A stretch of DNA of 64,000 bases, from positions 62,001 to 126,000 of the forward strand of contig NZ_BLAE01000036.1 in assembly GCF_009687865.1 (NCBI RefSeq), given 5' to 3'. The translations under genes and the position numbers were made by a program. Below the pieces are notes generated by a model, which saw only the letters and a program-made list of their open reading frames with translations, did no database searches and was not told where the DNA came from. Within the stretch, counting starts at the first letter, position 1. Every line of letters begins with the position of its first letter. This document shows, in pieces, positions 1-64,000 of the stretch. Source of the DNA: Acrocarpospora macrocephala. Lineage in GTDB: Bacteria; Actinomycetota; Actinomycetes; Streptosporangiales; Streptosporangiaceae.

Positions 1-92
1 GTGGACCGGTCGGTTCCCAGCGCATCGGCTAAAGACTCTTGGCTGTAACCGAGCGTCCGCCGACGCTGGGCAAGGTCTTGCCGTCTGGTCAT
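1..92 (-). CDS. XRE-family helix-turn-helix regulator, N-terminus only (cut by window edge)
   Basis: An ATG at 90-92 on the minus strand opens a reading frame that runs off the left edge. It is preceded by a good ribosome site (AGGAG, 5 bases upstream). The 30 visible residues include RRRTLGYSQESLADALGTDR, which has the first helix and the Gln-Glu-x-Leu-Ala recognition pattern of XRE/Cro-type DNA-binding domains. It is divergent from the biosynthetic-looking run that begins at 261 and shares a 168-base intergenic region with it, so it is a plausible regulator of that run (inference). Nothing is known of the rest of the protein. Confidence 0.75.
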   Translation of the reverse strand, partial: MTRRQDLAQRRRTLGYSQESLADALGTDRS

Positions 93-260
93 CAGATCTC
101 CTGGGCACTGTCGGCCAAGGTCAGCGTAAGCGATGCGCCAGCGATGACCACTGGATGCGAGGCAAATGCCACAGAGATGCCCCATCCGCGCCCTGGCTCG
201 GCCGTGCCGATCGGGAGTTGGCTGGAGCGCGGCACACCTGACAACGACAGGAGCTGGTCG

Positions 261-1493
261 ATGGCCTCCACCCAGCACCAAACGGCCACACCCGCAGAAC
301 TCACCCATTCTGATATGGACTGCCGCTCGCTGCGGACAGGTGAGGCGGACGGGTTCTTTGCTGACCTGATGACCGGATTCGCCCCCAGCGATGTGGCATC
401 AATGGTGGTCACACATGTGCTGCCGGGCCAAATGGACTTCTTGGCAGCGCTGAACCGGATCGCTGCCGTGGCCGCGGTACTGCCCAAGCCCAAGTCCGCC
501 GACCACGCCACCCTGGAGGAAGTGGCCAGTCGTTACCAATGTGACGTCCTGTCCCGTGGCCGCTTCGCCGACCCCGGCTGGCTGGCCACCTATCTGGTCG
601 ACCGAGCGGCCGGAAGACGGCTGGTGCTGGCCGACATCGGCGGCTACTACGCGCCTGCCCTGGCCGCAGTCTGCTCGGCCATGCCAGGGACGATCGCCGG
701 CGTTGTAGAGGACACCGAGAACGGACTCCGCCGCTATCTCGCACTCGGCGCGCTGCCTTGCCCCGTCTACAGCGTGGCCCGAAGCCCGCTCAAAGAACCC
801 GAGGACCGACTCGTCGGCGAGGCGATCGTGTTCTCCATCGAATCGCTGCTGCGAAAGCTCGGCCAAGTCCTGGCGGGACGACGGGCGTGCGTACTGGGGT
901 TCGGGAAGATCGGTGCGGGTGTCGCCGCCGCACTGCACGCCCGCCACGCCCAGGTGAGCGTGGTGGAAACCGACCCAGTCCGCCACGCCCACGCCATCTC
1001 GATCGGGTACGGATCCGCGCCGTTGCCCTGCGCGCTGGCAGCCGCGGACCTGGTGGTCTCCGCCACCGGCAGCCGCGCCATCGGCGTTGAGCATCTGGGG
1101 ATGCTGCGGGAGGGCGCAGTCCTGGCCGGGGCGACCTCCGCCGATGACGAGTTCGACCTGACCGACCTGCACAGTCCCGCTACCGGATTCACCCATGAGG
1201 CACTCGTCGATGGCGCTGTCCGCTACCGCCAGGACGGCCGCTCGTTTGTCCTGCTCGGCAACGGCAACGCGGTGAACTTCCTGCACACCTCGGCGCTCGG
1301 CCCGGCGATCCACCTCATCAAGGCCGAGATCGTCGCGGCGATGGCTCGGCTGGCCGCCGAGCCGCATGAGCCGGGTCTGTACGAGGTGCCCGGCGACACC
1401 CGTACCCGCATCGCCGCCGCCTGGGTGGAAGCCTTCCGCCCGCACATCGCAAGGGCTGTTGGGGTGGCAGCGGAATGGGCGGCTCACCGGTGA
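261..1493 (+). CDS. S-adenosylhomocysteine hydrolase-like NAD-binding protein
   Basis: About 410 residues. The ATG at 261 is chosen over the longer frame from 39 because AGGAG lies 6 bases upstream and the extension looks non-coding. The central and C-terminal parts follow the adenosylhomocysteinase fold: a Rossmann motif (ACVLGFGKIGAGVAAALHAR), an acidic residue after beta-2 (VVETDPVRHA), ADLVVSATGSRAIG, and a GNGNAVNF segment like the family GxPVNF signature. The N-terminal substrate domain is poorly conserved. I do not see the canonical adenosine or homocysteine residues, and it is shorter than AhcY. It may therefore be an NAD-dependent enzyme of the same fold acting on another substrate. 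It overlaps the next gene by 19 bases. Confidence 0.8.
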   Translation: MASTQHQTATPAELTHSDMDCRSLRTGEADGFFADLMTGFAPSDVASMVVTHVLPGQMDFLAALNRIAAVAAVLPKPKSADHATLEEVASRYQCDVLSRGRFADPGWLATYLVDRAAGRRLVLADIGGYYAPALAAVCSAMPGTIAGVVEDTENGLRRYLALGALPCPVYSVARSPLKEPEDRLVGEAIVFSIESLLRKLGQVLAGRRACVLGFGKIGAGVAAALHARHAQVSVVETDPVRHAHAISIGYGSAPLPCALAAADLVVSATGSRAIGVEHLGMLREGAVLAGATSADDEFDLTDLHSPATGFTHEALVDGAVRYRQDGRSFVLLGNGNAVNFLHTSALGPAIHLIKAEIVAAMARLAAEPHEPGLYEVPGDTRTRIAAAWVEAFRPHIARAVGVAAEWAAHR

Positions 1494-2113
1494 TCATCGC
1501 AATCGAGGGTGTGAGCTGCTCCGGAAAAACTACGTTGGCGACGAGGCTGGCGGACCCTTTCGGCTGGCAGGTGGTCCCGTGCTACTACCACGTTGCCGCT
1601 GACCCCGGGCTTCTGGGCGAGCCGCTTGCCACAAGCGAGGACGAACAACTCGCGGCGCTCACGGCGCATCTACTCGTCGAAGCCGAACGCCGCCACCGGG
1701 CCGACGCCGCGCTGGCCCGTGACGGCGCTGTCATCCTCGATCGCAGCATCGACACTCTGCTGGCGCACCTGACCGCCGTCGGCCAGCTCCAGGGGCTCGA
1801 TGTCCCGGCCACCGTGTCTCGCGCACGGACCTTGATCGACCAAGCCGTGTCGGCCGGAACAGCTGTGGTACCCGATCTAACTCTCCTCTTGATCGCAACG
1901 CCTACGGCCTTGGCCACGCGCGGCGTGACCCGCCCGGACGTGCCGCGCCTCTACTACGACCCGAACTTCGCCGCGCACTTCAACCAGTATTTCGCCGACC
2001 CGATCTCGCCGCGCTGCATGCGATTGGACGCTAACGCCGACCCCGCCGCGTTGCTCTCCACGGCTCGCACCGCGATCAGTCGGACCGCTGGCATTCTGGC
2101 TGAGGAGGCGTGA
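1475..2113 (+). CDS. P-loop nucleotide kinase, thymidylate-kinase-like
   Basis: 212 residues. The N-terminus carries a Walker A loop (IAIEGVSCSGKTTLATRL, near residues 8-25). A DRS motif (VILDRSIDTLL, near residue 90) sits where dTMP kinases have DRY/DRF. RPDVPRLYYDPNF near residue 150 looks like the lid/arginine region. The length fits dTMP-kinase-type enzymes, but overall similarity seems distant, so the phosphate acceptor (nucleotide, sugar or other) is unknown. The start overlaps the preceding gene and the stop overlaps the next one (GTGA), so it is translationally coupled inside the glycosyltransferase run. A GTG at 1490 is an alternative start. Confidence 0.72.
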   Translation: MGGSPVIIAIEGVSCSGKTTLATRLADPFGWQVVPCYYHVAADPGLLGEPLATSEDEQLAALTAHLLVEAERRHRADAALARDGAVILDRSIDTLLAHLTAVGQLQGLDVPATVSRARTLIDQAVSAGTAVVPDLTLLLIATPTALATRGVTRPDVPRLYYDPNFAAHFNQYFADPISPRCMRLDANADPAALLSTARTAISRTAGILAEEA

Positions 2114-3012
2114 TCGTGTACGCCTTCGGACTCTGTGTCGATGAGCGGTATCTACTCCCGGCACTGGTGACCTTGGAGTCGCTGGCCAGGGTGCTGCCGA
2201 CTGCGGACCGGCGTGATGCCGCAGTGCGTGTGCTGACCCTGGACTTGACCCGCCAGCACGCCGCCACCATGGCAGACCTCGCCACCCGGTTCGGGTTCGG
2301 ATCGTTCGACCTGCGCTGGGCTCGTCCCGCCGCCACAGCGGTGATGGCGGACACCGCCTACATCACCGTGACCGCATGGCTGCGATTCCAGTTCACGCCC
2401 GCCTTCGTCGGCCGCCCCTACCTCATCTACGTCGACGCCGACACCTTGGTGATCGACGACATCTCCACTCCCCTGGATGGGCTGCCCGCCGATCGGCTGG
2501 GACTGGTCACCGACGAGTTCGCTCCCACTGTGGGAAGAGGCCAAGCCCTCCCTCGGCTGACACACGATCGTCCTGAGCTGGCAGGCCGCCCCTACTTCAA
2601 CGGAGGCATGTGGTGGGCACCCACCGCGATGCTGGCCGCGGTGCGTCGCGGCGTACGCAACGCCTTGAAGACCGGGCGCCGCTACATATTCCACAACGAT
2701 CAAGACGCGCTGAACCTATGGCTGCTGGCCGACGGCTCGGTTCACGCCGTGCCCCGCCGATTCAACACCTTCGAACTGGCACGGTTCCTGGAGCGCAGCG
2801 ACTGGCCGCACCGCTACACGCCGCGTTCCCGGACCCCAAACGCCACCGATGCGGCCCTGTTGCACTTCGTGGGCAGCGCCAAACCGTGGCTTCCATCGAC
2901 CCCGGTCACCCAGCATGTGCGGTTGTACCGCAACCACATGAACGCCACCCTGCGACAGATCCAGCGGCTCGGTGACCTCAGCTTCGATGCCCCTCGCTGG
3001 AGACGTCGGTGA
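2110..3012 (+). CDS. Glycosyltransferase family 8
   Basis: 300 residues, GTG start coupled to the previous stop. All GT8 hallmarks are visible: the metal-binding DxD (LIYVDADTLVIDD, near residue 110), a substrate loop with FNGGMWWAPTAML, HNDQDALNLWL, and the C-terminal HFVGSAKPW motif. GT8 enzymes are retaining transferases of galactose, glucose or GlcNAc from nucleotide sugars. There is no signal peptide or membrane segment, so it acts in the cytoplasm. The acceptor is unknown. It is the first of three different glycosyltransferase families (GT8, GT2, GT4) in this run, which implies an assembled glycan or glycosylated small molecule. Confidence 0.87.
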   Translation: MIVYAFGLCVDERYLLPALVTLESLARVLPTADRRDAAVRVLTLDLTRQHAATMADLATRFGFGSFDLRWARPAATAVMADTAYITVTAWLRFQFTPAFVGRPYLIYVDADTLVIDDISTPLDGLPADRLGLVTDEFAPTVGRGQALPRLTHDRPELAGRPYFNGGMWWAPTAMLAAVRRGVRNALKTGRRYIFHNDQDALNLWLLADGSVHAVPRRFNTFELARFLERSDWPHRYTPRSRTPNATDAALLHFVGSAKPWLPSTPVTQHVRLYRNHMNATLRQIQRLGDLSFDAPRWRRR

Positions 3013-3899
3013 TCGCACTTGCTGGCAGGTTCATCGTCGACGCTGCCTGCCGGGCTCTTCTCGGTGCGCCAGCAGTCCGAGCAAATCAGCTCTCCGCGAC
3101 GCCGAGCACGGCCGTCTACCGCGTCATCCTCACCAACCGGCAGATCCACGACAGCGTGATCATCAAGGTGTACGCCGGACGCGCTCAATGGAAGGCCAGC
3201 AAAGAACACCTCATCCTGGCCGAGCGGTCCGGTTGCCCCGCGTTCGGTGTACCGGACGTGGTAGCCAGCGGCCCGATACCCCGTCACGACCTGACCGCGC
3301 TCGTCCTGACCGACATCGGCCCCCACACCCTCCACCAGACCATCAGCGACGGCGTCCGCTCCCGCCGAGACGCATTGCGACTGCTTGGGCAGCTCCTCAA
3401 CGCGTTCCATCATGATCCTGGCCGCAGAGCGGACCGTACCCGAACCCAGATCGTGACCCAGCTGGCCTTGGACGTGCGCAAATTGCGCGACCGATTGCCC
3501 GAAGAGGTGCTCTGGCGGGTGCGGCCAAGTCTTGATCGGCTCTGCCGTCCCGCCGCCCAGCAGAATGTCGTGAGCTGCCACGGTGACCTGCACTTCGGCA
3601 ACGTTGTTCTCCGGACCGCTAACGCACTCCCGCATTTGATCGACTTCGAGCAGGCCACCGACGCACCCGCCGAGTACGACCTCGCCCAAACCGCGGTCAC
3701 TACCGACGCACTCGCACCCGACGACCTCGCCAGCCTGATGACCGGCTACCTCGGCCCGACATCGCGTGGCCTGCTCACCGACCTGATCGTCTTCCACACA
3801 CTGCGCGGCTGGTGGTGGGCGGCGCGGCAGGAAGATCGCGACGTCGCCCTGTGGCAAGACCGTCTCATCCAAGTCCTCGACCACTACACGCGACCTTGA
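3009..3899 (+). CDS. Aminoglycoside phosphotransferase (APH)-fold kinase
   Basis: 296 residues, GTG start overlapping the preceding stop (GTGA). The catalytic loop SCHGDLHFGNVVL (near residue 190) and the metal-binding segment LIDFEQATDAPAEYDLAQ are the Brenner and DFG-equivalent motifs of the APH/choline-kinase superfamily. An N-terminal VIIKVYAG carries the ATP-binding lysine. The family phosphorylates hydroxyls of aminoglycosides, sugars, choline or homoserine. Inside this cluster it is more likely a biosynthetic or self-protection sugar kinase than a primary-metabolism enzyme (inference). The substrate cannot be read from the sequence. Confidence 0.82.
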   Translation: MIALAGRFIVDAACRALLGAPAVRANQLSATPSTAVYRVILTNRQIHDSVIIKVYAGRAQWKASKEHLILAERSGCPAFGVPDVVASGPIPRHDLTALVLTDIGPHTLHQTISDGVRSRRDALRLLGQLLNAFHHDPGRRADRTRTQIVTQLALDVRKLRDRLPEEVLWRVRPSLDRLCRPAAQQNVVSCHGDLHFGNVVLRTANALPHLIDFEQATDAPAEYDLAQTAVTTDALAPDDLASLMTGYLGPTSRGLLTDLIVFHTLRGWWWAARQEDRDVALWQDRLIQVLDHYTRP

Positions 3900-3932
3900 C
3901 CAAAGCGGCCATCCTATGAAGGGGAGACCGGC

Positions 3933-4673
3933 ATGAATGAGCCGATACCCGAGGTGTCCATCGTGATCCCGGCCTACAACGAGGAACGCTACCTGCCCCA
4001 GTACCTGCCCACCGTGGTAGCCGCGCTGCGGCACTGGGAACAGGCGACCGGCGGTCGTGGCGAGATCATCGTGGTCGACAACGCCAGCACCGACGCCACC
4101 GCCAAGATTGCCGCCGCCCTCGGGGCTCGCGTCATCCTCGAACCCCAGCAGGGGATCGGCCGAGCCCGTAACACGGGCGTCACCGCAGCCTGCGGTGACC
4201 ACCTAGTGTTCATCGACGCCGACGTGGACTTCCCGGTTGAGGGCATCGATGCCGCGATGCGGCACCTGGCCTCTGGGGCCTGCGTCGGCGGGACGATCCC
4301 CGCCCTGTACGAGCCGACCAAACTCGGCGCCCGGCTACTGGTAGCCGCCTGGGCCCTCTACCGCCGGCACTTCGGAGGCGCCCAGGGCGTGACCCAGTTC
4401 TGCACCCGGGACGCGTTCTTTACGCTGGGCGGGTATCGAAGCGAGTTGTTCATGAGCGAAGACGTCGACTTCTTCGCCCGCCTGATCCGCCTCGGCCGCC
4501 GACGACAAGCCCCGGTCGTCTACCTCACCCACCTGCGGGTCCGGCCGTCGCTACGCCGGTTCGAGCGATGGTCCAGCTGGCGCATGATCTGGCGGGCCAA
4601 CCCGATCACCGCCCGGCTGTTCCTGACCTCCCAGCGGTTCTGGCGGCCCTGGTACGACACCACGGTCCGCTGA
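3933..4673 (+). CDS. Glycosyltransferase family 2
   Basis: 246 residues, preceded by GGGGAGA 8-14 bases upstream of the ATG. It begins VSIVIPAYNEERYLPQYL and carries VVDNASTDATAKIAA, the RARNTGV segment and the DxD-type FIDADVDFP, all classical GT2 (GT-A fold, inverting) features. MSEDVDFFARLIRLGRR supplies the ED catalytic-base region. There are no transmembrane helices, so it is not a polyprenyl-phosphate glycosyltransferase of the membrane type. It lies 33 bases after the APH-fold kinase and before the PIG-L deacetylase, within the same run. Confidence 0.88.
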   Translation: MNEPIPEVSIVIPAYNEERYLPQYLPTVVAALRHWEQATGGRGEIIVVDNASTDATAKIAAALGARVILEPQQGIGRARNTGVTAACGDHLVFIDADVDFPVEGIDAAMRHLASGACVGGTIPALYEPTKLGARLLVAAWALYRRHFGGAQGVTQFCTRDAFFTLGGYRSELFMSEDVDFFARLIRLGRRRQAPVVYLTHLRVRPSLRRFERWSSWRMIWRANPITARLFLTSQRFWRPWYDTTVR

Positions 4674-4702
4674 ACGACATCTCACATTGGAGGAACTCCG
4701 CC

Positions 4703-5593
4703 GTGGACCGGTTACTTCCGACTCCTGATGCCATCGGCGTCTACACCTTCCCCGACGACCTGGCCACCGCCCATCGCACCCATCAGGAGCAACTCGCCAG
4801 GCGTCGCAACCATGGGGACAAGACGATCATCGAGATCACAGCCCCGTACGACGGGCAGCCGTACCTGATCGAGCAGCGTCACCCAGCCGGACATCCAGTC
4901 GTGGTGATCGAACCCCACCACGACGACCTGGCGCTCTCGGCGAGCGGCCTGTTCCTCACCCAGACTCGTCCGCTGACCGTGGTGACCGTGTTCAGCCGCT
5001 CGGCCACCGCGCACGCCTCTGTGCGTGCTCAGCATCCGGGAGAGGAGTCGATCTCCAGGCTCCGTGCGGCCGAATCCACCCAGGCGCTCCGCCCGCTGCA
5101 CGGCAATCAGCGGTGGCTTGGCTATCACGACGCCGAGGCCCCCTACCAGCCGTACGAGGCCGACCTCCTGGACCAAGTTGTCGCCGACCTGGAACCGGCC
5201 CTTGCGGAACTGGGTGACTGGCGCGAAGCCGAACTCCTCGCCCCTGCCGCGGTCACCCGCCACCCCGACCACCTCCTGGTCCACGACGCCGCGCGACGGC
5301 TCGGCTGCCGATGGTTCTGGGAAGATTCCGCCTTCTGGCAGACCTACAGCCTGTCCTCCGACGATCAGCACCTGTTCGCCGCACGCGTCGGCGACACGCT
5401 CGTCGCCGAAGTCGTCGACATCACTGATGTGCTACTCGACAAGCTCACGCTGCTGCACCTGTACGCCTCCCAATTGCAGCCGCTGTCAGCCATGTACAGG
5501 CCGATACGTCACGCCTGGACCGTCGCGCAGTCCGTCCATGGCACCAGTCGAGACCTCTTCGCGGAACGCTTCTACCGAATGGCCCCGCGATGA
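4703..5593 (+). CDS. PIG-L/LmbE-family N-deacetylase
   Basis: 296 residues from the GTG at 4703. This start is supported by GGAGG about 10 bases upstream and avoids the 105-base overlap of the longer frame from 4568. The zinc site is visible: VIEPHHDDLALSASGLFL (the PHxDD motif) and RHPDHLLVHDAARRLG (the HPDH pair). PIG-L enzymes remove N-acetyl groups from GlcNAc-type sugars, as MshB does in mycothiol synthesis and as deacetylases do in aminoglycoside and glycopeptide pathways. Beside GT8, GT2 and GT4 genes this suggests that the product contains a free amino sugar (inference). The stop overlaps the next start (ATGA). Confidence 0.85.
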   Translation: MDRLLPTPDAIGVYTFPDDLATAHRTHQEQLARRRNHGDKTIIEITAPYDGQPYLIEQRHPAGHPVVVIEPHHDDLALSASGLFLTQTRPLTVVTVFSRSATAHASVRAQHPGEESISRLRAAESTQALRPLHGNQRWLGYHDAEAPYQPYEADLLDQVVADLEPALAELGDWREAELLAPAAVTRHPDHLLVHDAARRLGCRWFWEDSAFWQTYSLSSDDQHLFAARVGDTLVAEVVDITDVLLDKLTLLHLYASQLQPLSAMYRPIRHAWTVAQSVHGTSRDLFAERFYRMAPR

Positions 5594-6669
5594 CGTCTCC
5601 TCCGGCGGGAGCCGTACTCGGAACAGTGCTGTTCGCCTGGCGGCGGATCCCGCCGCCGTTCCTGATCGGCGGCGCCGAGGTCTCCCAGCAACTGCTCGCC
5701 GAGCAGTTCGCCGCCGCGGGCTGGCGAACGCTCTACCTGGCCTCACATGGACCCCCATGGGCAACAACCTCGATGCTGCCGTCGATACTGGACCATCTTG
5801 ATCGCTCCGCCCTCGCCTACGACTACCAGGCTGGCAGCAGAGAGCTCCGCTACGTCGCCAACGGCATTCACATCCGCGTCGTCGCCCAGGACGTGTTACT
5901 GAAAGTGCTCGCTACGACGCTGCGGGAGGACAAACCCGACCTCGTCATCACCTCCCAGGAAGGCTCGGCCGAACTCGCCGCCCACGCCCGGACCAAGACG
6001 AAAGTCGCGGGCTGGCTGCACTCGGTCTCGAACACCGGCATGCACGTCCTGAACGGTAAGCCCCACTACGCGCTGGCAACCTCCCGGTTCGTCCTGTCCC
6101 AGACACCGTCCACGCACGCGGCTGTGCTCTTCTACCCGCCGTTCCGGCCGCCCAGCGAGCCCTCGGGGTCGCCCGACGCAGATCTGCTCATGATCAACCC
6201 GGTTCCGGCCAAAGGCGCCACGCTATTGCACCGGCTCGCCGAGCTTCTCCCGGACCGGCGCTTCACTCTGGTGGAAGGCTGGTGGGACACCGCAGCCGAC
6301 TTCGCCTGTCACCCCAACGTCACCTACCTGCCCCGCACCTACGACCCCCACGAAATGACCGCCCTATATCGGCGTCACCGGTTGCTCCTGGTCCCCAGCG
6401 TGGTCGACGACGCCTTTCCCCGGGTGATAACCGAAGCCGCCCTGGACGGACTGCCCGCCATCGGCTCCACCCGGGGCGGCATCGGCGAGGCTATCGGTGA
6501 CCCCACGCTCCTCGCCCCACCCGATCAGCATGCCGCCTGGATCGCGTTGATCCGAAACCTCACCCAGGACCGGCTTGCCGAACTGGCCGATCAGGCGCAC
6601 CGCCGGGCCATCCCGCTGGCCCGCTCCTGCCTTCCGGAACTGACCGCCGCCGGCATCATCGGGACGTGA
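5590..6669 (+). CDS. Glycosyltransferase family 4 (GT-B fold)
   Basis: 359 residues, ATG coupled to the deacetylase stop. The N-terminus has the GT4 glycine-rich acceptor loop (FLIGGAEVSQQLLAEQFAAAGW). The C-terminal half has LLLVPSVVDDAFPRVITEAA followed by LPAIGSTRGGIGEAIGD, the E-x7-E nucleotide-sugar motif region with the first glutamate replaced by aspartate (D-x7-E). Retaining transfer from a nucleotide sugar is expected. The pairing of a GT4 with a PIG-L enzyme recalls MshA/MshB of mycothiol synthesis, but the extra GT8, GT2 and kinases do not fit that pathway. The last 14 bases overlap the convergent gene. Confidence 0.85.
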   Translation: MTSPPAGAVLGTVLFAWRRIPPPFLIGGAEVSQQLLAEQFAAAGWRTLYLASHGPPWATTSMLPSILDHLDRSALAYDYQAGSRELRYVANGIHIRVVAQDVLLKVLATTLREDKPDLVITSQEGSAELAAHARTKTKVAGWLHSVSNTGMHVLNGKPHYALATSRFVLSQTPSTHAAVLFYPPFRPPSEPSGSPDADLLMINPVPAKGATLLHRLAELLPDRRFTLVEGWWDTAADFACHPNVTYLPRTYDPHEMTALYRRHRLLLVPSVVDDAFPRVITEAALDGLPAIGSTRGGIGEAIGDPTLLAPPDQHAAWIALIRNLTQDRLAELADQAHRRAIPLARSCLPELTAAGIIGT

Positions 6670-7741
6670 ACGCCGCCCTCACCACGTCACGGTGGGCGGT
6701 CCACCACTGCAGTAGCCGCTCCCCGGACTCCCACAACCGATCAGGCCCGTGATCACCCTTGTCGTAGTGCCACTGCAACTGCCAGAAGTCGGTCAGCCGC
6801 TTCCACCACAACCGCTCGACCGCATCCACCAAATCCTCATCGGCGATCGCCACCTGTGAACGATATCCAGCGGTGAAAGCCGCTACCCGCTCCAGATCCA
6901 AGCGGCCATGGTCAGTGGTGAACTGCACCTGGGCGGTACGGACGACCTCCTCCCCGTACGGGCGGACTCCAAGCCGATCCCAATCCAGCACAGCCACGAC
7001 CGCCCCGTCCCGCCACAGCAGATTGAGCGGCTGCAAGTCCCCATGGGTCCAGCCCACCGGACCCAGAGCGAGATCATCACCCGGAGCTTCACCGGCACAC
7101 TCGGCGAGCAGTTCCTTGCGCTGCCGCAACGCCTTAAGCGTGGCGGCGTCGAACACGTCCAGTTCCTCCCGGGTAGCGATGATCTGGAGGAATCGGTCGG
7201 CCTCCGCCAGCGCCGCGTTGGCGGGCGTCACCTTTGTCCGCGGCCGATCCCCCACGGGGCCCAATCCGACGCCAGGGGCGGCCAATGCCTGGTGAAATCG
7301 CCCGACAAGCCTACCGAGATCGGCGGTTTCATTGACTGTCAGCTCCGCCCCTGGGTGGTGGCTCCCCTCAGCCCAGGGCAGAACGCAAAAGCCACGACCA
7401 TCGATCTCGGCCACCACATCTCCGGAGACAGCGGCACGCGGGGCACAGACCGGAAGCCCAGCATCCGCCAGCTGACGCACAACGGTCAGGCTGCGCCGAG
7501 CCTTCGGCACCGGAACGTCGATGATCTCCTTGATGGCCAGCACTCCGACCCCGGTGCTCACCCGCCAGTTGCGGTTCATCATCCCCGACGGCAGAAACAT
7601 CGCACCGCGTACAGAGCCCAGGTTGAACGCTTGAGCGACCTGCATCAGGTCGTACTCACCTAGTTCGGACGCTGGCAAGTCAGGATGCTCCGTGGTCACC
7701 TTCGGAAGGTTACGCAATCCCCAGACTCGCCATCCTGCCAA
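6656..7741 (-). CDS. APH-fold kinase, homoserine-kinase-II-like
   Basis: 361 residues if the ATG at 7741 is used. A GTG at 7699 is an alternative start that would give 347. The catalytic loop is WTHGDLQPLNLLW (near residue 230) and the metal loop is VVAVLDWDRLGVRPYGEE. LAIKEIIDVPVPKARR carries the ATP lysine and GFCVLPWAEG the hinge region. Length and motifs resemble the homoserine kinase type II / APH group. It is convergent with the GT4 gene and overlaps its end, so it may be a separate unit or a resistance/tailoring kinase of the same system. The substrate is unknown. Confidence 0.8.
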   Translation of the reverse strand: MAGWRVWGLRNLPKVTTEHPDLPASELGEYDLMQVAQAFNLGSVRGAMFLPSGMMNRNWRVSTGVGVLAIKEIIDVPVPKARRSLTVVRQLADAGLPVCAPRAAVSGDVVAEIDGRGFCVLPWAEGSHHPGAELTVNETADLGRLVGRFHQALAAPGVGLGPVGDRPRTKVTPANAALAEADRFLQIIATREELDVFDAATLKALRQRKELLAECAGEAPGDDLALGPVGWTHGDLQPLNLLWRDGAVVAVLDWDRLGVRPYGEEVVRTAQVQFTTDHGRLDLERVAAFTAGYRSQVAIADEDLVDAVERLWWKRLTDFWQLQWHYDKGDHGPDRLWESGERLLQWWTAHRDVVRAAFTSR

Positions 7742-8173
7742 TCCGCATGCTGGTCGGTGTCACCCGCGCCAACTCGACCAGGCCCCTGCGAACCCTCCAG
7801 CACTGCCAGGCCTCGCCTTGTTCCTTGCGGAAACACTGAGGGACACCGGGCCTGGACAGGGAGCCGTCTGTCCTCATAGCACCGATCCAGTGGAATGCTG
7901 AAGATCCGCGACGCACGCTCCACATAATCTTGGGCAGCGTGTTTTCGATCTTTCTGGCGATAGCACCCATGAGTTTTGACGTCCGGCCCCACACTTTGCT
8001 AACTTCATCCTGCACCGAGGACGTGCGCGAGGTGGCGAACTCACCCGGAATGAGTCGCGATGCTATCCGCAGGGTGCGATGCCCAGTTCTCGCCGTTCTT
8101 CCTTATTCACGCTGTCGTTGCGATCTACCAACGCGGCCGTAGTCCGGGGTACGCGCTGCGAGATGGGGATCTT
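7742..8173 (+). other. Intergenic stretch without a supported gene
   Basis: About 430 bases between the kinase start and the likely start of the orphan gene at 8174. A 101-codon minus-strand frame (7710-8015) overlaps the kinase 5' end. Its composition is not clearly non-coding, but it has no recognisable family or ribosome site. The local G+C is visibly lower than in the glycosyltransferase run. I see no hairpin or repeat that I would call. Confidence 0.4.
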
Positions 8174-9040
8174 ATGCCGCACGTCAACGACAAGCGCGCC
8201 TTCAACGAATGTACCCGACTGCTCGGCGGCCCCAAGCAGCTCCATCTGAACGCCCGCCTAAACGGCCGACGGATCGTCGACACGCCCCATCCAGGCCAGC
8301 AAGAATTTCAAGCTCTCTTGCTCTGGTGCCTACTCAGTCCTACGCGGTCCATCGACTGGGACAGGAGAATTGGCCGCTCATTCCGCGACATGTTCCTCTA
8401 CTACAGTTGGGCGTCTCCCCAGCCTGAACGGCTATCTACGGGATGGACGGTAGCCGCACGGGTAGCGAGTTACCTGCTTCCAAGCATTTCGATAGACGAT
8501 AGAGGTGAGGCCCGATGCGGAGGCGTACCTGGACTTCGCTACGCCAGCAATAACGGCCGATCTATCCAACTTAGGCACCTGCCTACAGGAGGAACGCTCG
8601 AGCTAGTTGATAATCGCAGGCACGAACACCAAGATCTGCGCGAATTTCTAGGCTTCGAAGCTTCGCGCGCGCAGCATCACTTTAATCGACGACCGGTAAC
8701 CCCTGTCTGGGAGAAGCCGACACTCACTTCGACGGAGTTCACCGAACTCCGGCAGTGGTTCCTAGCCCAGCATGCTCCTCTCCTATCAGCCATGATGGCT
8801 CGTATCGACCTACTGTGGCGGCACTTCTTCAATCGCGCCGAATTGGACATCAATCCTCGTAGCAAGTGCCCCAGGCTCTCGTGGTGGGCAGGTCCTACCA
8901 CAATGGACTTTGTCACTCTTCTTATCGACTCGCCCATCGCGATAGACAATGTGCGCGCCTTCAGCGCCGGAGATCAGTGCCGTGCCCTCGCTCTTGGTGA
9001 CGCGGCACTCGAACTACGAGGGCCTGGCGATGATCAATAG
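8174..9040 (+). CDS. Hypothetical protein, lower-G+C orphan
   Basis: About 288 residues from the ATG at 8174, which has GGGGAT 5 bases upstream. The frame is open from 8060, but the leading 38 residues look spurious. I do not recognise the family. The protein is rich in Arg, His and Trp (for example RSFRDMFLYYSWASPQPERL and LWRHFFNRAEL), has no signal peptide, membrane segment or nucleotide-binding motif, and ends with an acidic tail. Codon choice (ATA, CTA, AAT, AGT) is looser than in neighbouring genes, which suggests recent acquisition. It stands alone between the kinase and a minus-strand DUF4118 gene. Confidence 0.5.
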   Translation: MPHVNDKRAFNECTRLLGGPKQLHLNARLNGRRIVDTPHPGQQEFQALLLWCLLSPTRSIDWDRRIGRSFRDMFLYYSWASPQPERLSTGWTVAARVASYLLPSISIDDRGEARCGGVPGLRYASNNGRSIQLRHLPTGGTLELVDNRRHEHQDLREFLGFEASRAQHHFNRRPVTPVWEKPTLTSTEFTELRQWFLAQHAPLLSAMMARIDLLWRHFFNRAELDINPRSKCPRLSWWAGPTTMDFVTLLIDSPIAIDNVRAFSAGDQCRALALGDAALELRGPGDDQ

Positions 9041-9318
9041 CCAGTCGGCCACGACGCCTTCGTCGGCACTCGAACTGTCGGTACTTCTTCGCTGGCGTGT
9101 GTGAGGCCCAGCGGCGGGCGATGAACGCTCCGCGCGCCTCGGCGGACTCGGCTGAGGGGCGCCAGAACATCGGCCACCACAGGCGACTGTGTGTACTTAT
9201 GGGCGCGTCCGACAGGGCGCGCTATTGAAACTTGCCGTACACCGATCACTGCCCTCGCCCCGCTCCGAGTTGATGGCAAAGTCGTCATGGAGCCACGCCC
9301 AGCGCCGGTGTCCGAGAG

Positions 9319-10080
9319 TCATCTGGTGCCGGTCGGGGAGGCGGCGGCGTCGAGGGCGTGACCGGCCTGGTCGGCGAGGGTCACTGCGACGAGACGCGCC
9401 TGGAGGGAGGGGCTGGTTCCTGGGGTGGGCTGGAGCATGAAGCGGCCGTAGTAGTGGCCGTTGCCGAAAGTGCGCAGCTCGATCTCGCGGTCGGGGAGGC
9501 CCCGGCGTTCCACGTCCCAGTGCCAGTGGCCCATCATGATCGTGCCGTCCTGTTCGAGGCGCGGGGGATGGCCGAGCAGGGTGCCGTACTCGAAGCGGCA
9601 CCCGCGGAGTTGGAGGACGTCGGCGAGCTGGTCCTGCACCTCGTCGATCACCTCGCTGGGCGAGGAGGCGGTCTGGGCCAGCGCGGCGGTGTCGTGGATG
9701 CGGGCGAGGTAGTCGGCGTCGGTGACGGCGATCACCCTCAGGCGGCGGGCCCAGGCGGCGATCTGGGAGGTGGCCAGCCCGACGACGAGCAGCAGGAAGG
9801 CGGTCTGCAGGTCGCCGGGCTTGAGGATGGCGAACTCGTTGTACGGGTGGGTGAAGAGGAAGTCGAACCAGATGGCGGCCGAGATGGCCGCGAGCGCTCC
9901 GGCGACGCGGCTTCCCACGGCGGCGACGGCCACCACGACGACGACCATGATGAGGGCGATGTTCGCGTTCGAGATGAATCCCTCGCGGAGGGGCACGAGC
10001 AGCGCTGCGGCGAGCAGCGGAGCCAGCACGGCGGCGGCTACCGCCACGGTGTCCCTGATAGGGAGGAATGCCATGTTCAT
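9319..10080 (-). CDS. DUF4118 (KdpD-like) membrane protein
   Basis: 253 residues from the ATG at 10080, which follows AAGGGG by a few bases. The longer frame to 10194 has no support. The N-terminal half has four hydrophobic segments (VAVAAAVLAPLLAAALLVPL, IALIMVVVVVAVAAVGSRV, GALAAISAAIWFDFLF, TAFLLLVVGLATSQIAAW). The FDFLFTHPYNEFAI signature between helices is that of the KdpD/DUF4118 sensor module. The C-terminal 130 residues are cytoplasmic and GAF-like in pattern. There is no histidine kinase domain, so it is not a full KdpD. Roles of such stand-alone proteins are unclear; membrane sensing is inferred. Confidence 0.78.
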   Translation of the reverse strand: MNMAFLPIRDTVAVAAAVLAPLLAAALLVPLREGFISNANIALIMVVVVVAVAAVGSRVAGALAAISAAIWFDFLFTHPYNEFAILKPGDLQTAFLLLVVGLATSQIAAWARRLRVIAVTDADYLARIHDTAALAQTASSPSEVIDEVQDQLADVLQLRGCRFEYGTLLGHPPRLEQDGTIMMGHWHWDVERRGLPDREIELRTFGNGHYYGRFMLQPTPGTSPSLQARLVAVTLADQAGHALDAAASPTGTR

Positions 10081-10653
10081 CACCCCTTCTTGCGGCTCCG
10101 GCACAGGAAGGTCAGCCGAACTCGTGGTGCGGACCATCGGCCGACAGCCGAGTGAGAAAATGGGCAAATTGTGAACTATTGACCAATTTATCACCTATTC
10201 GCGCTCGGTTCTGCGCCTGCCGAAACCCGATCCATGCAGTTCAAGCGGCATGCGAGTACTCGTTGAGGACTCCTCCGAGCCGACCTCGTCGGCGTATGGT
10301 CAAGTCGGCGATTCGCTCTGAATCTGTGATCGGATCCGGGACGGTACGCAGCGGAGCGGCTTGGGCCAGGGCTTGATGGGCGAGCGACATCCACTTCACG
10401 TCATTCGGAGCCGCCGAAGGCGGCGTGCGAGCAGCTCAACACTGCCCTCCAGCCGCTCATCATGCTCAAGACGTGAGACCCCGGGAGATGCCTGTAGCCG
10501 CCGCCGACGTTCGCATTGCCATGCCGGGACCGATCGCCGGTTTGGCCGAAGGAGAGAAGCGGGAGGCGATCCAGCGCATCGTAGGCGCCAAGGTAGCGTC
10601 CTGGTCGCCCAGGTCGGCTCAGCTGTTTCGTATTCCTTGCCAAGGCCCGCCGG
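10081..10653. other. Intergenic stretch holding a transposase remnant
   Basis: About 570 bases between two minus-strand genes. The only recognisable content is the integrase-type transposase tail at 10241-10390. The other open frames here overlap on both strands and show no family features. No terminal inverted repeats were found around the remnant. Confidence 0.5.
10241..10390 (-). pseudogene. C-terminal remnant of an integrase-core transposase
   Basis: A 49-codon frame starting at the ATG at 10390. It contains HQALAQAAPLRTVPDPI, an acidic stretch, then RRRGRLGGVLNEYSHAA and a stop. The pattern of a His-rich loop, PLRxxPxPI, then RRxxRLGGxxxEYxxAA matches the C-terminal end of rve/integrase-core transposases common in actinomycetes. 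The catalytic DDE part is absent upstream, so only a tail survives. This marks past insertion-element activity in the patchy zone 7.7-12 kb. Similarity is judged from memory of the motif, not from a search. Confidence 0.5.
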
Positions 10654-11280
10654 TCATGGAGTGCGCCGGTCGTCTACGTTGACCGACAGCATTCCCCATG
10701 AGCCGGCGAAGCGGAGCAGTTCGGTGGCCCACGCGCCGCTCGCGGCGATCAGGTGCTCATCTGGGCGGAAGTGGACGGCTGTTCCGGTCGTACCGTCGTC
10801 AGTGATCGATACCAGGTCGCTGTCGGGGATGCCGTGTTCGTAGCGCTGAGTCCAGGCTCCCCCTCGGCGGCGGTTGGTGTGGACAAGCCACTCGCTGAGT
10901 GCCGCCACGACGGACATACCCCGGCGCGGATGGCCGTCGAGAAGCGGTTGGGCGTCAGGAGCGTCGAAGAACCGCAGGTCTTTCGACGCCATGATGGGCT
11001 TCCTCACAGGTTGGCCGTGCTCGTCGAGGCGGGTGTCGGTGCCTCGCCCGTCGTCCGCCACGGATACCGAGCCGTCGGGATGGAGCGTGATGGTGCAGTG
11101 CCCCCCGTTGTTGCTCTCCGCCTCGTCTGCCGCGTAGGCGACGACTTCAAGGATCAGATGCGGGACGCCCCCGGGAGCGAACATGTCTGGGTTCTGTCGG
11201 ATGTGCGCGAGGTGCTCGATGTCCACGCCGCTCGCCCAGTCGTGAGTCGTGTTACGCCAAGAGGCCCGCGATGTGTTCAT
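10654..11280 (-). CDS. GHKL ATPase-domain protein, GyrB N-terminus-like
   Basis: 208 residues, the size of a single GyrB/ParE ATPase domain. Visible motifs are HLILEVVAYAADEA (Bergerat motif N1), VSVADDGRGTDTR (N2, DxGxG), a GyrB-like GQPVRKPIMASKDLRFFD loop, and GTAVHFRPDE near the end (N4-like). In GyrB the first motif reads EVVDNxxDEA. Here the metal-binding Asn is Tyr and the preceding Asp is Ala, while the catalytic Glu is kept. ATP binding may be altered. There are no transducer, toprim or DNA-binding domains. Such short GyrB-like proteins are annotated only as ATP-binding proteins; the function is unknown. Confidence 0.75.
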   Translation of the reverse strand: MNTSRASWRNTTHDWASGVDIEHLAHIRQNPDMFAPGGVPHLILEVVAYAADEAESNNGGHCTITLHPDGSVSVADDGRGTDTRLDEHGQPVRKPIMASKDLRFFDAPDAQPLLDGHPRRGMSVVAALSEWLVHTNRRRGGAWTQRYEHGIPDSDLVSITDDGTTGTAVHFRPDEHLIAASGAWATELLRFAGSWGMLSVNVDDRRTP

Positions 11281-11304
11281 CGGAGCAGGCTATGCCCACG
11301 GGGG

Positions 11305-11718
11305 CTAGAGCGCTCCGAGGTACGACCAGGTGCCCTCATGCCGTACGAAACGGCTGTGCTCGTCTAGGTGGCCCTCGGTGCCCCGGCTGAGGTAGTGGGC
11401 GCGGAACCGGACGGTGCCCTCGGTGTGGAAGGGGCTGCCTCCGGTTGTTTCGAGTACCTCCAGGCGCACCCATCGGAGCCCTTCGTCGGGTTCGATGCGG
11501 GGTGGCCGCGTCGTCGGATGCCAGCTGCGCAGGAGGTACGCGACGTCGCCGACGCTGAACGCGCTGTACCGCGACCGCATCAGCCTTTCCGCGGTGGGCG
11601 CGGCCGCCGTCCCTTGGTGCAGCGAGCCGCAGCACTCCCGGTACGGCATGGGGAGCCCGCACGGGCAGGCGGAAGTGGACGCGGAACGCGCCTGAGGCTG
11701 TGCACGACGTCGGGACAC
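11305..11718 (-). CDS. YchJ-family (UPF0225) SEC-C-motif protein
   Basis: About 137 residues from a GTG at 11718. The frame stays open to 11805, but the extension looks non-coding. The N-terminus holds a zinc-binding SEC-C-like motif (ACPCGLPMPYRECCG). This is followed by the YchJ signature AERLMRSRYSAFSVGDVAYL, LLRSWHPTTRP, and a beta-rich NTF2-like part (FRAHYLSRGTEGHLDEHSRF). The length matches the family (about 125-160). Its role is not established; metal-dependent cytoplasmic function is presumed. It lies 24 bases downstream of the GyrB-like gene start on the same strand. Confidence 0.85.
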   Translation of the reverse strand: MSRRRAQPQARSASTSACPCGLPMPYRECCGSLHQGTAAAPTAERLMRSRYSAFSVGDVAYLLRSWHPTTRPPRIEPDEGLRWVRLEVLETTGGSPFHTEGTVRFRAHYLSRGTEGHLDEHSRFVRHEGTWSYLGAL

Positions 11719-11845
11719 GCATGCAATTGTGCCTGCCGACCGGCCTCCGGAGGGCCGATCCCGCCGCCGGACGCACCGATCCGCGCGCCCTACGACCTCC
11801 GGCACGCCGACGGGCTGTTCCGCGCCGCCCGGGACGGCCGCCCGG

Positions 11846-12027
11846 TGGTGGGCTCTGCGTACCCGCGAGATGTGGTTCCACCGGCCGGTCCGTGCCGACG
11901 AGTGGCTGCTCTACGAGCTGACGAGCCCCGTGTACCAGGAAGCCCTGACGCTGTCGGCCGGACGCTTCTTCGACCTGGATGGAACCTTGTGGCGACCGTT
12001 GTCCAGGAGAGCCTACTTCGGCGGTGA
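11846..12027 (+). pseudogene. Acyl-CoA thioesterase II (TesB) C-terminal fragment, frameshifted
   Basis: One frame reads MWFHRPVRADEWLLYELTSP then LSAGRFFDLDGT. The family text continues in another frame as NLVATVVQESLLRR and a stop at 12025-12027. Joined, these match the C-terminal hot-dog domain of TesB (FHRPFRADEWLLY ... G..F..DG.LVASVVQEGL.R). The frame change near 11980 and the absence of the N-terminal domain show a decayed gene. The upstream DNA is occupied by the oppositely oriented YchJ gene, so the rest was probably lost by rearrangement. The left limit is approximate. Confidence 0.65.
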
Positions 12028-12227
12028 GACCGTCAGCGTCTGCCGCTCGAATCAGAGTTGTTCGTGCAGGCCGTGAGCACCTTCTCCACCTCGCCGCCGC
12101 TGCTGGAGCGCCGCCCGCTGCCGCCAGTTCGTCCCGCATCCAGCTCAGCCGCTCGCGTACGCGCCGGTCGGCGGCCACGCGGTTCCGCCGCGGCCGCATC
12201 CATGCTGGCACGTGAGACGGGACCCAT

Positions 12228-14141
12228 ATGCTCGGGAGCATGGTATTGCCCGCGCAGCGGGCGCTGGTTCCCCTGGACTCGGTGCTTGGACTGCTGGATT
12301 TGCTGCTGGATGAGACGGCCGATGAGCAGAGTGCCGTCGCGCCGCTCGCCGAGTCGCTTGACGGCGCCGAGCTGGCCGGCGTGCTGTGGCGGACGCGGCG
12401 GGTGCGGGCGGCGGTGGCGCGGTGGCGGCGGCGTGATCAGGAGCTGTCCGCGCTGCTGTCCAGCGCGCGTGAGCTGGCCGAGTTGCGCGATCTGGACGCG
12501 CTGCTGGACCGCCTGGTGGCCCGGGCGCATGACCTGGTGGGTACCGACGTGACGTATCTGTCGGAGTTCGACCAGGAGACCGATGAGTTGCGGGTGCGCT
12601 CGACGCTGGGCACGTTCGCGCCCGAGTTCCGCCGGCTTCGGGTGCCTCCGGGGAAGGGCCTGGCCGGGAAGGTCGTGTCTACGCGCAGCCCGCAGTGGAC
12701 GACGAACTATGACCACTATCTCGACGCGCCGCATGACGCGGAGATCGACGAGGCCGTGCGGGCCGAGGGGCTGGTGTCGCTGCTCGGTGTGCCGCTGGTG
12801 GCGGGCGACCGCGTGCTGGGCGTGCTGTTCGCGGCCAACCGTGACGAGCACGCGTTCACGCCCGAGGAGATCGCGCTGCTGTCGGCGTTCGCCGACCACG
12901 CGGCCGTGGTGTTGCAGACGGTGCACCTGCTGGCGCAGGCCCGCGCGTCGGCCGAGGCGGCGCGGGCGGCCAACGAGGATCTCGCGCGCACCATGGCGGC
13001 GAGGGAACGCGCCAGCGCGGTGCATCAGGATCTCACCAGCGCGGTGCTGCGCGGGGGTACCGCGCACGAGGTGGCCCGGACGCTGGCCGGCTCGCTGGGA
13101 CGGTCGGTGGAGATCTTCGACCGCGACCTGGCCCCGCTCGCCTCGGCGCGGACCGATGCCTCAGGGGAGTCCGTGACCGCGCACGTACGCGCCGCGGTCG
13201 AGCGCAGCCGTACCACGGGGCGGTGCGTGTTCCTGGACCCGTCGGATGACGGGGCGGCTGTCGTGGTCGCCGTGGTGGCCGCCGAGACGCTGCTCGGCGC
13301 GATCCTCGTCGGCTACGGCGATCTCGCGCTGGGTTCGGTCGAGCGGCGTACGATCGAGCGGGCGGCGCAGATCGTGGCCCTGCTGGCGCTGAAGCGGGAG
13401 GCCGTGGCCGAGGCCGAGGAGCGGGTGCGGGGAGAGCTGATCTCCGACATCCTGCTGGGCGACGGCGCGCACCGCGAGGAGCTGATGTTGCGGGCCCGCG
13501 CCCGCGGGGTCCGGCTGGAGTCGCTGCGCATGGTCGTCGCGGTGCTGGTGCCGCGGGACCGGCGCAGGGCGGCCGTGCAGGCGCTCGGCACCTGGCGGCC
13601 CGGCCTGCTGGCCGGTGAGCACGCGGGCTGTGTGGTCGTGCTGACGGACGCGGCCGACCCCGACAGCGCGGCGACCGAAGTCCGTGAGTGTGTAGGGGCG
13701 CCGGTGCTCGTGGTGGCCGACGCGCCCGTCGCCGCGTGGGGCGAGTTGGGCGCCCGGTTCGAGCCGCTGCGCCAGTGCGCCGAGCTGCTGCACGACTTGG
13801 GCATCCAGGACACGGCCGTCAACGCGGCGGCCTACCAGCCGTACCTGGCCCTGTTCGGCGCCAGGCGCGAGGGGATCGTCGCGTTCACCGAGGCGGTGCT
13901 CGGGCCGATGCTGCGCTGGGACCGCGATCATTCGACCGACCTGGTGCAGACGTTGCGCGTCTACGTCGACTCGCACTGCAGCCCGGCGCGGGCGGCGCGA
14001 GCGCTGAACGTGCACATCAACACGGTCAGCCAGCGCCTGGACAGGATCACCATGCTGCTCGGCCCGGCCTGGCGCGAGCCGGAGCCGTTCTTCCGCGTCA
14101 CCGTGGCCGTACGTATGCACGCCCTCGCGACTGGTCTGTGA
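12228..14141 (+). CDS. GAF-domain PucR/CdaR-type transcriptional regulator
   Basis: 637 residues; an ATG at 12240 is an alternative start. Residues about 75-235 form a GAF domain (LDALLDRLVARAHDLVGTDV, VPPGKGLAGKVV, LLGVPLVAGDRVLGVLFAAN). A short coiled region follows (about 235-260), then a CdaR GGDEF-like middle. The C-terminal PucR helix-turn-helix comprises LVQTLRVYVDSHCSPARAAR, ALNVHINTVSQRLDRI and a final AVRMHAL. Regulators of this build sense a small molecule through GAF and control adjacent catabolic operons. It lies 146 bases upstream of the HMG-CoA operon on the same strand, so it is the likely regulator of that operon (inference). Confidence 0.88.
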   Translation: MLGSMVLPAQRALVPLDSVLGLLDLLLDETADEQSAVAPLAESLDGAELAGVLWRTRRVRAAVARWRRRDQELSALLSSARELAELRDLDALLDRLVARAHDLVGTDVTYLSEFDQETDELRVRSTLGTFAPEFRRLRVPPGKGLAGKVVSTRSPQWTTNYDHYLDAPHDAEIDEAVRAEGLVSLLGVPLVAGDRVLGVLFAANRDEHAFTPEEIALLSAFADHAAVVLQTVHLLAQARASAEAARAANEDLARTMAARERASAVHQDLTSAVLRGGTAHEVARTLAGSLGRSVEIFDRDLAPLASARTDASGESVTAHVRAAVERSRTTGRCVFLDPSDDGAAVVVAVVAAETLLGAILVGYGDLALGSVERRTIERAAQIVALLALKREAVAEAEERVRGELISDILLGDGAHREELMLRARARGVRLESLRMVVAVLVPRDRRRAAVQALGTWRPGLLAGEHAGCVVVLTDAADPDSAATEVRECVGAPVLVVADAPVAAWGELGARFEPLRQCAELLHDLGIQDTAVNAAAYQPYLALFGARREGIVAFTEAVLGPMLRWDRDHSTDLVQTLRVYVDSHCSPARAARALNVHINTVSQRLDRITMLLGPAWREPEPFFRVTVAVRMHALATGL

Positions 14142-14149
14142 TCTACGTC

Positions 14150-14189
14150 GATTCACACATGACAATGGCTTCAACGGCGTGTGATTCAC
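14150..14189 (+). promoter_or_regulatory. Paired GATTCAC repeats upstream of the HMG-CoA operon
   Basis: GATTCAC occurs at 14150-14156 and again at 14183-14189. The flanks also form an inverted pair, TCACAC (14153-14158) and GTGTGA (14179-14184). They sit about 100-140 bases before the GTG of the HMG-CoA reductase gene and just after the PucR-type regulator gene. A binding site for that regulator is a reasonable guess. No clear -35/-10 pair was assigned. Confidence 0.35.
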
Positions 14190-14287
14190 CCATGGGCGCG
14201 GCGTTCCGGTCGGACCTAATCTTCCGCACAAGCCGATTGCGTTTCGGCTCGATTATCAGCGTGTTTCGGCGGTATGCGGGAGGCATC

Positions 14288-15580
14288 GTGGGTGTTCACA
14301 GCCGGCTGACGGGGTTGCGTGACCTGTCGCCCGGGGAGCGGCGGGCCCTCGCCGCGAAGAGCGCGGGGCTGGATCCCGGCGCGCTCGACGTGCTCGATCC
14401 GGCCGCGGGGCTCACCCTGGACCAGGCCGACCACATGATCGAGAACGTCGTCGGAGTGCTCGGGGTGCCGGTGGGCGTGGCCACGAACTTCAGAGTCAAC
14501 GGGTCCGACGTCCTGGTGCCGATGGCGACGGAGGAGCCGTCGGTGGTCGCCGCGGCGAGCAACGCCGCGCGTATCGCCCGCGTCCACGGTGGCTTCGCCA
14601 CGACGTGCTCGGCGCCGATCATGCAGGCGCAGGTGCAGGTGCTGGGCGCGGCCGATCCCCAGGCGGCGCGGCTGCGGCTGCTGGAGGCGCGCGGCGAGCT
14701 CACCGCGCTGGCGAACGCGCAGGACCCGCGGCTGGTGGAGTTCGGCGGCGGCGTGCGGGACATCACCGTACGGCTCGTGCCGTCGGGCGAGGACGTCTAC
14801 GTCGTGCTCCATCTCGTGGTCGACGTACGGGACGCGATGGGCGCCAACGCGGTGAACACGATGGCGGAGGCCGTGGCGGCCAGGGTGGGTGAGATCGCCG
14901 GGGGCCGCACCCTGCTGCGGATCCTGACCAACAAGGCGGACCTGCGCCTGGCCAGGGCACGCGCCGTCTTCGACGCCGAAGCCCTCGGGGGTCCGCAGGT
15001 GGTGCGGGACATCGTGCACGCGGCGGCGCTGGCCGAGGCCGATCCGTACCGGGCGGCGACGCACAACAAGGGCATCATGAACGGCGTCACCGCCGTGGTG
15101 CTGGCGACGGGCAACGACACCCGCGCGGTCGAGGCGGGCGCGCACTCCCACGCGGTCGCCCCGGACGGCCGCTACACCTCCCTGTCCCACTTCGAGCGCG
15201 ACGCCGAGGGCAACCTGTCCGGCTCCCTGGAACTGCCCATGCCGGTCGGCCTGGTCGGCGGGGCCACGAAGGTGCACCCGGTGGCGCGCGCGGCGGTGCG
15301 GCTGCTGGGGGTGCGGACCGCGAGCGAGCTGGCCGGCGTCGTCGCCGCGGTCGGGCTCGCGCAGAACCTCGCCGCGCTGCGGGCCCTGGCCACCGAGGGC
15401 ATCCAGCGCGGACACATGTCACTGCACGCCCGCAACGTGGCGGTGACCGCGGGCGCGAGCCCCGAGGAGATTCCCACGGTGGTCGCGCGCATGCTCGCCG
15501 CCAAAGCGGTACGCGCCGACCGTGCCGAGCAGATCCTGGCCGAGCTCCGCGCCGGAGCCGGTGCAGCCGAAGGAGACTGA
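14288..15580 (+). CDS. mvaA: Hydroxymethylglutaryl-CoA reductase, class II (degradative)
   Basis: 430 residues from the GTG at 14288, chosen because GGGAGG lies 4 bases upstream; the open frame upstream runs antisense to nothing sensible. Active-site motifs of class II enzymes are present: MATEEPSVVAAASNAARI (catalytic Glu), HNKGIMNG (catalytic Lys) and the C-terminal GHMSLHARNVAV (catalytic His). Class II enzymes usually work with NAD and, in Pseudomonas mevalonii, oxidise mevalonate plus CoA to HMG-CoA. An HMG-CoA lyase gene closes the same operon, which favours the catabolic direction over isoprenoid synthesis. There are no membrane segments. Confidence 0.92.
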   Translation: MGVHSRLTGLRDLSPGERRALAAKSAGLDPGALDVLDPAAGLTLDQADHMIENVVGVLGVPVGVATNFRVNGSDVLVPMATEEPSVVAAASNAARIARVHGGFATTCSAPIMQAQVQVLGAADPQAARLRLLEARGELTALANAQDPRLVEFGGGVRDITVRLVPSGEDVYVVLHLVVDVRDAMGANAVNTMAEAVAARVGEIAGGRTLLRILTNKADLRLARARAVFDAEALGGPQVVRDIVHAAALAEADPYRAATHNKGIMNGVTAVVLATGNDTRAVEAGAHSHAVAPDGRYTSLSHFERDAEGNLSGSLELPMPVGLVGGATKVHPVARAAVRLLGVRTASELAGVVAAVGLAQNLAALRALATEGIQRGHMSLHARNVAVTAGASPEEIPTVVARMLAAKAVRADRAEQILAELRAGAGAAEGD

Positions 15581-15586
15581 GCAGTC

Positions 15587-17644
15587 ATGATTTTGGACGT
15601 GGGCATCGACGTCGGGGGCACCTTCACCGACGCAGTCGCCATCGCCGACGGCCGCGCCGTGCGCGGCAAGGCGTTCTCGACACCGGACGTGACCACCGGC
15701 ATCCTCGCCGCGCTGAGCATCCTGCGCGAGCAGGTCGGGCTGAGCGAGGCGGAATTCTATCCGGCGATCGACCGGTTCGTGCTCGGCAACACCATCGTCA
15801 CCAACGCGGTGGACGAGCAGAAGTACGCCCGGGTGGGGTTGCTGACCACGCAGGGTTTCCGGGACACGTTGCGGATCGCCCGCTCCGCGCGTACCGACGA
15901 GCGCGACTCGCACAAACTGACCCCGCCGCCCGACATCGTGGACCGGCGTCTCATCGTCGAGGTGCCCGAACGCGTCGACGCGCACGGGACCGTGCTGGTG
16001 CCGCTGTCGCCCGGCGCCATCAGTACGAGCGTGGAGCAGGTGCTGGCGGCCGGCGCCGAGTCGATCGCCGTGTGCCTGCTGTGGTCCTTCCGCAACGACG
16101 CGCACGAGCGGGCGATCGCCGGCTACCTGCGCGAGCGCCACCCGGATGTGCCCTACTCGCTGTCCAGCGCGCTGACGCCGGTGTATCGGGAGTACGAGCG
16201 CATGGTGACCACGGCACTGGACGCGGCGGTCAAGCCGATCGTCGCGACCCACTTCCAGCAGCTCGCCGACGCTCTGGCCGCCAAGGGGCTGCGCACCAGG
16301 GTGCAGATCATGCAGGTCCACGGCGGGTTCCTCTCGGTCGAGGAGACCGCGCGGGCGCCGATCTCGATGTTCAACTCGGGTCCGGTGGGCGGGGTGACCG
16401 GCGCGCGCCTGCTCGGCATGCGGCTGGGTAGGCGCCGGGTGCTCACCGCTGATATGGGCGGGACGAGCCTGGACGCCGCCGCGATCATCGACGACGAGCT
16501 GCGGGTGCTGCCGCGGGCCGAGATCGGCGGGCTGCCCACCAGCCTCACCGCGGTGGACATCGAGACCATCGGCGCCGGGGGCGGCAGCCTGGGCTGGATC
16601 GACGGCCGCGGAGTGCTGCGCGTCGGCCCGCACAGCGCCGGTTCCGTGCCCGGGCCCGCCTGCTACGGCAAGGGCGGCGAACGTCCGGCCGTGACCGACG
16701 CCGCGCTGGTCATGGGGCTGATCAACCCCGAGTACTACCTGGGCGGTACGGTCACCCTGTCGCCGGGCAAGGCGCGGGAGGCGATTCGGCGGCACCTGGC
16801 CGAGCCGCTCGGGCTGTCCGAGGACGCCGCCGCGCACGGGATGTACCGGCTGGCGACCTCGCAGATGGCCAACGCGCTGCGCAAGATCACCGTCAACCGC
16901 GGGCACGATCCCCGCGAGTTCACCCTGGTCGGCTTCGGCGGCGCCTGCGGACTGTTCGCCGCCGCGATCGCCGCCGAGACGGGAGTAGGCGAGGTGGTCA
17001 TCCCGCGCAACGCCGCCGTCTTCTCGGCGTACGGGCTCATGCACGCGGACTCGGTCTTCTCGGCGGTCCAGACCAGCCCGTGGACGATGGACCAGCCGGC
17101 CGAGACGCTGGAGAAGGAGTTCGCCGCCCTGGAACAGCGGGCGCGCGACTGGTTCGACGCCGAGGGTATCCCCCAGGACCGCCGCGCGGTCTACCGCGAG
17201 GCCGACATGAAGTTCGTCGGCCAGATCTTCGAGGTGACCACGCGCCTGCCCGAGGAGCCGTTCGGGGAGGGCGACAAGGAGGCGTTGCGGCGGCGGTTCG
17301 TGGCGGACTACGAGGCCGAGTTCGGCACCGGCACCGCGTGGACCGAGGCCGAGGTGCTGCTGGTCAACTCGCGGGTGCGGGCGGTTGGCCGTACCGAGAC
17401 GCAGAACGTGACCGAGGCCGTCGGCCAGGAGCGGCACACCGCCACCGAGCGGGAGGTCATCGAGCCACTGTCCGGACACCGCCGCCACGTCGAGGCGCAC
17501 CGGGGGTTCGGCGCGCTCGGCAAGGCCGAGGGTCCCTGCCTGATCGAGGAGCCGGACACCACCGTCTACGTGCCGCCGAACGCGACGGTCGAAGTCATCG
17601 ACGGCGGGCACTTCCTCATCCGCCTGAACCACGCCGACGCCTGA
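15587..17644 (+). CDS. hyuA: Hydantoinase/oxoprolinase-family subunit A (acetone-carboxylase-beta-like)
   Basis: 685 residues, ATG with AAGGAG 13 bases upstream and 6 bases after the reductase stop. The N-terminus has the ASKHA phosphate loop (VGIDVGGTFTDAVAIADG). Later come LGNTIVTNAV, YREYERMVTTALDAAVKPIV, FNSGPVGGVTGARLLG, VLTADMGGTSLDAA, IGAGGGSLGWIDG and VGFGGACGLFAA. This is the ATP-using HyuA subunit found in hydantoinases, 5-oxoprolinases, and acetone and acetophenone carboxylases. The acetone-carboxylase-gamma-like tail on its HyuB partner makes a carboxylase more likely than a ring-opening amidase (inference). The substrate is unknown. Confidence 0.88.
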   Translation: MILDVGIDVGGTFTDAVAIADGRAVRGKAFSTPDVTTGILAALSILREQVGLSEAEFYPAIDRFVLGNTIVTNAVDEQKYARVGLLTTQGFRDTLRIARSARTDERDSHKLTPPPDIVDRRLIVEVPERVDAHGTVLVPLSPGAISTSVEQVLAAGAESIAVCLLWSFRNDAHERAIAGYLRERHPDVPYSLSSALTPVYREYERMVTTALDAAVKPIVATHFQQLADALAAKGLRTRVQIMQVHGGFLSVEETARAPISMFNSGPVGGVTGARLLGMRLGRRRVLTADMGGTSLDAAAIIDDELRVLPRAEIGGLPTSLTAVDIETIGAGGGSLGWIDGRGVLRVGPHSAGSVPGPACYGKGGERPAVTDAALVMGLINPEYYLGGTVTLSPGKAREAIRRHLAEPLGLSEDAAAHGMYRLATSQMANALRKITVNRGHDPREFTLVGFGGACGLFAAAIAAETGVGEVVIPRNAAVFSAYGLMHADSVFSAVQTSPWTMDQPAETLEKEFAALEQRARDWFDAEGIPQDRRAVYREADMKFVGQIFEVTTRLPEEPFGEGDKEALRRRFVADYEAEFGTGTAWTEAEVLLVNSRVRAVGRTETQNVTEAVGQERHTATEREVIEPLSGHRRHVEAHRGFGALGKAEGPCLIEEPDTTVYVPPNATVEVIDGGHFLIRLNHADA

Positions 17645-17660
17645 TCGAAGGAGACCCCCC

Positions 17661-19799
17661 GTGAGCTCACCGACGTCCGACTTCGACCCGATCACGCTGG
17701 AAGTGATCAGGATGCGCCTCGACTCGATCGTCGAGGAGATGGGCATCGCGATGATCCGGTCCTCCGGATCGCCCGTCATCACCGAGGCAGGTGACTTCAA
17801 CACCGCGCTGTTCGATCCCGAGGGACGCATCTACGCCTACTCCGACTACGTGCAATTCCACATCGGATCGGGCAGCGTTGCCGTCCGCAACCTGATCGAA
17901 GCCATCCGGGACGAGCCGGTGTATCCGGGCGACGCGTTCATCAGCAACGACCCGCACACCGCGGGGGCGAGCCACCCACCCGACACGAACGTGATCACCC
18001 CCATCTTCCACGGCGCGGAACTGGTCGGCTGGGCGCAGTCGCAGGCGCATCTGCTCGACGTCGGCGGGATGACCCCCGGCGGCTTCGCGCCCGGCGCCTA
18101 CGACTGCTACAGCGAGGCCCTGCGGCTGCCGCCCGGGGTCAAGGTCTTCGAGAAAGGAGAGCCGGTCGAGTGGGTCCGGCGGATCCTGCTCAACAACGTC
18201 CGCGTCCCGGTGCCCTATTGGAACGACGTGCGCAGCCTCGTGGCCAGCAACAACACAGGCATACGACGGCTGCTCGCCACGATCGAGGAGTTCGGGCTCG
18301 ACCGCTTCCGGGCCTACACGCGGCGCAACTTCGAGATCGCCGAGCAGGTCGTGCGCGACCGGCTGGCCCGCCTGCCCGACGGCGTGTGGGAGGCCGAGGA
18401 GTGGACCGAGCACAACGGACACACCGACGATCTCTACCAGGTCCGGTGCACGCTGACCAAGCGCGGCGGCCAGGCCACGCTGGACTTCACGGGGTCCAGC
18501 CCACAGACCGACGGGTTCGTCAACTGCAGCTACGGTGCCCTGGTGGGTAGTGTCGCCACCGCCGTCGTGCCGATCCTGGCGTGGGACGTGCCGTTCAACG
18601 AAGGCGTCATGACCGCCTTCGAAGTGGTCGCCGAGCCGGGGAGCATCGTCAACCCACGCCCGCCCGCGCCGATCAGCAACGGCCACCTCACCACCGGCGC
18701 CCGGGTCAGCAGACTGATCGTCAAGCTGTTCAACCAGCTGTGCCGGGCCAGCGACGACCCCGTCCTCCAGGGGCGTACGCAAGGGGTCTGGGCTGATTCC
18801 TGGACGGGCGGGATCTCGGCAGGAACCCGTGACGACGGCGGATATTTCGTGCTGTTCAACATGGACGGTGGCGGCATGGGAGCCGGCGCCCAGCCTGAAT
18901 CGGACGGCCTGGACTGCGCCGGGATGATGACGCAGATGAACAACATGCTGCCGGACGTGGAGATGAACGAGATGCTCTACCCGGTGCTCTACCTGTGGAA
19001 GCGACTCTCCCCCGCCAGCGCCGGCCACGGCGCCAACCGGGGCGGCCTCGGCCACGAGTTCGCCTGGACCCTGCACGGCGCGAGCCAGGTCACGCAGACC
19101 GTGTTCGCGCCCAGCGCCCAAGTGCCCGCCGACGGCTACGGCGGCGGCCTGCCCGGCGGCGGCAGCGGCCACCTTCTCTGCCGCGACACCGACGTCTGGC
19201 AGCTCATGTCCGGCGGCGCCGTCCCCACCGAGGAGAACCTCTCCGCGGCCACCAGGCAGTTGCTGGACATCAACCAGTACGACCTCACGGTCCGGCACGG
19301 CGACGTCTTCGTCCAGTGGATCGCCGGCGGAGGCGGCTACGGCGACCCCCTGCTGCGCGACCCGGCTCGAGTCGCGCGGGACGTCGTCGACGGCTACGTG
19401 ACCGCGGCCGCGGCCGAGCGCGTTTACGGCGTGGTGCTCGACGGCGACCAGGCCGACCTCACCGCGACCGCCGGGCGCAGGGCCGCGCTCCGCGCCGAAC
19501 GGCTGGGCGACGCACCCCCCGCGGCGGCGGTCCAGGACACGATGATCGGCATAGCCGGAGCCTCCGTCCCGCACCGGGGGCGGGACGGCCACTGGTACTG
19601 CCCGGCCAGCGGCGCCCTGATCAGCACCGCCGACGACTGGCATGACGACGCCCTGATCCGGACCCGTCCCGCCGCCGAACGCCTCGCCGAACTCGGCGTC
19701 CGGATCCGGCCCCGCCTCGGAGAGCCCGCCGTCCTGCTGGAGGAGTTCGTCAGCCCGGCCTGCGGCACCCTGCTGGAAACCAGAGTGTGCGCCCGATGA
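17661..19799 (+). CDS. hyuB: Hydantoinase B-type subunit fused to acetone-carboxylase-gamma-like domain
   Basis: 712 residues, GTG start with AAGGAG upstream. Residues 1 to about 600 are HyuB: FDPITLEVIRMRLDSIVEEM, ISNDPHTAGASHPPD, LLDVGGMTPGGF, LPGGGSGHL and IAGGGGYGDPLLRDP. Typical HyuB proteins end near 520-580. Here an extra tail (about 627-712) reads WYCPASGALISTADDWHDDA, then RIRPRLGEPAVLLEEF and SPACGTLLETRV. This matches the layout of the acetone carboxylase gamma subunit (Acetone_carb_G). Its CxxC pairs have decayed to CPASG and SPACG, so zinc binding may be lost. The fusion points to a ketone or branched-acid carboxylase. The stop overlaps the next start (ATGA). Confidence 0.85.
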   Translation: MSSPTSDFDPITLEVIRMRLDSIVEEMGIAMIRSSGSPVITEAGDFNTALFDPEGRIYAYSDYVQFHIGSGSVAVRNLIEAIRDEPVYPGDAFISNDPHTAGASHPPDTNVITPIFHGAELVGWAQSQAHLLDVGGMTPGGFAPGAYDCYSEALRLPPGVKVFEKGEPVEWVRRILLNNVRVPVPYWNDVRSLVASNNTGIRRLLATIEEFGLDRFRAYTRRNFEIAEQVVRDRLARLPDGVWEAEEWTEHNGHTDDLYQVRCTLTKRGGQATLDFTGSSPQTDGFVNCSYGALVGSVATAVVPILAWDVPFNEGVMTAFEVVAEPGSIVNPRPPAPISNGHLTTGARVSRLIVKLFNQLCRASDDPVLQGRTQGVWADSWTGGISAGTRDDGGYFVLFNMDGGGMGAGAQPESDGLDCAGMMTQMNNMLPDVEMNEMLYPVLYLWKRLSPASAGHGANRGGLGHEFAWTLHGASQVTQTVFAPSAQVPADGYGGGLPGGGSGHLLCRDTDVWQLMSGGAVPTEENLSAATRQLLDINQYDLTVRHGDVFVQWIAGGGGYGDPLLRDPARVARDVVDGYVTAAAAERVYGVVLDGDQADLTATAGRRAALRAERLGDAPPAAAVQDTMIGIAGASVPHRGRDGHWYCPASGALISTADDWHDDALIRTRPAAERLAELGVRIRPRLGEPAVLLEEFVSPACGTLLETRVCAR

Positions 19800-21046
19800 C
19801 CGCCGAGACCTGGGGCGACGACGACCCCGCCCCGGCGGAGCGCGGGCCCCTCGCCGGAGTCGTGGTGCTGGACATCACCCGGGTGGTCGCGGGCCCGTTC
19901 TGCTCGATGATCCTGGCCGACCTCGGCGCGACGGTGATCAAGATCGAGCGGCCGACCGACCCGGACTACGCCCGCGATTTCCCTCCGCATCTGCCGGCCG
20001 CCGACGGGAGCACGTTCAGCGCGTTCTTCGCGCAGTACAACCGCGGCAAGCTCGGGCTCACTCTCGACCTGGCCACGCCCGACGGGCAAGACCTGCTCAA
20101 GCAGCTCGTACGCCGGGCCGACGTGCTGGTGGAGAACTTCCGGCCGGGCACCATGGACAAGCTCGGCGTCGGGCCCGCCGTCCTGCGCGCGGAGAACCCC
20201 GGCCTGGTCTACACCGCCATCTCCGGTTTCGGCCAGACCGGGCCGTACCGGAGCAGGCCGGCCTACGACAACAGCGCGCAGGCCACCGGGGGCCTGTGGT
20301 CGATGAACGGCTACGCCGACCGGCCCCCGGTCCGGGTCGGCACGATCATCGGCGACCTGTCCGCCACCCTGTACGCCGTCATCGGCACCCTGGCCGCCCT
20401 GCGGCACGCCGAACGCACCGGCGAGGGCCAGCTCGTCGACGTGTCGCAGCAGGACTCGGTGCTGTCGCTGACCGAGAACGCGGTCGTGTCGTACACGGTG
20501 GACGGCGAGGTGCCCAGGCCGCTGGGCAACCAGCACCCGTTCGTACGCCCGTACGAGTTGTATCCGTGCAAGGACGGGTACGTCTTCTTCGGCGGCTACA
20601 CCGACAAGTTCTGGCGGCTGACGTGCACGATGTTCGACCGTCCCGAACTCGCCGGTGACCCGGAGATCGACACCATGGCCAAGCGGTTCGACCCCGATGT
20701 CTACTCCCGCCGGATTCGTCCGCTTCTGCTGGACTGGTTCGCGTCACGCACCCGCGCCGAACTCGAAGACCTGGCCGGCGACCAGGTGCCGCTGAGCGCG
20801 GTCAAGACCATCGCGGAAGTGGTGGACGATCCGCAGATCGCCGCGCGCGACATGATCGTCGACGTCGAGTACCCGGACTTCGGGCCGTTGCGGATGTTCG
20901 GCCAGCCGATCAAGCTCGACGTCACCCCCGCCCGGCCGCGTACGCTCGCCCCGCGCCCCGGCGAGCACACCGACGCCGTGCTGCGGGGCCTGCTGGACCT
21001 CTCCCTGCAGCGGATCGCCGAACTCCGCGCCGCAGGGGTGATCTGA
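19796..21046 (+). CDS. CaiB/BaiF (class III) CoA-transferase
   Basis: 416 residues from the ATG at 19796, which overlaps the HyuB stop as ATGA; a GTG at 19787 is possible. Family motifs are VVVLDITRVVAGPFCSMILADLGATVIKIE, NRGKLGLTLDL, ADVLVENFRPG and GPYRSRPAYDNSAQATGGLW. The last contains the catalytic aspartate that forms the aspartyl-CoA intermediate. These transferases move CoA between carboxylic acids. In this operon it probably activates the acid made by, or feeding into, the HyuAB step so that the hydratase and HMG-CoA lyase can act. A succinyl-CoA:HMG-type activity would fit but is not shown. Confidence 0.88.
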   Translation: MTAETWGDDDPAPAERGPLAGVVVLDITRVVAGPFCSMILADLGATVIKIERPTDPDYARDFPPHLPAADGSTFSAFFAQYNRGKLGLTLDLATPDGQDLLKQLVRRADVLVENFRPGTMDKLGVGPAVLRAENPGLVYTAISGFGQTGPYRSRPAYDNSAQATGGLWSMNGYADRPPVRVGTIIGDLSATLYAVIGTLAALRHAERTGEGQLVDVSQQDSVLSLTENAVVSYTVDGEVPRPLGNQHPFVRPYELYPCKDGYVFFGGYTDKFWRLTCTMFDRPELAGDPEIDTMAKRFDPDVYSRRIRPLLLDWFASRTRAELEDLAGDQVPLSAVKTIAEVVDDPQIAARDMIVDVEYPDFGPLRMFGQPIKLDVTPARPRTLAPRPGEHTDAVLRGLLDLSLQRIAELRAAGVI

Positions 21047-21829
21047 TTGACCATCGGCTTCGAGCGGGACGGGTCCACGGCCGTCATCTCCTTCGCCCGT
21101 CCCGCCAAGCTCAACGCGCTGACCCTGGCCATGTACGACGAGCTCGCCGACGCCTTCGCCCGGGTGCGGGACGACGACACGATCGCCGCGGCCGTCCTCA
21201 CCGGCGAGGGCGACCGCGCGTTCTGCGTCGGCGCGGACCTGGGCGAGTCGATCCCCGCGCTGGCCGAGGGGCGGTTCGACATCTCCCGCTGGGACGGCGC
21301 GCACCAGAAGCACACCAGCCTGTTCAAGCCGGTGATCGCCGCGGTCAACGGCCTGTGCCTGGGCGGCGGTTTCGAGATCATGCTCTCCACCGACCTGCGG
21401 GTCGCGAGCGAGGACGCCGAGTTCGGCCTGCCCGAGCCGGGCGTCGGAGTGGTACCGGCCGGGGGCACCCTCGCCCGGCTGACCCGGCAGATCCCGTACG
21501 CCTGGGCCATGCAGCTGCTGTTGCTCGGCGAGCGCGTCCCGGCCGCGGAAGCGCTGCGACTGGGCCTGCTCAACGCCGTCGTACCGGCGCCGGAGGTGAT
21601 GCCGACGGCGCTCGCGTGGGCCCGCCGGATCGGCGCGCTGTCCGGCACCGCGATCGCGACGATCAAGCAGGCCGTCCTGCGCCTGGGCGACCTCCCCCTT
21701 GACCAGGCGTTCCACGCCGAGGCGCTGTACGGGCAGCGGGCGTTCACCTCACCCGACGCCCGCGAGGGCTTGGCGGCCTTCGCCGCCCGCCGACCACCCG
21801 AGTTCCCCTCACGCAAGGGGCACGGGTGA
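21047..21829 (+). CDS. Enoyl-CoA hydratase/isomerase family protein
   Basis: 260 residues. The start is a TTG immediately after the CoA-transferase stop, with AGGGG about 8 bases upstream. Crotonase motifs: RAFCVGADLGE (oxyanion hole), KPVIAAVNGLCLGGGFEIML, LPEPGVGVVPAGGTLARLTR (with a Glu at the catalytic-region position), and AEALRLGLLNAVVPAPE. In this operon a plausible role is hydration of 3-methylglutaconyl-CoA to HMG-CoA, the step before HMG-CoA lyase in leucine and isoprenoid breakdown. That assignment rests on context only. The stop overlaps the lyase start (GTGA). Confidence 0.88.
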   Translation: MTIGFERDGSTAVISFARPAKLNALTLAMYDELADAFARVRDDDTIAAAVLTGEGDRAFCVGADLGESIPALAEGRFDISRWDGAHQKHTSLFKPVIAAVNGLCLGGGFEIMLSTDLRVASEDAEFGLPEPGVGVVPAGGTLARLTRQIPYAWAMQLLLLGERVPAAEALRLGLLNAVVPAPEVMPTALAWARRIGALSGTAIATIKQAVLRLGDLPLDQAFHAEALYGQRAFTSPDAREGLAAFAARRPPEFPSRKGHG

Positions 21830-22761
21830 ACCGCTACGGAGTCGACCCGTTGCCCGGCCTGCCCAGCCGGATAACGATCTGGGAGGTGGGGCCGCGGGAC
21901 GGCCTGCAGAACGAGGCCGCGATCCTGCCCGTCGAGGTGAAGGTCGAGCTCGTCGAGCGGCTCGCCGACGCCGGGCACACCGTCGTGGAGACCACCTCGC
22001 TGGTGCACCCGGAATGGGTGCCGCAACTCGCCGACGCCGAAGAGGTGCTGCGCCGGCTGAAGCGGCGCGACGGCGTGCGCTACCCGGTGCTCGTCCCGAA
22101 CGAACGCGGCCTGGACCGGGCGATCGGCCTCGGGCTCACCGACATCGCCGTCTTCGCCAGCGCCACCGAGTCCTTCGCCAGGGCCAACCTGAACCGGACA
22201 GTCGCCCAGTCGCTGGAGATGTTCGCCCCGGTGATCGCCCGCGCCCGCGAGGCGGGCCTGGGCGTGCGCGGCTACCTGTCGATGTGCTTCGGCGACCCGT
22301 GGGAGGGCGAGGTGCCGATCCCCCAGGTCGTCGCGGTCGCGACGCGGCTGCTCGCGCTCGGCTGCACCGAGCTCGGCCTCGGCGACACGATCGGCGTCGC
22401 GACCCCCGGCCGGGTCGCCGCGCTGCTCGACGCCCTAGTGGGCGCCGGGGTGCCGGTCGGACGGATCGGCGTGCACTTCCACGACACGTACGGCCAGGCC
22501 CTGGCGAACACCCTCGTCGCGCTCGGCCGCGGGGTCACCACGGTCGACGCGTCCGCCGGCGGCCTCGGCGGCTGCCCCTACGCCAGGAGCGCCACCGGCA
22601 ACCTCGCCACCGAGGACCTGCTCTGGCAACTGGCCGGCCTCGGCATCGACACCGGCGTGGACCTGGCCAAGCTGGCCGAGACGAGCACCTGGCTCGCCGC
22701 GCACCTGAACCGCCCGAGCCCTTCGCGCACGGTCCAGGCCCTCACACCGCCCGCGTGCTGA
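21826..22761 (+). CDS. mvaB: Hydroxymethylglutaryl-CoA lyase
   Basis: 311 residues, GTG start coupled to the hydratase stop. Diagnostic motifs: IWEVGPRDGLQNEA (catalytic Arg and Asp), VETTSLVHPEWVPQLADAEE, IGVHFHDTYGQALANTLVAL (metal-binding HxH) and AGGLGGCPYARSATGNLATE (catalytic Cys loop). It cleaves HMG-CoA into acetyl-CoA and acetoacetate using a divalent metal. It is the last gene of the operon and is followed by a hairpin, so it is the exit of the pathway into central metabolism. Confidence 0.93.
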   Translation: MNRYGVDPLPGLPSRITIWEVGPRDGLQNEAAILPVEVKVELVERLADAGHTVVETTSLVHPEWVPQLADAEEVLRRLKRRDGVRYPVLVPNERGLDRAIGLGLTDIAVFASATESFARANLNRTVAQSLEMFAPVIARAREAGLGVRGYLSMCFGDPWEGEVPIPQVVAVATRLLALGCTELGLGDTIGVATPGRVAALLDALVGAGVPVGRIGVHFHDTYGQALANTLVALGRGVTTVDASAGGLGGCPYARSATGNLATEDLLWQLAGLGIDTGVDLAKLAETSTWLAAHLNRPSPSRTVQALTPPAC

Positions 22762-22792
22762 GCGCGAGACCACGCTGCGTTGTGCCGTCTCA

Positions 22793-22837
22793 CCCCGATT
22801 TCAGCCCGGAACGGGCTCTTCCATAGAGCAATCGGGG
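22793..22837 (+). terminator. Nested hairpin after the HMG-CoA operon
   Basis: The inner stem AGCCCG-GAA-CGGGCT (22803-22817) is followed by CTT. It lies inside an outer pair, CCCCGATT (22793-22800) and AATCGGGG (22830-22837). It sits about 30 bases after the HMG-CoA lyase stop, so it is a likely transcription terminator. It lacks a long T-run, as is usual in actinomycetes. Confidence 0.6.
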
Positions 22838-22879
22838 ATGACGGTGAATATTTATGCATAAACGACTAGACATGTGCTG

Positions 22880-22918
22880 ACGGTACGGTCGCGTGAGCGA
22901 CATGTCAATGACATGTCC
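22880..22918 (-). promoter_or_regulatory. Palindromic operator copy 1 with embedded leftward promoter
   Basis: Read on the minus strand, 22918-22899 is GGACATGTCATTGACATGTC, whose core ATGTCATTGACAT is a 13-base palindrome. TTGACA at 22908-22903 and TACCGT at 22885-22880 are 17 bases apart, giving a good leftward promoter in the operator. No convincing gene is read from it, because leftward lies the antisense of the HMG-CoA lyase end. The same 17 bases recur upstream of the isomerase operon (24810-24826). Confidence 0.55.
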
Positions 22919-22982
22919 GCGCAATAGCGCGGTAATGGTCGTCCGGTGACGCTCGCCGCCCGCGGCCTGCCCCGAATGGGTC

Positions 22983-23012
22983 TTGACGAGCCTTTTCGCG
23001 CGCTGCTACAAC
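22983..23012 (+). promoter_or_regulatory. Possible promoter of the sde182-like gene
   Basis: TTGACG (22983-22988) and TACAAC (23007-23012) are 18 bases apart. This would start transcription near 23019, about 145 bases before the ATG at 23165, which carries a GAGGAG ribosome site. The operator copy lies 65 bases upstream. Confidence 0.4.
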
Positions 23013-23164
23013 GTTAAAGAATCATTCAGTACTGAATATTTATGCAGACGCGGACACGCAAGGGCCCAGCGATTCGCGTCCTCCGGGTTACCCAGCCATT
23101 ACGCCCCCTCCCCCAATCGCCGAACGGACACCCATGCCGTTCGCGCGTCTCCCAGAGGAGAACC

Positions 23165-24700
23165 ATGCGAACTCGTAAACCAAGATCAATAGCGGGCCGG
23201 ATCCTGCCGGTCGCGGCCGCCGGCGCGTTGGCCGCGGCGCTGCTGGCGGTCCCCGCGCACGCGGATCCGGACGACAGGGCGTCCGCGTTCGCCAAGGCAT
23301 GCCGTCATGCGGGCGAGCACGCGAACCAGGACAAGCCCAGGGTGATCGTGACGCAGGACGGCGAGGTGGACGACATGGATTCGTCCATCCGGTTCCTGTA
23401 CTACGCCAACGAGTTCGACATCGCGGGCATCATCTACTCCAGCTCCCGGTTCCACTGGGCCGGTGACGGAGGCTCGGTGGCGCCCTTCCGGTGGACCGGG
23501 ACGGACTGGGTCAACCAGTACATCGACCTGTACGCCCAGCTCTACCCGAATCTCAAGAAGCACGCCGACGGCTATCCGACCCCCGCCGCGCTCCGCTCCC
23601 TGTACAAGATCGGCAACATCGAGAACGTCAGCGAGATGACGAAGGTGACCGAGGGGTCGGAGTGGATCAGGAAGGTGATCCTCGACAACAAGCCCGGCCC
23701 GCTCTACGCCCAGGCCTGGGGCGGCCTCAACACCATCGCCCGGGCACTGAAGTCGATCCAGGAGGAGTACGAAGGCACCAGCCAGTGGCCGGCCATCCAG
23801 CAGAAGGTCAGCGACAAGCTGGTCATCTACAACATCCTCAACCAGGACGCCACACTCGCCGACTACATCAAGCCGAACTGGCCCCAGGTGAAGATCATCG
23901 ACAACCAGAGCCAGTTCTGGAGCTTCGCCTACCAGTGGAAGAGCAACGTGCCCGAGCCCTTCCAGTACACGCTGCGCGCGCCGTACATGGAGGCCAACTT
24001 CCTCAACGGCCACGGCGAGCTGTTCCAGCAGTACCGCACCTACCGGGACGGCAAGCCCACCCCCGGGGACGACCAGAACAATCGCTGGCGCCCGGAGCAG
24101 AACCTCACCTACGACGTCCATGACTTCATCTCCGAAGGCGACTCGCCGGCGTACATGTACCTGTTCGACTTCAACGGCCTGCGCTCGTCGGAGGACCCGA
24201 CGTACGGCGGCTGGGGCGGCAGGTTCGCGCCGAACGCCTCGGGCTGGATCGACACCTCCGACGTCAATCCGTACAGCTCGACCGCGACCAACCAGCGCAG
24301 GTATCCGCAGACGCGGTGGGTGGAGGACATCCAGAACGACTTCGCGGCACGCGCCGACTGGGGTATGACGCGGAAGTACTCCCAGGCCAACCACAACCCC
24401 GAGGCCTCGGTGAAGGAGGGCCTGGACCTGACCTGCAAGGCCGGATCGACGGTCACCCTGCGCGGCAAGGGCAAGGACCCCGACCACGACCGGCTGTCGT
24501 ACAAGTGGTGGCAGTACACCGACGCGGACACCTACCCGGGCGCCGTCGAACTCACCGGAGCCGACACGCCGTCGGTCTCGTTCACCGTGCCCGCCGACGC
24601 CGCCCCGGGCAGCACCATCCACCTGATCCTCGAGGTCAAGGACGACGGCACGCCCGCGCTGAAGCACTACCAGCGGGTCGTCATCACCGTATCCGGCTGA
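23165..24700 (+). CDS. Secreted DUF1593 / Sde182-like nucleoside-hydrolase-fold protein
   Basis: 511 residues from the ATG at 23165 (GAGGAG 6 bases upstream). A Sec signal peptide is clear: MRTRKPRS, a hydrophobic stretch, then AVPAHA-DPD as the likely cleavage site. The mature N-terminus carries PRVIVTQDGEVDDMDSSIRF, a nucleoside-hydrolase-like Asp cluster. The C-terminal 90 residues form an Ig-like beta domain (SVTLRGKGKDPDHDRLSYKW, FTVPADAAPGSTIHLILEVK). Proteins of this family (DUF1593) are secreted and occur with polysaccharide degradation. Here a shared operator links it to the sugar operon at 24856, so it may release that operon's sugar from a plant glycan (inference). The exact bond cleaved is unknown. 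Confidence 0.82.
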   Translation: MRTRKPRSIAGRILPVAAAGALAAALLAVPAHADPDDRASAFAKACRHAGEHANQDKPRVIVTQDGEVDDMDSSIRFLYYANEFDIAGIIYSSSRFHWAGDGGSVAPFRWTGTDWVNQYIDLYAQLYPNLKKHADGYPTPAALRSLYKIGNIENVSEMTKVTEGSEWIRKVILDNKPGPLYAQAWGGLNTIARALKSIQEEYEGTSQWPAIQQKVSDKLVIYNILNQDATLADYIKPNWPQVKIIDNQSQFWSFAYQWKSNVPEPFQYTLRAPYMEANFLNGHGELFQQYRTYRDGKPTPGDDQNNRWRPEQNLTYDVHDFISEGDSPAYMYLFDFNGLRSSEDPTYGGWGGRFAPNASGWIDTSDVNPYSSTATNQRRYPQTRWVEDIQNDFAARADWGMTRKYSQANHNPEASVKEGLDLTCKAGSTVTLRGKGKDPDHDRLSYKWWQYTDADTYPGAVELTGADTPSVSFTVPADAAPGSTIHLILEVKDDGTPALKHYQRVVITVSG

Positions 24701-24719
24701 TATTCGCCCACTGATGTAC

Positions 24720-24754
24720 GGCCATGCCCGCACCTCCGGGGTGCGGGCATGGCC
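24720..24754 (+). terminator. Perfect 15-bp-stem terminator hairpin
   Basis: The left arm 24720-24734 (GGCCATGCCCGCACC) pairs exactly with 24740-24754 around a 5-base loop, 20 bases after the sde182-like stop. The strong GC stem without a T-run is typical of actinomycete intrinsic terminators. It separates this gene from the following operon. Confidence 0.8.
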
Positions 24755-24809
24755 GGCGTCCTGCCTTGCCCGGAATCCCCACTCGACGTTCGTTGCCAGT
24801 TTGTTACAA

Positions 24810-24849
24810 GGACATGTCATTGACATCGACACAAAGTCACTCGTACGGT
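24810..24849 (+). promoter_or_regulatory. Palindromic operator copy 2 overlapping the isomerase operon promoter
   Basis: GGACATGTCATTGACAT (24810-24826) is identical over 17 bases to the inverted copy at 22902-22918. The operator palindrome is ATGTCATTGACAT (24814-24826). TTGACA (24820-24825) within it and TACGGT (24844-24849) are 18 bases apart and place transcription start at about 24856, the A of the isomerase ATG. A repressor bound here would cover the -35. The SorC-family protein encoded at 33575 is the obvious candidate (inference). Confidence 0.65.
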
Positions 24850-24855
24850 CTTCGT

Positions 24856-25869
24856 ATGCCTAATCAGTCACGAATAGAAATTCAAGACCGGGTATTCGGT
24901 GCCGGTATCTGGCACTTCGGCCGCTATGTCGACCGATACGCGACCGACGGATACGGCCCGCCGGTGAGCACCCTGCAGGCGATCGACCGCGCCGGGCAGG
25001 TCGAGGACCTGTCGGTGGTCGACCTGACCTTCCCCTTTGACCCGGCGGACCTGCCGGTAGCCGAGGTGGAGGACGCGCTCAAGCGCAACGGCCTGCGCGC
25101 GATCGCCATCACGCCGGAGATCTACACCAGGCGTTTCACCCGTGGCGCGTTCACCAACCCCGACGCCCAGGTGCGCCGGCAGGCGATCGAGCTGGTGTCG
25201 CAGGGCGCGGAGGTCGCGCGTCAGCTCGGCTGCGACTACGTCAAGCTCTGGCCGGGCCAGGACGGCTGGGACTACCCGTTCCAGGCCGACCACTCGCAGC
25301 TGTGGCGGTTCTCCCTGGACGCGGTGGGCGAGCTGGCGGCGGCCTTCCCCGACCTTCGCTTCGCGATCGAGTACAAGCCGCGCGAGCCGCGCAACAGCAT
25401 GGTGTTCTCCTCGGTGAGCAAGACGCTGCTCGGCATCGAGGAGATCGGCCTGCCCAACGTGGGCATCCTGCTCGACTTCGGCCACTCGCTGTACGGCGGC
25501 GAGAGCCCCGCCGACGCGGCCCGGCTCGCCATCTCGCGCGGGCGGCTCTTCGCGATCGACGTCAACGACAACTACCGCGGCTGGGACGACGACATGGTCG
25601 TCGGCTCCGTCCACCTGACCGAGACCTTCGAGTTTTTCTACGCCCTCCAGGACGCCGGCTGGGACGGCGTCTGGCAGCTCGACCAGTTCCCCTTCCGCGA
25701 GGACTCGGTCGAGGCGGCGCGGGCCGGCATCCGGGTCATGAAGGCCATCGACCGCGCGCTCGGGCTGGTCGACCGCGAGGCGCTCACTGCGGCTCAGCAG
25801 GCCCAGGACGCCCTGGCGGCCCAGCGCATCGTCCAGCGGGCGCTGCTCAGCACGATGGTAGAGCAGTGA
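24856..25869 (+). CDS. Xylose-isomerase-like TIM-barrel sugar isomerase (D-apiose isomerase candidate)
   Basis: 337 residues from the ATG at 24856. There is no ribosome site and the promoter geometry suggests a leaderless mRNA. The AP-endonuclease-2/xylose isomerase fold is visible, with metal and acid residues in [15 protein letters not shown] (Glu), [14 protein letters not shown] (Asp, His), [20 protein letters not shown] and [12 protein letters not shown]. Followed by a split transketolase and an FGGY kinase, it fits the published D-apiose route (isomerase ApsI, kinase AplK, transketolase AptAB), where it would convert D-apiose to apulose. The sugar assignment is from context; another branched or rare pentose or tetrose is possible. 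Confidence 0.72.
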
Positions 25870-26756
25870 TGACCCTGCTCCCCGCCGCGCCCCGGCCGGC
25901 CCGCGAGTACCGCCAGGTGGCCGAGCGCGTCCGTACCGGCGGCGACCAGACGGCCGCCGCCGAGCTGAACCGGATCTCCACGGAGGTCCGCCGCAGCATC
26001 ATCACGATGATCGAAAGGGCCAAGCTGGGGCACATCGGCGGCGACCTGTCGGTCACCGACATCCTCGTGACGTGCTTCTACGCGGTCCTGTCGGTCGACC
26101 CCGAGCAGCCGGACTGGGAGCGGCGCGACAGGTTCGTGCTCAGCAAGGGCCACTGCGCCGCCGCGCTGTACTCGACCCTCGCGCACTGCGGATTCTTCGA
26201 CACCGGCGAGCTCGCCACCTTCATGGCTCCGCTGTCGGCGCTCAACGGACACCCCAACAAGGTCAAGGTCCCCGGCGTGGAGACCAACACCGGGGCGCTC
26301 GGGCACGGCCTGCCGGTGGCCACGGGGTGCGCGGTGGGCGCCAAGCTGGACGGGGCGAGCTGGCGCACCGTCGTCGTCATGGGCGACGGCGAGCTGCAGG
26401 AGGGCAGCAACTGGGAGGCCGCGATGGCCGCCTCGCACCAGGGACTCTCCAACCTCACCGCGGTGATCGACCGGAACCGGTTGCAGCAGGGCGCGCGCAC
26501 CGAGGACACCAACCGGCTGGAGCCACTGGCCGAGAGATGGCATAGCTTCGGCTGGGAGGTGCGCGAGGTCGACGGCCATGACCACCTCGCCCTTCGCGCC
26601 GCGCTGCGCGGCTCTGACACCGGCAAACCCGTCGTCGTCATCGCGAACACCATTAAGGGGAAAGGCGTTTCGTTCATGGAGGATCGGGTCGAGTGGCACC
26701 ACAAGGTGCCGACCTCCGAGCAGGTCGAAGCCGCCCTCGCGGAGCTGGCCCGATGA
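25869..26756 (+). CDS. Transketolase N-terminal subunit (thiamine-diphosphate binding)
   Basis: 295 residues, ATG overlapping the isomerase stop (TGATG). It contains the transketolase N-domain only: RAKLGHIGGDLSVTDIL, LSKGHCAAALYSTLA, GALGHGLPVATGCAVG, then the thiamine-diphosphate motif VVMGDGELQEGSNWEAAMAA (GDG...N) and IANTIKGKGVSFMED. The pyrimidine domain is encoded separately by the next gene, so the enzyme is heterodimeric or heterotetrameric. In the apiose pathway the equivalent AptAB transfers a two-carbon ketol unit from apulose-4-phosphate, producing dihydroxyacetone phosphate. This subunit would be AptA if that assignment is right. Confidence 0.88.
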   Translation: MTLLPAAPRPAREYRQVAERVRTGGDQTAAAELNRISTEVRRSIITMIERAKLGHIGGDLSVTDILVTCFYAVLSVDPEQPDWERRDRFVLSKGHCAAALYSTLAHCGFFDTGELATFMAPLSALNGHPNKVKVPGVETNTGALGHGLPVATGCAVGAKLDGASWRTVVVMGDGELQEGSNWEAAMAASHQGLSNLTAVIDRNRLQQGARTEDTNRLEPLAERWHSFGWEVREVDGHDHLALRAALRGSDTGKPVVVIANTIKGKGVSFMEDRVEWHHKVPTSEQVEAALAELAR

Positions 26757-27706
26757 CCGTACTGGAGCAGCAGGCGACCTTCGACTGCCGCCAGGCCTTC
26801 GCCGAGGAACTCAGCGCGCTCGCCCGCCAGGACGAGCGGATCGTGGCGATATGCAATGACTCCGTCGGCTCCAGCAATCTCGTCGGCTTCCGCGAGGAGT
26901 TCCCCGACCGGTTGATCAATGTCGGCATCGCCGAGCAGGAGCTCGTCGGCCTCGCGGCCGGTCTGGCCAACGCGGGCAAGATCCCGTTCGTCTGCGCGGC
27001 GGCCCCGTTCCTCACCGGTCGGGCGCTGGAGCAGATCAAGGCGGACGTCGCCTACAGCGAGGCCCACGTCGTGCTGTGCGGGCAGTCCCCGGGCATGGCG
27101 TACGGCGAGCTCGGTCCCACCCATCACTCCATCGAGGACCTGTCCTGGGTGCGGGCGGTCGCCAACCTGGACGTGATCGTTCCGGCCGACCCCGTGCAGA
27201 CGCGCCTGGCGGTGCGCTGGGCCGCGGCCTCCAGCCGCCCCTCCTACCTGCGCATCCCCCGCTTCAAGGTGCCCGCGGTCACGCCCGCGGACGCGCCGTT
27301 CGAGCCGCGCCGGGCGGTGCTCCTGCGGGACGGCGACGACGTCACGGTGATCGCCATCGGCTCGCTGACGTCGCGCGCGCTGCAGGCGGCCGACCGGCTG
27401 AGCGAGGAGGGCGTGTCGGTACGCGTGCTGAACATGCCCTTCATCGAACCGCTGGACCTGGACTCCGTCCTCGCCGCCGCCCGCGAGACCCGGGGCATCG
27501 TGACCGCCGAGGAGGCCACCATCAGCGGCGGTCTCGGCGCCGCGGTGGCCGCCGCCGTCGTCACCAACCACCCCGCTCCGATGCGGATACTCGGCGTACC
27601 GCGGGTCTTCGCCCCCACCGGGGACACCGCCTTCCTGCTCGATCATTTCGGTCTCTCCGCGGACGGCATCGCCGAGGCTGTACGGAGCCTGCTCAGCCAT
27701 GGCTAA
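26753..27706 (+). CDS. Transketolase C-terminal subunit (pyrimidine and C-domains)
   Basis: 317 residues from the ATG at 26753, coupled to the preceding stop (ATGA). It carries FPDRLINVGIAEQELVGLAAGLA, whose Glu activates thiamine diphosphate. GRALEQIKADVAYSEAHVVL, ELGPTHHSIEDLSWVRAV and a C-terminal transketolase domain (VTVIAIGSLTSRALQAADRL) follow. It pairs with the N-terminal subunit at 25869 to make one active enzyme. The split two-gene form is usual for catabolic sugar-specific transketolases such as apulose-4-phosphate transketolase. Confidence 0.88.
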   Translation: MTVLEQQATFDCRQAFAEELSALARQDERIVAICNDSVGSSNLVGFREEFPDRLINVGIAEQELVGLAAGLANAGKIPFVCAAAPFLTGRALEQIKADVAYSEAHVVLCGQSPGMAYGELGPTHHSIEDLSWVRAVANLDVIVPADPVQTRLAVRWAAASSRPSYLRIPRFKVPAVTPADAPFEPRRAVLLRDGDDVTVIAIGSLTSRALQAADRLSEEGVSVRVLNMPFIEPLDLDSVLAAARETRGIVTAEEATISGGLGAAVAAAVVTNHPAPMRILGVPRVFAPTGDTAFLLDHFGLSADGIAEAVRSLLSHG

Positions 27707-29171
27707 ATCGCTGATTCTCGCCATCGACCAGGGGACCAGCTCGACGAAGGCGCTGCTCGTCGACGAGGACGGGCAGGTCGTGTCGCGCGGGCTCGCGCCG
27801 GTGTCGGAAAGCCAGCCCCGGCCCGGGTGGGTGGAGCAGAGCGCCGACGAGATCTGGCAGAGCGTGCGACGGGCGGTCGCCGACTGCGTCGGCCCAGCCC
27901 ACGCCGCCCAGGTCATCGGGGTGGGTTTCAGCACCCAGCGCGAGTCGCTGGTGCTGTGGGAGCGCGGCACGGGCCGCCCGATCGGTCCGCTGATCAGCTG
28001 GCAGGATCAGCGCACCGGCGCGCTGTGCCGTGAACTCGTGGCCGCGGGAGCCGGCCCCGTGGTGCGGTCGGCCAGCGGGATGCCCCTGGACCCGATGTTC
28101 TCGGCGTTGAAGGCCCGCTGGCTGCTGGACGCCCACGACCGGGACCGGAGCCGCGCCCGCGCGGGCGAGCTGTGCCTGGGCACGGTCGACTCCTGGCTGC
28201 TCAGCCGCCTCGGCGGCGAGCACGTCGTGGAGGCGGGCAACGCCTCGCGCACCCAGCTGCTCAACGTGGACACGGGGAAATGGGACGAGCGCCTGCTCGA
28301 GCTGTTCGGGGTGCCGTGCCAGGTGCTGCCGCGGGTGGTCGCCTCCGACGGTCCCTTCCCCGCGGTCCGCGACCTGGCGCCGCTGCCGGACGGCGTCCCG
28401 GTGCTGGCCGTCATGGGCGACTCGCACGCCGCGATGTTCGCCCACGCCGGGTGGCGCGCCGGAGTCGTGAAGGCGACCTACGGCACCGGCTCGTCGATCA
28501 TGGCGATCGGTGACTGCGGCGACGCCCCGGGGCTGTGCCGCAGCATCGCGTGGGACCTCGGCGGTCCCACGCTCGCCGTCGAGGGGAACATCCGGGCCAC
28601 CGGCCGTACCCTCAGCTGGCTGGCCGAGCTGTTCGGCGCCACTCCCGAGATCCTCCTGGCGGAGGCCGCGGACACCGGCGGCGTGGCCATCGTCCCCGCG
28701 TTCGGCGGCCTCGGCGCGCCCTGGTGGGAGCCCGACGCCACGGCGATCGTGGCCGGGCTGACCCTCGGCACGAGGCGGGGCCAGCTGGTCGCGGCCGCGC
28801 TGGAGGCCATCGCCTTCCAGGTGGAGGACGTCGTGGCGGCCCTGGAGCGGGCGACCGGCGAGGTGCGGGTGCTCCTGGCCGACGGCGGCCTCACCCGCAG
28901 CGACCGGCTGATGCGGCTGCAGGCCGACATCAGCGGCCGGCGGGTCGCCCGCACCGGCGAGCACGACCTGTCCTGCCTCGGCGTGGCGGACGCGGCCGGG
29001 CTGGTGGCCGGGCTGTGGACGCTCCAGCAGTTGGAAAGGCGGCCCAGGACCGCCGACGAGTACACCCCTGTCAGCGACCAGGCAGAGCGCGCCGCCCGGC
29101 GGGCCGCCTGGCGGGAGGCGGTCCAGCGGTCGCGTCCCGTACCGGCGACAGGCGAGAGGAGAACCACATGA
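27699..29171 (+). CDS. FGGY-family carbohydrate kinase (apulose kinase candidate)
   Basis: 490 residues, overlapping the transketolase gene by 8 bases. The first phosphate motif is LAIDQGTSSTKALLVDEDGQ and the second is VKATYGTGSSIMAIG. VLLADGGLTRSDRLMRLQADI is the FGGY adenosine-site signature region, and GVADAAGLVAGL ends the core. Members phosphorylate xylulose, ribulose, glycerol, erythritol or similar. Between transketolase subunits and an ABC importer it should make the phosphorylated ketose that the transketolase consumes. The apulose-4-phosphate assignment is inferred from context. Confidence 0.86.
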   Translation: MAKSLILAIDQGTSSTKALLVDEDGQVVSRGLAPVSESQPRPGWVEQSADEIWQSVRRAVADCVGPAHAAQVIGVGFSTQRESLVLWERGTGRPIGPLISWQDQRTGALCRELVAAGAGPVVRSASGMPLDPMFSALKARWLLDAHDRDRSRARAGELCLGTVDSWLLSRLGGEHVVEAGNASRTQLLNVDTGKWDERLLELFGVPCQVLPRVVASDGPFPAVRDLAPLPDGVPVLAVMGDSHAAMFAHAGWRAGVVKATYGTGSSIMAIGDCGDAPGLCRSIAWDLGGPTLAVEGNIRATGRTLSWLAELFGATPEILLAEAADTGGVAIVPAFGGLGAPWWEPDATAIVAGLTLGTRRGQLVAAALEAIAFQVEDVVAALERATGEVRVLLADGGLTRSDRLMRLQADISGRRVARTGEHDLSCLGVADAAGLVAGLWTLQQLERRPRTADEYTPVSDQAERAARRAAWREAVQRSRPVPATGERRTT

Positions 29172-29812
29172 GCACATCGCCGCCGGCCGCCCGCCGCCGG
29201 GTCCCGGCAGGGTGGGTCGCCACCGCGGCCATCGTGGCGCTACTGGTGGCCATGGCGGTCAGCACCAAGTACCGATCGGTGGAGGCCGCGGCGGCCGCGG
29301 CGCCCAAGGGATTCGACCCTGCCGCGTTCGGCGCGGAGAACTATGACGCCAAGGTCGTGCCCGCCATCAAGGGCAACGCCGTGGAGCTGCCCGCACTGCT
29401 GAAGGCGGTCGAGGAGGACAAGGAGGCCGCGGGCCAGAAGTACGGCAAGCGGGCGGGCACCGGCCCGTACAACTTCGCCGTCAAGGGCACGGGCACGGCG
29501 GGCAAGCCCACCTCGGGGCTGTTGCCGGTGGATGTTCCCGGCCTGCCGGACGGCGCCAAGGTGTATCTGCAGATCGGTCCCGCCATCAACGGCACGGCCC
29601 TGCGGGACTCCGTCGGGTTCATCACCTTCGGCCAGTTCGTCAACCAGGTCGACTTCGCCGACGCCGCCACGGCCCTCAACGACCAGATGCGCCAGAAGCT
29701 GCTCAACGGCCTGGACATCGCCGCGCTCGACGGGAAGAAGATCAGCTTCACCGGCGCGTTCACCCTGCTGACACCCGCCACCGTGACGATCACCCCCGTG
29801 GCGGTCTCATGA
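29168..29812 (+). CDS. DUF2291 membrane-anchored protein
   Basis: 214 residues, ATG coupled to the kinase stop, with GAGAGGAG just upstream. One N-terminal membrane segment (AGWVATAAIVALLVAMAVSTKY) is followed by an extracytoplasmic domain with KGFDPAAFGAENYDAKVVPA near the start, SVGFITFGQFVNQVDFADAA, and a beta-rich end. DUF2291 genes regularly sit inside RbsABC-type sugar transport operons. Their function is not established; a periplasmic accessory of uptake is the usual suggestion. Confidence 0.8.
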   Translation: MSTSPPAARRRVPAGWVATAAIVALLVAMAVSTKYRSVEAAAAAAPKGFDPAAFGAENYDAKVVPAIKGNAVELPALLKAVEEDKEAAGQKYGKRAGTGPYNFAVKGTGTAGKPTSGLLPVDVPGLPDGAKVYLQIGPAINGTALRDSVGFITFGQFVNQVDFADAATALNDQMRQKLLNGLDIAALDGKKISFTGAFTLLTPATVTITPVAVS

Positions 29813-31340
29813 ACGCGCACGTTCTGCAGGCCCGCGAGGTCACCAAGGTGTACGGCGGCACGCACGCCCTCAAGGGAATCGACTTCGGTGTCGCGCCCGG
29901 CCGGGTGACCGCGCTGTTCGGCGAGAACGGCGCGGGCAAGTCCACGCTCATGAAGATCCTCGCCGGCATCGAGCAGCCCACCACCGGCCACGTCGAGCTC
30001 GACGGCAGGCCGGTCCGGCTGCTGTCCTCACGCGACGCCGCCGACCAGGGCATCGCCATCATCCACCAGGAACTCAGCCTCTGCCCGAATCTCAGCATCC
30101 AGGACAACCTGTTCCTGGCGCGTGAGATCCCGGGCGCCTTCGGAGCCATCGACCGCAAGGCGCAGCGGCAGGCCACCGTCGCGGTCCTGAACCGGCTGGA
30201 AGAGGATGTCGACCCCAACCGTCTCGTCGGTGAGCTACGGCTCGGCCAGCAGCAGCTCGTGGAGATCGCCCGCACCCTGTTGCAGCAGGCCCGGGTCCTG
30301 ATCATGGACGAGCCGACCTCCGCGCTCACCGCGCCCGAGGTCGAGGTGCTGTTCCGGGTCATCAGGGAGCTGACCGCCGCCGGAGTCGCGGTCGTCTACA
30401 TCTCCCACCACCTGGATGAGGCACTGGAGATCGCCGACGACGTCGTGGTGCTCCGCGACGGCTCGCTGGTCGCCACCGCCGACGCGGCGGAGGTCGACAT
30501 CCGGTGGATCGTCGCGCAGATGGTGGGCCGCGACCAGGACGCCCTGTTCCCCAGCCGGGAGCCGGTGCTGGGCGAAGAGCTCCTCACCGTACGGAACCTC
30601 ATGGTGGCCGATCCCGACGTGCCCGGCCGGCTCGCGGTCAACGATCTGTCGCTGACCGTGCGCGAAGGCGAGATCGTCGGCATCTACGGCCTGATGGGCT
30701 CCGGCCGCAGCGAACTCCTCGAGACGCTGGCCGGCAAGATCACGCCGGTGTCCGGTGACGTGCTGCTCACCGGGACTCCCCTCGGCGGCGTCGGCATCCG
30801 CGAGCGCATCGAGCGCGGCGTGGCCCTCGTCCCCGAGGACCGCCAGCGCGACGGTCTCGTGCAGACCATGTCGGTCGGCGAGAACATCTCCCTGGCCGGG
30901 CTGAGCTCCATCGCGGGCCGCCTGTTCCTCTCCAGGAACCGGGAGCGCGCCGCCGTCGCGCGGACCATCAGCGACGTCACGGTGAAGACCAGCGGCCCCA
31001 AGGCGGCCATCGGCTCGCTGAGCGGCGGCAACCAGCAGAAAGTGGTCATCGGCAAGGCCCTGCTGACCGGCCCGCGCGTCCTGCTGCTCGACGAGCCGTC
31101 CCGCGGGGTCGACGTGGGCGCGAAGGCCGACATCTTCGACCTGATGGCGGCGCAGGCCAGACGCGGCCTGGCGGTGCTGTTCACCACATCCGACGCCGAA
31201 GAGGCCCTGCACATCCCCGACCGGCTGCTCGTGCTCGCCCGCGGCTCCCTCGTCGGCGAGTTCCGGCAGGGCGAACTGACCCGGGAGGAACTCATGAGCG
31301 TGTCCGACGGCGGCGCCCCCACCACCGCGGAGGGGCCGCG

Positions 31341-31344
<4 letters not shown>
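29809..31344 (+). CDS. Sugar ABC transporter ATPase (RbsA-type, two nucleotide-binding domains)
   Basis: 511 residues, coupled to the DUF2291 stop. Domain 1 has Walker A GENGAGKSTLMKIL, signature LRLGQQQLVEIARTL and Walker B VLIMDEPTSALT. Domain 2 (from about residue 260) has the degenerate GLMGSGRSELLETL loop, signature LSGGNQQKVVIGKALL and VLLLDEPSRGVDVG. This asymmetry is typical of CUT2-family ATPases, which energise import of pentoses and rare sugars through the permease encoded next. Confidence 0.93.
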
Positions 31345-33484
<2,140 letters not shown>

Positions 33485-33489
33485 ACCGC

Positions 33490-33518
33490 CGGCGGAAGGG
33501 CGCGTAGCGTCCTTCCGC
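33490..33518 (+). terminator. Terminator hairpin after the sugar operon
   Basis: GGCGGAAGG (33490-33498) pairs with CCTTCCGCC (33510-33518), and further C-G pairs extend into the loop. It begins 6 bases after the binding-protein stop and separates the operon from the SorC-family regulator gene. Confidence 0.75.
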
Positions 33519-33574
33519 CCGCCTACGATGTAGAGAGTCAGGATGGAATAGACATACGGGGAAGGTGGTGCTCG

Positions 33575-34558
33575 GTGGTCGCGGATCTGGGCCGTAGTCA
33601 CGGCGTGGGCACGGACCACTTGCGCCTGCTGGCACGAGTGGCCCGCATGTACCACGAGCAGAACATCCGGCAGCCCGAGATCGCCGCGCTACTCAACATC
33701 TCCCAGCCGCGCGTCTCGCGCCTGTTGAAGGAGGCCGTCGCCTGCGGCATCGTCCGGACCGTAGTCGTGCTTCCCGACGGTGTCCACACCAAGATCGAGG
33801 AAGACCTGCAGCGGCGGTTCGCCCTGCGTGACGTCGTGGTGGTGGACGCCGACGGAGCCCGCGGCGACGTCATCCCCGCCCTGGCCGCGGCCGCCGCCGT
33901 CTACTTCGACACCACCTTCACCGGGGGCGACGTCATCGGCATCTCCTCGTGGAGCGAAACGCTCCTGGCCGCCGTGAACCGCATGAGCCCGAAGAACACC
34001 CAGGTCGCCGACCGTGTCATGCAGCTCGTCGGCGGAGTGGGCAGCCCCGAGGCCCAGGTCCTCGCCACCCGGCTCATCGGCCGTCTCACCGAAATCACCA
34101 AGGGCCGCCCCGTCTTCGTGCCTTCGCCGGGAGTCGTCGGCACCCCCATGGTCCGCGACGCGCTCCTGCAGGACTCCGCGGTCGTCGAGGTCATGTCCCA
34201 GTGGCACGACCTCACCGTCGTCCTGGTCGGCATCGGCAGCCTCGACCCCTCACCGCTGCTGCTGCGCAGCGGGAACGCGATCGGCCAGGCCGACCGGGAG
34301 GAACTCCGCCTGCTGGGCGCCGTCGGCGACGTCTGCCTGCACTTCTTCGACGAGAACGGCAACGCCATCGACTCCGCCTTCGACCGCCGAGTCGTCGGCA
34401 TCGACGAAGCGAGCTTCCGAGCCGTGGCCCGCCGCGTCGCGGTCGCCGGCGGCATGCGCAAGTTCTCCGCCATCAAGGCCGCCCTCGAAGGCGGCTGGGT
34501 GAACGTGCTGATCACCGATTTAGAGGTCGCGCAGAGCCTGCTCGACCATAGGGCGTGA
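33575..34558 (+). CDS. SorC/DeoR-type sugar-responsive transcriptional regulator
   Basis: 327 residues, GTG start. The N-terminal helix-turn-helix is LRLLARVARMYHEQNIRQPE followed by IAALLNISQPRVSRLLKEAV. The rest is the SorC sugar-phosphate-binding domain (VIGISSWSETLLAAVNRM, VMQLVGGVGSP, VVLVGIGSLDPSPLLLRSG, VGDVCLHFFDENGNAID, MRKFSAIKAAL). SorC proteins respond to the phosphorylated sugar of the pathway they control. It follows the transport operon and is the best candidate to bind the palindromic operators at 22899-22918 and 24810-24826. Confidence 0.88.
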   Translation: MVADLGRSHGVGTDHLRLLARVARMYHEQNIRQPEIAALLNISQPRVSRLLKEAVACGIVRTVVVLPDGVHTKIEEDLQRRFALRDVVVVDADGARGDVIPALAAAAAVYFDTTFTGGDVIGISSWSETLLAAVNRMSPKNTQVADRVMQLVGGVGSPEAQVLATRLIGRLTEITKGRPVFVPSPGVVGTPMVRDALLQDSAVVEVMSQWHDLTVVLVGIGSLDPSPLLLRSGNAIGQADREELRLLGAVGDVCLHFFDENGNAIDSAFDRRVVGIDEASFRAVARRVAVAGGMRKFSAIKAALEGGWVNVLITDLEVAQSLLDHRA

Positions 34559-34580
34559 AACTTCTCGTTGGCCAGAGCGG

Positions 34581-36467
34581 TCAGTCGGTGGTGCGGCGTT
34601 CCAGTAGCGGGCGGAGGGTCTCCAGGACGGCGGGGTCCTCGATGGTGGACGGGACGGGGGCCGGGCGGCCGTCGGCCAGGTCGCGCATCGTGCGGCGGAG
34701 GATCTTGCCGGAGCGGGTCTTGGGCAGGGCGTCCACGATGGTGACCTCCTTGAAGGCGGCCACGGCGCCGATGTCGCGGCGGACGGCGGCGATCAGTTCG
34801 GCGCGGAGCGTGTCAGGGGCGATCGGGGCGCCGGCCTTCAGGACGACGAAACCGCGGGCCACCTGGCCCTTGATGGCGTCGTGGACGCCGATCACGGCGC
34901 ATTCGGCCACGGCGGGGTGGGCGGCGAGCACGGCTTCCATGCTGCCGGTCGACAGCCGGTGGCCGGCCACGTTGATCACGTCGTCGGTGCGGCCCATCAC
35001 GAACAGGTAGCCGTCCTCGTCGAGGTAGCCGCCGTCGCCGGTCAGGTAGTGGCCGGGGTAGTGGGACAGGTACGAGGCGATGTAACGGTCGTCGTCGCGC
35101 CAGAGCGTGGGCAGGGTGCCGGGCGGCATGGGGAGTTTGATGCAGATGGCGCCTTCGGCCCCCGCCGGCAGTTCCGCGCCGGCGGGGTCGAGGACGCGGA
35201 TGTCGTAGCCGGGCATCGGGACGGTGGCGGATCCCGGTTTGATCGGCATGGGGTCGAGACCCTGCGGGTTGGCGGCCACCGCCCAGCCGGTCTCGGTCTG
35301 CCACCAGTGGTCCACCACGGGCACGCCGAGCCGGTCGGAGGCCCACCGGTGGGTCTCCGGGTCCAACCGCTCTCCAGCCATGAAAAGTGCCCTGAAAGCC
35401 GACAAATCGTATTTGTCGATTTCGTCGCCCTCCGGGTCCACCTTCTTGACCGCCCGCAGCGCGGTCGGCGCGGTGAACAGGGCCTTCACGCCGTACTGCG
35501 AGATCACCCGCCAGAACGCCCCGGCGTCCGGGGTGCCCACCGGCTTCCCCTCGTACAGCACGGTCGTCGCGCCCGCGAGCAGGGGCGCGTACACGATGTA
35601 GGAGTGGCCCACCACCCACCCGACGTCGGAGGCCGTCCACCACACGTCACCAGGCCCGATGCCGTAGACCCCGGCCATCGACCACAGCAGCGCGACCGCG
35701 TGCCCGCCGTTGTCGCGCACGACTCCCTTAGGCCGGCCCGTGGTGCCGGAGGTGTAGAGGATGTAGAGCGGGTCGGTCGCCGCCACGTCGACGCAGGCGG
35801 CGGGCTCGGCGGCGGACATCAGCTCGTCCCAGTCGGCGTCGCGCTCCCCCATCTCGGCGCGCGCCCGCTCGCGCTGGAGCACCACGACCTTCTCCGGCGG
35901 GTGCGCCGCGGCGGCGATCGCCTCGTCCACGATCGGCTTGTACTCCACCACCCTGGTGGGCTCGATGCCGCAGGAGGCGCAGACCACGACCTTCGGCTCG
36001 GCGTCGTCGATCCGGGCGGTCAGCTCCTTCGGGGCGAAGCCGCCGAAGACCACCGAGTGCACCGCGCCGAGCCGGGCGCACGCCAGCATCGCGACGGCGG
36101 CCTGCGGCACCATCGGCATGTAGATCACCACGCGGTCGCCCTTGCCGACGCCGAGGTCGCGCAGCACGCCGGCGAACCGCGCCACCTGGTCAAGCAGCTC
36201 GGCGTAGGTGTAGCGGGCCGTGCCGCCGGTGACCGGCGAGTCGTAGATCAGCGCCGTACGGTCGCCGTGCCCCGCCGCCACGTGCCGGTCGAGCGCGTTG
36301 TGGCAGGTGTTCAGCTCGCCGTCCGGGAACCATCGGTACAGCGGCGCGTCCGTGTCGTCCAGTGCCCGCCGGGGAGCGCGGGACCAGGTCACCGCCTGCG
36401 CCGCGGCGAGCCAGAACGCCTCGGGGTCCTTCAGGCTCTCCGCGTAGACGTCGTGGTACATGCCCAT
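34581..36467 (-). CDS. prpE: Propionyl/acetyl-CoA synthetase (PrpE-like)
   Basis: 628 residues from the ATG at 36467 (GGAG 7 bases upstream); the frame is open to 36500. ANL-superfamily motifs: LYILYTSGTTGRPKGVVRDN (P-loop), WWTASDVGWVVGHSYIVYAP, DHWWQTETGWAVAANPQGL (PrpE/Acs-type), YLTGDGGYLDEDGYLFVMGR and TRSGKILRRTMRDLADG (catalytic Lys). GMYHDVYAESLKDPEAFW at the start is characteristic of PrpE. It adenylates a short acid and loads it on CoA. It is convergent with the SorC gene and independent of that operon; propionate rather than acetate is favoured by overall resemblance. Confidence 0.85.
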   Translation of the reverse strand: MGMYHDVYAESLKDPEAFWLAAAQAVTWSRAPRRALDDTDAPLYRWFPDGELNTCHNALDRHVAAGHGDRTALIYDSPVTGGTARYTYAELLDQVARFAGVLRDLGVGKGDRVVIYMPMVPQAAVAMLACARLGAVHSVVFGGFAPKELTARIDDAEPKVVVCASCGIEPTRVVEYKPIVDEAIAAAAHPPEKVVVLQRERARAEMGERDADWDELMSAAEPAACVDVAATDPLYILYTSGTTGRPKGVVRDNGGHAVALLWSMAGVYGIGPGDVWWTASDVGWVVGHSYIVYAPLLAGATTVLYEGKPVGTPDAGAFWRVISQYGVKALFTAPTALRAVKKVDPEGDEIDKYDLSAFRALFMAGERLDPETHRWASDRLGVPVVDHWWQTETGWAVAANPQGLDPMPIKPGSATVPMPGYDIRVLDPAGAELPAGAEGAICIKLPMPPGTLPTLWRDDDRYIASYLSHYPGHYLTGDGGYLDEDGYLFVMGRTDDVINVAGHRLSTGSMEAVLAAHPAVAECAVIGVHDAIKGQVARGFVVLKAGAPIAPDTLRAELIAAVRRDIGAVAAFKEVTIVDALPKTRSGKILRRTMRDLADGRPAPVPSTIEDPAVLETLRPLLERRTTD

Positions 36468-36576
36468 CACGGTCTCCGTTTCGTTTCGTAGCCGGTACAC
36501 CGCGTAACACCCACCCGCCGTACCGTCATCGACCGTCCTCCCGAACCGGTCAGAAGAAGCCTAGGTCGTATGGGCG

Positions 36577-39075
36577 TCACCGGAGCCGGCCGGCGAGGGG
36601 CAGTCTGGTCCGGGTGAGCAGCGCCGCCGCTGTTGCCAGCACGGGTAGCCCCACCACCACGGCGAGCACGAATGGCCACGGTATGGCGATCGTGGCCGGG
36701 TCTCCGGCGCCGTGCGTCGTCATCGGCCGGCTCAGGGCCACGCCCGTCACCGTTCCCGCGGCCAATCCCACCAGGGCGCCGAGCCCGGAGATGTAGAGGG
36801 CCTGGCCGGCCACGACCACCCGCAACATCCCGGGCGGGGCGCCGATCGCCATCATGGTCGCCCGCTCGGGCCGCATGTCGGCGGCGGCCAGGCGGGTGGC
36901 GGCCAGCGTGCCGCCGACGACGAGGACGAGAGCGCCGCCGAGCCAGCCCCACAAGCTGGGGTCGGGCACGTTGCGATAGCCCTCCTCGGAGGCGATCGTG
37001 ACGCGGGAGGTCGCCTTGGCGAGATCGCGCCACAGCGTGGAGTCGGCCGGCGGCCGGTACATGGCGTAGAGCTGGCGCTCCGACGTCGAGAAACCGGCCT
37101 GCTCGACCAGGGCGCGCGGCAGCAGGGCGCCGCCTTGGTGCTCGTCGGCGGGTGTGGCCAGCACCGCGGGCACGTCGAGCTTGCGCGCGGGGGCGGACGT
37201 GGAGCTCGCCCGCAGCGCCAGCTTGCCGTCCCGCAGCGCGGCCGCGTCGAACACCACGGCCTTGCCGCTCGCCAGCGCCGCGGCCGCCTGCGGGTCGTGG
37301 CGCCCTTGCAGGAGCCTGAGCAGAGCCTGGTCTCCGATGGCCACCGTGCGACGCGTCCGTATCCCGTTCCAGCGCACCGTGTACCGCAACGCGTAGCGGT
37401 GGCCCTGGGCGTCCTTCGCGTGATAGCCGGCGACCAGCGGCACGCCCGGCAGCTGGCGGGCCGTTTCGGCGCGAAGCCTGTTCCAGGCCGCGTCGCCGAT
37501 ATTGCCGGCCCAGATCGCCAGCATGCCGGTCGGGCGCGCCGAGGTATAGGCGTTCCGCCGGTCCATGTACTCGCTGTAGGCGCCGATGCCCATCGCCACG
37601 ACCGTGGCCGTGACCGCGATGACGGCCGCCACGGCGCTCACCGTCCGGGATTGGTGGCGGACCGCGTCGCGGACGGAGACCCGCAGCGGGAGCCGCAACC
37701 GGGCGGCCAGCCGTCCCGTGCAGCGGACCAGCCATGGCGTCAGCACCACCAGCCCGAGCAGGACCAGCACCGCGGATGCGAGCACCCACACCGAGCCCGG
37801 CTGGCGCCGCGCCACCACGGTCGCCCCCAGTCCGGCCAGCACCAGCGCGGCCCCCACCAGGGGCCATCCCGGCCGATCGGCCACCGCGGGCGCGCGGCCG
37901 GCCAGCACGGTCGCGGTGTTCTGCCGAGCCGCCTGTACGGCCGGCACCAGCGCCGCCACGAGCCCGGTGAGCAGGCCCAGCGCGGCGACGCTCAGAACCG
38001 GCGACCACGGTACGCCCGGCGGGCCGACCTGCCCTCCCCAGCGCGCCACGACCGGGGCACCCAGCACTCCGGCCCCGATGCCCAGCACCGTCGCCACGAG
38101 GGTGGCCACACCGCCGAGGACCAGTCCGTCGGCCAGCACGATCGTCCGCAGCTGCCCGGCCGAGCCGCCCTGCGCCGCGATCTCGGCCAGTTCCCGGCGC
38201 CGTCTCCGGAACCCGACCGCGAAGGCGGGCCCGGCCAGCAGCACGATCTCCAGCACCACCATGATCACCATGGCGCCGATCCCGACCGTGGCCTGGACGT
38301 CGAAGGCCGAGGCACGAACCGGGGTGGCCGCCGGTCCGGTGAGCATGGCGCGGGAGGTGACGAACAGACCGGCCCTGTTCAGCGTGGGCACGTCGGCCCA
38401 GGACACGGGCTTGGGGGTGTCGGCGAGCCATCCGGTGCCGCGCCCGTCCGGTGACCAGAATTCATCCAACGGCGCCAACGGGAGATCCGGACCCACTACC
38501 TGTCGAAGCGAGGGCTGGTGCGGGTGCTCGACCACGCCCACCACCGTCAGCGGCGCCACGCCGACTGGCTGCAGGAGATCGCCGGGCCGCAGGCCGAACG
38601 CGCGTGTCACCGCGACCTCGCGGGCGGCCGGAAACCTGCCTTCGCTCAGCGTCAGCATTCCCCTGGTGACGGGATCGCGCAGGTCGATCTCCAGCGCGTC
38701 GACCCGCTCGGCGCCCAGCCGGAGCACGCCGGTGCTGAAGGGGATCAACCGGGTGCCCGGTCCGAGCAGCGCCACGACCTCGGCGGCGCCGAGCCTGGGC
38801 ACGGCCGCTTCGTCGCCGCCCGTGTTCCAGCTCGCCCCGTTCTGCTCCTGGTGGAGCTCCGTACCCGCGGGCACCTGAACGAGGCGGGCGTCGGCCGCGC
38901 CGAGCTCGGCCGCCAGTCCCTCCCGCGGAGTGACGGTCATGGTCTCGGTGAGGGTGAGCATCGCCGTGATCACCAAGACCGGCAAGCCGATCATCACCAT
39001 GATGAGCGCGCTTCGTCCCCGGGCACGCCACGCGCTCCGGCGGGCGATGCGCAGCGCGGCGCGAACGGCGCTCAT
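36577..39075 (-). CDS. FtsX-like ABC transporter permease
   Basis: 832 residues. One N-terminal helix (ALIMVMIGLPVLVITAMLTL) is followed by a large extracytoplasmic region. Two FtsX/MacB-type modules follow: IGAMVIMVVLEIVLLAGPAFAV with LAEIAAQGGSAGQLRTIVL, and a C-terminal one with ATMMAIGAPPGMLRVVVAGQ. Additional helices lie near VLSVAALGLLTGLVAALVPA. Coupled by ATGA to its ATPase gene at 39072-39764 and downstream of a PadR regulator, it forms a typical export or envelope-stress-type ABC system. The substrate is unknown. Confidence 0.88.
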   Translation of the reverse strand: MSAVRAALRIARRSAWRARGRSALIMVMIGLPVLVITAMLTLTETMTVTPREGLAAELGAADARLVQVPAGTELHQEQNGASWNTGGDEAAVPRLGAAEVVALLGPGTRLIPFSTGVLRLGAERVDALEIDLRDPVTRGMLTLSEGRFPAAREVAVTRAFGLRPGDLLQPVGVAPLTVVGVVEHPHQPSLRQVVGPDLPLAPLDEFWSPDGRGTGWLADTPKPVSWADVPTLNRAGLFVTSRAMLTGPAATPVRASAFDVQATVGIGAMVIMVVLEIVLLAGPAFAVGFRRRRRELAEIAAQGGSAGQLRTIVLADGLVLGGVATLVATVLGIGAGVLGAPVVARWGGQVGPPGVPWSPVLSVAALGLLTGLVAALVPAVQAARQNTATVLAGRAPAVADRPGWPLVGAALVLAGLGATVVARRQPGSVWVLASAVLVLLGLVVLTPWLVRCTGRLAARLRLPLRVSVRDAVRHQSRTVSAVAAVIAVTATVVAMGIGAYSEYMDRRNAYTSARPTGMLAIWAGNIGDAAWNRLRAETARQLPGVPLVAGYHAKDAQGHRYALRYTVRWNGIRTRRTVAIGDQALLRLLQGRHDPQAAAALASGKAVVFDAAALRDGKLALRASSTSAPARKLDVPAVLATPADEHQGGALLPRALVEQAGFSTSERQLYAMYRPPADSTLWRDLAKATSRVTIASEEGYRNVPDPSLWGWLGGALVLVVGGTLAATRLAAADMRPERATMMAIGAPPGMLRVVVAGQALYISGLGALVGLAAGTVTGVALSRPMTTHGAGDPATIAIPWPFVLAVVVGLPVLATAAALLTRTRLPLAGRLR

Positions 39076-39764
39076 CGGGCGCTCACCAGCGATTCGCTCG
39101 TGGAATCCGTGATCATCCCGTCGCGGAGGAACACCACCCGATCCGCCCAGGCGGCGTAGCGCGGCTCGTGCGTGACGAGCAGGACCGCCGCGCCAGCGTC
39201 ACACCGAGCGCGTAACACTTGCATGATCTCGTCGCCGGTGCGCGTGTCCAGCGCGCCGGTCGCCTCGTCGGCCAGCAGCAGGCGCCGCTCGCCGACCAGA
39301 GCACGGGCGATCGCGACCCGCTGGCGCTGGCCGCCGGACAGCTCGTCGGGGAAGCGGTCGGCCAGGTATGCCACGTCGATCTCCGTCAGCACGGCCATGG
39401 CCTCCTCGCGGGCCAGGCGTGACCGCACGCCGTCGAGCTCGCGCGGCAGCATCACGTTCTCCGCCGCCGTCAGCGACGCGATCAGGTTGAGGTCCTGGAA
39501 GACGTAGCCGACGCTGCGGCGCCGCAGTGCCGCCAGGTCGCGCACGGTGGCCAGGTCCTGCCCGCCGATGTGCACCGTCCCCGACGTGGGCCGGTCGAGC
39601 CCGCCCGCGAGGTTGAGCAGCGTCGACTTGCCGGACCCGGACGGGCCCATGACCGCGACCAGCTCTCCCGCGCCGACCTCGAGGCTCACGCCCTTCAGAG
39701 CGGGTACGGCTGTCGCCCCCTCGCCATGGACTCTGGCCACCTCGGCCAACCGTACGAGCGTCAT
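39072..39764 (-). CDS. ABC transporter ATPase (MacB/LolD type)
   Basis: 230 residues from the ATG at 39764, which has a near-perfect ribosome site (AAGGAGG) and overlaps the PadR stop. The longer frame to 40037 is a shadow of PadR. Walker A is VMGPSGSGKSTLLNLAGGLD, the Q-loop is VGYVFQDLNLIASL, the signature is LSGGQRQRVAIARALV and Walker B is LLLADEATGALD. It energises the FtsX-like permease encoded immediately after it. Confidence 0.92.
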   Translation of the reverse strand: MTLVRLAEVARVHGEGATAVPALKGVSLEVGAGELVAVMGPSGSGKSTLLNLAGGLDRPTSGTVHIGGQDLATVRDLAALRRRSVGYVFQDLNLIASLTAAENVMLPRELDGVRSRLAREEAMAVLTEIDVAYLADRFPDELSGGQRQRVAIARALVGERRLLLADEATGALDTRTGDEIMQVLRARCDAGAAVLLVTHEPRYAAWADRVVFLRDGMITDSTSESLVSAR

Positions 39765-40270
39765 CTTTCCTCCTTGAGAACGGCCTCGCAGTGGTCCAGC
39801 CACCGCTGCTCGGCCTCGGCCCGGAAGATCATGGAATCGAGCACGAGCCGCTGGGCCACGCCTTCCGTGACAGCCCGCTTGGCCCTGGTCAGCTGCTGGA
39901 GGGCGCGCATGGTCGCCGTCCGCTGCGTGCGGATGACCTCGGCGACGTCCACCTCCTTGGCGGTGACGGCCATGGCCAGCTTGATGACCAGCTCGTCCCG
40001 CGGCCGGTCGGACTGGACGACGGGGGTGCTGAACCATCGCCCCAGTTCCGCCCGGCCGGCCGCGGTGATCGTGTAGACGACCCGGCCCTGCTCGTCCGAC
40101 TCGCCCGGCTCGACCAGGCCGTCACGCTCCATGCGGGCCAGCGTCGTATAGACCTGGCCGATGTTGAGCGGCCAGGTCGCCCCAGTCGACGCCTCGAATT
40201 CCCCCCGCAATTGGTAGCCATGCCGGGGTCCTCTGCTGAGCAGGACGAGCAGCCCGTGCCTGATCGACAT
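39761..40270 (-). CDS. PadR-family transcriptional regulator
   Basis: 169 residues from the ATG at 40270. The N-terminal winged helix is LLVLLSRGPRHGYQLRGEFE, then WPLNIGQVYTTLARMERDGL and VEPGESDEQGRVVYTITAAG. The C-terminal Vir_C/PadR helical dimerisation domain ends in AEQRWLDHCEAVLKEE. It is the first gene of the operon PadR-ATPase-permease, coupled by ATGA, and presumably represses it until a drug or envelope signal binds, as for LmrR-type PadR proteins. No ribosome site precedes the ATG; AT-rich repeats abut it. Confidence 0.9.
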   Translation of the reverse strand: MSIRHGLLVLLSRGPRHGYQLRGEFEASTGATWPLNIGQVYTTLARMERDGLVEPGESDEQGRVVYTITAAGRAELGRWFSTPVVQSDRPRDELVIKLAMAVTAKEVDVAEVIRTQRTATMRALQQLTRAKRAVTEGVAQRLVLDSMIFRAEAEQRWLDHCEAVLKEER

Positions 40271-40299
40271 GAATACTAAGTATGCATATTCAGTATGCA
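40270..40299 (-). promoter_or_regulatory. AT-rich repeat cluster at the PadR promoter
   Basis: AGTATGCA occurs twice (40279-40286 and 40292-40299). TGAATA (40270-40275) faces TATTCA (40287-40292) as an inverted pair. The cluster abuts the PadR start codon in otherwise GC-rich DNA, which fits an autoregulatory PadR operator and possibly a leaderless transcript. Confidence 0.45.
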
Positions 40300-40729
40300 C
40301 TGGGCAAGGCGATCCACCGTATTCCGCACACGACGCGGCGTTCCACGTCACCGGCTGTCGTCGCACTCGGCCTGCTGGCTGATGGACAGCAGGATCGCCT
40401 CGGCGGTCCCGGCCGGGTAGCCGTCCCCCGCCTGCGGCAGGAGACATCTACGCCCTCGTCCTGGACCTGTGCCGTCAACCCTGGAAGCGTCTGTCCGATC
40501 TGTTGATCGCATCGGTGACCGCCGCCAACGGGCGCCCGCTGGCCACCCGCATTCGGCCAGACCCTCCCAGGAGCAAGTTCAAGACCGGACCGTGGAACCG
40601 GCGCTACCGGCGTGACCGCCGGCCCGAACCCGGCGTCATCGTCCGATGCTGCGCCGAAAATCAAGCCCACCCGGACTCACGGAAGACCCGCGGAAGTGCA
40701 TGATCGGGTCGATGGGGGTTAGCATATAA
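40300..40729. other. Intergenic stretch without a supported gene
   Basis: About 430 bases between PadR and the radical SAM gene. Short frames occur on both strands. One plus-strand segment (from about 40447) reads like coding sequence (DIYALVLDLCRQPWKRLSDL), but I cannot assign it and it has no start. A TAGCAT hexamer at 40717-40722 could be the -10 of a leaderless radical SAM transcript. No repeats or hairpins were called. Confidence 0.4.
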
Positions 40730-41950
40730 ATGGCTTTCTTCGATACACGATCGCCGCCAGCCAGGGGGTGCAGTGAATTGACGGCTGGAGACCCATCGCC
40801 AAGGCATCTTCCCATCATTTCCGAGCATGACACATGGATAAGTGTCGACCCGGTAATCGGCTGTCCAGCGAATTGTTCGTACTGCTATCTTGGGCCGATC
40901 GGCCTGAAGGCGAGCCAGCCTAGATCGATAATTCCTCCAGGGCGGGCGATGGAAATGCTGTGCGAGTACCTCGGAGAGACTCGCGGTGACATGGGCGACG
41001 AGGCCGAATCCACCCCCATCTGCCTGGGCAATTATACCGACATGCTGTTAACCGCCGCCAACCGCGAATACTTTCATGAATTCGCGAGCGAGATGGCCGC
41101 TGTCGGCTCCGCCCGACCACTGGTGGTGGTGTCCAAAGGGCGCATGTCCCGCTCCCTGGCGGAGGCCCTCGACGACCTGAACATCACTATCATCATCTTC
41201 CACTCACAATCCTTCCATCGGACGGCATTGGAGATTCGGACGGAAAAAGGCCCCGTCCTCATCCCGGATCAGACATTCGACGCCGGAGCGACGTATCGCG
41301 GCCTCAAGAACATAACGCCGGTTCACTTCTGGCGACCGATCACCCGCAAGGCCGTGCCGTCCACCGGTTGGGCAGTCGAGACGGTGCGGCGGCTAAAAGC
41401 GTCCGGGTACCGTTGCTCGGTCGCTCTCGGTCTCTCGGTCGGGGCGGGAATCGCCCAGTCGGAACTTGTCCAAACCGGCTTGCTGGAACAGCCCACCGAA
41501 GCATGCGACGAGATGTGGGACGCGGAGGCATGGGCGGACATCACCGCCGCGGCTGTCACCGTGGGCTATCCTGTCTACCGGAGCACATCGTGCGCAATCG
41601 CATTGGCCAGCGGGAAAGCCGAAGCTCTTGGCGTGTGGGATCGTCAGCGAGGCGCTGCGGAGCGGTGCTGGCCATGCAACTGTCCGGCGACTCAACGAAC
41701 TCTTTGCCAGTCCAAGACTCTTCGGTCGGAGGCCATGAAGGAGCCGCTGGCCTGGATCGCGGACCACCTGGGGGGAGACGCTTCCCGCCTCGAGGCGCTA
41801 TCTGGCCGCCGCGTTCGGGTGAGTGGGGAGATTCGGCAGTCCATGATTAGCCTGGTACTGCACAAGTATCAAATCGAACTGCTACCCGAATCGATTTCGG
41901 CTGAGCGGGCCTGGCTTGGCAGATTTGGCAGGAAAGGCAGCAGTGAATAG
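40730..41950 (+). CDS. Radical SAM protein, spore-photoproduct-lyase-like
   Basis: 406 residues. The radical SAM cluster motif is IGCPANCSYCYLGPIGL (Cx3Cx2C, near residue 47), in the style of the SPL subgroup. The barrel continues with ICLGNYTDMLL, PLVVVSKGRMSRSLAEALDD, ITIIIFHSQSFHRT and YRCSVALGLSVGAGIAQSE. Near residue 330 a second cysteine group (RCWPCNCPATQRTLC) could bind an auxiliary iron-sulfur cluster. No partner precursor peptide was found. It ends by overlapping the HD-domain gene. Codon usage is less GC-biased than in the flanking operons. Reaction unknown. Confidence 0.78.
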   Translation: MAFFDTRSPPARGCSELTAGDPSPRHLPIISEHDTWISVDPVIGCPANCSYCYLGPIGLKASQPRSIIPPGRAMEMLCEYLGETRGDMGDEAESTPICLGNYTDMLLTAANREYFHEFASEMAAVGSARPLVVVSKGRMSRSLAEALDDLNITIIIFHSQSFHRTALEIRTEKGPVLIPDQTFDAGATYRGLKNITPVHFWRPITRKAVPSTGWAVETVRRLKASGYRCSVALGLSVGAGIAQSELVQTGLLEQPTEACDEMWDAEAWADITAAAVTVGYPVYRSTSCAIALASGKAEALGVWDRQRGAAERCWPCNCPATQRTLCQSKTLRSEAMKEPLAWIADHLGGDASRLEALSGRRVRVSGEIRQSMISLVLHKYQIELLPESISAERAWLGRFGRKGSSE

Positions 41951-42914
41951 GACCCAGACGAACGTGTCGGAACTTCTGCCGACTTGGCTGTCCTATGCCG
42001 CGAAACGGCTGCGGTCCATTACTGGATTTGTCACTGTGCACCCAAACGGAGGTGATCCGAGAGCACTCGCCTTCTCCCGTTATGACCATGTCACCAGGGT
42101 CGCGTCTTTGGCATTGTCCGTAGGCGGCGATCGCAGGTTGTCGCGGTCAGAGGTGCTGCTGTTCTCCTGGCTGCACGATATCAACCGCTGGCCCTTCGCG
42201 CACAATTCCGAGCAAAACCGATTCGACCAGGCCGACGACATCGAACGCTTCATCGCAGGCAGGTTGTCCGCGGAGACGGCGAGACAGGCCGCCGCGATCG
42301 CGCGCAAGCGTATTCCGGACCTGAATCCGGCCGCGCGAGCGGTATTGCTGGCCGATATCGTCACCGGCTTCTTCGAGGACACGCTGTTCACGATCACCGG
42401 CCTCAATCTGTCGCCGTCGGAGCTCCCGGATGAAGCACTCGACCTGCTTCGCTTTCCGGTCGGAGACACCGCTTTCCTGGAAGAACTCCAGTATCTCTAT
42501 CTGCTGCTGAACCGAGAACTCGACGTGGCCAGGTACACTCGCGATTTCAATTCGCTTGTCTTCAGATCGACACGAAGGTTTCTTTCGGATCACAATTTCC
42601 TGGACGCCGATCCACTTGAGAGCGACAGATTCTGGAGTATTCGGTCGACGCTCCGCGATGATTACCTGGAGCGGCAGATATTTCCGCTGAACAACGAGAA
42701 GGTCTGCCACGGTGAGTTGATCCGGCAGGTGGTCGTCGACCCCGTTCTCAGCCTACTCGGTGAAAGTGCCGGGGTCAGGCTCACACGGTGGACCGAGGCT
42801 GACCTGATCGCCTATGTTCTGCGGGAGCACCTGGTGACCGAGGAAACGGTGTTCGCGCTCAGGCCGACCATTGACTACATTCAGAAATTCGAGCCGAGTC
42901 GCTGTTTCATGTGA
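41943..42914 (+). CDS. HD-domain phosphohydrolase-like protein
   Basis: 323 residues from the GTG at 41943, with AGGAAAGG 6 bases upstream, overlapping the radical SAM stop by 8 bases. The metal-binding pattern is RYDHVTRVASLALSVGG followed by VLLFSWLHDINRWPFAH, giving His...His-Asp as in HD hydrolases and dNTPases. Helical segments then run to the end without another known domain. Tight coupling with the radical SAM gene implies a joint function, for example cleaving or controlling a nucleotide product (inference). I cannot place it in a named HD subfamily. Confidence 0.72.
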   Translation: MNRTQTNVSELLPTWLSYAAKRLRSITGFVTVHPNGGDPRALAFSRYDHVTRVASLALSVGGDRRLSRSEVLLFSWLHDINRWPFAHNSEQNRFDQADDIERFIAGRLSAETARQAAAIARKRIPDLNPAARAVLLADIVTGFFEDTLFTITGLNLSPSELPDEALDLLRFPVGDTAFLEELQYLYLLLNRELDVARYTRDFNSLVFRSTRRFLSDHNFLDADPLESDRFWSIRSTLRDDYLERQIFPLNNEKVCHGELIRQVVVDPVLSLLGESAGVRLTRWTEADLIAYVLREHLVTEETVFALRPTIDYIQKFEPSRCFM

Positions 42915-42928
42915 GTGTCTCCGCGCAT

Positions 42929-44170
42929 TCAGTGGTTCGCGCGGCGCCACGCGCTCAGATACTCCTGGTAGATGAACTTCTGGGCGGGGCTCCCGCGAAA
43001 CGAGTAGCGCTTCAGCGTTGTTCGCGCGCTTATCCACAGGCCGCCCACTTTCGGGACGCCGGGCACGGTCGAAGCGACCGAGGAAACACCTTCCGCGAGC
43101 TGCATCTCAAGTGGTGTCAGATCAGCGGTGCTCAGCCCCAGGCGCTCGTTGAGCCGCTGGGCGATCTCGTCGATATCACGCTCAAAACGAAGAACGTCTT
43201 CCTCGGTTCTTATGCCACGAACGTGCTCACGCAGGGATCCCGCCTGCCGCCGGTAACTCATGATGCGATCGCAGACCAGGTCGATCCATTCTCGATCAGG
43301 TCGAAGACCTACCTCTTCGTTGTTCCAGAGCCGTCCTCCGACCAAGGGCAGCTCAAGGCGAAGCAGTTCGAAGTGGCGGGCGCGTGAGGATCCCGCGCCA
43401 TCGCTCACCTTGGAATGGATGCCCCGGATCAGCTTGATGACATCCAGCACAGCCTCCTCAGTCGCGTCATCGGACAAGATCTGGCTGGTGACGGCGAAGT
43501 CCCGGCGGAGGCCGTGCGGCTGATAGGCATGGCCTGTGACGGTCGCCCGCGCCTGATAGCGGAGGGATCTCGTCAGCGCCGCGATGAGGTTCGACGGCTC
43601 CACCGTGTCCGGCATCAGAGGACGGAAGAGTTCGCCGATCGCAACGGATGCCGCGCGTGCCCACTCACCAAGCTGATCTGGTTCGATCCCGTCCGAGGTG
43701 GGCACGCGCACCAGATGGTGGGGAAGCTGCGACTGGTGGAAGTCATTCCACTGCAGAATCCTCTTCCGGAGGCCGATGTTGCCCGATGCCTCGACTTCTT
43801 GGTCACAGGCGTCCATCGACCGCAGAAACGAAAGCATCGCTTCCACGCCCCGCGTCTGCAACGTGCCGAGCACCTCCGATTCCGCGGAGGCAAGCTGCTG
43901 CACGGAGCCGGCGAGAACCTGAACTGGCGTAACCAGGCCGAGTTCGAGCAGACGTCGCAGGAGATACGGTTCCTCACCGAATTGTTCGGGCGCCGGGCTG
44001 AGGTGGACCGGGTGAATCACCCTGACCGCCGGCTGGAAGATGAGCGACTGCACGAGTTCGACATAGGCCTGCCGGGCGAATGGATCACGGCTTCGCTCGC
44101 CACGATTCTGGGCGGTGATGAACTCCTGAGCGCTGATGAATGTCGAATTATCGAGCGCTATCGGGGGCAT
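42929..44170 (-). CDS. Uncharacterised protein convergent with the radical SAM/HD pair
   Basis: 413 residues from the ATG at 44170. The frame is open to 44272, but the extension looks non-coding and TAAGAT (44184-44189) would place a promoter next to this ATG. The N-terminus reads MPPIALDNSTFISAQEFITA, faintly like the first strand of a PIN-type nuclease, but I see no complete acidic site. The middle is leucine-rich and helical; the end has EGVSSVASTVPGVPKVGGLW. The gene ends 14 bases from the HD gene and shares its lower G+C, so the three probably moved together. Function unknown. Confidence 0.6.
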   Translation of the reverse strand: MPPIALDNSTFISAQEFITAQNRGERSRDPFARQAYVELVQSLIFQPAVRVIHPVHLSPAPEQFGEEPYLLRRLLELGLVTPVQVLAGSVQQLASAESEVLGTLQTRGVEAMLSFLRSMDACDQEVEASGNIGLRKRILQWNDFHQSQLPHHLVRVPTSDGIEPDQLGEWARAASVAIGELFRPLMPDTVEPSNLIAALTRSLRYQARATVTGHAYQPHGLRRDFAVTSQILSDDATEEAVLDVIKLIRGIHSKVSDGAGSSRARHFELLRLELPLVGGRLWNNEEVGLRPDREWIDLVCDRIMSYRRQAGSLREHVRGIRTEEDVLRFERDIDEIAQRLNERLGLSTADLTPLEMQLAEGVSSVASTVPGVPKVGGLWISARTTLKRYSFRGSPAQKFIYQEYLSAWRRANH

Positions 44171-44648
44171 GGCCACGCGAAGTATCTTACAGTCGGGCCA
44201 ATTGACAGGCCAGCACACGGGGCAACGATGGACTGGGATTCGCTTTGCCCACGTATGACGGAACATGTTCATGTTTCACTGCGTTCCGAACATCATGGGT
44301 GTTTCACCGCGTAGATGGGTTCATGTCGGGTTGAGCGCATTGATCGTTATCCCGTTTGCCGGACTGCGCACGGTGAGGGTATGCCGGTCTGTTTCGACGC
44401 GGTCGCGCCTGGAGCGTAGTCAGACGCCCGGCGTCCAGGCTGTGGTGGATCGACCTTGGTCGTGTACCTCGATTTCGGCGGTGCGTTGATAGGCGATCAT
44501 CGCCCGCCAACCGGATCGGTGCCCGGATCGTCTCCATGCTCTTCGCTTTCCCCAACTTCTTCCCCGTGGGATGGATGGGTTCACCGCGCCGCCCGGCTGG
44601 AACTTCTCTCCGTCATCTGTGCGCACGTGTCGCCAGCCGCCGGGTCGA
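44171..44648. other. Intergenic stretch without a supported gene
   Basis: About 480 bases between the island and the alpha/beta hydrolase end. Several short, mutually overlapping frames exist, none with a family signature. A minus-strand stretch around 44350-44480 has protein-like text interrupted by stops and may be an old gene remnant. No terminal repeats mark it as an insertion element. Confidence 0.35.
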
Positions 44649-45515
44649 TCAGGTCAGGAGGTTCCGCAGAGCGTTGATGACCTCGGCGGGGGCCTCTTCG
44701 GCCATGAAGTGCCCGGTGGTCACGGTGTGGTGCTTCAGGTCGGGAGCCCAGGCACGCCAGAGGGACGCGGCGTCGAAGCCCAGCGTCGTGCCCCAGTCTT
44801 GTTGCAGGACGGTGACGGGCATCCGCAGGGTGTTGCCCGCGTCGCGGTCGGCTTGGTCGTGTTCGACGTCGATGCCGGCCGAGGCCCGGTAGTCGGCGAC
44901 GATCGAGGGGATCGCCTCGCGGGACGCCCGCAGATAGGCGGCGCGGATCTCGGCCGGGATGGCGCCGGGGTCGCGGGTCCACACGTCCAGGAAGTGGCCG
45001 AAGAAGGCGTCGGCGCTGGCGCTGATCATCTGTTCGGGCAGGCCGGGTGGTTGCGCCATCAGGAAGAGGTGGAAGCCGACGGCGGCCGAGGTCCCGCGCA
45101 TGACGTTCCACATGTCCAGCGTGGGCAGGACGTCGAAGGAGGCCAGGTGAGTGACGGCGCCGGGGTGGTCGAGACCGGCTCGGATGGCGACCAGGGCGCC
45201 CCGGTCGTGTCCGGCCAGGGCGAAACGTTCGTGTCCGAGGGCGCGGGCGAGCGCGACGATGTCGGCGGCCATCGTCCGCTTGGAGTAGGTGGTGCCGTCG
45301 GGATCGGCCGGCTTGTCGCTGTCGCCGTACCCGCGCAGGTCGGGGCAGATGACCGTGTGGTCGGCGGCCAGGTCGGCCGCGACGTGCCGCCACATCAGGT
45401 GGGTCTGCGGGAAGCCGTGCAGCAGCACGATCGGCCTGCCCGAGCCGCCCACGACGACGTTGAGCGCCACCCCGTCGGCCACGGTGATCCTTTGACGGTC
45501 GAATCCTGTGATCAT
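44649..45515 (-). CDS. Alpha/beta-fold hydrolase, haloacetate-dehalogenase/epoxide-hydrolase-like
   Basis: 288 residues from the ATG at 45515 (AAAGGA upstream); the longer frame to 45881 is antisense to the SARP gene. Motifs: VLLHGFPQTHLMWRHVAADL (HGxP oxyanion loop), VICPDLRGYGDSDKP, and the nucleophile elbow ALAGHDRGALVAI with Asp as nucleophile, as in dehalogenases and epoxide hydrolases. TGHFMAEEAP supplies the catalytic His. It is divergent from the SARP regulator gene with a 91-base gap and may be its target. The substrate is unknown. Confidence 0.85.
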   Translation of the reverse strand: MITGFDRQRITVADGVALNVVVGGSGRPIVLLHGFPQTHLMWRHVAADLAADHTVICPDLRGYGDSDKPADPDGTTYSKRTMAADIVALARALGHERFALAGHDRGALVAIRAGLDHPGAVTHLASFDVLPTLDMWNVMRGTSAAVGFHLFLMAQPPGLPEQMISASADAFFGHFLDVWTRDPGAIPAEIRAAYLRASREAIPSIVADYRASAGIDVEHDQADRDAGNTLRMPVTVLQQDWGTTLGFDAASLWRAWAPDLKHHTVTTGHFMAEEAPAEVINALRNLLT

Positions 45516-45606
45516 GATGTCCTTTCCTTTCGGTCGGCGGTGAACAGCTTCCGCGCAGCGACTGAACGCCTGATCAGCGGCGACTGAGTGACAAAGCGCG
45601 GCTAGG

Positions 45607-48600
45607 ATGGGCAAAGTGATCGAGTTCGGGGTCCTCGGGTCGCTGCAGGCCCTGGACGGGCAGCGGAAGCCCGTCGACCTCAAGGGGCCCCGGCACCGGG
45701 AGGTCCTGGCTCGGCTGCTGATCGCCAAGGGCCGGGTGGTCCCCGTGGACTGGCTGATCGGTGACCTGTGGGACGACCCGCCCGAAGGCGCGCTCGGGGC
45801 CGTGCAGACCTTCGTGTCCGCGCTTCGCCGGGCGCTGGAGCCCGGCCGCCCGCGCCGCGCGCCGGCCAAGCTTCTCGTCACGGCCGCGCCGGGCTACGCG
45901 CTGCGGGCCGAGCGGGAGAACGTGGACGCCTGGCGGTTCGAGCAGGCGGTCGCCGGTTCCCGTGAACTTCCCGCCGAGCAGGCGCTGACGCTCCTCGACG
46001 GGGCGCTGGCGCTCTGGCGGGGCCCCGCCTACGCGGAGTTCGCCGGCCGGGACTGGGCGCGTGGCGAGATCACCCGGCTCGGCGAGCTGAGGCTCCTCGC
46101 CGTGGAGCGGCGGGCGGAGGCGGCGCTGGCGCTCGGCTTGGCCGCCGACGTGGTCGCCGACCTGGAAGCCCAGGTCACCGCGCATCCGCATCGGGAGGAT
46201 GCCTGGCGGCTGCTGGCTCTGGCGCTGTACCGCTCCGGCCGCCAAGGCGACGCCCTCGGCGTGCTCCGGCGGGCCAGGACGAGCCTGGTCGAGGAGCTGG
46301 GCGTGGATCCGGGTTCCGAGCTGCGCAGGCTGGAGGCCGACATCCTCGCCCAGGCTCCGCACCTGGCCCTGCCCGCACGGGAGAGGCACCCTCCGCGTCG
46401 CCCCTTCTTCGGCCGTACGGAAGAGCTCACCGCCCTCCAGCAGTCCGCCACCGCCCTTGGGCTGATCTCGGGCGACGCGGGTGCGGGCAAGACCGCCCTC
46501 GCCGGGGAGCTGGCGCGACGGCTCCTGGCGGAGGGCTGGACCAGTGCCTGGGGAGCCAGCCCGGAAGACGGCGGCGTGCCGGCGGCCTGGCCGTGGAGCC
46601 GGATCCTCGCCGCCCTCGGCGCCTTCGCCGAGTTCCCCGGCGACAGGTTCGCGCTGCGCCGTCACATCGTGGCGGCCGTGGCGAGGGCGGCCGAGCGGGC
46701 GCCGCTGCTACTGATCTTGGATGACCTGCAATGGGCCGGCGAGGAGACCTTGGATGTGCTGGTCTCGCTCGCCGTCGAACCCCCACCGGGACGCATCCTG
46801 ATCATCGGGACCTATCGCTCCACCGAGGTCGGTCCTTCGCTGACCGCGGCGCTCGCCAGGATCGCCCGGGTCGAGCCCACCCGGGTCCGTCTCGGCGGCC
46901 TGCCGGAGGAGGCGGTGGCCGAGCTCGTCGCCGTCGTGTCCCGGCGGGAACCTGAGCCGGCCCCTGTCAAGATCATCTATGACCGCAGCGGCGGAAACCC
47001 CTTCTACGTGCGTGAGCTGGCCAGGCTCTACGACGCCGAGGGCGTGGCCGGCCTCTCCGTGGTGCCCGAGGGGATCCGCGATGTCGTTCGCCACCGGCTG
47101 GCCGGGCTTCCCGACCGTAGCCGCGAGGTTCTGCGTCAGGCCGCGGTGATCGGCCAGGAGGTGGAGCTGGCCGTACTGACCGAGTTGACGGGCGACGAGG
47201 AGACCGTGCTGCGGGCGGTCGAGGACGCGACGCGGGCCGGGTTCGTGGTCGAACCAGAGGCCGAACGGGTGGACTTCGCGCACGCCCTGGTCCGCGACAC
47301 GCTCTACGACGACATGACCCGTAGCCGCCGGGCCCGCTACCACGCCAGGACGGCGGAGATCGTCGAGCGGCTCAGGCCGTACGACATCGAGACCATCGCG
47401 CACCACTACGTGCGGGCGCGGAGCCGCGATACGGCGGCGCGCGCCGCCCATTACGCGCGGGCCGCGGCCGAGCGCGCCGAGCGGCGCTTCGCGCCGCACC
47501 TCGCGGCGCGGCTGTGGCGGGACGCGCTCAGCGCTCACGACCTTCGGGAGGATCCGCCCGTACGGGCGCGGCTGGAGCTGGTGATGGGCCTGGTACGGGC
47601 ATTGGCGCTCACCGGGGACCTGGACGCGGCCAGAACCTCCCGTGGCCAGGTCCTCACCGCGATGGGCGAGCTGGACGACCCGGACCTGTCCGCGCGGGTG
47701 CTCGGGGCCTTCGATGTCCCCGCCGTCTGGACGACCAACGACGACGAACCCCTCGCCCGCCGGGTCGTCGCCGCCGCCGAGCGCGCCCTCGCCGCCCTTC
47801 CGGCGGACAGGGTCGCCGAGCGGAGCAGACTGCAGAGCACCATCGCCCTCGAATCCCGGGGCCACGGCAGTGCGCGAGCACACGACGCGGCGGCGGACGC
47901 CGAGGCGCTCGCCCGCCGCGCGGGAGATCCGGTGCTGCTGGCCTTCGCGCTCAACGGCCGCTACATGCAGTCGTTCCACCGCACCGGGCTGGCTCCCGAG
48001 CGGATCGGCATCGGGACGGAACTGCTGGCGCTCGCCGTCCAGCATGACCTGCCCGGGTTCGAGGTCACCGGCCACCTGATCCTGCTTCAGGCCCACTCCG
48101 CCCTGGCCGACTTCGACTCCGCCGACCGGCACGCCGCCGCGGCCGACGCCTTCGCCGAGTGGCATGAGATCTCCCTGGTCGGCGTCTTCACCCAGTGGTA
48201 CGCGGCGCTGCGCCTCGCGGTCGAAGGCCGTACGGCGGAAGCCGAGGCCGCCTACCGCTCCGCGGCGTTCCGCCTGAACGCCACCGGCATGGGAGGCATG
48301 GCGCGTGGTCTGCTGCCGCTCGCGCTGCTCTCTCTCGACCGGGGGACGGTGGACTGGGACGCCGACTGGGGGACCTGCCACGATTGGGCGCACGCGCTGC
48401 GGCTCCTGATCTCGGGCAGATCCGAGGAGGCGGCCACGGCCCTGCGCACGCTCCCGGCCTCCCCGCGCGACCTGCTTTACGAGGTACGGCTGGCCCTCGA
48501 AGCCGAGGTCGCGATCGGCGTCCGGGACCACGCCGCGATGAGACGGATCCGGCAGGAGCTGCTACCCGCCGCGGACGAGCTGGCCGGCGGCGGAACGGGT

Positions 48601-48666
48601 CTGCTCAGTTTCGGCCCTGTCCGCCGCTATCTGGACGGGCTCACAGATCCCTCGGCTTGGGCATGA
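45607..48666 (+). CDS. SARP/AfsR-type regulator with BTAD and AAA ATPase domains
   Basis: 1019 residues; a GTG at 45616 is an equally good start. Residues about 1-95 are a winged-helix OmpR-type DNA-binding domain (VIEFGVLGSLQALDG, GPRHREVLARLLIAKGRVVP). Residues about 100-245 are the BTAD helical domain (WRLLALALYRSGRQGDALGVLRRARTSL). An AAA/STAND ATPase follows, with GLISGDAGAGKTALAGEL and LLLILDDLQWAGEETLDVL. The C-terminal half is TPR-like. No LuxR helix-turn-helix is seen at the C-terminus. Such regulators activate nearby genes. No polyketide or peptide synthetase genes lie in the window, so the divergent hydrolase is the nearest candidate target. Confidence 0.88.
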   Translation: MGKVIEFGVLGSLQALDGQRKPVDLKGPRHREVLARLLIAKGRVVPVDWLIGDLWDDPPEGALGAVQTFVSALRRALEPGRPRRAPAKLLVTAAPGYALRAERENVDAWRFEQAVAGSRELPAEQALTLLDGALALWRGPAYAEFAGRDWARGEITRLGELRLLAVERRAEAALALGLAADVVADLEAQVTAHPHREDAWRLLALALYRSGRQGDALGVLRRARTSLVEELGVDPGSELRRLEADILAQAPHLALPARERHPPRRPFFGRTEELTALQQSATALGLISGDAGAGKTALAGELARRLLAEGWTSAWGASPEDGGVPAAWPWSRILAALGAFAEFPGDRFALRRHIVAAVARAAERAPLLLILDDLQWAGEETLDVLVSLAVEPPPGRILIIGTYRSTEVGPSLTAALARIARVEPTRVRLGGLPEEAVAELVAVVSRREPEPAPVKIIYDRSGGNPFYVRELARLYDAEGVAGLSVVPEGIRDVVRHRLAGLPDRSREVLRQAAVIGQEVELAVLTELTGDEETVLRAVEDATRAGFVVEPEAERVDFAHALVRDTLYDDMTRSRRARYHARTAEIVERLRPYDIETIAHHYVRARSRDTAARAAHYARAAAERAERRFAPHLAARLWRDALSAHDLREDPPVRARLELVMGLVRALALTGDLDAARTSRGQVLTAMGELDDPDLSARVLGAFDVPAVWTTNDDEPLARRVVAAAERALAALPADRVAERSRLQSTIALESRGHGSARAHDAAADAEALARRAGDPVLLAFALNGRYMQSFHRTGLAPERIGIGTELLALAVQHDLPGFEVTGHLILLQAHSALADFDSADRHAAAADAFAEWHEISLVGVFTQWYAALRLAVEGRTAEAEAAYRSAAFRLNATGMGGMARGLLPLALLSLDRGTVDWDADWGTCHDWAHALRLLISGRSEEAATALRTLPASPRDLLYEVRLALEAEVAIGVRDHAAMRRIRQELLPAADELAGGGTGLLSFGPVRRYLDGLTDPSAWA

Positions 48667-48790
48667 CACCACGGCGTGCGGGTCCACGCTCAGCGCTTCA
48701 TCGGTGTCATGTGATCGTCTCTTGACGATCATCCGGGTAGCACCACGAACGAAACTCACTTTCGCAGTCGAGGTCTCGTTCCAGGAGCGC

Positions 48791-51079
48791 GTGTTGACCC
48801 GTCCACCCCGCCTGCTGCCCGCCAGCGGGTTGCTGATCCCGCTCGCCGTCCTGGGCGGGCCGCCCACTCCCGGCCCGGGCCCCGTGGTGGACGGCAACGC
48901 CCGGTTCACCGTCCTGTCCCCCACCCTGATCCGCGTCGAGTACGCCGGCGACGGCGCCTTCGAGGACCGGCCCACCTTCAACGCGGTCACCCGCGCGACG
49001 GAGCCGCCACCGTTCACCACCACGGTCGAGAACGGCGCCCGGGTCATCCGCACCGGCCGGCTGACCCTGCGCTACCGCCGCGATTCGGGGCCGTTCACGC
49101 CGGCGAACCTGTCCGTCAAACTGAAGGCCGGGACACGGCGGGTCACCGCGCGCCCGTCGTTCGGCACCTCCGCCGTCACCAATCTCGGCGGCTGGCGGCG
49201 CTCGCTGGACAAGGTGAGCGCGCCGGTGGCGCTCAACGACGGCCTGCTCGCCAGGGACGGCTGGTACCTGCTCGACGACACTTCGACGGCGCTCCTCAAC
49301 CCCGACGGCACGATCACCCAGCGGCCAGGGCATGGCGGCCTCCCGTACCAGGACGGTTACCTCTTCGGCTACGGGCACGACTACCGCCGGGGGCTGAAGG
49401 ATCTGCGCGATCTCACCGGACCGGCGGCGATGCTGCCCCGGTGGGCCTTCGGCGTCTGGTTCTCCCGCTACTACCCTTACCGGGAGTCCGACTACCGCGA
49501 CGGCCTGCTGCCCGCGTTCCGGGCCAACCGGGTGCCGCTGGACATGCTGGTCGTGGACACCGACTGGAAGTCGCCCAACACCTGGAACGGCTGGAACTGG
49601 AACCCGGCGCTCTTTCCCGACCCGCGGGGCTTCCTCGACTGGGCCAGGGGGCGGGGGTTGCGGGTGGCACTGAACATCCACCCCAGCATCTCCCTCGCCG
49701 ACCCGAAGTACGCCCAGGTCAAGGCCATCGTCGGCGGAGATCTACCGGCGGGCGACTGCCCCAGGCGACCGGGGTCCAGGGTCTTCGACTGGAGCGACCC
49801 GAAGCAACTCAAGGCCTACTTCGAGCTGCACAAACCCCTGGAGGACCTGGGGGTCCGGCTGATGTGGCTCGACTGGTGCTGCGACCCGAGCAAGGTGACC
49901 GCGCCGGGCGTGACCCCCGACACCTGGATCAACTCCCGGTACGCCCTGCGGGACCGGGAACGCGGCCTGCGCGGGTTCGCGTTCTCCCGGGCCGGGGGCG
50001 GCTACGGCGGTTTCCGGGTCTACCCGGCCGGCCCGTGGGCCGAGCACCGCTACACCGTGCACTTCACCGGCGACACGTCCCCCAGCTGGGACGTCCTTGC
50101 CATCGAGGCGGCTTACACCCATCTGGAGGGCAACATCGGCATGCCGTACGTCTCGCATGACATCGGCGGCTTCTACGCCAGACCCAAGCACCTGCCCGAC
50201 GGCCTCTACGCCCGCTGGGTGCAGTTCGGCACGTTCCAGCCGATCCTGCGCCTGCACTCCAACCACGGCGACCGGCTGCCCTGGGAGTACTCGGGCGCGG
50301 CCCAGCGGTCCGCGCAGAAATTCCTGCGCCTGCGCGAGGCGCTGGTCCCCTACACCTACACGCTGGCCCGCCAGGCGGTCGACACGGGACTGCCGATCAC
50401 CCGCGGCATGTACCTCAACTATCCCGAACACGAGCAGGCCTACCGCTACCGGACCCAGTACCTCTACGGCGACGATGTCCTGGTCGCCCCGGTGACGACC
50501 CCTGGCCTCGGCAAGGTGACCACGAAGGTGTGGTTCCCGCCGGGCACCTGGACCGACTACTTCACCGGCGCGACCCACACTGGACCGGCCACGGCCAAGG
50601 TGACCACGGACCTGTCGACCATGCCGGTCTTCCTCCGCGCGGGCGGCATCCTGCCGACCAGAACCGACTACGTCGACTCGGCCGAGCGGAAGCCGCTCGA
50701 CCAGGTCACGCTCACCGTGGCCACCGGCGGCGACGGAAAGCTGTCGCTTTACGAGGACGCGGGCGAGGGCCCCGGCCACCTCTCGGGAGAGTCCGCGACC
50801 ACCGCGATGACCTTCGACACGGCGAAGCGCCTGCTGCGGATCGCCGCCCGGCGGGGCACCTTCCCGGGCGCGGTGACCACCCGCTCCTGGACCGCCCGCT
50901 TCCGGGACGCCGACCGGCCCGCTCAGGTCAAGGTCAACGGAACCGCGGTCCCGGCGCGCACGAGGGCTCCCGGGTGGACTTATCACACCCCCACCAGGAC
51001 CCTGACGGTCCGCACGACGGCGCTCCCGGTCACGGCCGGCACCACCCTCCAGTTCATCGATGAACGCCGGGGTTCTTGA
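48791..51079 (+). CDS. Secreted glycoside hydrolase family 31 (alpha-glucosidase/xylosidase type)
   Basis: About 762 residues from the GTG at 48791 (or the TTG at 48794), just after AGGAG; the frame opens at 48704. A short signal-like segment (LLPASGLLIPLAVLGGPPTP) precedes the N-terminal beta domain. GH31 catalytic motifs are LMWLDWCCDPSK (nucleophile Asp), HFTGDTSPSWDVLAIEA (acid/base Asp) and VDTDWKSPNTWNGWNW. C-terminal beta domains have LYGDDVLVAPVTTPG, GTWTDYFTG and MPVFLRAGGILPTRTDY. It probably trims alpha-linked oligosaccharides outside the cell. Specificity is not readable. Confidence 0.87.
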   Translation: MLTRPPRLLPASGLLIPLAVLGGPPTPGPGPVVDGNARFTVLSPTLIRVEYAGDGAFEDRPTFNAVTRATEPPPFTTTVENGARVIRTGRLTLRYRRDSGPFTPANLSVKLKAGTRRVTARPSFGTSAVTNLGGWRRSLDKVSAPVALNDGLLARDGWYLLDDTSTALLNPDGTITQRPGHGGLPYQDGYLFGYGHDYRRGLKDLRDLTGPAAMLPRWAFGVWFSRYYPYRESDYRDGLLPAFRANRVPLDMLVVDTDWKSPNTWNGWNWNPALFPDPRGFLDWARGRGLRVALNIHPSISLADPKYAQVKAIVGGDLPAGDCPRRPGSRVFDWSDPKQLKAYFELHKPLEDLGVRLMWLDWCCDPSKVTAPGVTPDTWINSRYALRDRERGLRGFAFSRAGGGYGGFRVYPAGPWAEHRYTVHFTGDTSPSWDVLAIEAAYTHLEGNIGMPYVSHDIGGFYARPKHLPDGLYARWVQFGTFQPILRLHSNHGDRLPWEYSGAAQRSAQKFLRLREALVPYTYTLARQAVDTGLPITRGMYLNYPEHEQAYRYRTQYLYGDDVLVAPVTTPGLGKVTTKVWFPPGTWTDYFTGATHTGPATAKVTTDLSTMPVFLRAGGILPTRTDYVDSAERKPLDQVTLTVATGGDGKLSLYEDAGEGPGHLSGESATTAMTFDTAKRLLRIAARRGTFPGAVTTRSWTARFRDADRPAQVKVNGTAVPARTRAPGWTYHTPTRTLTVRTTALPVTAGTTLQFIDERRGS

Positions 51080-51091
51080 CGGCACCATGGT

Positions 51092-52315
51092 TCAACGCCA
51101 GTGCGCCGACCCGGTGAAGCGGCGCGCGGTCCCGTTCTGGACGACGGTCCGCCGTTCGGGTCCCGCCCACAGGACCGACGGGTCGTCGAACGGATCGCCG
51201 TCGAGGATCAGGAGGTCGGCGGTGGCGCCGACCTCGACGCGGCCGAGATCGGGACGGCCGATGATCTCGGCGTTGACGGAGGTCGCGGAGCGCAGCGCGG
51301 CCAGCGGCCCTTCGACTTCGACCTGCAGCCGGAGCCCGGTGAGCTGCTCGTCCTCGAGCAGGCCCATCAGGTCGCTGCCGAAGCCGATCCGGACGCCTGC
51401 CGCCCGGGCGAGCTCGATCGCCCGCCGGCCCGCGTCCAGCACCTCGCGGTTCTTCGCCTGCGAGACGGGAGCGAGTCCCAGCTCCGCGCCGCGCCTGTCC
51501 ATGGCGTCGTACGCGGCCAGCGTCGGCACGAGGAACGCGTCGTGCCCGGCCATCAGGCTGGCCGCGGGCGCGTCCAGCAGGTTGCCGTGCTCGATGGTGC
51601 GGACCCCGTTCTCGACGGCGTGGGCGATCGCCTCGGGCGAGTACGCGTGCGCGGCGACGTAGCTGCCGCGGCGGCTCGCCTCGCCGGTGACCGCGCGGAT
51701 CTCCTCCGGCGAGTACTGCGGGACGCGGATCGGATCGGTGAGCGAGACCACCCCGCCGGAGGCCATGATCTTGATGGCGTGCGCGCCGCGCCGGAAGCGG
51801 TCCCGTACGGCGCGGCGGAGCGCGTCCACGCCGTCCACGATCTCCGCCATGTGGCTTGTGCACGAGCACAGGTCCTGGTCGCCGGGGCGGGGATCGCCGT
51901 GCCCGCCGGTCTGCGACAGCGCGGGACCCGTGTACAGGTACCGCGGCGCGGCGATCAGGCCCCGGGCGATGGCCTTCGCCAGGCCGGGGTCTCCCCCGGC
52001 CACGTCGCGCACCGTGGTGAAGCCGCGGCCCAGGGCGGCCGCCAGCCGGCCGGCCGCGGCCAGCGCGACGTAGCTGAGCGGGCTGGATTCGAGGGCGAGC
52101 AGATCCAGTTCGGTGCCGTAGGCGTGGAAGTGCGCGTCGATGAGGCCGGGGACGACCGTGCCGCCCCGGGCGTCGATCACCTCGCCGGCGGCTCGCGGGG
52201 CGCCGCCGATCTCCACGATGGTCCCGTCCGAGACGTGGATCGGGCCCTCCGCCAGCTCGGCCGAGACGCCGTCGAAGATGGCGGCGTTGACGATGGTCAG
52301 GCTGCCCGCGGTCAT
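51092..52315 (-). CDS. Metal-dependent amidohydrolase
   Basis: 407 residues from the ATG at 52315, coupled by ATGA to the HyuB stop; the longer frame to 53035 is a HyuB shadow. Amidohydrolase motifs: GGTVVPGLIDAHFHAYGTEL (HxH), AHAIKIMASGGVVSLTDP (the metal-bridging Lys), YVAAHAYSPEAIAHAVENGV, TIEHGNLLDAPAA and GVRIGFGSDLMGLL (catalytic Asp). It resembles the prolidase/imidazolonepropionase-like group that cleaves cyclic or peptide-type amides. As last gene of a HyuA-HyuB-amidohydrolase set it probably processes the product of, or an entry into, HyuAB ring opening (inference). It converges on GH31 with a 12-base gap. Confidence 0.87.
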   Translation of the reverse strand: MTAGSLTIVNAAIFDGVSAELAEGPIHVSDGTIVEIGGAPRAAGEVIDARGGTVVPGLIDAHFHAYGTELDLLALESSPLSYVALAAAGRLAAALGRGFTTVRDVAGGDPGLAKAIARGLIAAPRYLYTGPALSQTGGHGDPRPGDQDLCSCTSHMAEIVDGVDALRRAVRDRFRRGAHAIKIMASGGVVSLTDPIRVPQYSPEEIRAVTGEASRRGSYVAAHAYSPEAIAHAVENGVRTIEHGNLLDAPAASLMAGHDAFLVPTLAAYDAMDRRGAELGLAPVSQAKNREVLDAGRRAIELARAAGVRIGFGSDLMGLLEDEQLTGLRLQVEVEGPLAALRSATSVNAEIIGRPDLGRVEVGATADLLILDGDPFDDPSVLWAGPERRTVVQNGTARRFTGSAHWR

Positions 52316-54033
52316 GCCGCCGGCTCCGCGCCGCGCAGTCGCCGGGTGGCGGCGGCATCGACGTCGAGGCTGTCCGGGTCGACCACGACCCCGTAGTCTC
52401 GGGCGGCGGCGGCCGCCGACACGAACCCGTTGCGCACGTCGCGCGCGACCCGCTCCGGCTCGCGCTCGAACGGGTCGCCGAAGCCCCCGCCGCCGCCGGT
52501 GTTGTTGACGAGCACGTCGCCGGCCTCCAGGTGGTTGTAGCCGCCCCCTTGCACGACCTCGCGGCCGGTGCCCGGGTTGAGCACGATGTGGTTGTTCTCG
52601 CCGGGGCGTCCCCCGCCGATGGCCCAGGGTTTGGTCCTGGTCTTGTAGACCAGGCAGATGCCGGTGGACGGCGCGGTGAACCGGTAGGTCCGTCCCACCC
52701 CGACGCCGCCCCGGAACCGCCCGGGTCCGCCGGTGTCCGGGCGGTAGCCGTACGACTCGATGAACATCGGCGACTTGGTCTCGAGGACCTCGACGGGGTT
52801 GTTGCGGCAGCCGGGCTCGGACAGGTGCATGATCCCGTCCTCGCCGTCGCCCGTCGCGTGGGCGCCGAATCCGACGGCCTCGTTGGTGGCCTCCAGCCAC
52901 GTCTCGCCGTTGCGCGGGTTGATCCCGAGGCCCATCATCGAACTCACGTCCCCACCGGAGCACGCGGGCACGCGGTCGGGCATGCCCTGCGCGAGGGCCT
53001 TCAGCACGACCTCGCCGCCGAGCAGGCCGGTCCACAGCGTGAAGGTGGGCATCGGCGGGACCGCGTGCATCACCGAGCCCGGCTCGGTGATCACTCGCAT
53101 CGGCCGGAAGTTGCCGGCCACCACGGGCGTGTCGGGGGTGGTCAGCGCCTTGAAGATCAGGCTGCAGAACGCCTCGGTCTGGCCGACGGGCAGGTTGATC
53201 GGCCCTTTCACGTCGCGATCGCTGCCGGTCCAGTCGATGATCATCTCATTGTCGGTGATCGTGACCGTGACGTGCATCTTGATCAGGCGGTCCAGGTCGA
53301 CGCCGTCGCTGTCGACGAAGTCGTGCGCCGTCCACGTGCCCTTGGGCAGCTTGGCCAGCGCGAGGCGGGCGAGCCGCTCACCGTGGTCGTTGATCGCGTC
53401 CATGGCGCGCAGCAGTGTCCCGGCGCCGTACTTGGCCGCGATCTCCTGGGTCCGGCGGACGCCGGTGACGCAGGCGGACACCTGGGCCTGGATGTCGCCG
53501 ATCGTGCGCTGGGGCATCCGGCTGTTGAACCGGATGACGTTGAAGACGTCGTCGTTCTGGACCCCGGCCCGGTAGAGCTTGCTGGCCGGGAAGAACAGCC
53601 CTTCCTGGTACATGTCCGTGGAGTCCAGGACGTACCCCGGATCCTTCTGTTTGAGGTCGAGCACATGGATCCGGCAGGAGGCGAAGCCGATGAGCTCCTC
53701 GCCGTGGTGCACCGGGGCGAAGACCAGCGGGTCGAGCGTGTGCGCCGACGACCAGTACGGGTAGTTGAGGATGAGGACGTCGCCGGGCCGCATCGCGTCG
53801 CGGCCGAGGAACTCCACGGCCTTCTTGATCCCGTGGTCGTTCCCGCGGGTGAAGACCGCGATGCCGGGGGCGTCCGCGACCACGTCGCCGTTGGCGTCGT
53901 GAATGCCGATGCCGTAGTCGTGGATCTCGTACACGACCGTGTTGTACGCGGTCCTGCACAGGTTCCTGGCCATCTCCTCGGCGGCGGCGAGCAGGCCGTG
54001 CCGGATGATCTCGGTGGTGATCGCGTCGCTCAT
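52312..54033 (-). CDS. hyuB: Hydantoinase/oxoprolinase-family subunit B
   Basis: 573 residues, the usual HyuB length and without the gamma-like tail of the plus-strand copy at 17661. Motifs: ITTEIIRHGLLAAAEEMARN, FTRGNDHGIKKAVEFLG, VLILNYPYWSSAHTLDPLVF, LDLKQKDPGYVLDSTDMYQE, GGPGRFRGGVGVGRTYRFT and LVNNTGGGGGFGDPFEREPE. It forms a complex with HyuA encoded just upstream (starts and stops overlap) and carries out ATP-dependent opening of a cyclic amide or a related carboxylation. The substrate is unknown. Confidence 0.9.
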   Translation of the reverse strand: MSDAITTEIIRHGLLAAAEEMARNLCRTAYNTVVYEIHDYGIGIHDANGDVVADAPGIAVFTRGNDHGIKKAVEFLGRDAMRPGDVLILNYPYWSSAHTLDPLVFAPVHHGEELIGFASCRIHVLDLKQKDPGYVLDSTDMYQEGLFFPASKLYRAGVQNDDVFNVIRFNSRMPQRTIGDIQAQVSACVTGVRRTQEIAAKYGAGTLLRAMDAINDHGERLARLALAKLPKGTWTAHDFVDSDGVDLDRLIKMHVTVTITDNEMIIDWTGSDRDVKGPINLPVGQTEAFCSLIFKALTTPDTPVVAGNFRPMRVITEPGSVMHAVPPMPTFTLWTGLLGGEVVLKALAQGMPDRVPACSGGDVSSMMGLGINPRNGETWLEATNEAVGFGAHATGDGEDGIMHLSEPGCRNNPVEVLETKSPMFIESYGYRPDTGGPGRFRGGVGVGRTYRFTAPSTGICLVYKTRTKPWAIGGGRPGENNHIVLNPGTGREVVQGGGYNHLEAGDVLVNNTGGGGGFGDPFEREPERVARDVRNGFVSAAAAARDYGVVVDPDSLDVDAAATRRLRGAEPAA

Positions 54034-56087
54034 CGGTTGAACTCCTTGCTCACGGGGGCGACGGAGATGACCATCTCGCCGTACGGGCCGACTCTGAGGG
54101 TGTCGCCAGCGTGCAGGACCGTCGTCGCCGTGTGCTCCGCGATCACTGCGGGACCTTGGATGACGTCGCCTGCCAGCAGGGACTCGCGGGTGTGGAGGTC
54201 GTAGCGGACCTCTGGACGGTCGTCGGACAGGTACACCGCCCTGGTGCCCTCCGGGCGGAGGTCGCCGGCCGTTCGCTCCGCGATCAGCGGGAGCGCCGGC
54301 TTGTCCACCGAGCCCGCCGCGCGCAGCCGCAGCGTGGTGACCTCGATCGGGTCGTCCATGGTGTGGCCGTACTGCCGCTCGTGCAGGCGGGCGAAGCTCG
54401 CCTCGACGGCCCCGGCCATGTCGCCGGTCCCGGCGGGGAAGGACACGGTGACGGAGTGCTCCTGGCCGGAGTAGCGGACGTCGAGGCTGCGGACCAGCGT
54501 GCGGCGCTCCGCGCCGAATCCCTCCGCGGCCAGAAGCGCCTCCGCCTCCCGCTCCATCTCGCGGTAGGAGGAGTCCACCGCCGCGGGGTCGAGCCCGGCC
54601 AGCGGTGACACGGAGGTGCGGGCGAAGTCGTACTGCACGTCGGCCATGAGCATCCCGAAGGCCGAGAAGGCACCCTGACCCGGCGGCACGACGACGGTGG
54701 GGATGCCCAGCTCGCGGGCCACGTCGACGGCGACGAGGCCGCCGCCCCCGCCGAAGGACAGCAGGGCGAAGTCCTTGGGATCGCGGCCCAGCTCGACGGT
54801 GATGGCGCGGACGGCACCGGTGATCTTCGTGTTGGAGATGCGGATGACGCCGCGGGCGAGGGCCTTGATGCTCATGTCGAGCGCGGTGGCGATTGGCTGC
54901 AGCGCCTTGTCCGCCAGCTCGGCGTCCAGGGTCAGCCTGCCGCCCAAGGGGGTCTCACCGCCCAGGTAGCCGAGGGCCAGCGCCGCGTCGGTGAAGGTGG
55001 GCGCGGTGCCGCCCCTGCCGTAGGACGCGGGTCCCGGCGCGGCCCCGGCGCTCTGCGGCCCGACCTGCAGGCCGCCGGCCTCGTCCAGCCAGGCGATCGA
55101 GCCGCCGCCCGCCCCGATCGTGTGGATGTACAGGGACGGCGTGTTGATGGGCAGCTGCTCGAATTCGGCGCCCTGGTACAGGACCGGCTCGCCGTCGAGG
55201 ATCAGGGACGCGTCGAGGCTGGTGCCGCCCATGTCGATGGTGATGAGGTTGGGCCGGCCCAGGATCCGCGACAACGCGGCCGCGCCGATGACCCCGCCGG
55301 CGGGCCCGGACAGAATCAGGCTGACCGGCTGCTCCCGGGCCGCGGCGGCGGTCATCGCGCCCCCGCCGGAACGCGTCATGAGGAAGCGCCCGTCGAATCC
55401 GCCCGCGGCGAGCTCGCCCTCCAGCGTGTGCAGGTACTGGCGGACGATGGGCTTCACGTAGGCGTCCAGGACCGCCGTGCTCGTGCGCTCGTACTCGCGG
55501 TACTCCCGCGACAGCTCGTGTGACAGCGTGACCGCCACCTGGGGCGCCACCTCGGCGAGCACCTCGCGCATCCGCAGCTCGTGCGCGGGGTTGGCGTACG
55601 AGTGCAGGAAGGCCACCGCCACCGACCGGTACCCGCGCTCCGCGACGAGGGCCGCCACCCGGCGGGCGTCCTCCAGGTCGAGCGGAGTGTGCACCGTGCC
55701 GTCGAACCGGCTCCGCTCGACGACCTCGTACGTGTCGTAGCGTTCGAGCAGCGCGGCCGGCTTGCGGTAGGTGATGTCGTAGTTGGTCCGCCGGTCGGTA
55801 CGGCCGAGCAGGTAGACGTCGCGGAACCCGTTCGTGCCGATGACGGCCGTACGGGCTCCGGTGCGGGTGAGGAGCGCGTTCAGCCCGAGGGTCGTGCCGT
55901 GGGTGAACATCCCGATGTCCGCCATGGGCGCCTGTGCCACCGCGAAGGCGTTCATCACGCCCCGGGTCGGCGCGTCCGGCGTGGTGGGGACCTTGTCGAA
56001 ACGCAGCTCGCCGGTGCCGGGGATCAGCTCGACCACGTCCGTGAACGTTCCTCCGACGTCGATCGCGAGCCTGCTCGTCTTGCTCAT
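54030..56087 (-). CDS. hyuA: Hydantoinase/oxoprolinase-family subunit A
   Basis: 685 residues from the ATG at 56087; the frame opens at 56186. ASKHA motifs: LAIDVGGTFTDVVELIPGTG, FTHGTTLGLNALLTRTGART, YREYERTSTAVLDAYVKPIV, LSGPAGGVIGAAALS, ITIDMGGTSLDASLILDG, IGAGGGSIAWLDEAG and LSFGGGGGLVAVDVA. It is the ATP-binding partner of the HyuB above, and the two overlap by ATGA. Length and motifs match its paralogue at 15587, but the operon context (molybdenum hydroxylase, amidohydrolase, importer) differs, so the two pairs probably act on different compounds. Confidence 0.9.
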   Translation of the reverse strand: MSKTSRLAIDVGGTFTDVVELIPGTGELRFDKVPTTPDAPTRGVMNAFAVAQAPMADIGMFTHGTTLGLNALLTRTGARTAVIGTNGFRDVYLLGRTDRRTNYDITYRKPAALLERYDTYEVVERSRFDGTVHTPLDLEDARRVAALVAERGYRSVAVAFLHSYANPAHELRMREVLAEVAPQVAVTLSHELSREYREYERTSTAVLDAYVKPIVRQYLHTLEGELAAGGFDGRFLMTRSGGGAMTAAAAREQPVSLILSGPAGGVIGAAALSRILGRPNLITIDMGGTSLDASLILDGEPVLYQGAEFEQLPINTPSLYIHTIGAGGGSIAWLDEAGGLQVGPQSAGAAPGPASYGRGGTAPTFTDAALALGYLGGETPLGGRLTLDAELADKALQPIATALDMSIKALARGVIRISNTKITGAVRAITVELGRDPKDFALLSFGGGGGLVAVDVARELGIPTVVVPPGQGAFSAFGMLMADVQYDFARTSVSPLAGLDPAAVDSSYREMEREAEALLAAEGFGAERRTLVRSLDVRYSGQEHSVTVSFPAGTGDMAGAVEASFARLHERQYGHTMDDPIEVTTLRLRAAGSVDKPALPLIAERTAGDLRPEGTRAVYLSDDRPEVRYDLHTRESLLAGDVIQGPAVIAEHTATTVLHAGDTLRVGPYGEMVISVAPVSKEFNR

Positions 56088-56118
56088 CGTGGTGTCAGCC
56101 TTCCTGTCTGAGAAATGG

Positions 56119-57015
56119 TCACAGCCCGTGCGCGGCGAGCACCGACTCGAGCACGTCCGCCGGCAGCCCGCGCCCGTCATCGGCACGCGGCCAGTGCACG
56201 GTGACCTCGTCGAATCCCAGCGCCGCCAGGCGGCCGAGGAAGTCCGCGTACCTGGCGGCGCTCTCGAACGGCCACCTCACGTCCAGCGCGAGCTGGACTA
56301 TCCGGCGCACAGATGCCGCCGCCCTGCCGGTGGCCTCGAGTTCCCGGGTCAGCGCCGCGCTCTGGTCGCCGATGGCCCGGAACCAGGATTCCGGGTCGAC
56401 CTGCCCCCCGTACGGGCCGTAGGTGACCCACGCCTGGCCGAAGCGCGCGGCCGATCGCAGCGCCCGCGGACCGGCGGCGGCCACCGTCAGCGGCACGCGC
56501 GGCCGCTGGACGCAACCGGGGATCTGGTGGGCGTCGACGGCGCTGAAACGCTCCCCCCGCAGAGTGGTCACCGGCTGGGTGAGCAGCTGGTCGAGCAGGC
56601 GGAGCCACTCGGCGAACCGCTCGGCTCGTTCGCGGCGGTCCCGCGGCGGGTCACCGAGGACGAGCGCGTCCGGGCCCTCGCTGCCCGCGCCGACGCCGAT
56701 GTCGAGCCGGCCGCCGCTGATCCGGTCGAGCGTCATGATCTCCTTGGCGAAGGTGACCGGATGCCGGAAGTTCGGCGTCGCCACCTGGGTGCCCAACCGC
56801 ACCCGGCTGGTGGCGACCGCGGCCGCGGCCAGCAGCGGCACGCTGGCGTACCAGGGCCGTTCCCGCAGTGCCGGCCAGGTCAGGTGGTCGTAGGTCCATA
56901 CCGTACGCAGGCCCGCGGCCTCGGCCTGCTGGACGTCGGCGATGAAGGCGGCGGGGGGATCACGGTCGGGAAGGACGAGAGCCGACAGGGCGAGCAACGG
57001 GCTTTCTCCATTCAA
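56119..57015 (-). CDS. Luciferase-like (LLM-class) F420/flavin-dependent oxidoreductase
   Basis: 298 residues. Bacterial-luciferase-fold motifs: DVQQAEAAGLRTVWTYDHLT, VRLGTQVATPNFRHPVTFAK, IMTLDRISGGRLDIGVGAGS, RAERFAEWLRLLDQLLTQP and VPLTVAAAGPRALRSAARFG. In actinomycetes this group commonly uses F420, but the cofactor cannot be decided here. It lies 31 bases upstream of the HyuA start on the same strand and probably performs an oxidative step of the same catabolic route. Confidence 0.87.
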   Translation of the reverse strand: MNGESPLLALSALVLPDRDPPAAFIADVQQAEAAGLRTVWTYDHLTWPALRERPWYASVPLLAAAAVATSRVRLGTQVATPNFRHPVTFAKEIMTLDRISGGRLDIGVGAGSEGPDALVLGDPPRDRRERAERFAEWLRLLDQLLTQPVTTLRGERFSAVDAHQIPGCVQRPRVPLTVAAAGPRALRSAARFGQAWVTYGPYGGQVDPESWFRAIGDQSAALTRELEATGRAAASVRRIVQLALDVRWPFESAARYADFLGRLAALGFDEVTVHWPRADDGRGLPADVLESVLAAHGL

Positions 57016-57103
57016 TGGTGGCGAAGAGTCGGGGGCGCGCCGGCATGACGGCCCGTCGTCTCTGTTCGACCGGTCGCGGGAGAGGTGGATACGAGGAGCG
57101 CGG

Positions 57104-57787
57104 CTACCGGCGCCGGGGACGTTCTTCCCGGCCCGCCCAGCTGCCGCGCACGTGACCGATGTGGGCTTCGATCAACCGTTCGAGGCCATCGCGGTCGTCG
57201 GCCGCGATGAGGTCGAGCATCTGGATGTGTTCCAGCGCCGAGGCGTTCAGTTCGCCGGTCTCGGCGAGCCGGGTGAGCCCGAACAGCCGGGTCCTGGCCC
57301 GCAGCTCGCCGACCAGCGAGACCAGCTCCGCGTTGCCCGCCAGCGCGAGCAGTTCCAGGTGGAACCGGCGGTCGTCCTCGATGTAGGCGATCAGGTCTTT
57401 CTGCTGCGCGACGTCGACGATCCGCTGCGCCATCGGCCGCAGCCGGGCCAGGTCGCCGGCGGTCGCGACGCCGATCGCCTTCACGGTCGTGGGCACTTCG
57501 AGCAGCTGCCGTATCTCGGTGATGTCGTCGAGCTCCTGGTCGGACAGCTCGGTGGCCCGGAAACCCCGGTTGCGCACCGTCTCGACGAGGCCCTCCTTGA
57601 CCAGGTCGAGCATCGCCTCCCGGACCGGCGTGGCCGACACACCTAACTGCGCGGCGAGGGCGGGGGCGGAGTAGACCTCGCCGGGCCGCATCTGACCGGC
57701 CACGAGTGCCGCGCGCAGGGCGTGCGCGACCTGGTCGCGCACGCTGCGCCGCACCGCCAGGGTCGGCAGCTCCAACGACTCCGCCAT
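57104..57787 (-). CDS. GntR-family regulator with FCD domain
   Basis: 227 residues. The N-terminal GntR winged helix is VRDQVAHALRAALVAGQMRP followed by YSAPALAAQLGVSATPVREA and LVKEGLVETVRNRGF. The C-terminal FCD (FadR) domain is helical, with ITEIRQLLEVPTTVKAIGVA, RRFHLELLALAGNAELVSLV and AHIGHVRGSW. FCD regulators bind organic or sugar acids and usually repress neighbouring catabolic genes. It is embedded in the minus-strand cluster and likely controls it. Confidence 0.9.
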   Translation of the reverse strand: MAESLELPTLAVRRSVRDQVAHALRAALVAGQMRPGEVYSAPALAAQLGVSATPVREAMLDLVKEGLVETVRNRGFRATELSDQELDDITEIRQLLEVPTTVKAIGVATAGDLARLRPMAQRIVDVAQQKDLIAYIEDDRRFHLELLALAGNAELVSLVGELRARTRLFGLTRLAETGELNASALEHIQMLDLIAADDRDGLERLIEAHIGHVRGSWAGREERPRRR

Positions 57788-57839
57788 GACGCACCTTTCC
57801 CAAGCCGCACGGGATCTCCCCGGACCATGCTGACACGAG

Positions 57840-58736
57840 TTACCGGCACCCGGCGGCGACCGCCCGCTCCGTGGCTTCCCGCACGGCGCGCTCCTGCTCG
57901 CCGGTCAGCGGCACGCGCGGCGGCCGGCACGGCCCGCCATAGCGCCCCACGATGTCCATCGACAGCTTGATCGCCTGCACGAACTCGACCTTCGAGTCCC
58001 AGCGCAGGAGCGGGTGCAGCAACCGGTACAGCGGAAGGGCCGTGGCCAGGTCGCCCGCGGCGGCCGCGTCGAACAGCTCCACGCAGGAGCGCGGCAGCGC
58101 GTTCGGGTATCCCGAGATCCAGCCCGGCGCCCCGGCGAGGACCAGTTCCAGGGTGACGTCGTCGGAACCGGCGAGAACGTCCAGGTCCGGGGCGAGCTCG
58201 GCGATCTGGTAGATCCGCCGGACGTCGCCGGAGAACTCCTTGACACCCACGATGAGGCCCTCGGCGTGCAGCCGGGCGAGCAGCGCCGGGGAGAGATCGA
58301 CCTTGGTGTCGATGGGATTGTTGTAGGCGACCACCGGCACGCCGGCCTTCGCGACCTCCCGGTAATGGTCGACGACGGCGCGCTCGTCGGCCCGGTAGGC
58401 GTTCGGCGGCAGGAGCATCACGGCCGGGCAGCCGGCCTCGGCCGCGTCCTCGGCCCACCGGCGCGCTTCCAGGGCGCCGTACGCGGCGATGCCGGGCATC
58501 ACGGTGAAACCGTCGGGGGCGGCGTCGAGGGCCACCCGCACGACCGAGCGGCGCTCGTCGTCGGTGAGGGTCTGGTACTCCCCCAGTGACCCGTTCGGAG
58601 TCACGCCGTCGCAGCCCTCGGCGGCGAGCCACCGGATGTGCTCGGCGTAACGCTCGAGGTCGACATCGAGCCGGTCGTCCATCGGCAGCGCCGCGGCCAC
58701 CAGCACGCCGTGCCAGGGCTTCAGTCGCGCTCGCAT
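57840..58736 (-). CDS. Dihydrodipicolinate synthase/N-acetylneuraminate lyase (DapA) family aldolase
   Basis: 298 residues from the ATG at 58736 with GGGAG 7 bases upstream. Motifs: GVLVAAALPMDDRLDVDLER, GVTPNGSLGEYQTLTDDER, VMPGIAAYGALEARRWAEDA, VPVVAYNNPIDTKVDLSP (catalytic Tyr) and GLIVGVKEFSGDVRRIYQIA (Schiff-base Lys). The GSLGE in place of GTTGE and the catabolic setting argue against lysine synthesis. It more likely cleaves or dehydrates a keto-acid intermediate of this pathway. Confidence 0.87.
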   Translation of the reverse strand: MRARLKPWHGVLVAAALPMDDRLDVDLERYAEHIRWLAAEGCDGVTPNGSLGEYQTLTDDERRSVVRVALDAAPDGFTVMPGIAAYGALEARRWAEDAAEAGCPAVMLLPPNAYRADERAVVDHYREVAKAGVPVVAYNNPIDTKVDLSPALLARLHAEGLIVGVKEFSGDVRRIYQIAELAPDLDVLAGSDDVTLELVLAGAPGWISGYPNALPRSCVELFDAAAAGDLATALPLYRLLHPLLRWDSKVEFVQAIKLSMDIVGRYGGPCRPPRVPLTGEQERAVREATERAVAAGCR

Positions 58737-58789
58737 GCTTGCTCCCATCATTGATTGCGGAATACTCGACCCGGGCGCCGTACCCGTGG

Positions 58790-59751
58790 TCATCTGCCTC
58801 TCCTCGTCGCGCTCAGCGCGACGGCGGCGAGGATGACGACGCCGGTCGTCAGATCTTTGAAGAACGGGTTGGCGTTGAGGATGTCGAACCCGTTGTCGAT
58901 GAGGGCCAGCAGGTACACGCCGCACACGGACCGCCAGATCGCGCCGATGCCGCCGTAGATGCTGGTGCCGCCGAGGATGACGGCGGCGATGGCCAGCAGT
59001 TGCAGGCCGTTTCCGGCCTGGGGCTGGCCGCTGCCGATGCGGGACACGCCGATGGCCGCGGCGATCCCGGCCGCCAGACCGCTGTAGAGAAAGGTGTACA
59101 GCTTGACCCGGTCGACCCGGATACCGGAGAGTTCGGCCGCCTCGGGGTTGCCGCCGACCGACAGCACGTACCGGCCGAAGGTGGTGTAGTTGAGCAAGAA
59201 CCCGGACACCAGCGCGAAGGCGCCCAGGATGAGCACGGCGTAGTAGACGGGACCGACGCCGCCCCGGCCCAGCGCCGTGAACGAGCCGTCGCCGACACTG
59301 ATCAGGAAGCCGCCGGTGATGAGCACGGCCAGACCGCCGTAGACCAGGCTCGAGGCCAGCGTCGCCAGGAACGAGTGAATCTTGAGGCGGGTGATCGAGA
59401 GCCCGTTGATCAGGCCGAGGATCGCTCCGACGGCGGGCGCCGAGAGCAGGCCCAGCACGGGGCTGCCCAGGCGGACCGCGACCCACGCCGCGACGACGCC
59501 GGCGACGCTGAAGATGGCGCCGGTCGACAGGTCGAAGCCGCCGCAGATGACGACCAGGGTGCCCGCGACGGCGATGATCGCCAGCGGGGCGTTCTGGTTG
59601 AGGATGTTGATCAGGTTGGTCAGGGTCAGGAACGACGAGGTCGACACGCTCAGCGTCACGAACAACGCGACGAGCAGGATCAGGACCGCGTACTGGCGGA
59701 CGAAGGGCAGCACCTGGGCGGCCGCCGTCTCCGGCGTTGCGGACGTGCTCT

Positions 59752-59755
<4 letters not shown>
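58790..59755 (-). CDS. Sugar-type ABC transporter permease (RbsC family)
   Basis: 321 residues from the ATG at 59755, coupled to the ATPase stop (ATGA). Eight or more hydrophobic segments include QYAVLILLVALFVTLSVST and the signature VAGTLVVICGGFDLSTGAIF. The coupling loop is SVGGNPEAAELSGIRVDRVK, followed by IAAVILGGTSIYGGIGAIWR. It is the membrane subunit of the second CUT2-like importer in the window. It precedes the aldolase gene by about 50 bases. Confidence 0.91.
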
Positions 59756-61314
<1,559 letters not shown>

Positions 61315-61327
61315 GTCGTCGATCGGG

Positions 61328-62392
61328 TCAGTCGGACCACTCGCCGGAAAAATCGGGATACTGGCCGAGAATCTCCTTGGTGACGATGAGCGGCACGGGT
61401 CCCAGCTTGTTCGCGTCGACGACCGCGGTCACCGGCTTGCCCAGCACCGCGTTCACCGCCTGGTCCAGCGCGGCGCCGCCCATGCTGACCGGGAAGTTCA
61501 CGAGGTCGGCGGCCCACTTGCCCGCCCGCACCTGCTTGATCGCCTCGGTGTTGCCGCCACCGCCGGTGACGTACATCTTCGAGAGATCCAGCCCCGCGCT
61601 CTCCAGCGCGATCTGCGCGCCGGTGGTCTGCTGGTCGGCGTTCGAGAGCACGGCGTCCAGCTTCGGATTCGCCTGGAGGATGTTCTGCATCGCCTTCAGC
61701 GACGTGTCGCGGTCGTAGTTGCCCTGACCGGTCGCGACGACCTTGATGTTGCTGTGCTGCTCGAGGACCGACTGGTAGGCCTTGTAACGCAGGTTGTCGA
61801 ACGGGAACTGCAGCTGGCCGATCAGGATCGCGACATTGCAGGGGTCCTTCCCCTCGCAGTACGTCACCACGCCTTCGGCCTGCGCCTTGGCGTCCGTCTC
61901 GGCGTTCGAGGCGACGGTGGAGACGACACCGGGCGTCTGAGGGGTCATCTCGGTCAGGTTGGGCCCAATGGGGAACAGGACCGTCACGACCGGAACCTTC
62001 GCCTGAGCCGCGGCCGGAACCGCCGCCGCGACGCCGACGTTGTCGTTGGGCACGATGACGATGCCGTCGAACTTGCCCTGGCCGGCCACGTTCTGCAGCT
62101 GGTTGAACTGCGTCTGGCTGTCGAACTTGCCGTCGAAGATGGTCACCTCGACGTCGCCGAGCTTCTTCGCCTGCGCGAGCGCGCCGTCGTAGACGGCCTT
62201 GTTGAAGCCGTTCTGGCTGGACGCGGCCAGCAGCGCTATCCGTACCGGGCCGGTGTGCTTGGCCTGCTCCCCGGCGGCCGAGCTCGCCGTCTGGGAGCCG
62301 GTGACGTCAGAGTTGCAGGCGGCCAGCGAGAAGCTGAGCGCGGCAGCCGCGAGAACCGCGAGACCGCTGCGGCGAAGTGGACGTCCTGACAC
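61328..62392 (-). CDS. Substrate-binding lipoprotein of the second ABC importer
   Basis: About 354 residues from the GTG at 62392, chosen because GAGGT lies 6 bases upstream; an ATG at 62416 is also open. The lipoprotein signal ends FSLAACNS. The mature type I binding fold shows IALLAASSQNGFNKAVYDGA, FDGIVIVPNDNVGVAAAVPA, KVPVVTVLFPIGPN, LDAVLSNADQQTTGAQIALE and TGGGGNTEAIKQVRAGKWAA. CUT2-type proteins bind small sugars, autoinducers or, in some cases, other polar metabolites. The ligand here is unknown. Confidence 0.9.
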   Translation of the reverse strand: MSGRPLRRSGLAVLAAAALSFSLAACNSDVTGSQTASSAAGEQAKHTGPVRIALLAASSQNGFNKAVYDGALAQAKKLGDVEVTIFDGKFDSQTQFNQLQNVAGQGKFDGIVIVPNDNVGVAAAVPAAAQAKVPVVTVLFPIGPNLTEMTPQTPGVVSTVASNAETDAKAQAEGVVTYCEGKDPCNVAILIGQLQFPFDNLRYKAYQSVLEQHSNIKVVATGQGNYDRDTSLKAMQNILQANPKLDAVLSNADQQTTGAQIALESAGLDLSKMYVTGGGGNTEAIKQVRAGKWAADLVNFPVSMGGAALDQAVNAVLGKPVTAVVDANKLGPVPLIVTKEILGQYPDFSGEWSD

Positions 62393-62467
62393 GGGCACCT
62401 CACAAAGTTGTGGCATGTCGACGACCTCGACGGATCTTTCCTCGGTGCCCTCGACGGGGAGGTCAGT

Positions 62468-62496
62468 ACAATGTCACACTGCAACTGCCCCGTCAA
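62468..62496 (-). promoter_or_regulatory. Possible promoter of the importer operon
   Basis: On the minus strand TTGACG (62496-62491) and CATTGT (62473-62468) are 17 bases apart, about 75 bases before the binding-protein GTG. The segment CAGT-N10-ACTG over the -10 is a short inverted repeat that could bind the FCD regulator. The intergenic gap to the 2Fe-2S gene is about 220 bases. Confidence 0.4.
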
Positions 62497-62613
62497 CGAC
62501 TCCGGCCCGTCGCCTCCCAGCAGGAGCGGTACATGACCGATTCACCCCCCACCACCTGCGGCACCGGTGGTCGTGGCCACCTCGTCAGGCCCGATCCCGC
62601 GACGTCGCCGCGA

Positions 62614-63081
62614 TCACCGCCCCAGGCGTGCGTCGCGTACCGCGCGTACGGCCTTGAGGATGTTCACGTAGCCGGTGCAGCGGCAGAGGTTGCCGGCGAG
62701 GCCGCGCCGGATCTCGTCGTCAGATGGATCCGGGTTCTGTGCCAGCAGGTGGCGGACGGACATCACCATGCCGGGTGTGCAGTATCCGCACTGCATGCCC
62801 TGGGCGGCGATGAAGGCTTCCTGAATGTCGTCGACTTCGGGGGGTGTCCGGCCGTCCTCGACGGTACGGATCGTCCGGCCGTCTGCTTCCGCGGCGAGCA
62901 GGCAGCATGATTTGACCGTGAGCCCGTCGAGGCTGAGTGTGCATGCTCCGCAGCTCGCGGATCGGCACCCCACGTGGGCGCCGGTCAACCGGGCCCGCTC
63001 GCGGATCGCGTCGATCAGGGTTTCCCGAGGGTCGACATCCCAGGTGACGACTTCGCCGTTCACCTCGACTGAGATCAGCAT
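62614..63081 (-). CDS. Molybdenum hydroxylase small subunit, 2Fe-2S (CoxS/XdhC type)
   Basis: 155 residues, the standard length. The N-terminal plant-type ferredoxin cluster is HVGCRSASCGACTLSLDG with a fourth Cys in KSCCLLAAEADG. The C-terminal helical cluster is QCGYCTPGMVMSVRHLL and GNLCRCTGYVNILKAVRAV. It passes electrons between the molybdenum and FAD subunits of a xanthine-dehydrogenase or CO-dehydrogenase-like hydroxylase. It overlaps the FAD subunit gene by 7 bases. Gene order is large, FAD, 2Fe-2S in the direction of transcription. Confidence 0.93.
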   Translation of the reverse strand: MLISVEVNGEVVTWDVDPRETLIDAIRERARLTGAHVGCRSASCGACTLSLDGLTVKSCCLLAAEADGRTIRTVEDGRTPPEVDDIQEAFIAAQGMQCGYCTPGMVMSVRHLLAQNPDPSDDEIRRGLAGNLCRCTGYVNILKAVRAVRDARLGR

Positions 63082-63887
63082 GGCTGTTCCTCCCGCGCGT
63101 GTCGAAGCACGCGCGCCGCGAAGTTCCTGGCCATGGCTCGCCGGTAGGGCGCCGGGTTGTGCGCGTCGCCGAAAGGCCGGCCGGCGCAGGCCTCATCGAC
63201 TGCGTCGAGTGTCGCGGCCAGGTCGAATTCGCGGCCCAGTTCCACGATCACCGGTGTGGGTGTCGCGCCGCCGACGGCGAGCCGGCCGCGATCCGGCATG
63301 AGAACAGCCGCGGCGGTGATGGTCGGCGCGGCGCCCTGAACCCGGAAGTACCTCTCGAACGCGGTTCGCCCGCCGCTGGTGGACGGCACTTCAACCGCGA
63401 CGATCACCTCGTCGCGCGCCAGATCCGTACGCCGGAGCCCGAGCACGAAACGATCGAAGGCCACTTCTCGCGAGCCCCGCCGGCTGGCGACGACCACCCT
63501 CGCGCCGAGTGCCGTCAACGCGGTGACGTAATCGGCGCCGGCGTTGCCGTATGCCGCGACTCCGCCGATGGTGCCGCGATTGCGTACTTGAACGTCTCCG
63601 ATGCCCGCGGCGGCCGTGGCGAGGATGGGCACGTGCTCGGCCACGATCGGGTCGGAGGCTATCTCGGAGTGGGTGGCCATCGCGCCGAAGCGAACGGAGT
63701 CTCCCGAGCGTGCGATACCCCGCAGTGCCGGAATGCCGCTGAGCGAGACGATTTTGCCGGCGCGGCCGATGCCCCGGTTGAGCAGCGGCATGATCGTCAT
63801 CCCGCCGGCCAGGATCGTCGCCTCGCCGTCGAGTTCGGTGAGGAGCTCTGGAAGAGTCCGCGGAGCGGCGAAGGACGCCGGCATCAT
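63075..63887 (-). CDS. Molybdenum hydroxylase FAD-binding subunit (CoxM type)
   Basis: 270 residues from the ATG at 63887, which overlaps the large-subunit stop (ATGA); the frame opens at 63929. FAD-site motifs: EATILAGGMTIMPLLNRGIG and IGDVQVRNRGTIGGVAAYGNAGAD (the Gly-rich TIGG region). The C-terminal CO_deh_flav_C domain runs from RVQGAAPTITAAAVLMPDRG. It hydroxylates, with its partners, probably an N-heterocycle or aldehyde; the active-site sequence of the large subunit lies outside the window. Confidence 0.9.
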   Translation of the reverse strand: MMPASFAAPRTLPELLTELDGEATILAGGMTIMPLLNRGIGRAGKIVSLSGIPALRGIARSGDSVRFGAMATHSEIASDPIVAEHVPILATAAAGIGDVQVRNRGTIGGVAAYGNAGADYVTALTALGARVVVASRRGSREVAFDRFVLGLRRTDLARDEVIVAVEVPSTSGGRTAFERYFRVQGAAPTITAAAVLMPDRGRLAVGGATPTPVIVELGREFDLAATLDAVDEACAGRPFGDAHNPAPYRRAMARNFAARVLRHAREEQPC

Positions 63888-64000
63888 TCGCCTCGCCCGG
63901 CCGAGCGCGCGGTCTGAATGGCTGCCCACACCCGCGCGGGGGTGAATGGCATCGTCGTCATTCGTACCCCGAAGTCGGCGAGCGCGTCGTCGATCGCCGA
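63884..64000 (-). CDS. Molybdenum hydroxylase large subunit, C-terminal end (cut by window edge)
   Basis: 38 codons and a TGA enter from the right edge. They read IDDALADFGVRMTTMPFTPA, then RVWAAIQTARSAGRGE and stop. The pattern D-A-L-x-x-x-G-V...MP.TPxRVW.AI is the usual C-terminus of CoxL/XdhA-type molybdopterin subunits. The stop overlaps the FAD subunit start. The rest of the gene, including the catalytic Glu, lies beyond the window. Confidence 0.8.
   Translation of the reverse strand, partial: SAIDDALADFGVRMTTMPFTPARVWAAIQTARSAGRGE

Follow-up and report, generated by a model that had tools for sequence, protein, structure and literature searches.

The window, by which we mean the whole 64,000-nucleotide stretch of Acrocarpospora macrocephala DNA analysed here, carries a six-gene island (14288-22761) that in all probability serves a catabolic convergence on HMG-CoA, as a sequence-only reading of the same DNA had proposed. 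Our preferred interpretation, plausible but just short of probable, is that these genes form a catabolic module channelling small branched (isoprenoid-type) acids into HMG-CoA, with HyuA and HyuB acting as a carboxylase. Neither the gene set nor the fusion of HyuB to a gamma domain was described among the matches listed in a literature search of titles and abstract openings covering few subscription journals, in keeping with the sequence-only reading, which knew of no described pathway with this set. The island type would represent an undescribed catabolic route, common to at least 12 genera of actinomycetes, through which soil bacteria could draw on mevalonate-related acids of fungal origin or from isoprenoid breakdown.

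The island and its CoA enzymes

All six open reading frames are open, intact and on the forward strand, and their Pfam and NCBIfam matches uphold the families first assigned to them. In order they encode a class II degradative HMG-CoA reductase (HMGR, 14288-15580), the ASKHA-type ATP-binding subunit HyuA (15587-17644; Hydant_A_N and Hydantoinase_A), HyuB with a fused C-terminal acetone-carboxylase-gamma domain (17661-19799; Hydantoinase_B at residues 9-563 of 712), a CaiB/BaiF family III CoA-transferase (19787-21046; CoA_transf_3, 418.4 bits), a crotonase-family hydratase (ECH, 21047-21829; ECH_1) and HMG-CoA lyase (HMGL, 21826-22761). The successive intergenic gaps are 6, 16, -13, 0 and -4 bases, so that HMGR and HyuA are directly coupled. 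For CaiB, an ATG at 19796, giving an ATGA overlap with the HyuB stop, is the more likely start than the GTG at 19787. Upstream, on the same strand, lies a GAF-domain protein with a PucR-type C-terminal helix-turn-helix (12228-14141; GAF_2 and HTH_30), which is probably the regulator of the island; it did not feature in the sequence-only reading, and a homologue is present in 61 of the 63 HMGR rows of our locus table of relatives. A promoter scan of the locus found none, and the single terminator-like site, fewer than in shuffled sequence, lies inside CaiB.

The terminal enzymes both pass the cut-offs of their family models. HMGR scores 408.9 bits against the degradative model TIGR00532 (cut-off 259.95) and 433.4 bits against PDB 1qax, presumably the Pseudomonas mevalonii-type enzyme, while HMGL scores 382.2 bits against NF004283 (cut-off 246). 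What we take to be the catalytic positions of HMGR (E83, K261, D277 and H376) are invariant in 62/62 aligned homologues, and those presumed for HMGL (R24, D25, H217, H219 and C250) in 36/36, three genomes being counted twice in these as in the HyuA, CaiB and crotonase alignments. A biosynthetic role for HMGR was considered and rejected, since the model that it passes is the degradative one and a genome search found no other HMGR. Sequence and context support the view that HMGR would oxidise mevalonate (or mevaldate) to HMG-CoA, which HMGL would cleave to acetyl-CoA and acetoacetate. Pseudomonas mevalonii catabolises mevalonate with HMGR and HMG-CoA lyase, and the island resembles that system in grouping a degradative class II HMGR, its catalytic residues complete, with HMGL; it differs in having four extra genes between the two, a GAF/PucR regulator upstream, and, across the island family, an inconstant lyase.

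CaiB and the hydratase are likely to form an enoic-acid hydrating pair. D190 of CaiB, which we take to be the active-site position, is invariant in 52/52 homologues, and E110 and E130 of the crotonase, presumably the two catalytic glutamates, in 38/38. The two best NCBIfam models for CaiB both describe dicarboxylate-acting enzymes and both fall below cut-off: succinyl-CoA:mesaconate CoA-transferase (322.9 against 700) and glutarate CoA-transferase (296.8 against 750). For CaiB, ECH and HyuAB alike, none of the models scoring above cut-off specifies a substrate. An analogue exists in the carnitine cycle, where a family III CoA-transferase is likewise paired with a crotonase hydratase, and CaiB and CaiD pass CoA from the product to the next enoic acid; the pair in the window is instead linked to HMGR and scores under the carnitine CoA-transferase (129 against 413) and crotonobetainyl-CoA hydratase (142.5 against 500) models.

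HyuA and the HyuB-gamma fusion

The acetone-carboxylase-gamma-like tail of HyuB noticed from the sequence alone (approximately residues 637-712; 19569-19796, forward strand) is real, on three lines of evidence. It matches PF08882 (Acetone_carb_G) at 23.5 bits, over a cut-off of 21; its three strongest PDB profile matches comprise two acetone carboxylase gamma chains and the small subunit of acetophenone carboxylase (5m45_C, 5svb_C and 5l9w_C); and Foldseek, given its predicted fold, ranks acetone carboxylase gamma chains first to fourth in the PDB, the next match having E = 1.0. According to PMC5214803, acxC follows acxB immediately downstream, and a merger of the two genes would yield just such a fusion. 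The same paper describes the gamma subunit as absent from any hydantoinase complex, Hyd comprising two genes only, a pattern from which the island departs through its gamma domain; what gamma does in acetone carboxylase is itself unclear according to PMC5543143 and PMC5214803. All four zinc cysteines are present in 16 of 19 selected fused HyuB rows, counted by eye; the domain in the window keeps two of the four, and zinc cysteines are lost likewise in cassette HyuB outside Nocardiaceae.

The core of the pair has its nearest characterised sequences among hydrolases. Against the PDB, HyuA (best chain of each enzyme) scores 387 bits with N-methylhydantoinase, 312.5 with caprolactamase, 295.7 with acetophenone carboxylase and 233.7 with acetone carboxylase; the corresponding values for HyuB are 216.1, 194.6, 148.8 and 114, so that acetone carboxylase is the lowest-scoring of the four for both subunits. 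A HyuA tree, with these four characterised PDB sequences as its only references and a long-branch warning, placed this HyuA in a polytomy with N-methylhydantoinase and CapA, with the acetone and acetophenone carboxylases apart (96/96). The clade placement that would have refuted the sequence-only reading did not appear, again subject to the four references and long branches: HyuA fell within no clade of characterised hydantoinases or oxoprolinases, nor did it group with the two carboxylases, and the tree does not decide between carboxylase and hydrolase. Aspartates 8, 15 and 289 of the HyuA phosphate motifs are present in 53/53 homologues, and the HyuB metal ligands D45, H105, D108 and H130 fit the acetone carboxylase site, given as His/Asp/His plus Glu or Asp in PMC8453981 and PMC5543143. 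The same D/H/D/H site occurs in 18 of the 19 selected fused rows (counted by eye). At 712 aa, HyuB does not show the Hyd trait of a beta subunit some 150 aa shorter than that of acetone carboxylase. The window's other HyuB, at 52312-54033, has 573 aa.

Three memberships were considered for the pair and rejected. Acetone carboxylase (AcxABC; 5m45, 5svb) shares a HyuA-like ATP subunit, a HyuB-like metal subunit with its ligands, a gamma-type domain and the order A-B-gamma, but there gamma is the separate gene acxC whereas here it is fused, with two of four cysteines and a core nearer to the lactamases. Acetophenone carboxylase (ApcABCD(E); 5l9w) shares alpha, beta and gamma parts, and several wider relatives have CoA-activating genes near HyuAB; the locus in the window, however, has a single HyuA, and no second kinase subunit alpha' and no epsilon gene turned up in the six genes or in such flanking genes as were scanned. 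Caprolactamase (CapAB) is, with N-methylhydantoinase, closest in sequence, yet the CapA and CapB models score 470.7 and 237.2 bits, both under the cut-off of 1000, and CapB has 581 aa against the gamma-bearing 712 aa of HyuB.

Conservation of the cassette

The conserved co-occurrence that the sequence-only reading had looked to other genomes to provide was found. With HyuB as bait, 37 loci were recovered; four (L056, L057, L061 and L062) were left out as fragments of one draft genome and three (L053, L055 and L059) lack CaiB or HMGR. The remaining 30 complete HyuA-HyuB-CaiB-ECH cassettes, several of them close relatives, span 12 genera and four gene orders, and every one has a degradative HMGR in the flank examined. 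A lyase is near 22 of the 30, and HMGR is divergent from HyuA in 16. Gene calls in relatives were made with a GC3 script and should be taken as approximate. On one Rhodococcus plasmid the same gene set is annotated; tblastn matches to plasmids were mostly to unnamed hydantoinase annotations, and four of the matches were inspected.

The 63 HMGR rows of the locus table represent 60 distinct loci, as L075, L076 and L077 duplicate L058, L042 and L051 (same contig in two collections, identical CaiB); L077 appears without a crotonase because the locus is cut there, and L051 has one. Two further loci stand outside this table: G085 (the short locus L023, with regulator, HMGR and CaiB) and G452, read separately. 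At identity thresholds of 60% for ECH, 55% for CaiB and HyuAB, 50% for TctA and Amidohydro_3 and 40% for FAS1DH, the 60 comprise 33 with HyuAB, CaiB and ECH, 12 with CaiB and the FAS1-DH type of hydratase, one with CaiB and ECH, 12 with the transporter TctA and neither CaiB nor HyuAB, L085 (TctA at 39% identity, under threshold) and L062 (a contig end). A hydratase, either ECH or the unrelated FAS1-DH type and never both, thus lies beside CaiB in every one of the 46 distinct loci typed, and TctA never occurs with CaiB in them. Two genomes also hold, separately from a CaiB-FAS1DH locus, a cassette of MFS, CaiB, ECH and regulator. Since sister loci retain HMGR, CaiB and hydratase without HyuAB, we regard CaiB and the hydratase as the core and HyuAB as an optional supplier of acid. 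This bears out their place in the middle of the route. The idea of a reductase-lyase pair with a four-gene second entry survives in its convergence on HMG-CoA; the pair itself is not a fixed part. Taken as a whole, the earlier interpretation is borne out in part.

The neighbours offer hints in both directions. Fused HyuB-gamma was seen not only in actinomycetes but also in a haloarchaeon and an alphaproteobacterium. Of the 15 wider fused loci that lie beyond the cassette clade, seven are close to a CoA-ligase homologue, two of these homologues being weak (24-26%), and the queries used found none near the other eight; SDR, ECH, FadB-like or thiolase genes are nearby in other such loci. In six sister CaiB-FAS1DH loci an Amidohydro_3 gene occupies the place expected of an acid supplier, which hints at an amide and counts against the carboxylase reading, and weak homologues of it (25-28%) lie near three HyuAB cassettes (L040, L048 and L049). 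Near the Brevibacterium cassettes (L046-L049) lies a DAO-family oxidoreductase, an enzyme that might act on an amine.

A proposed route and its alternatives

In the route we propose, HyuA and HyuB-gamma would form a biotin-independent, ATP-dependent carboxylase that resembles acetone and acetophenone carboxylase and carries the small zinc-type subunit as a fusion, converting a C5 precursor such as 3-methylcrotonate or prenal to a C6 3-methyl-2-enoic acid. CaiB would load CoA onto this acid, which would belong to the 3-methylglutaconate or anhydromevalonate kind, and the crotonase would hydrate the CoA-bound product. Were the acid 3-methylglutaconate, hydration would give HMG-CoA directly; were it anhydromevalonate or its aldehyde, mevalonyl- or mevaldyl-CoA would result, CaiB would move the CoA to the next enoic acid, and HMGR would take over. 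CaiB and the hydratase may in this way lead into the reductase step, through mevalonate or mevaldate, instead of around it, and the reductase and lyase would end the route in acetyl-CoA and acetoacetate. Linkage to HMGR in all 30 cassettes, the gamma domain, the metal site, the CoA-ligase neighbours and the constant pairing of CaiB with a hydratase count for this route; the hydrolase-like core, the lost cysteines, the amide-type neighbours and the lack of a substrate-naming model count against it, as does chemistry, deprotonation of a free enoic acid being hard. The C5-to-C6 assignment is tentative. More doubtful still is the specific proposal of a new ATP-dependent carboxylase of a free C5 isoprenoid (3-methylcrotonate or prenal), a biotin-independent entry to HMG-CoA from which CaiB and the hydratase would lead to mevalonate, mevaldate or HMG-CoA. 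The leucine route uses a biotin-dependent methylcrotonyl-CoA carboxylase, methylglutaconyl-CoA hydratase and HMG-CoA lyase; it would share the end from 3-methylglutaconyl-CoA through HMG-CoA to acetoacetate, but the carboxylation proposed here would be biotin-free and come before rather than after CoA attachment. If true, carboxylation would precede CoA activation, opposite to leucine and geraniol logic, and the fusion would add a third branch to the ketone-carboxylase-like enzymes. Carboxylation of a C5 substrate would also introduce a biotin-free carboxylation chemistry and open a new route to HMG-CoA, of use in mevalonate engineering; even with HyuAB as a hydrolase, the association of CaiB, hydratase and HMGR is a directly testable pathway.

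On balance HyuAB is somewhat more likely than not a carboxylase, but its core and its two remaining cysteines set against this an unlikely though substantial alternative, an ATP-dependent hydrolase of the lactamase or hydantoinase type that would release the enoic acid by cleaving an amide, imide or lactam, gamma being a structural leftover and the other four enzymes acting as above. Fungal hydroxamate siderophores, with their anhydromevalonyl or methylglutaconyl groups, might supply such substrates, and PMC8781417 records anhydromevalonyl acyl groups on ferrichromes and fusarinines. Core similarity, the decay of the cysteines in most of the cassette clade, the substituted Amidohydro_3 gene in six sister loci and the Brevibacterium oxidoreductase all suit such a hydrolase. 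They must be weighed against the absence of gamma from hydantoinase complexes stated in PMC5214803, the proximity of several wider fused relatives to CoA ligase, ADH or thiolase genes, and a Pfam scan of part of the neighbours that found no aminotransferase or deaminase family; moreover, hydrolysis of a hydroxamate or lactone needs no ATP.

A plain ketone carboxylase is improbable. Acetoacetate, the lyase product, decarboxylates to acetone, so HyuAB might recapture acetone, for example, and CaiB activate acetoacetate, salvaging carbon lost from mevalonate breakdown. The gamma domain and the shared product acetoacetate fit this, but we keep it only as a weak option because it leaves the hydratase, constant beside CaiB, without a role; CaiB and hydratase also exist without HyuAB (L118, L147 and L149), and just 22 of the 30 cassettes have a lyase close by. 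Least probable is that two unrelated operons, mevalonate catabolism (HMGR and HMGL) and a HyuAB cassette with some other purpose, are joined by chance or shared regulation only. The divergent HMGR of 16 cassettes, the 12 TctA loci and a second HyuAB-gamma pair in the genome, without CaiB or ECH, could be read in this way, but chance adjacency is rejected by the 30/30 linkage across 12 genera in varying order, and the six-base gap between HMGR and HyuA in the window points the same way. So does the genome search: among 394 genomes, taken as one draw for HMGR and CaiB, a close CaiB homologue was found in eight (the present genome included), all among the 16 with HMGR, in a non-exhaustive search that missed G488, whose CaiB was read directly in L124.

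The six-gene island and its association with HMG-CoA reductase

The six genes are intact and tightly packed on the forward strand at the positions first read from the sequence, namely HMG-CoA reductase (HMGR, 14288-15580), HyuA (15587-17644), HyuB (17661-19799), a CaiB-type CoA-transferase (19787-21046), a crotonase (ECH, 21047-21829) and HMG-CoA lyase (21826-22761), and family scans agree with the sequence-only reading on the identity of all six. The reductase is of the degradative type (TIGR00532, 408.9 bits against a cut-off of 259.95), the last gene is an HMG-CoA lyase (NF004283, 382.2 bits against 246), and the middle genes belong to Hydantoinase_A, Hydantoinase_B, CoA_transf_3 and ECH_1. 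The alignment columns that correspond to the active-site positions of these families are invariant across every aligned homologue. Directly upstream, a family scan places a regulator with GAF and PucR-type HTH domains (12228-14141), a homologue of which is present in 61 of 63 HMGR rows in flank typing. The host genome, of 12.1 Mb, returned a single HMG-CoA reductase match when searched; the closest named relative is Acrocarpospora catenulata, with a HyuB 95% identical.

The families travel together in other genomes. HyuB alone, used as bait with one genome per species, returned 37 loci, of which 30 contain the HyuA-HyuB-CaiB-ECH cassette in full. HMGR lies in the examined flank of every one of these 30, although the presence of close relatives among them means that these are not 30 independent events. 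Cassettes occur in 12 genera (Streptomyces, Phytohabitans, Prauserella, Saccharopolyspora, Amycolatopsis, Actinomadura, Aeromicrobium, Brevibacterium, Rhodococcus, Nocardia, Acrocarpospora and Thermocrispum), and a Rhodococcus plasmid has the same gene set under RefSeq names. HMGR is divergent in 16 cassettes, colinear and upstream in eight (the arrangement of the window), colinear and downstream in five (Brevibacterium and Aeromicrobium) and convergent in one (Rhodococcus). Twenty-two of the 30 cassettes have an HMG-CoA lyase gene nearby. HMGR is absent from the three HyuAB loci that lack CaiB (L053, L055 and L059). The gene set is real and conserved, a new combination of known families with a fused architecture, and as a set it is apparently undescribed.

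Sister loci and a proposed route

HMGR matches were found in 25 of 297 genomes of the same order and 16 of 394 of the class, and wider-flank typing took in all of these genomes except G085 and G452. Removal of three duplicates left 60 distinct HMGR loci, which are of three kinds, apart from L062 at a contig end. HMGR occurs with CaiB and ECH in 34 loci, 33 of which include HyuAB; with CaiB and a FAS1-DH-type hydratase, unrelated to the crotonase, in 12, an Amidohydro_3 gene being present in six of these; and with a TctA transporter in another 12, plus the weak case L085. In this last kind (L078, L081-L084, L086-L090, L117 and L119) the degradative HMGR adjoins a transporter of the tripartite tricarboxylate type, which probably serves mevalonate uptake. 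None of the 60 loci combines both hydratases and none combines CaiB with TctA, but the kinds cluster by lineage, so that exclusions such as the latter rest on few independent events.

Two genomes, G640 (L121 and L147) and G452 (L148 and L149), have a CaiB-FAS1-DH locus together with a second cassette of MFS transporter, CaiB, ECH and regulator without HyuAB; the two systems perhaps handle different isomers of one acid. HyuA homologues in the stretches examined around these second cassettes are only distant (30%), HyuB of the cassette clade had no match in G640 at 1e-150, and G452, G640 and G625 were not among the matches at 1e-100. A close CaiB homologue was found in eight of the 394 genomes searched, our own included, all eight being among the 16 with HMGR, in a search that overlooked one known carrier (G488). 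In the CaiB tree the FAS1-DH kind forms a single clade within the ECH kinds (support 100/99).

Nothing points more clearly to hydration as the step than this swapping of the hydratase family between loci, and we consider the following mechanism plausible for the island. CaiB and the hydratase would work as a pair on an unsaturated acid that the cell can take up, their output would feed HMGR or HMG-CoA, and HyuAB would be an optional supplier upstream. The acid may be of the C6 3-methyl-2-enoic type, which fits both because the two best named models for CaiB, each below its cut-off, act on dicarboxylates, and because hydration would give HMG-CoA or mevalonate, HMGR being the constant partner. 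A carboxylase making such acids would require a C5 3-methyl-butenyl precursor. A CaiB/CaiD cycle is known, HMGR has a mevaldate half-reaction, and ferrichrome A bears a methylglutaconyl group. Acyl groups of the C6 3-methyl-2-enoic type are attributed to fungal siderophores in PMC8781417.

HyuAB as carboxylase or hydrolase

The sequence-only reading suggested that HyuAB could be a biotin-independent carboxylase, the alternative being an ATP-dependent hydrolase. Beyond about residue 637, HyuB matches Pfam Acetone_carb_G (23.5 bits against a cut-off of 21). A profile of 16 tails retrieved, as its top three PDB matches, two acetone carboxylase gamma subunits and the acetophenone carboxylase small subunit (E 0.005-0.026), and a structure predicted for the 89 residues of the tail (mean pLDDT 86) matched acetone carboxylase gamma chains at ranks 1-4 (E 9e-4 to 3e-3), the next match having E = 1.0. 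The whole-HyuB model is weaker (mean pLDDT 63); it matched N-methylhydantoinase, caprolactamase, and acetophenone and acetone carboxylase subunits before gamma-type chains at ranks 8-12. PMC5214803 places acxC after acxB, gives hydantoinase beta subunits as shorter than their acetone carboxylase counterparts by about 150 residues, and describes the gamma subunit as absent from any hydantoinase complex. The other HyuB of the window (52312-54033) has 573 residues, a short, hydantoinase-type length. All four zinc cysteines are kept in 16 of 19 aligned fused HyuB rows, including distant plasmid relatives from Natrinema, Niveispirillum and Mycobacterium; two are left in the window and in L053, L133 stops short of the domain, and most cassette HyuB sequences have one or two. 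This pattern indicates that the gamma domain is old in the fused branch and its zinc site decayed across much of the cassette clade.

In the core of HyuAB, the four metal ligands of CapB, taken from PMC8453981, align with D45, H105, D108 and H130 of HyuB, and 18 of 19 fused rows retain them. On the HyuA side, every one of 53 homologues carries the Asp residues of the phosphate motifs. The R/KERiDsxG segment, which PMC5214803 gives for the beta-contacting alpha subunit, corresponds to PERVDAHG in the window, where residue 1 differs; E, R and G are present in all 53 homologues and D in 50. By score, the AB core is closest to N-methylhydantoinase and caprolactamase, then to acetophenone and acetone carboxylase, and in the HyuA tree, which carries a long-branch warning, both carboxylases group together (96/96) while hydrolases and fused proteins fall in no resolved grouping. 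Sequence alone, therefore, does not separate carboxylase from hydrolase.

The gene context of the wider HyuAB-gamma relatives favours a carboxylase. L055 and L059 (60-65% identical) neighbour a CoA ligase, zinc ADH, ACAD, SDR, thiolase and crotonase, and L053, like Natrinema L096, a CoA ligase and ADH-type genes; L126, L128 and L127 lie beside a FadB-like protein, a thiolase and a putative cyclase respectively. L131, of which L132 is a near copy, adjoins a LigB extradiol dioxygenase, a dienelactone hydrolase and a 4-hydroxy-2-oxovalerate-type aldolase, and its HyuAB-gamma is perhaps an aromatic ketone carboxylase. A query search found CoA-ligase homologues in seven of 15 wider loci, two of them weak. 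The part of the neighbours that was scanned contained neither an aminotransferase nor a deaminase; a DAO-family oxidoreductase lies near the Brevibacterium cassettes.

Other HyuAB pairs and adjacent clusters

A plasmid of Natrinema caseinilyticum (L096) carries a haloarchaeal HyuA/HyuB-gamma with CaiB, a CoA ligase, ADH-type genes, a butanediol dehydrogenase and a branched-chain-type ABC transporter. The window's own genome has a second HyuA/HyuB-gamma pair (G000:C34:46971-51157, equivalent to L074:6972-11158), 94% and 91% identical to the first and adjoined by a divergent GAF-histidine kinase, with no CaiB, ECH or HMGR found in the surrounding 18 kb; in Acrocarpospora pleiomorpha, too, fragments L057 and L061 hint at an additional pair. 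On the reverse strand of the window, a further HyuA/HyuB pair (52312-56186) lacks the gamma domain and has the length usual for hydantoinases; it is accompanied by an ABC ATPase and a periplasmic sugar-type binding protein (59752-62416). A separate sugar cluster (23042-34558) encodes a Sde182 nucleoside-hydrolase-like protein, a xylose-isomerase-like protein, a transketolase C-half, an FGGY kinase, a sugar ABC transporter and a DeoR-like regulator with a sugar-binding domain (PF04198).
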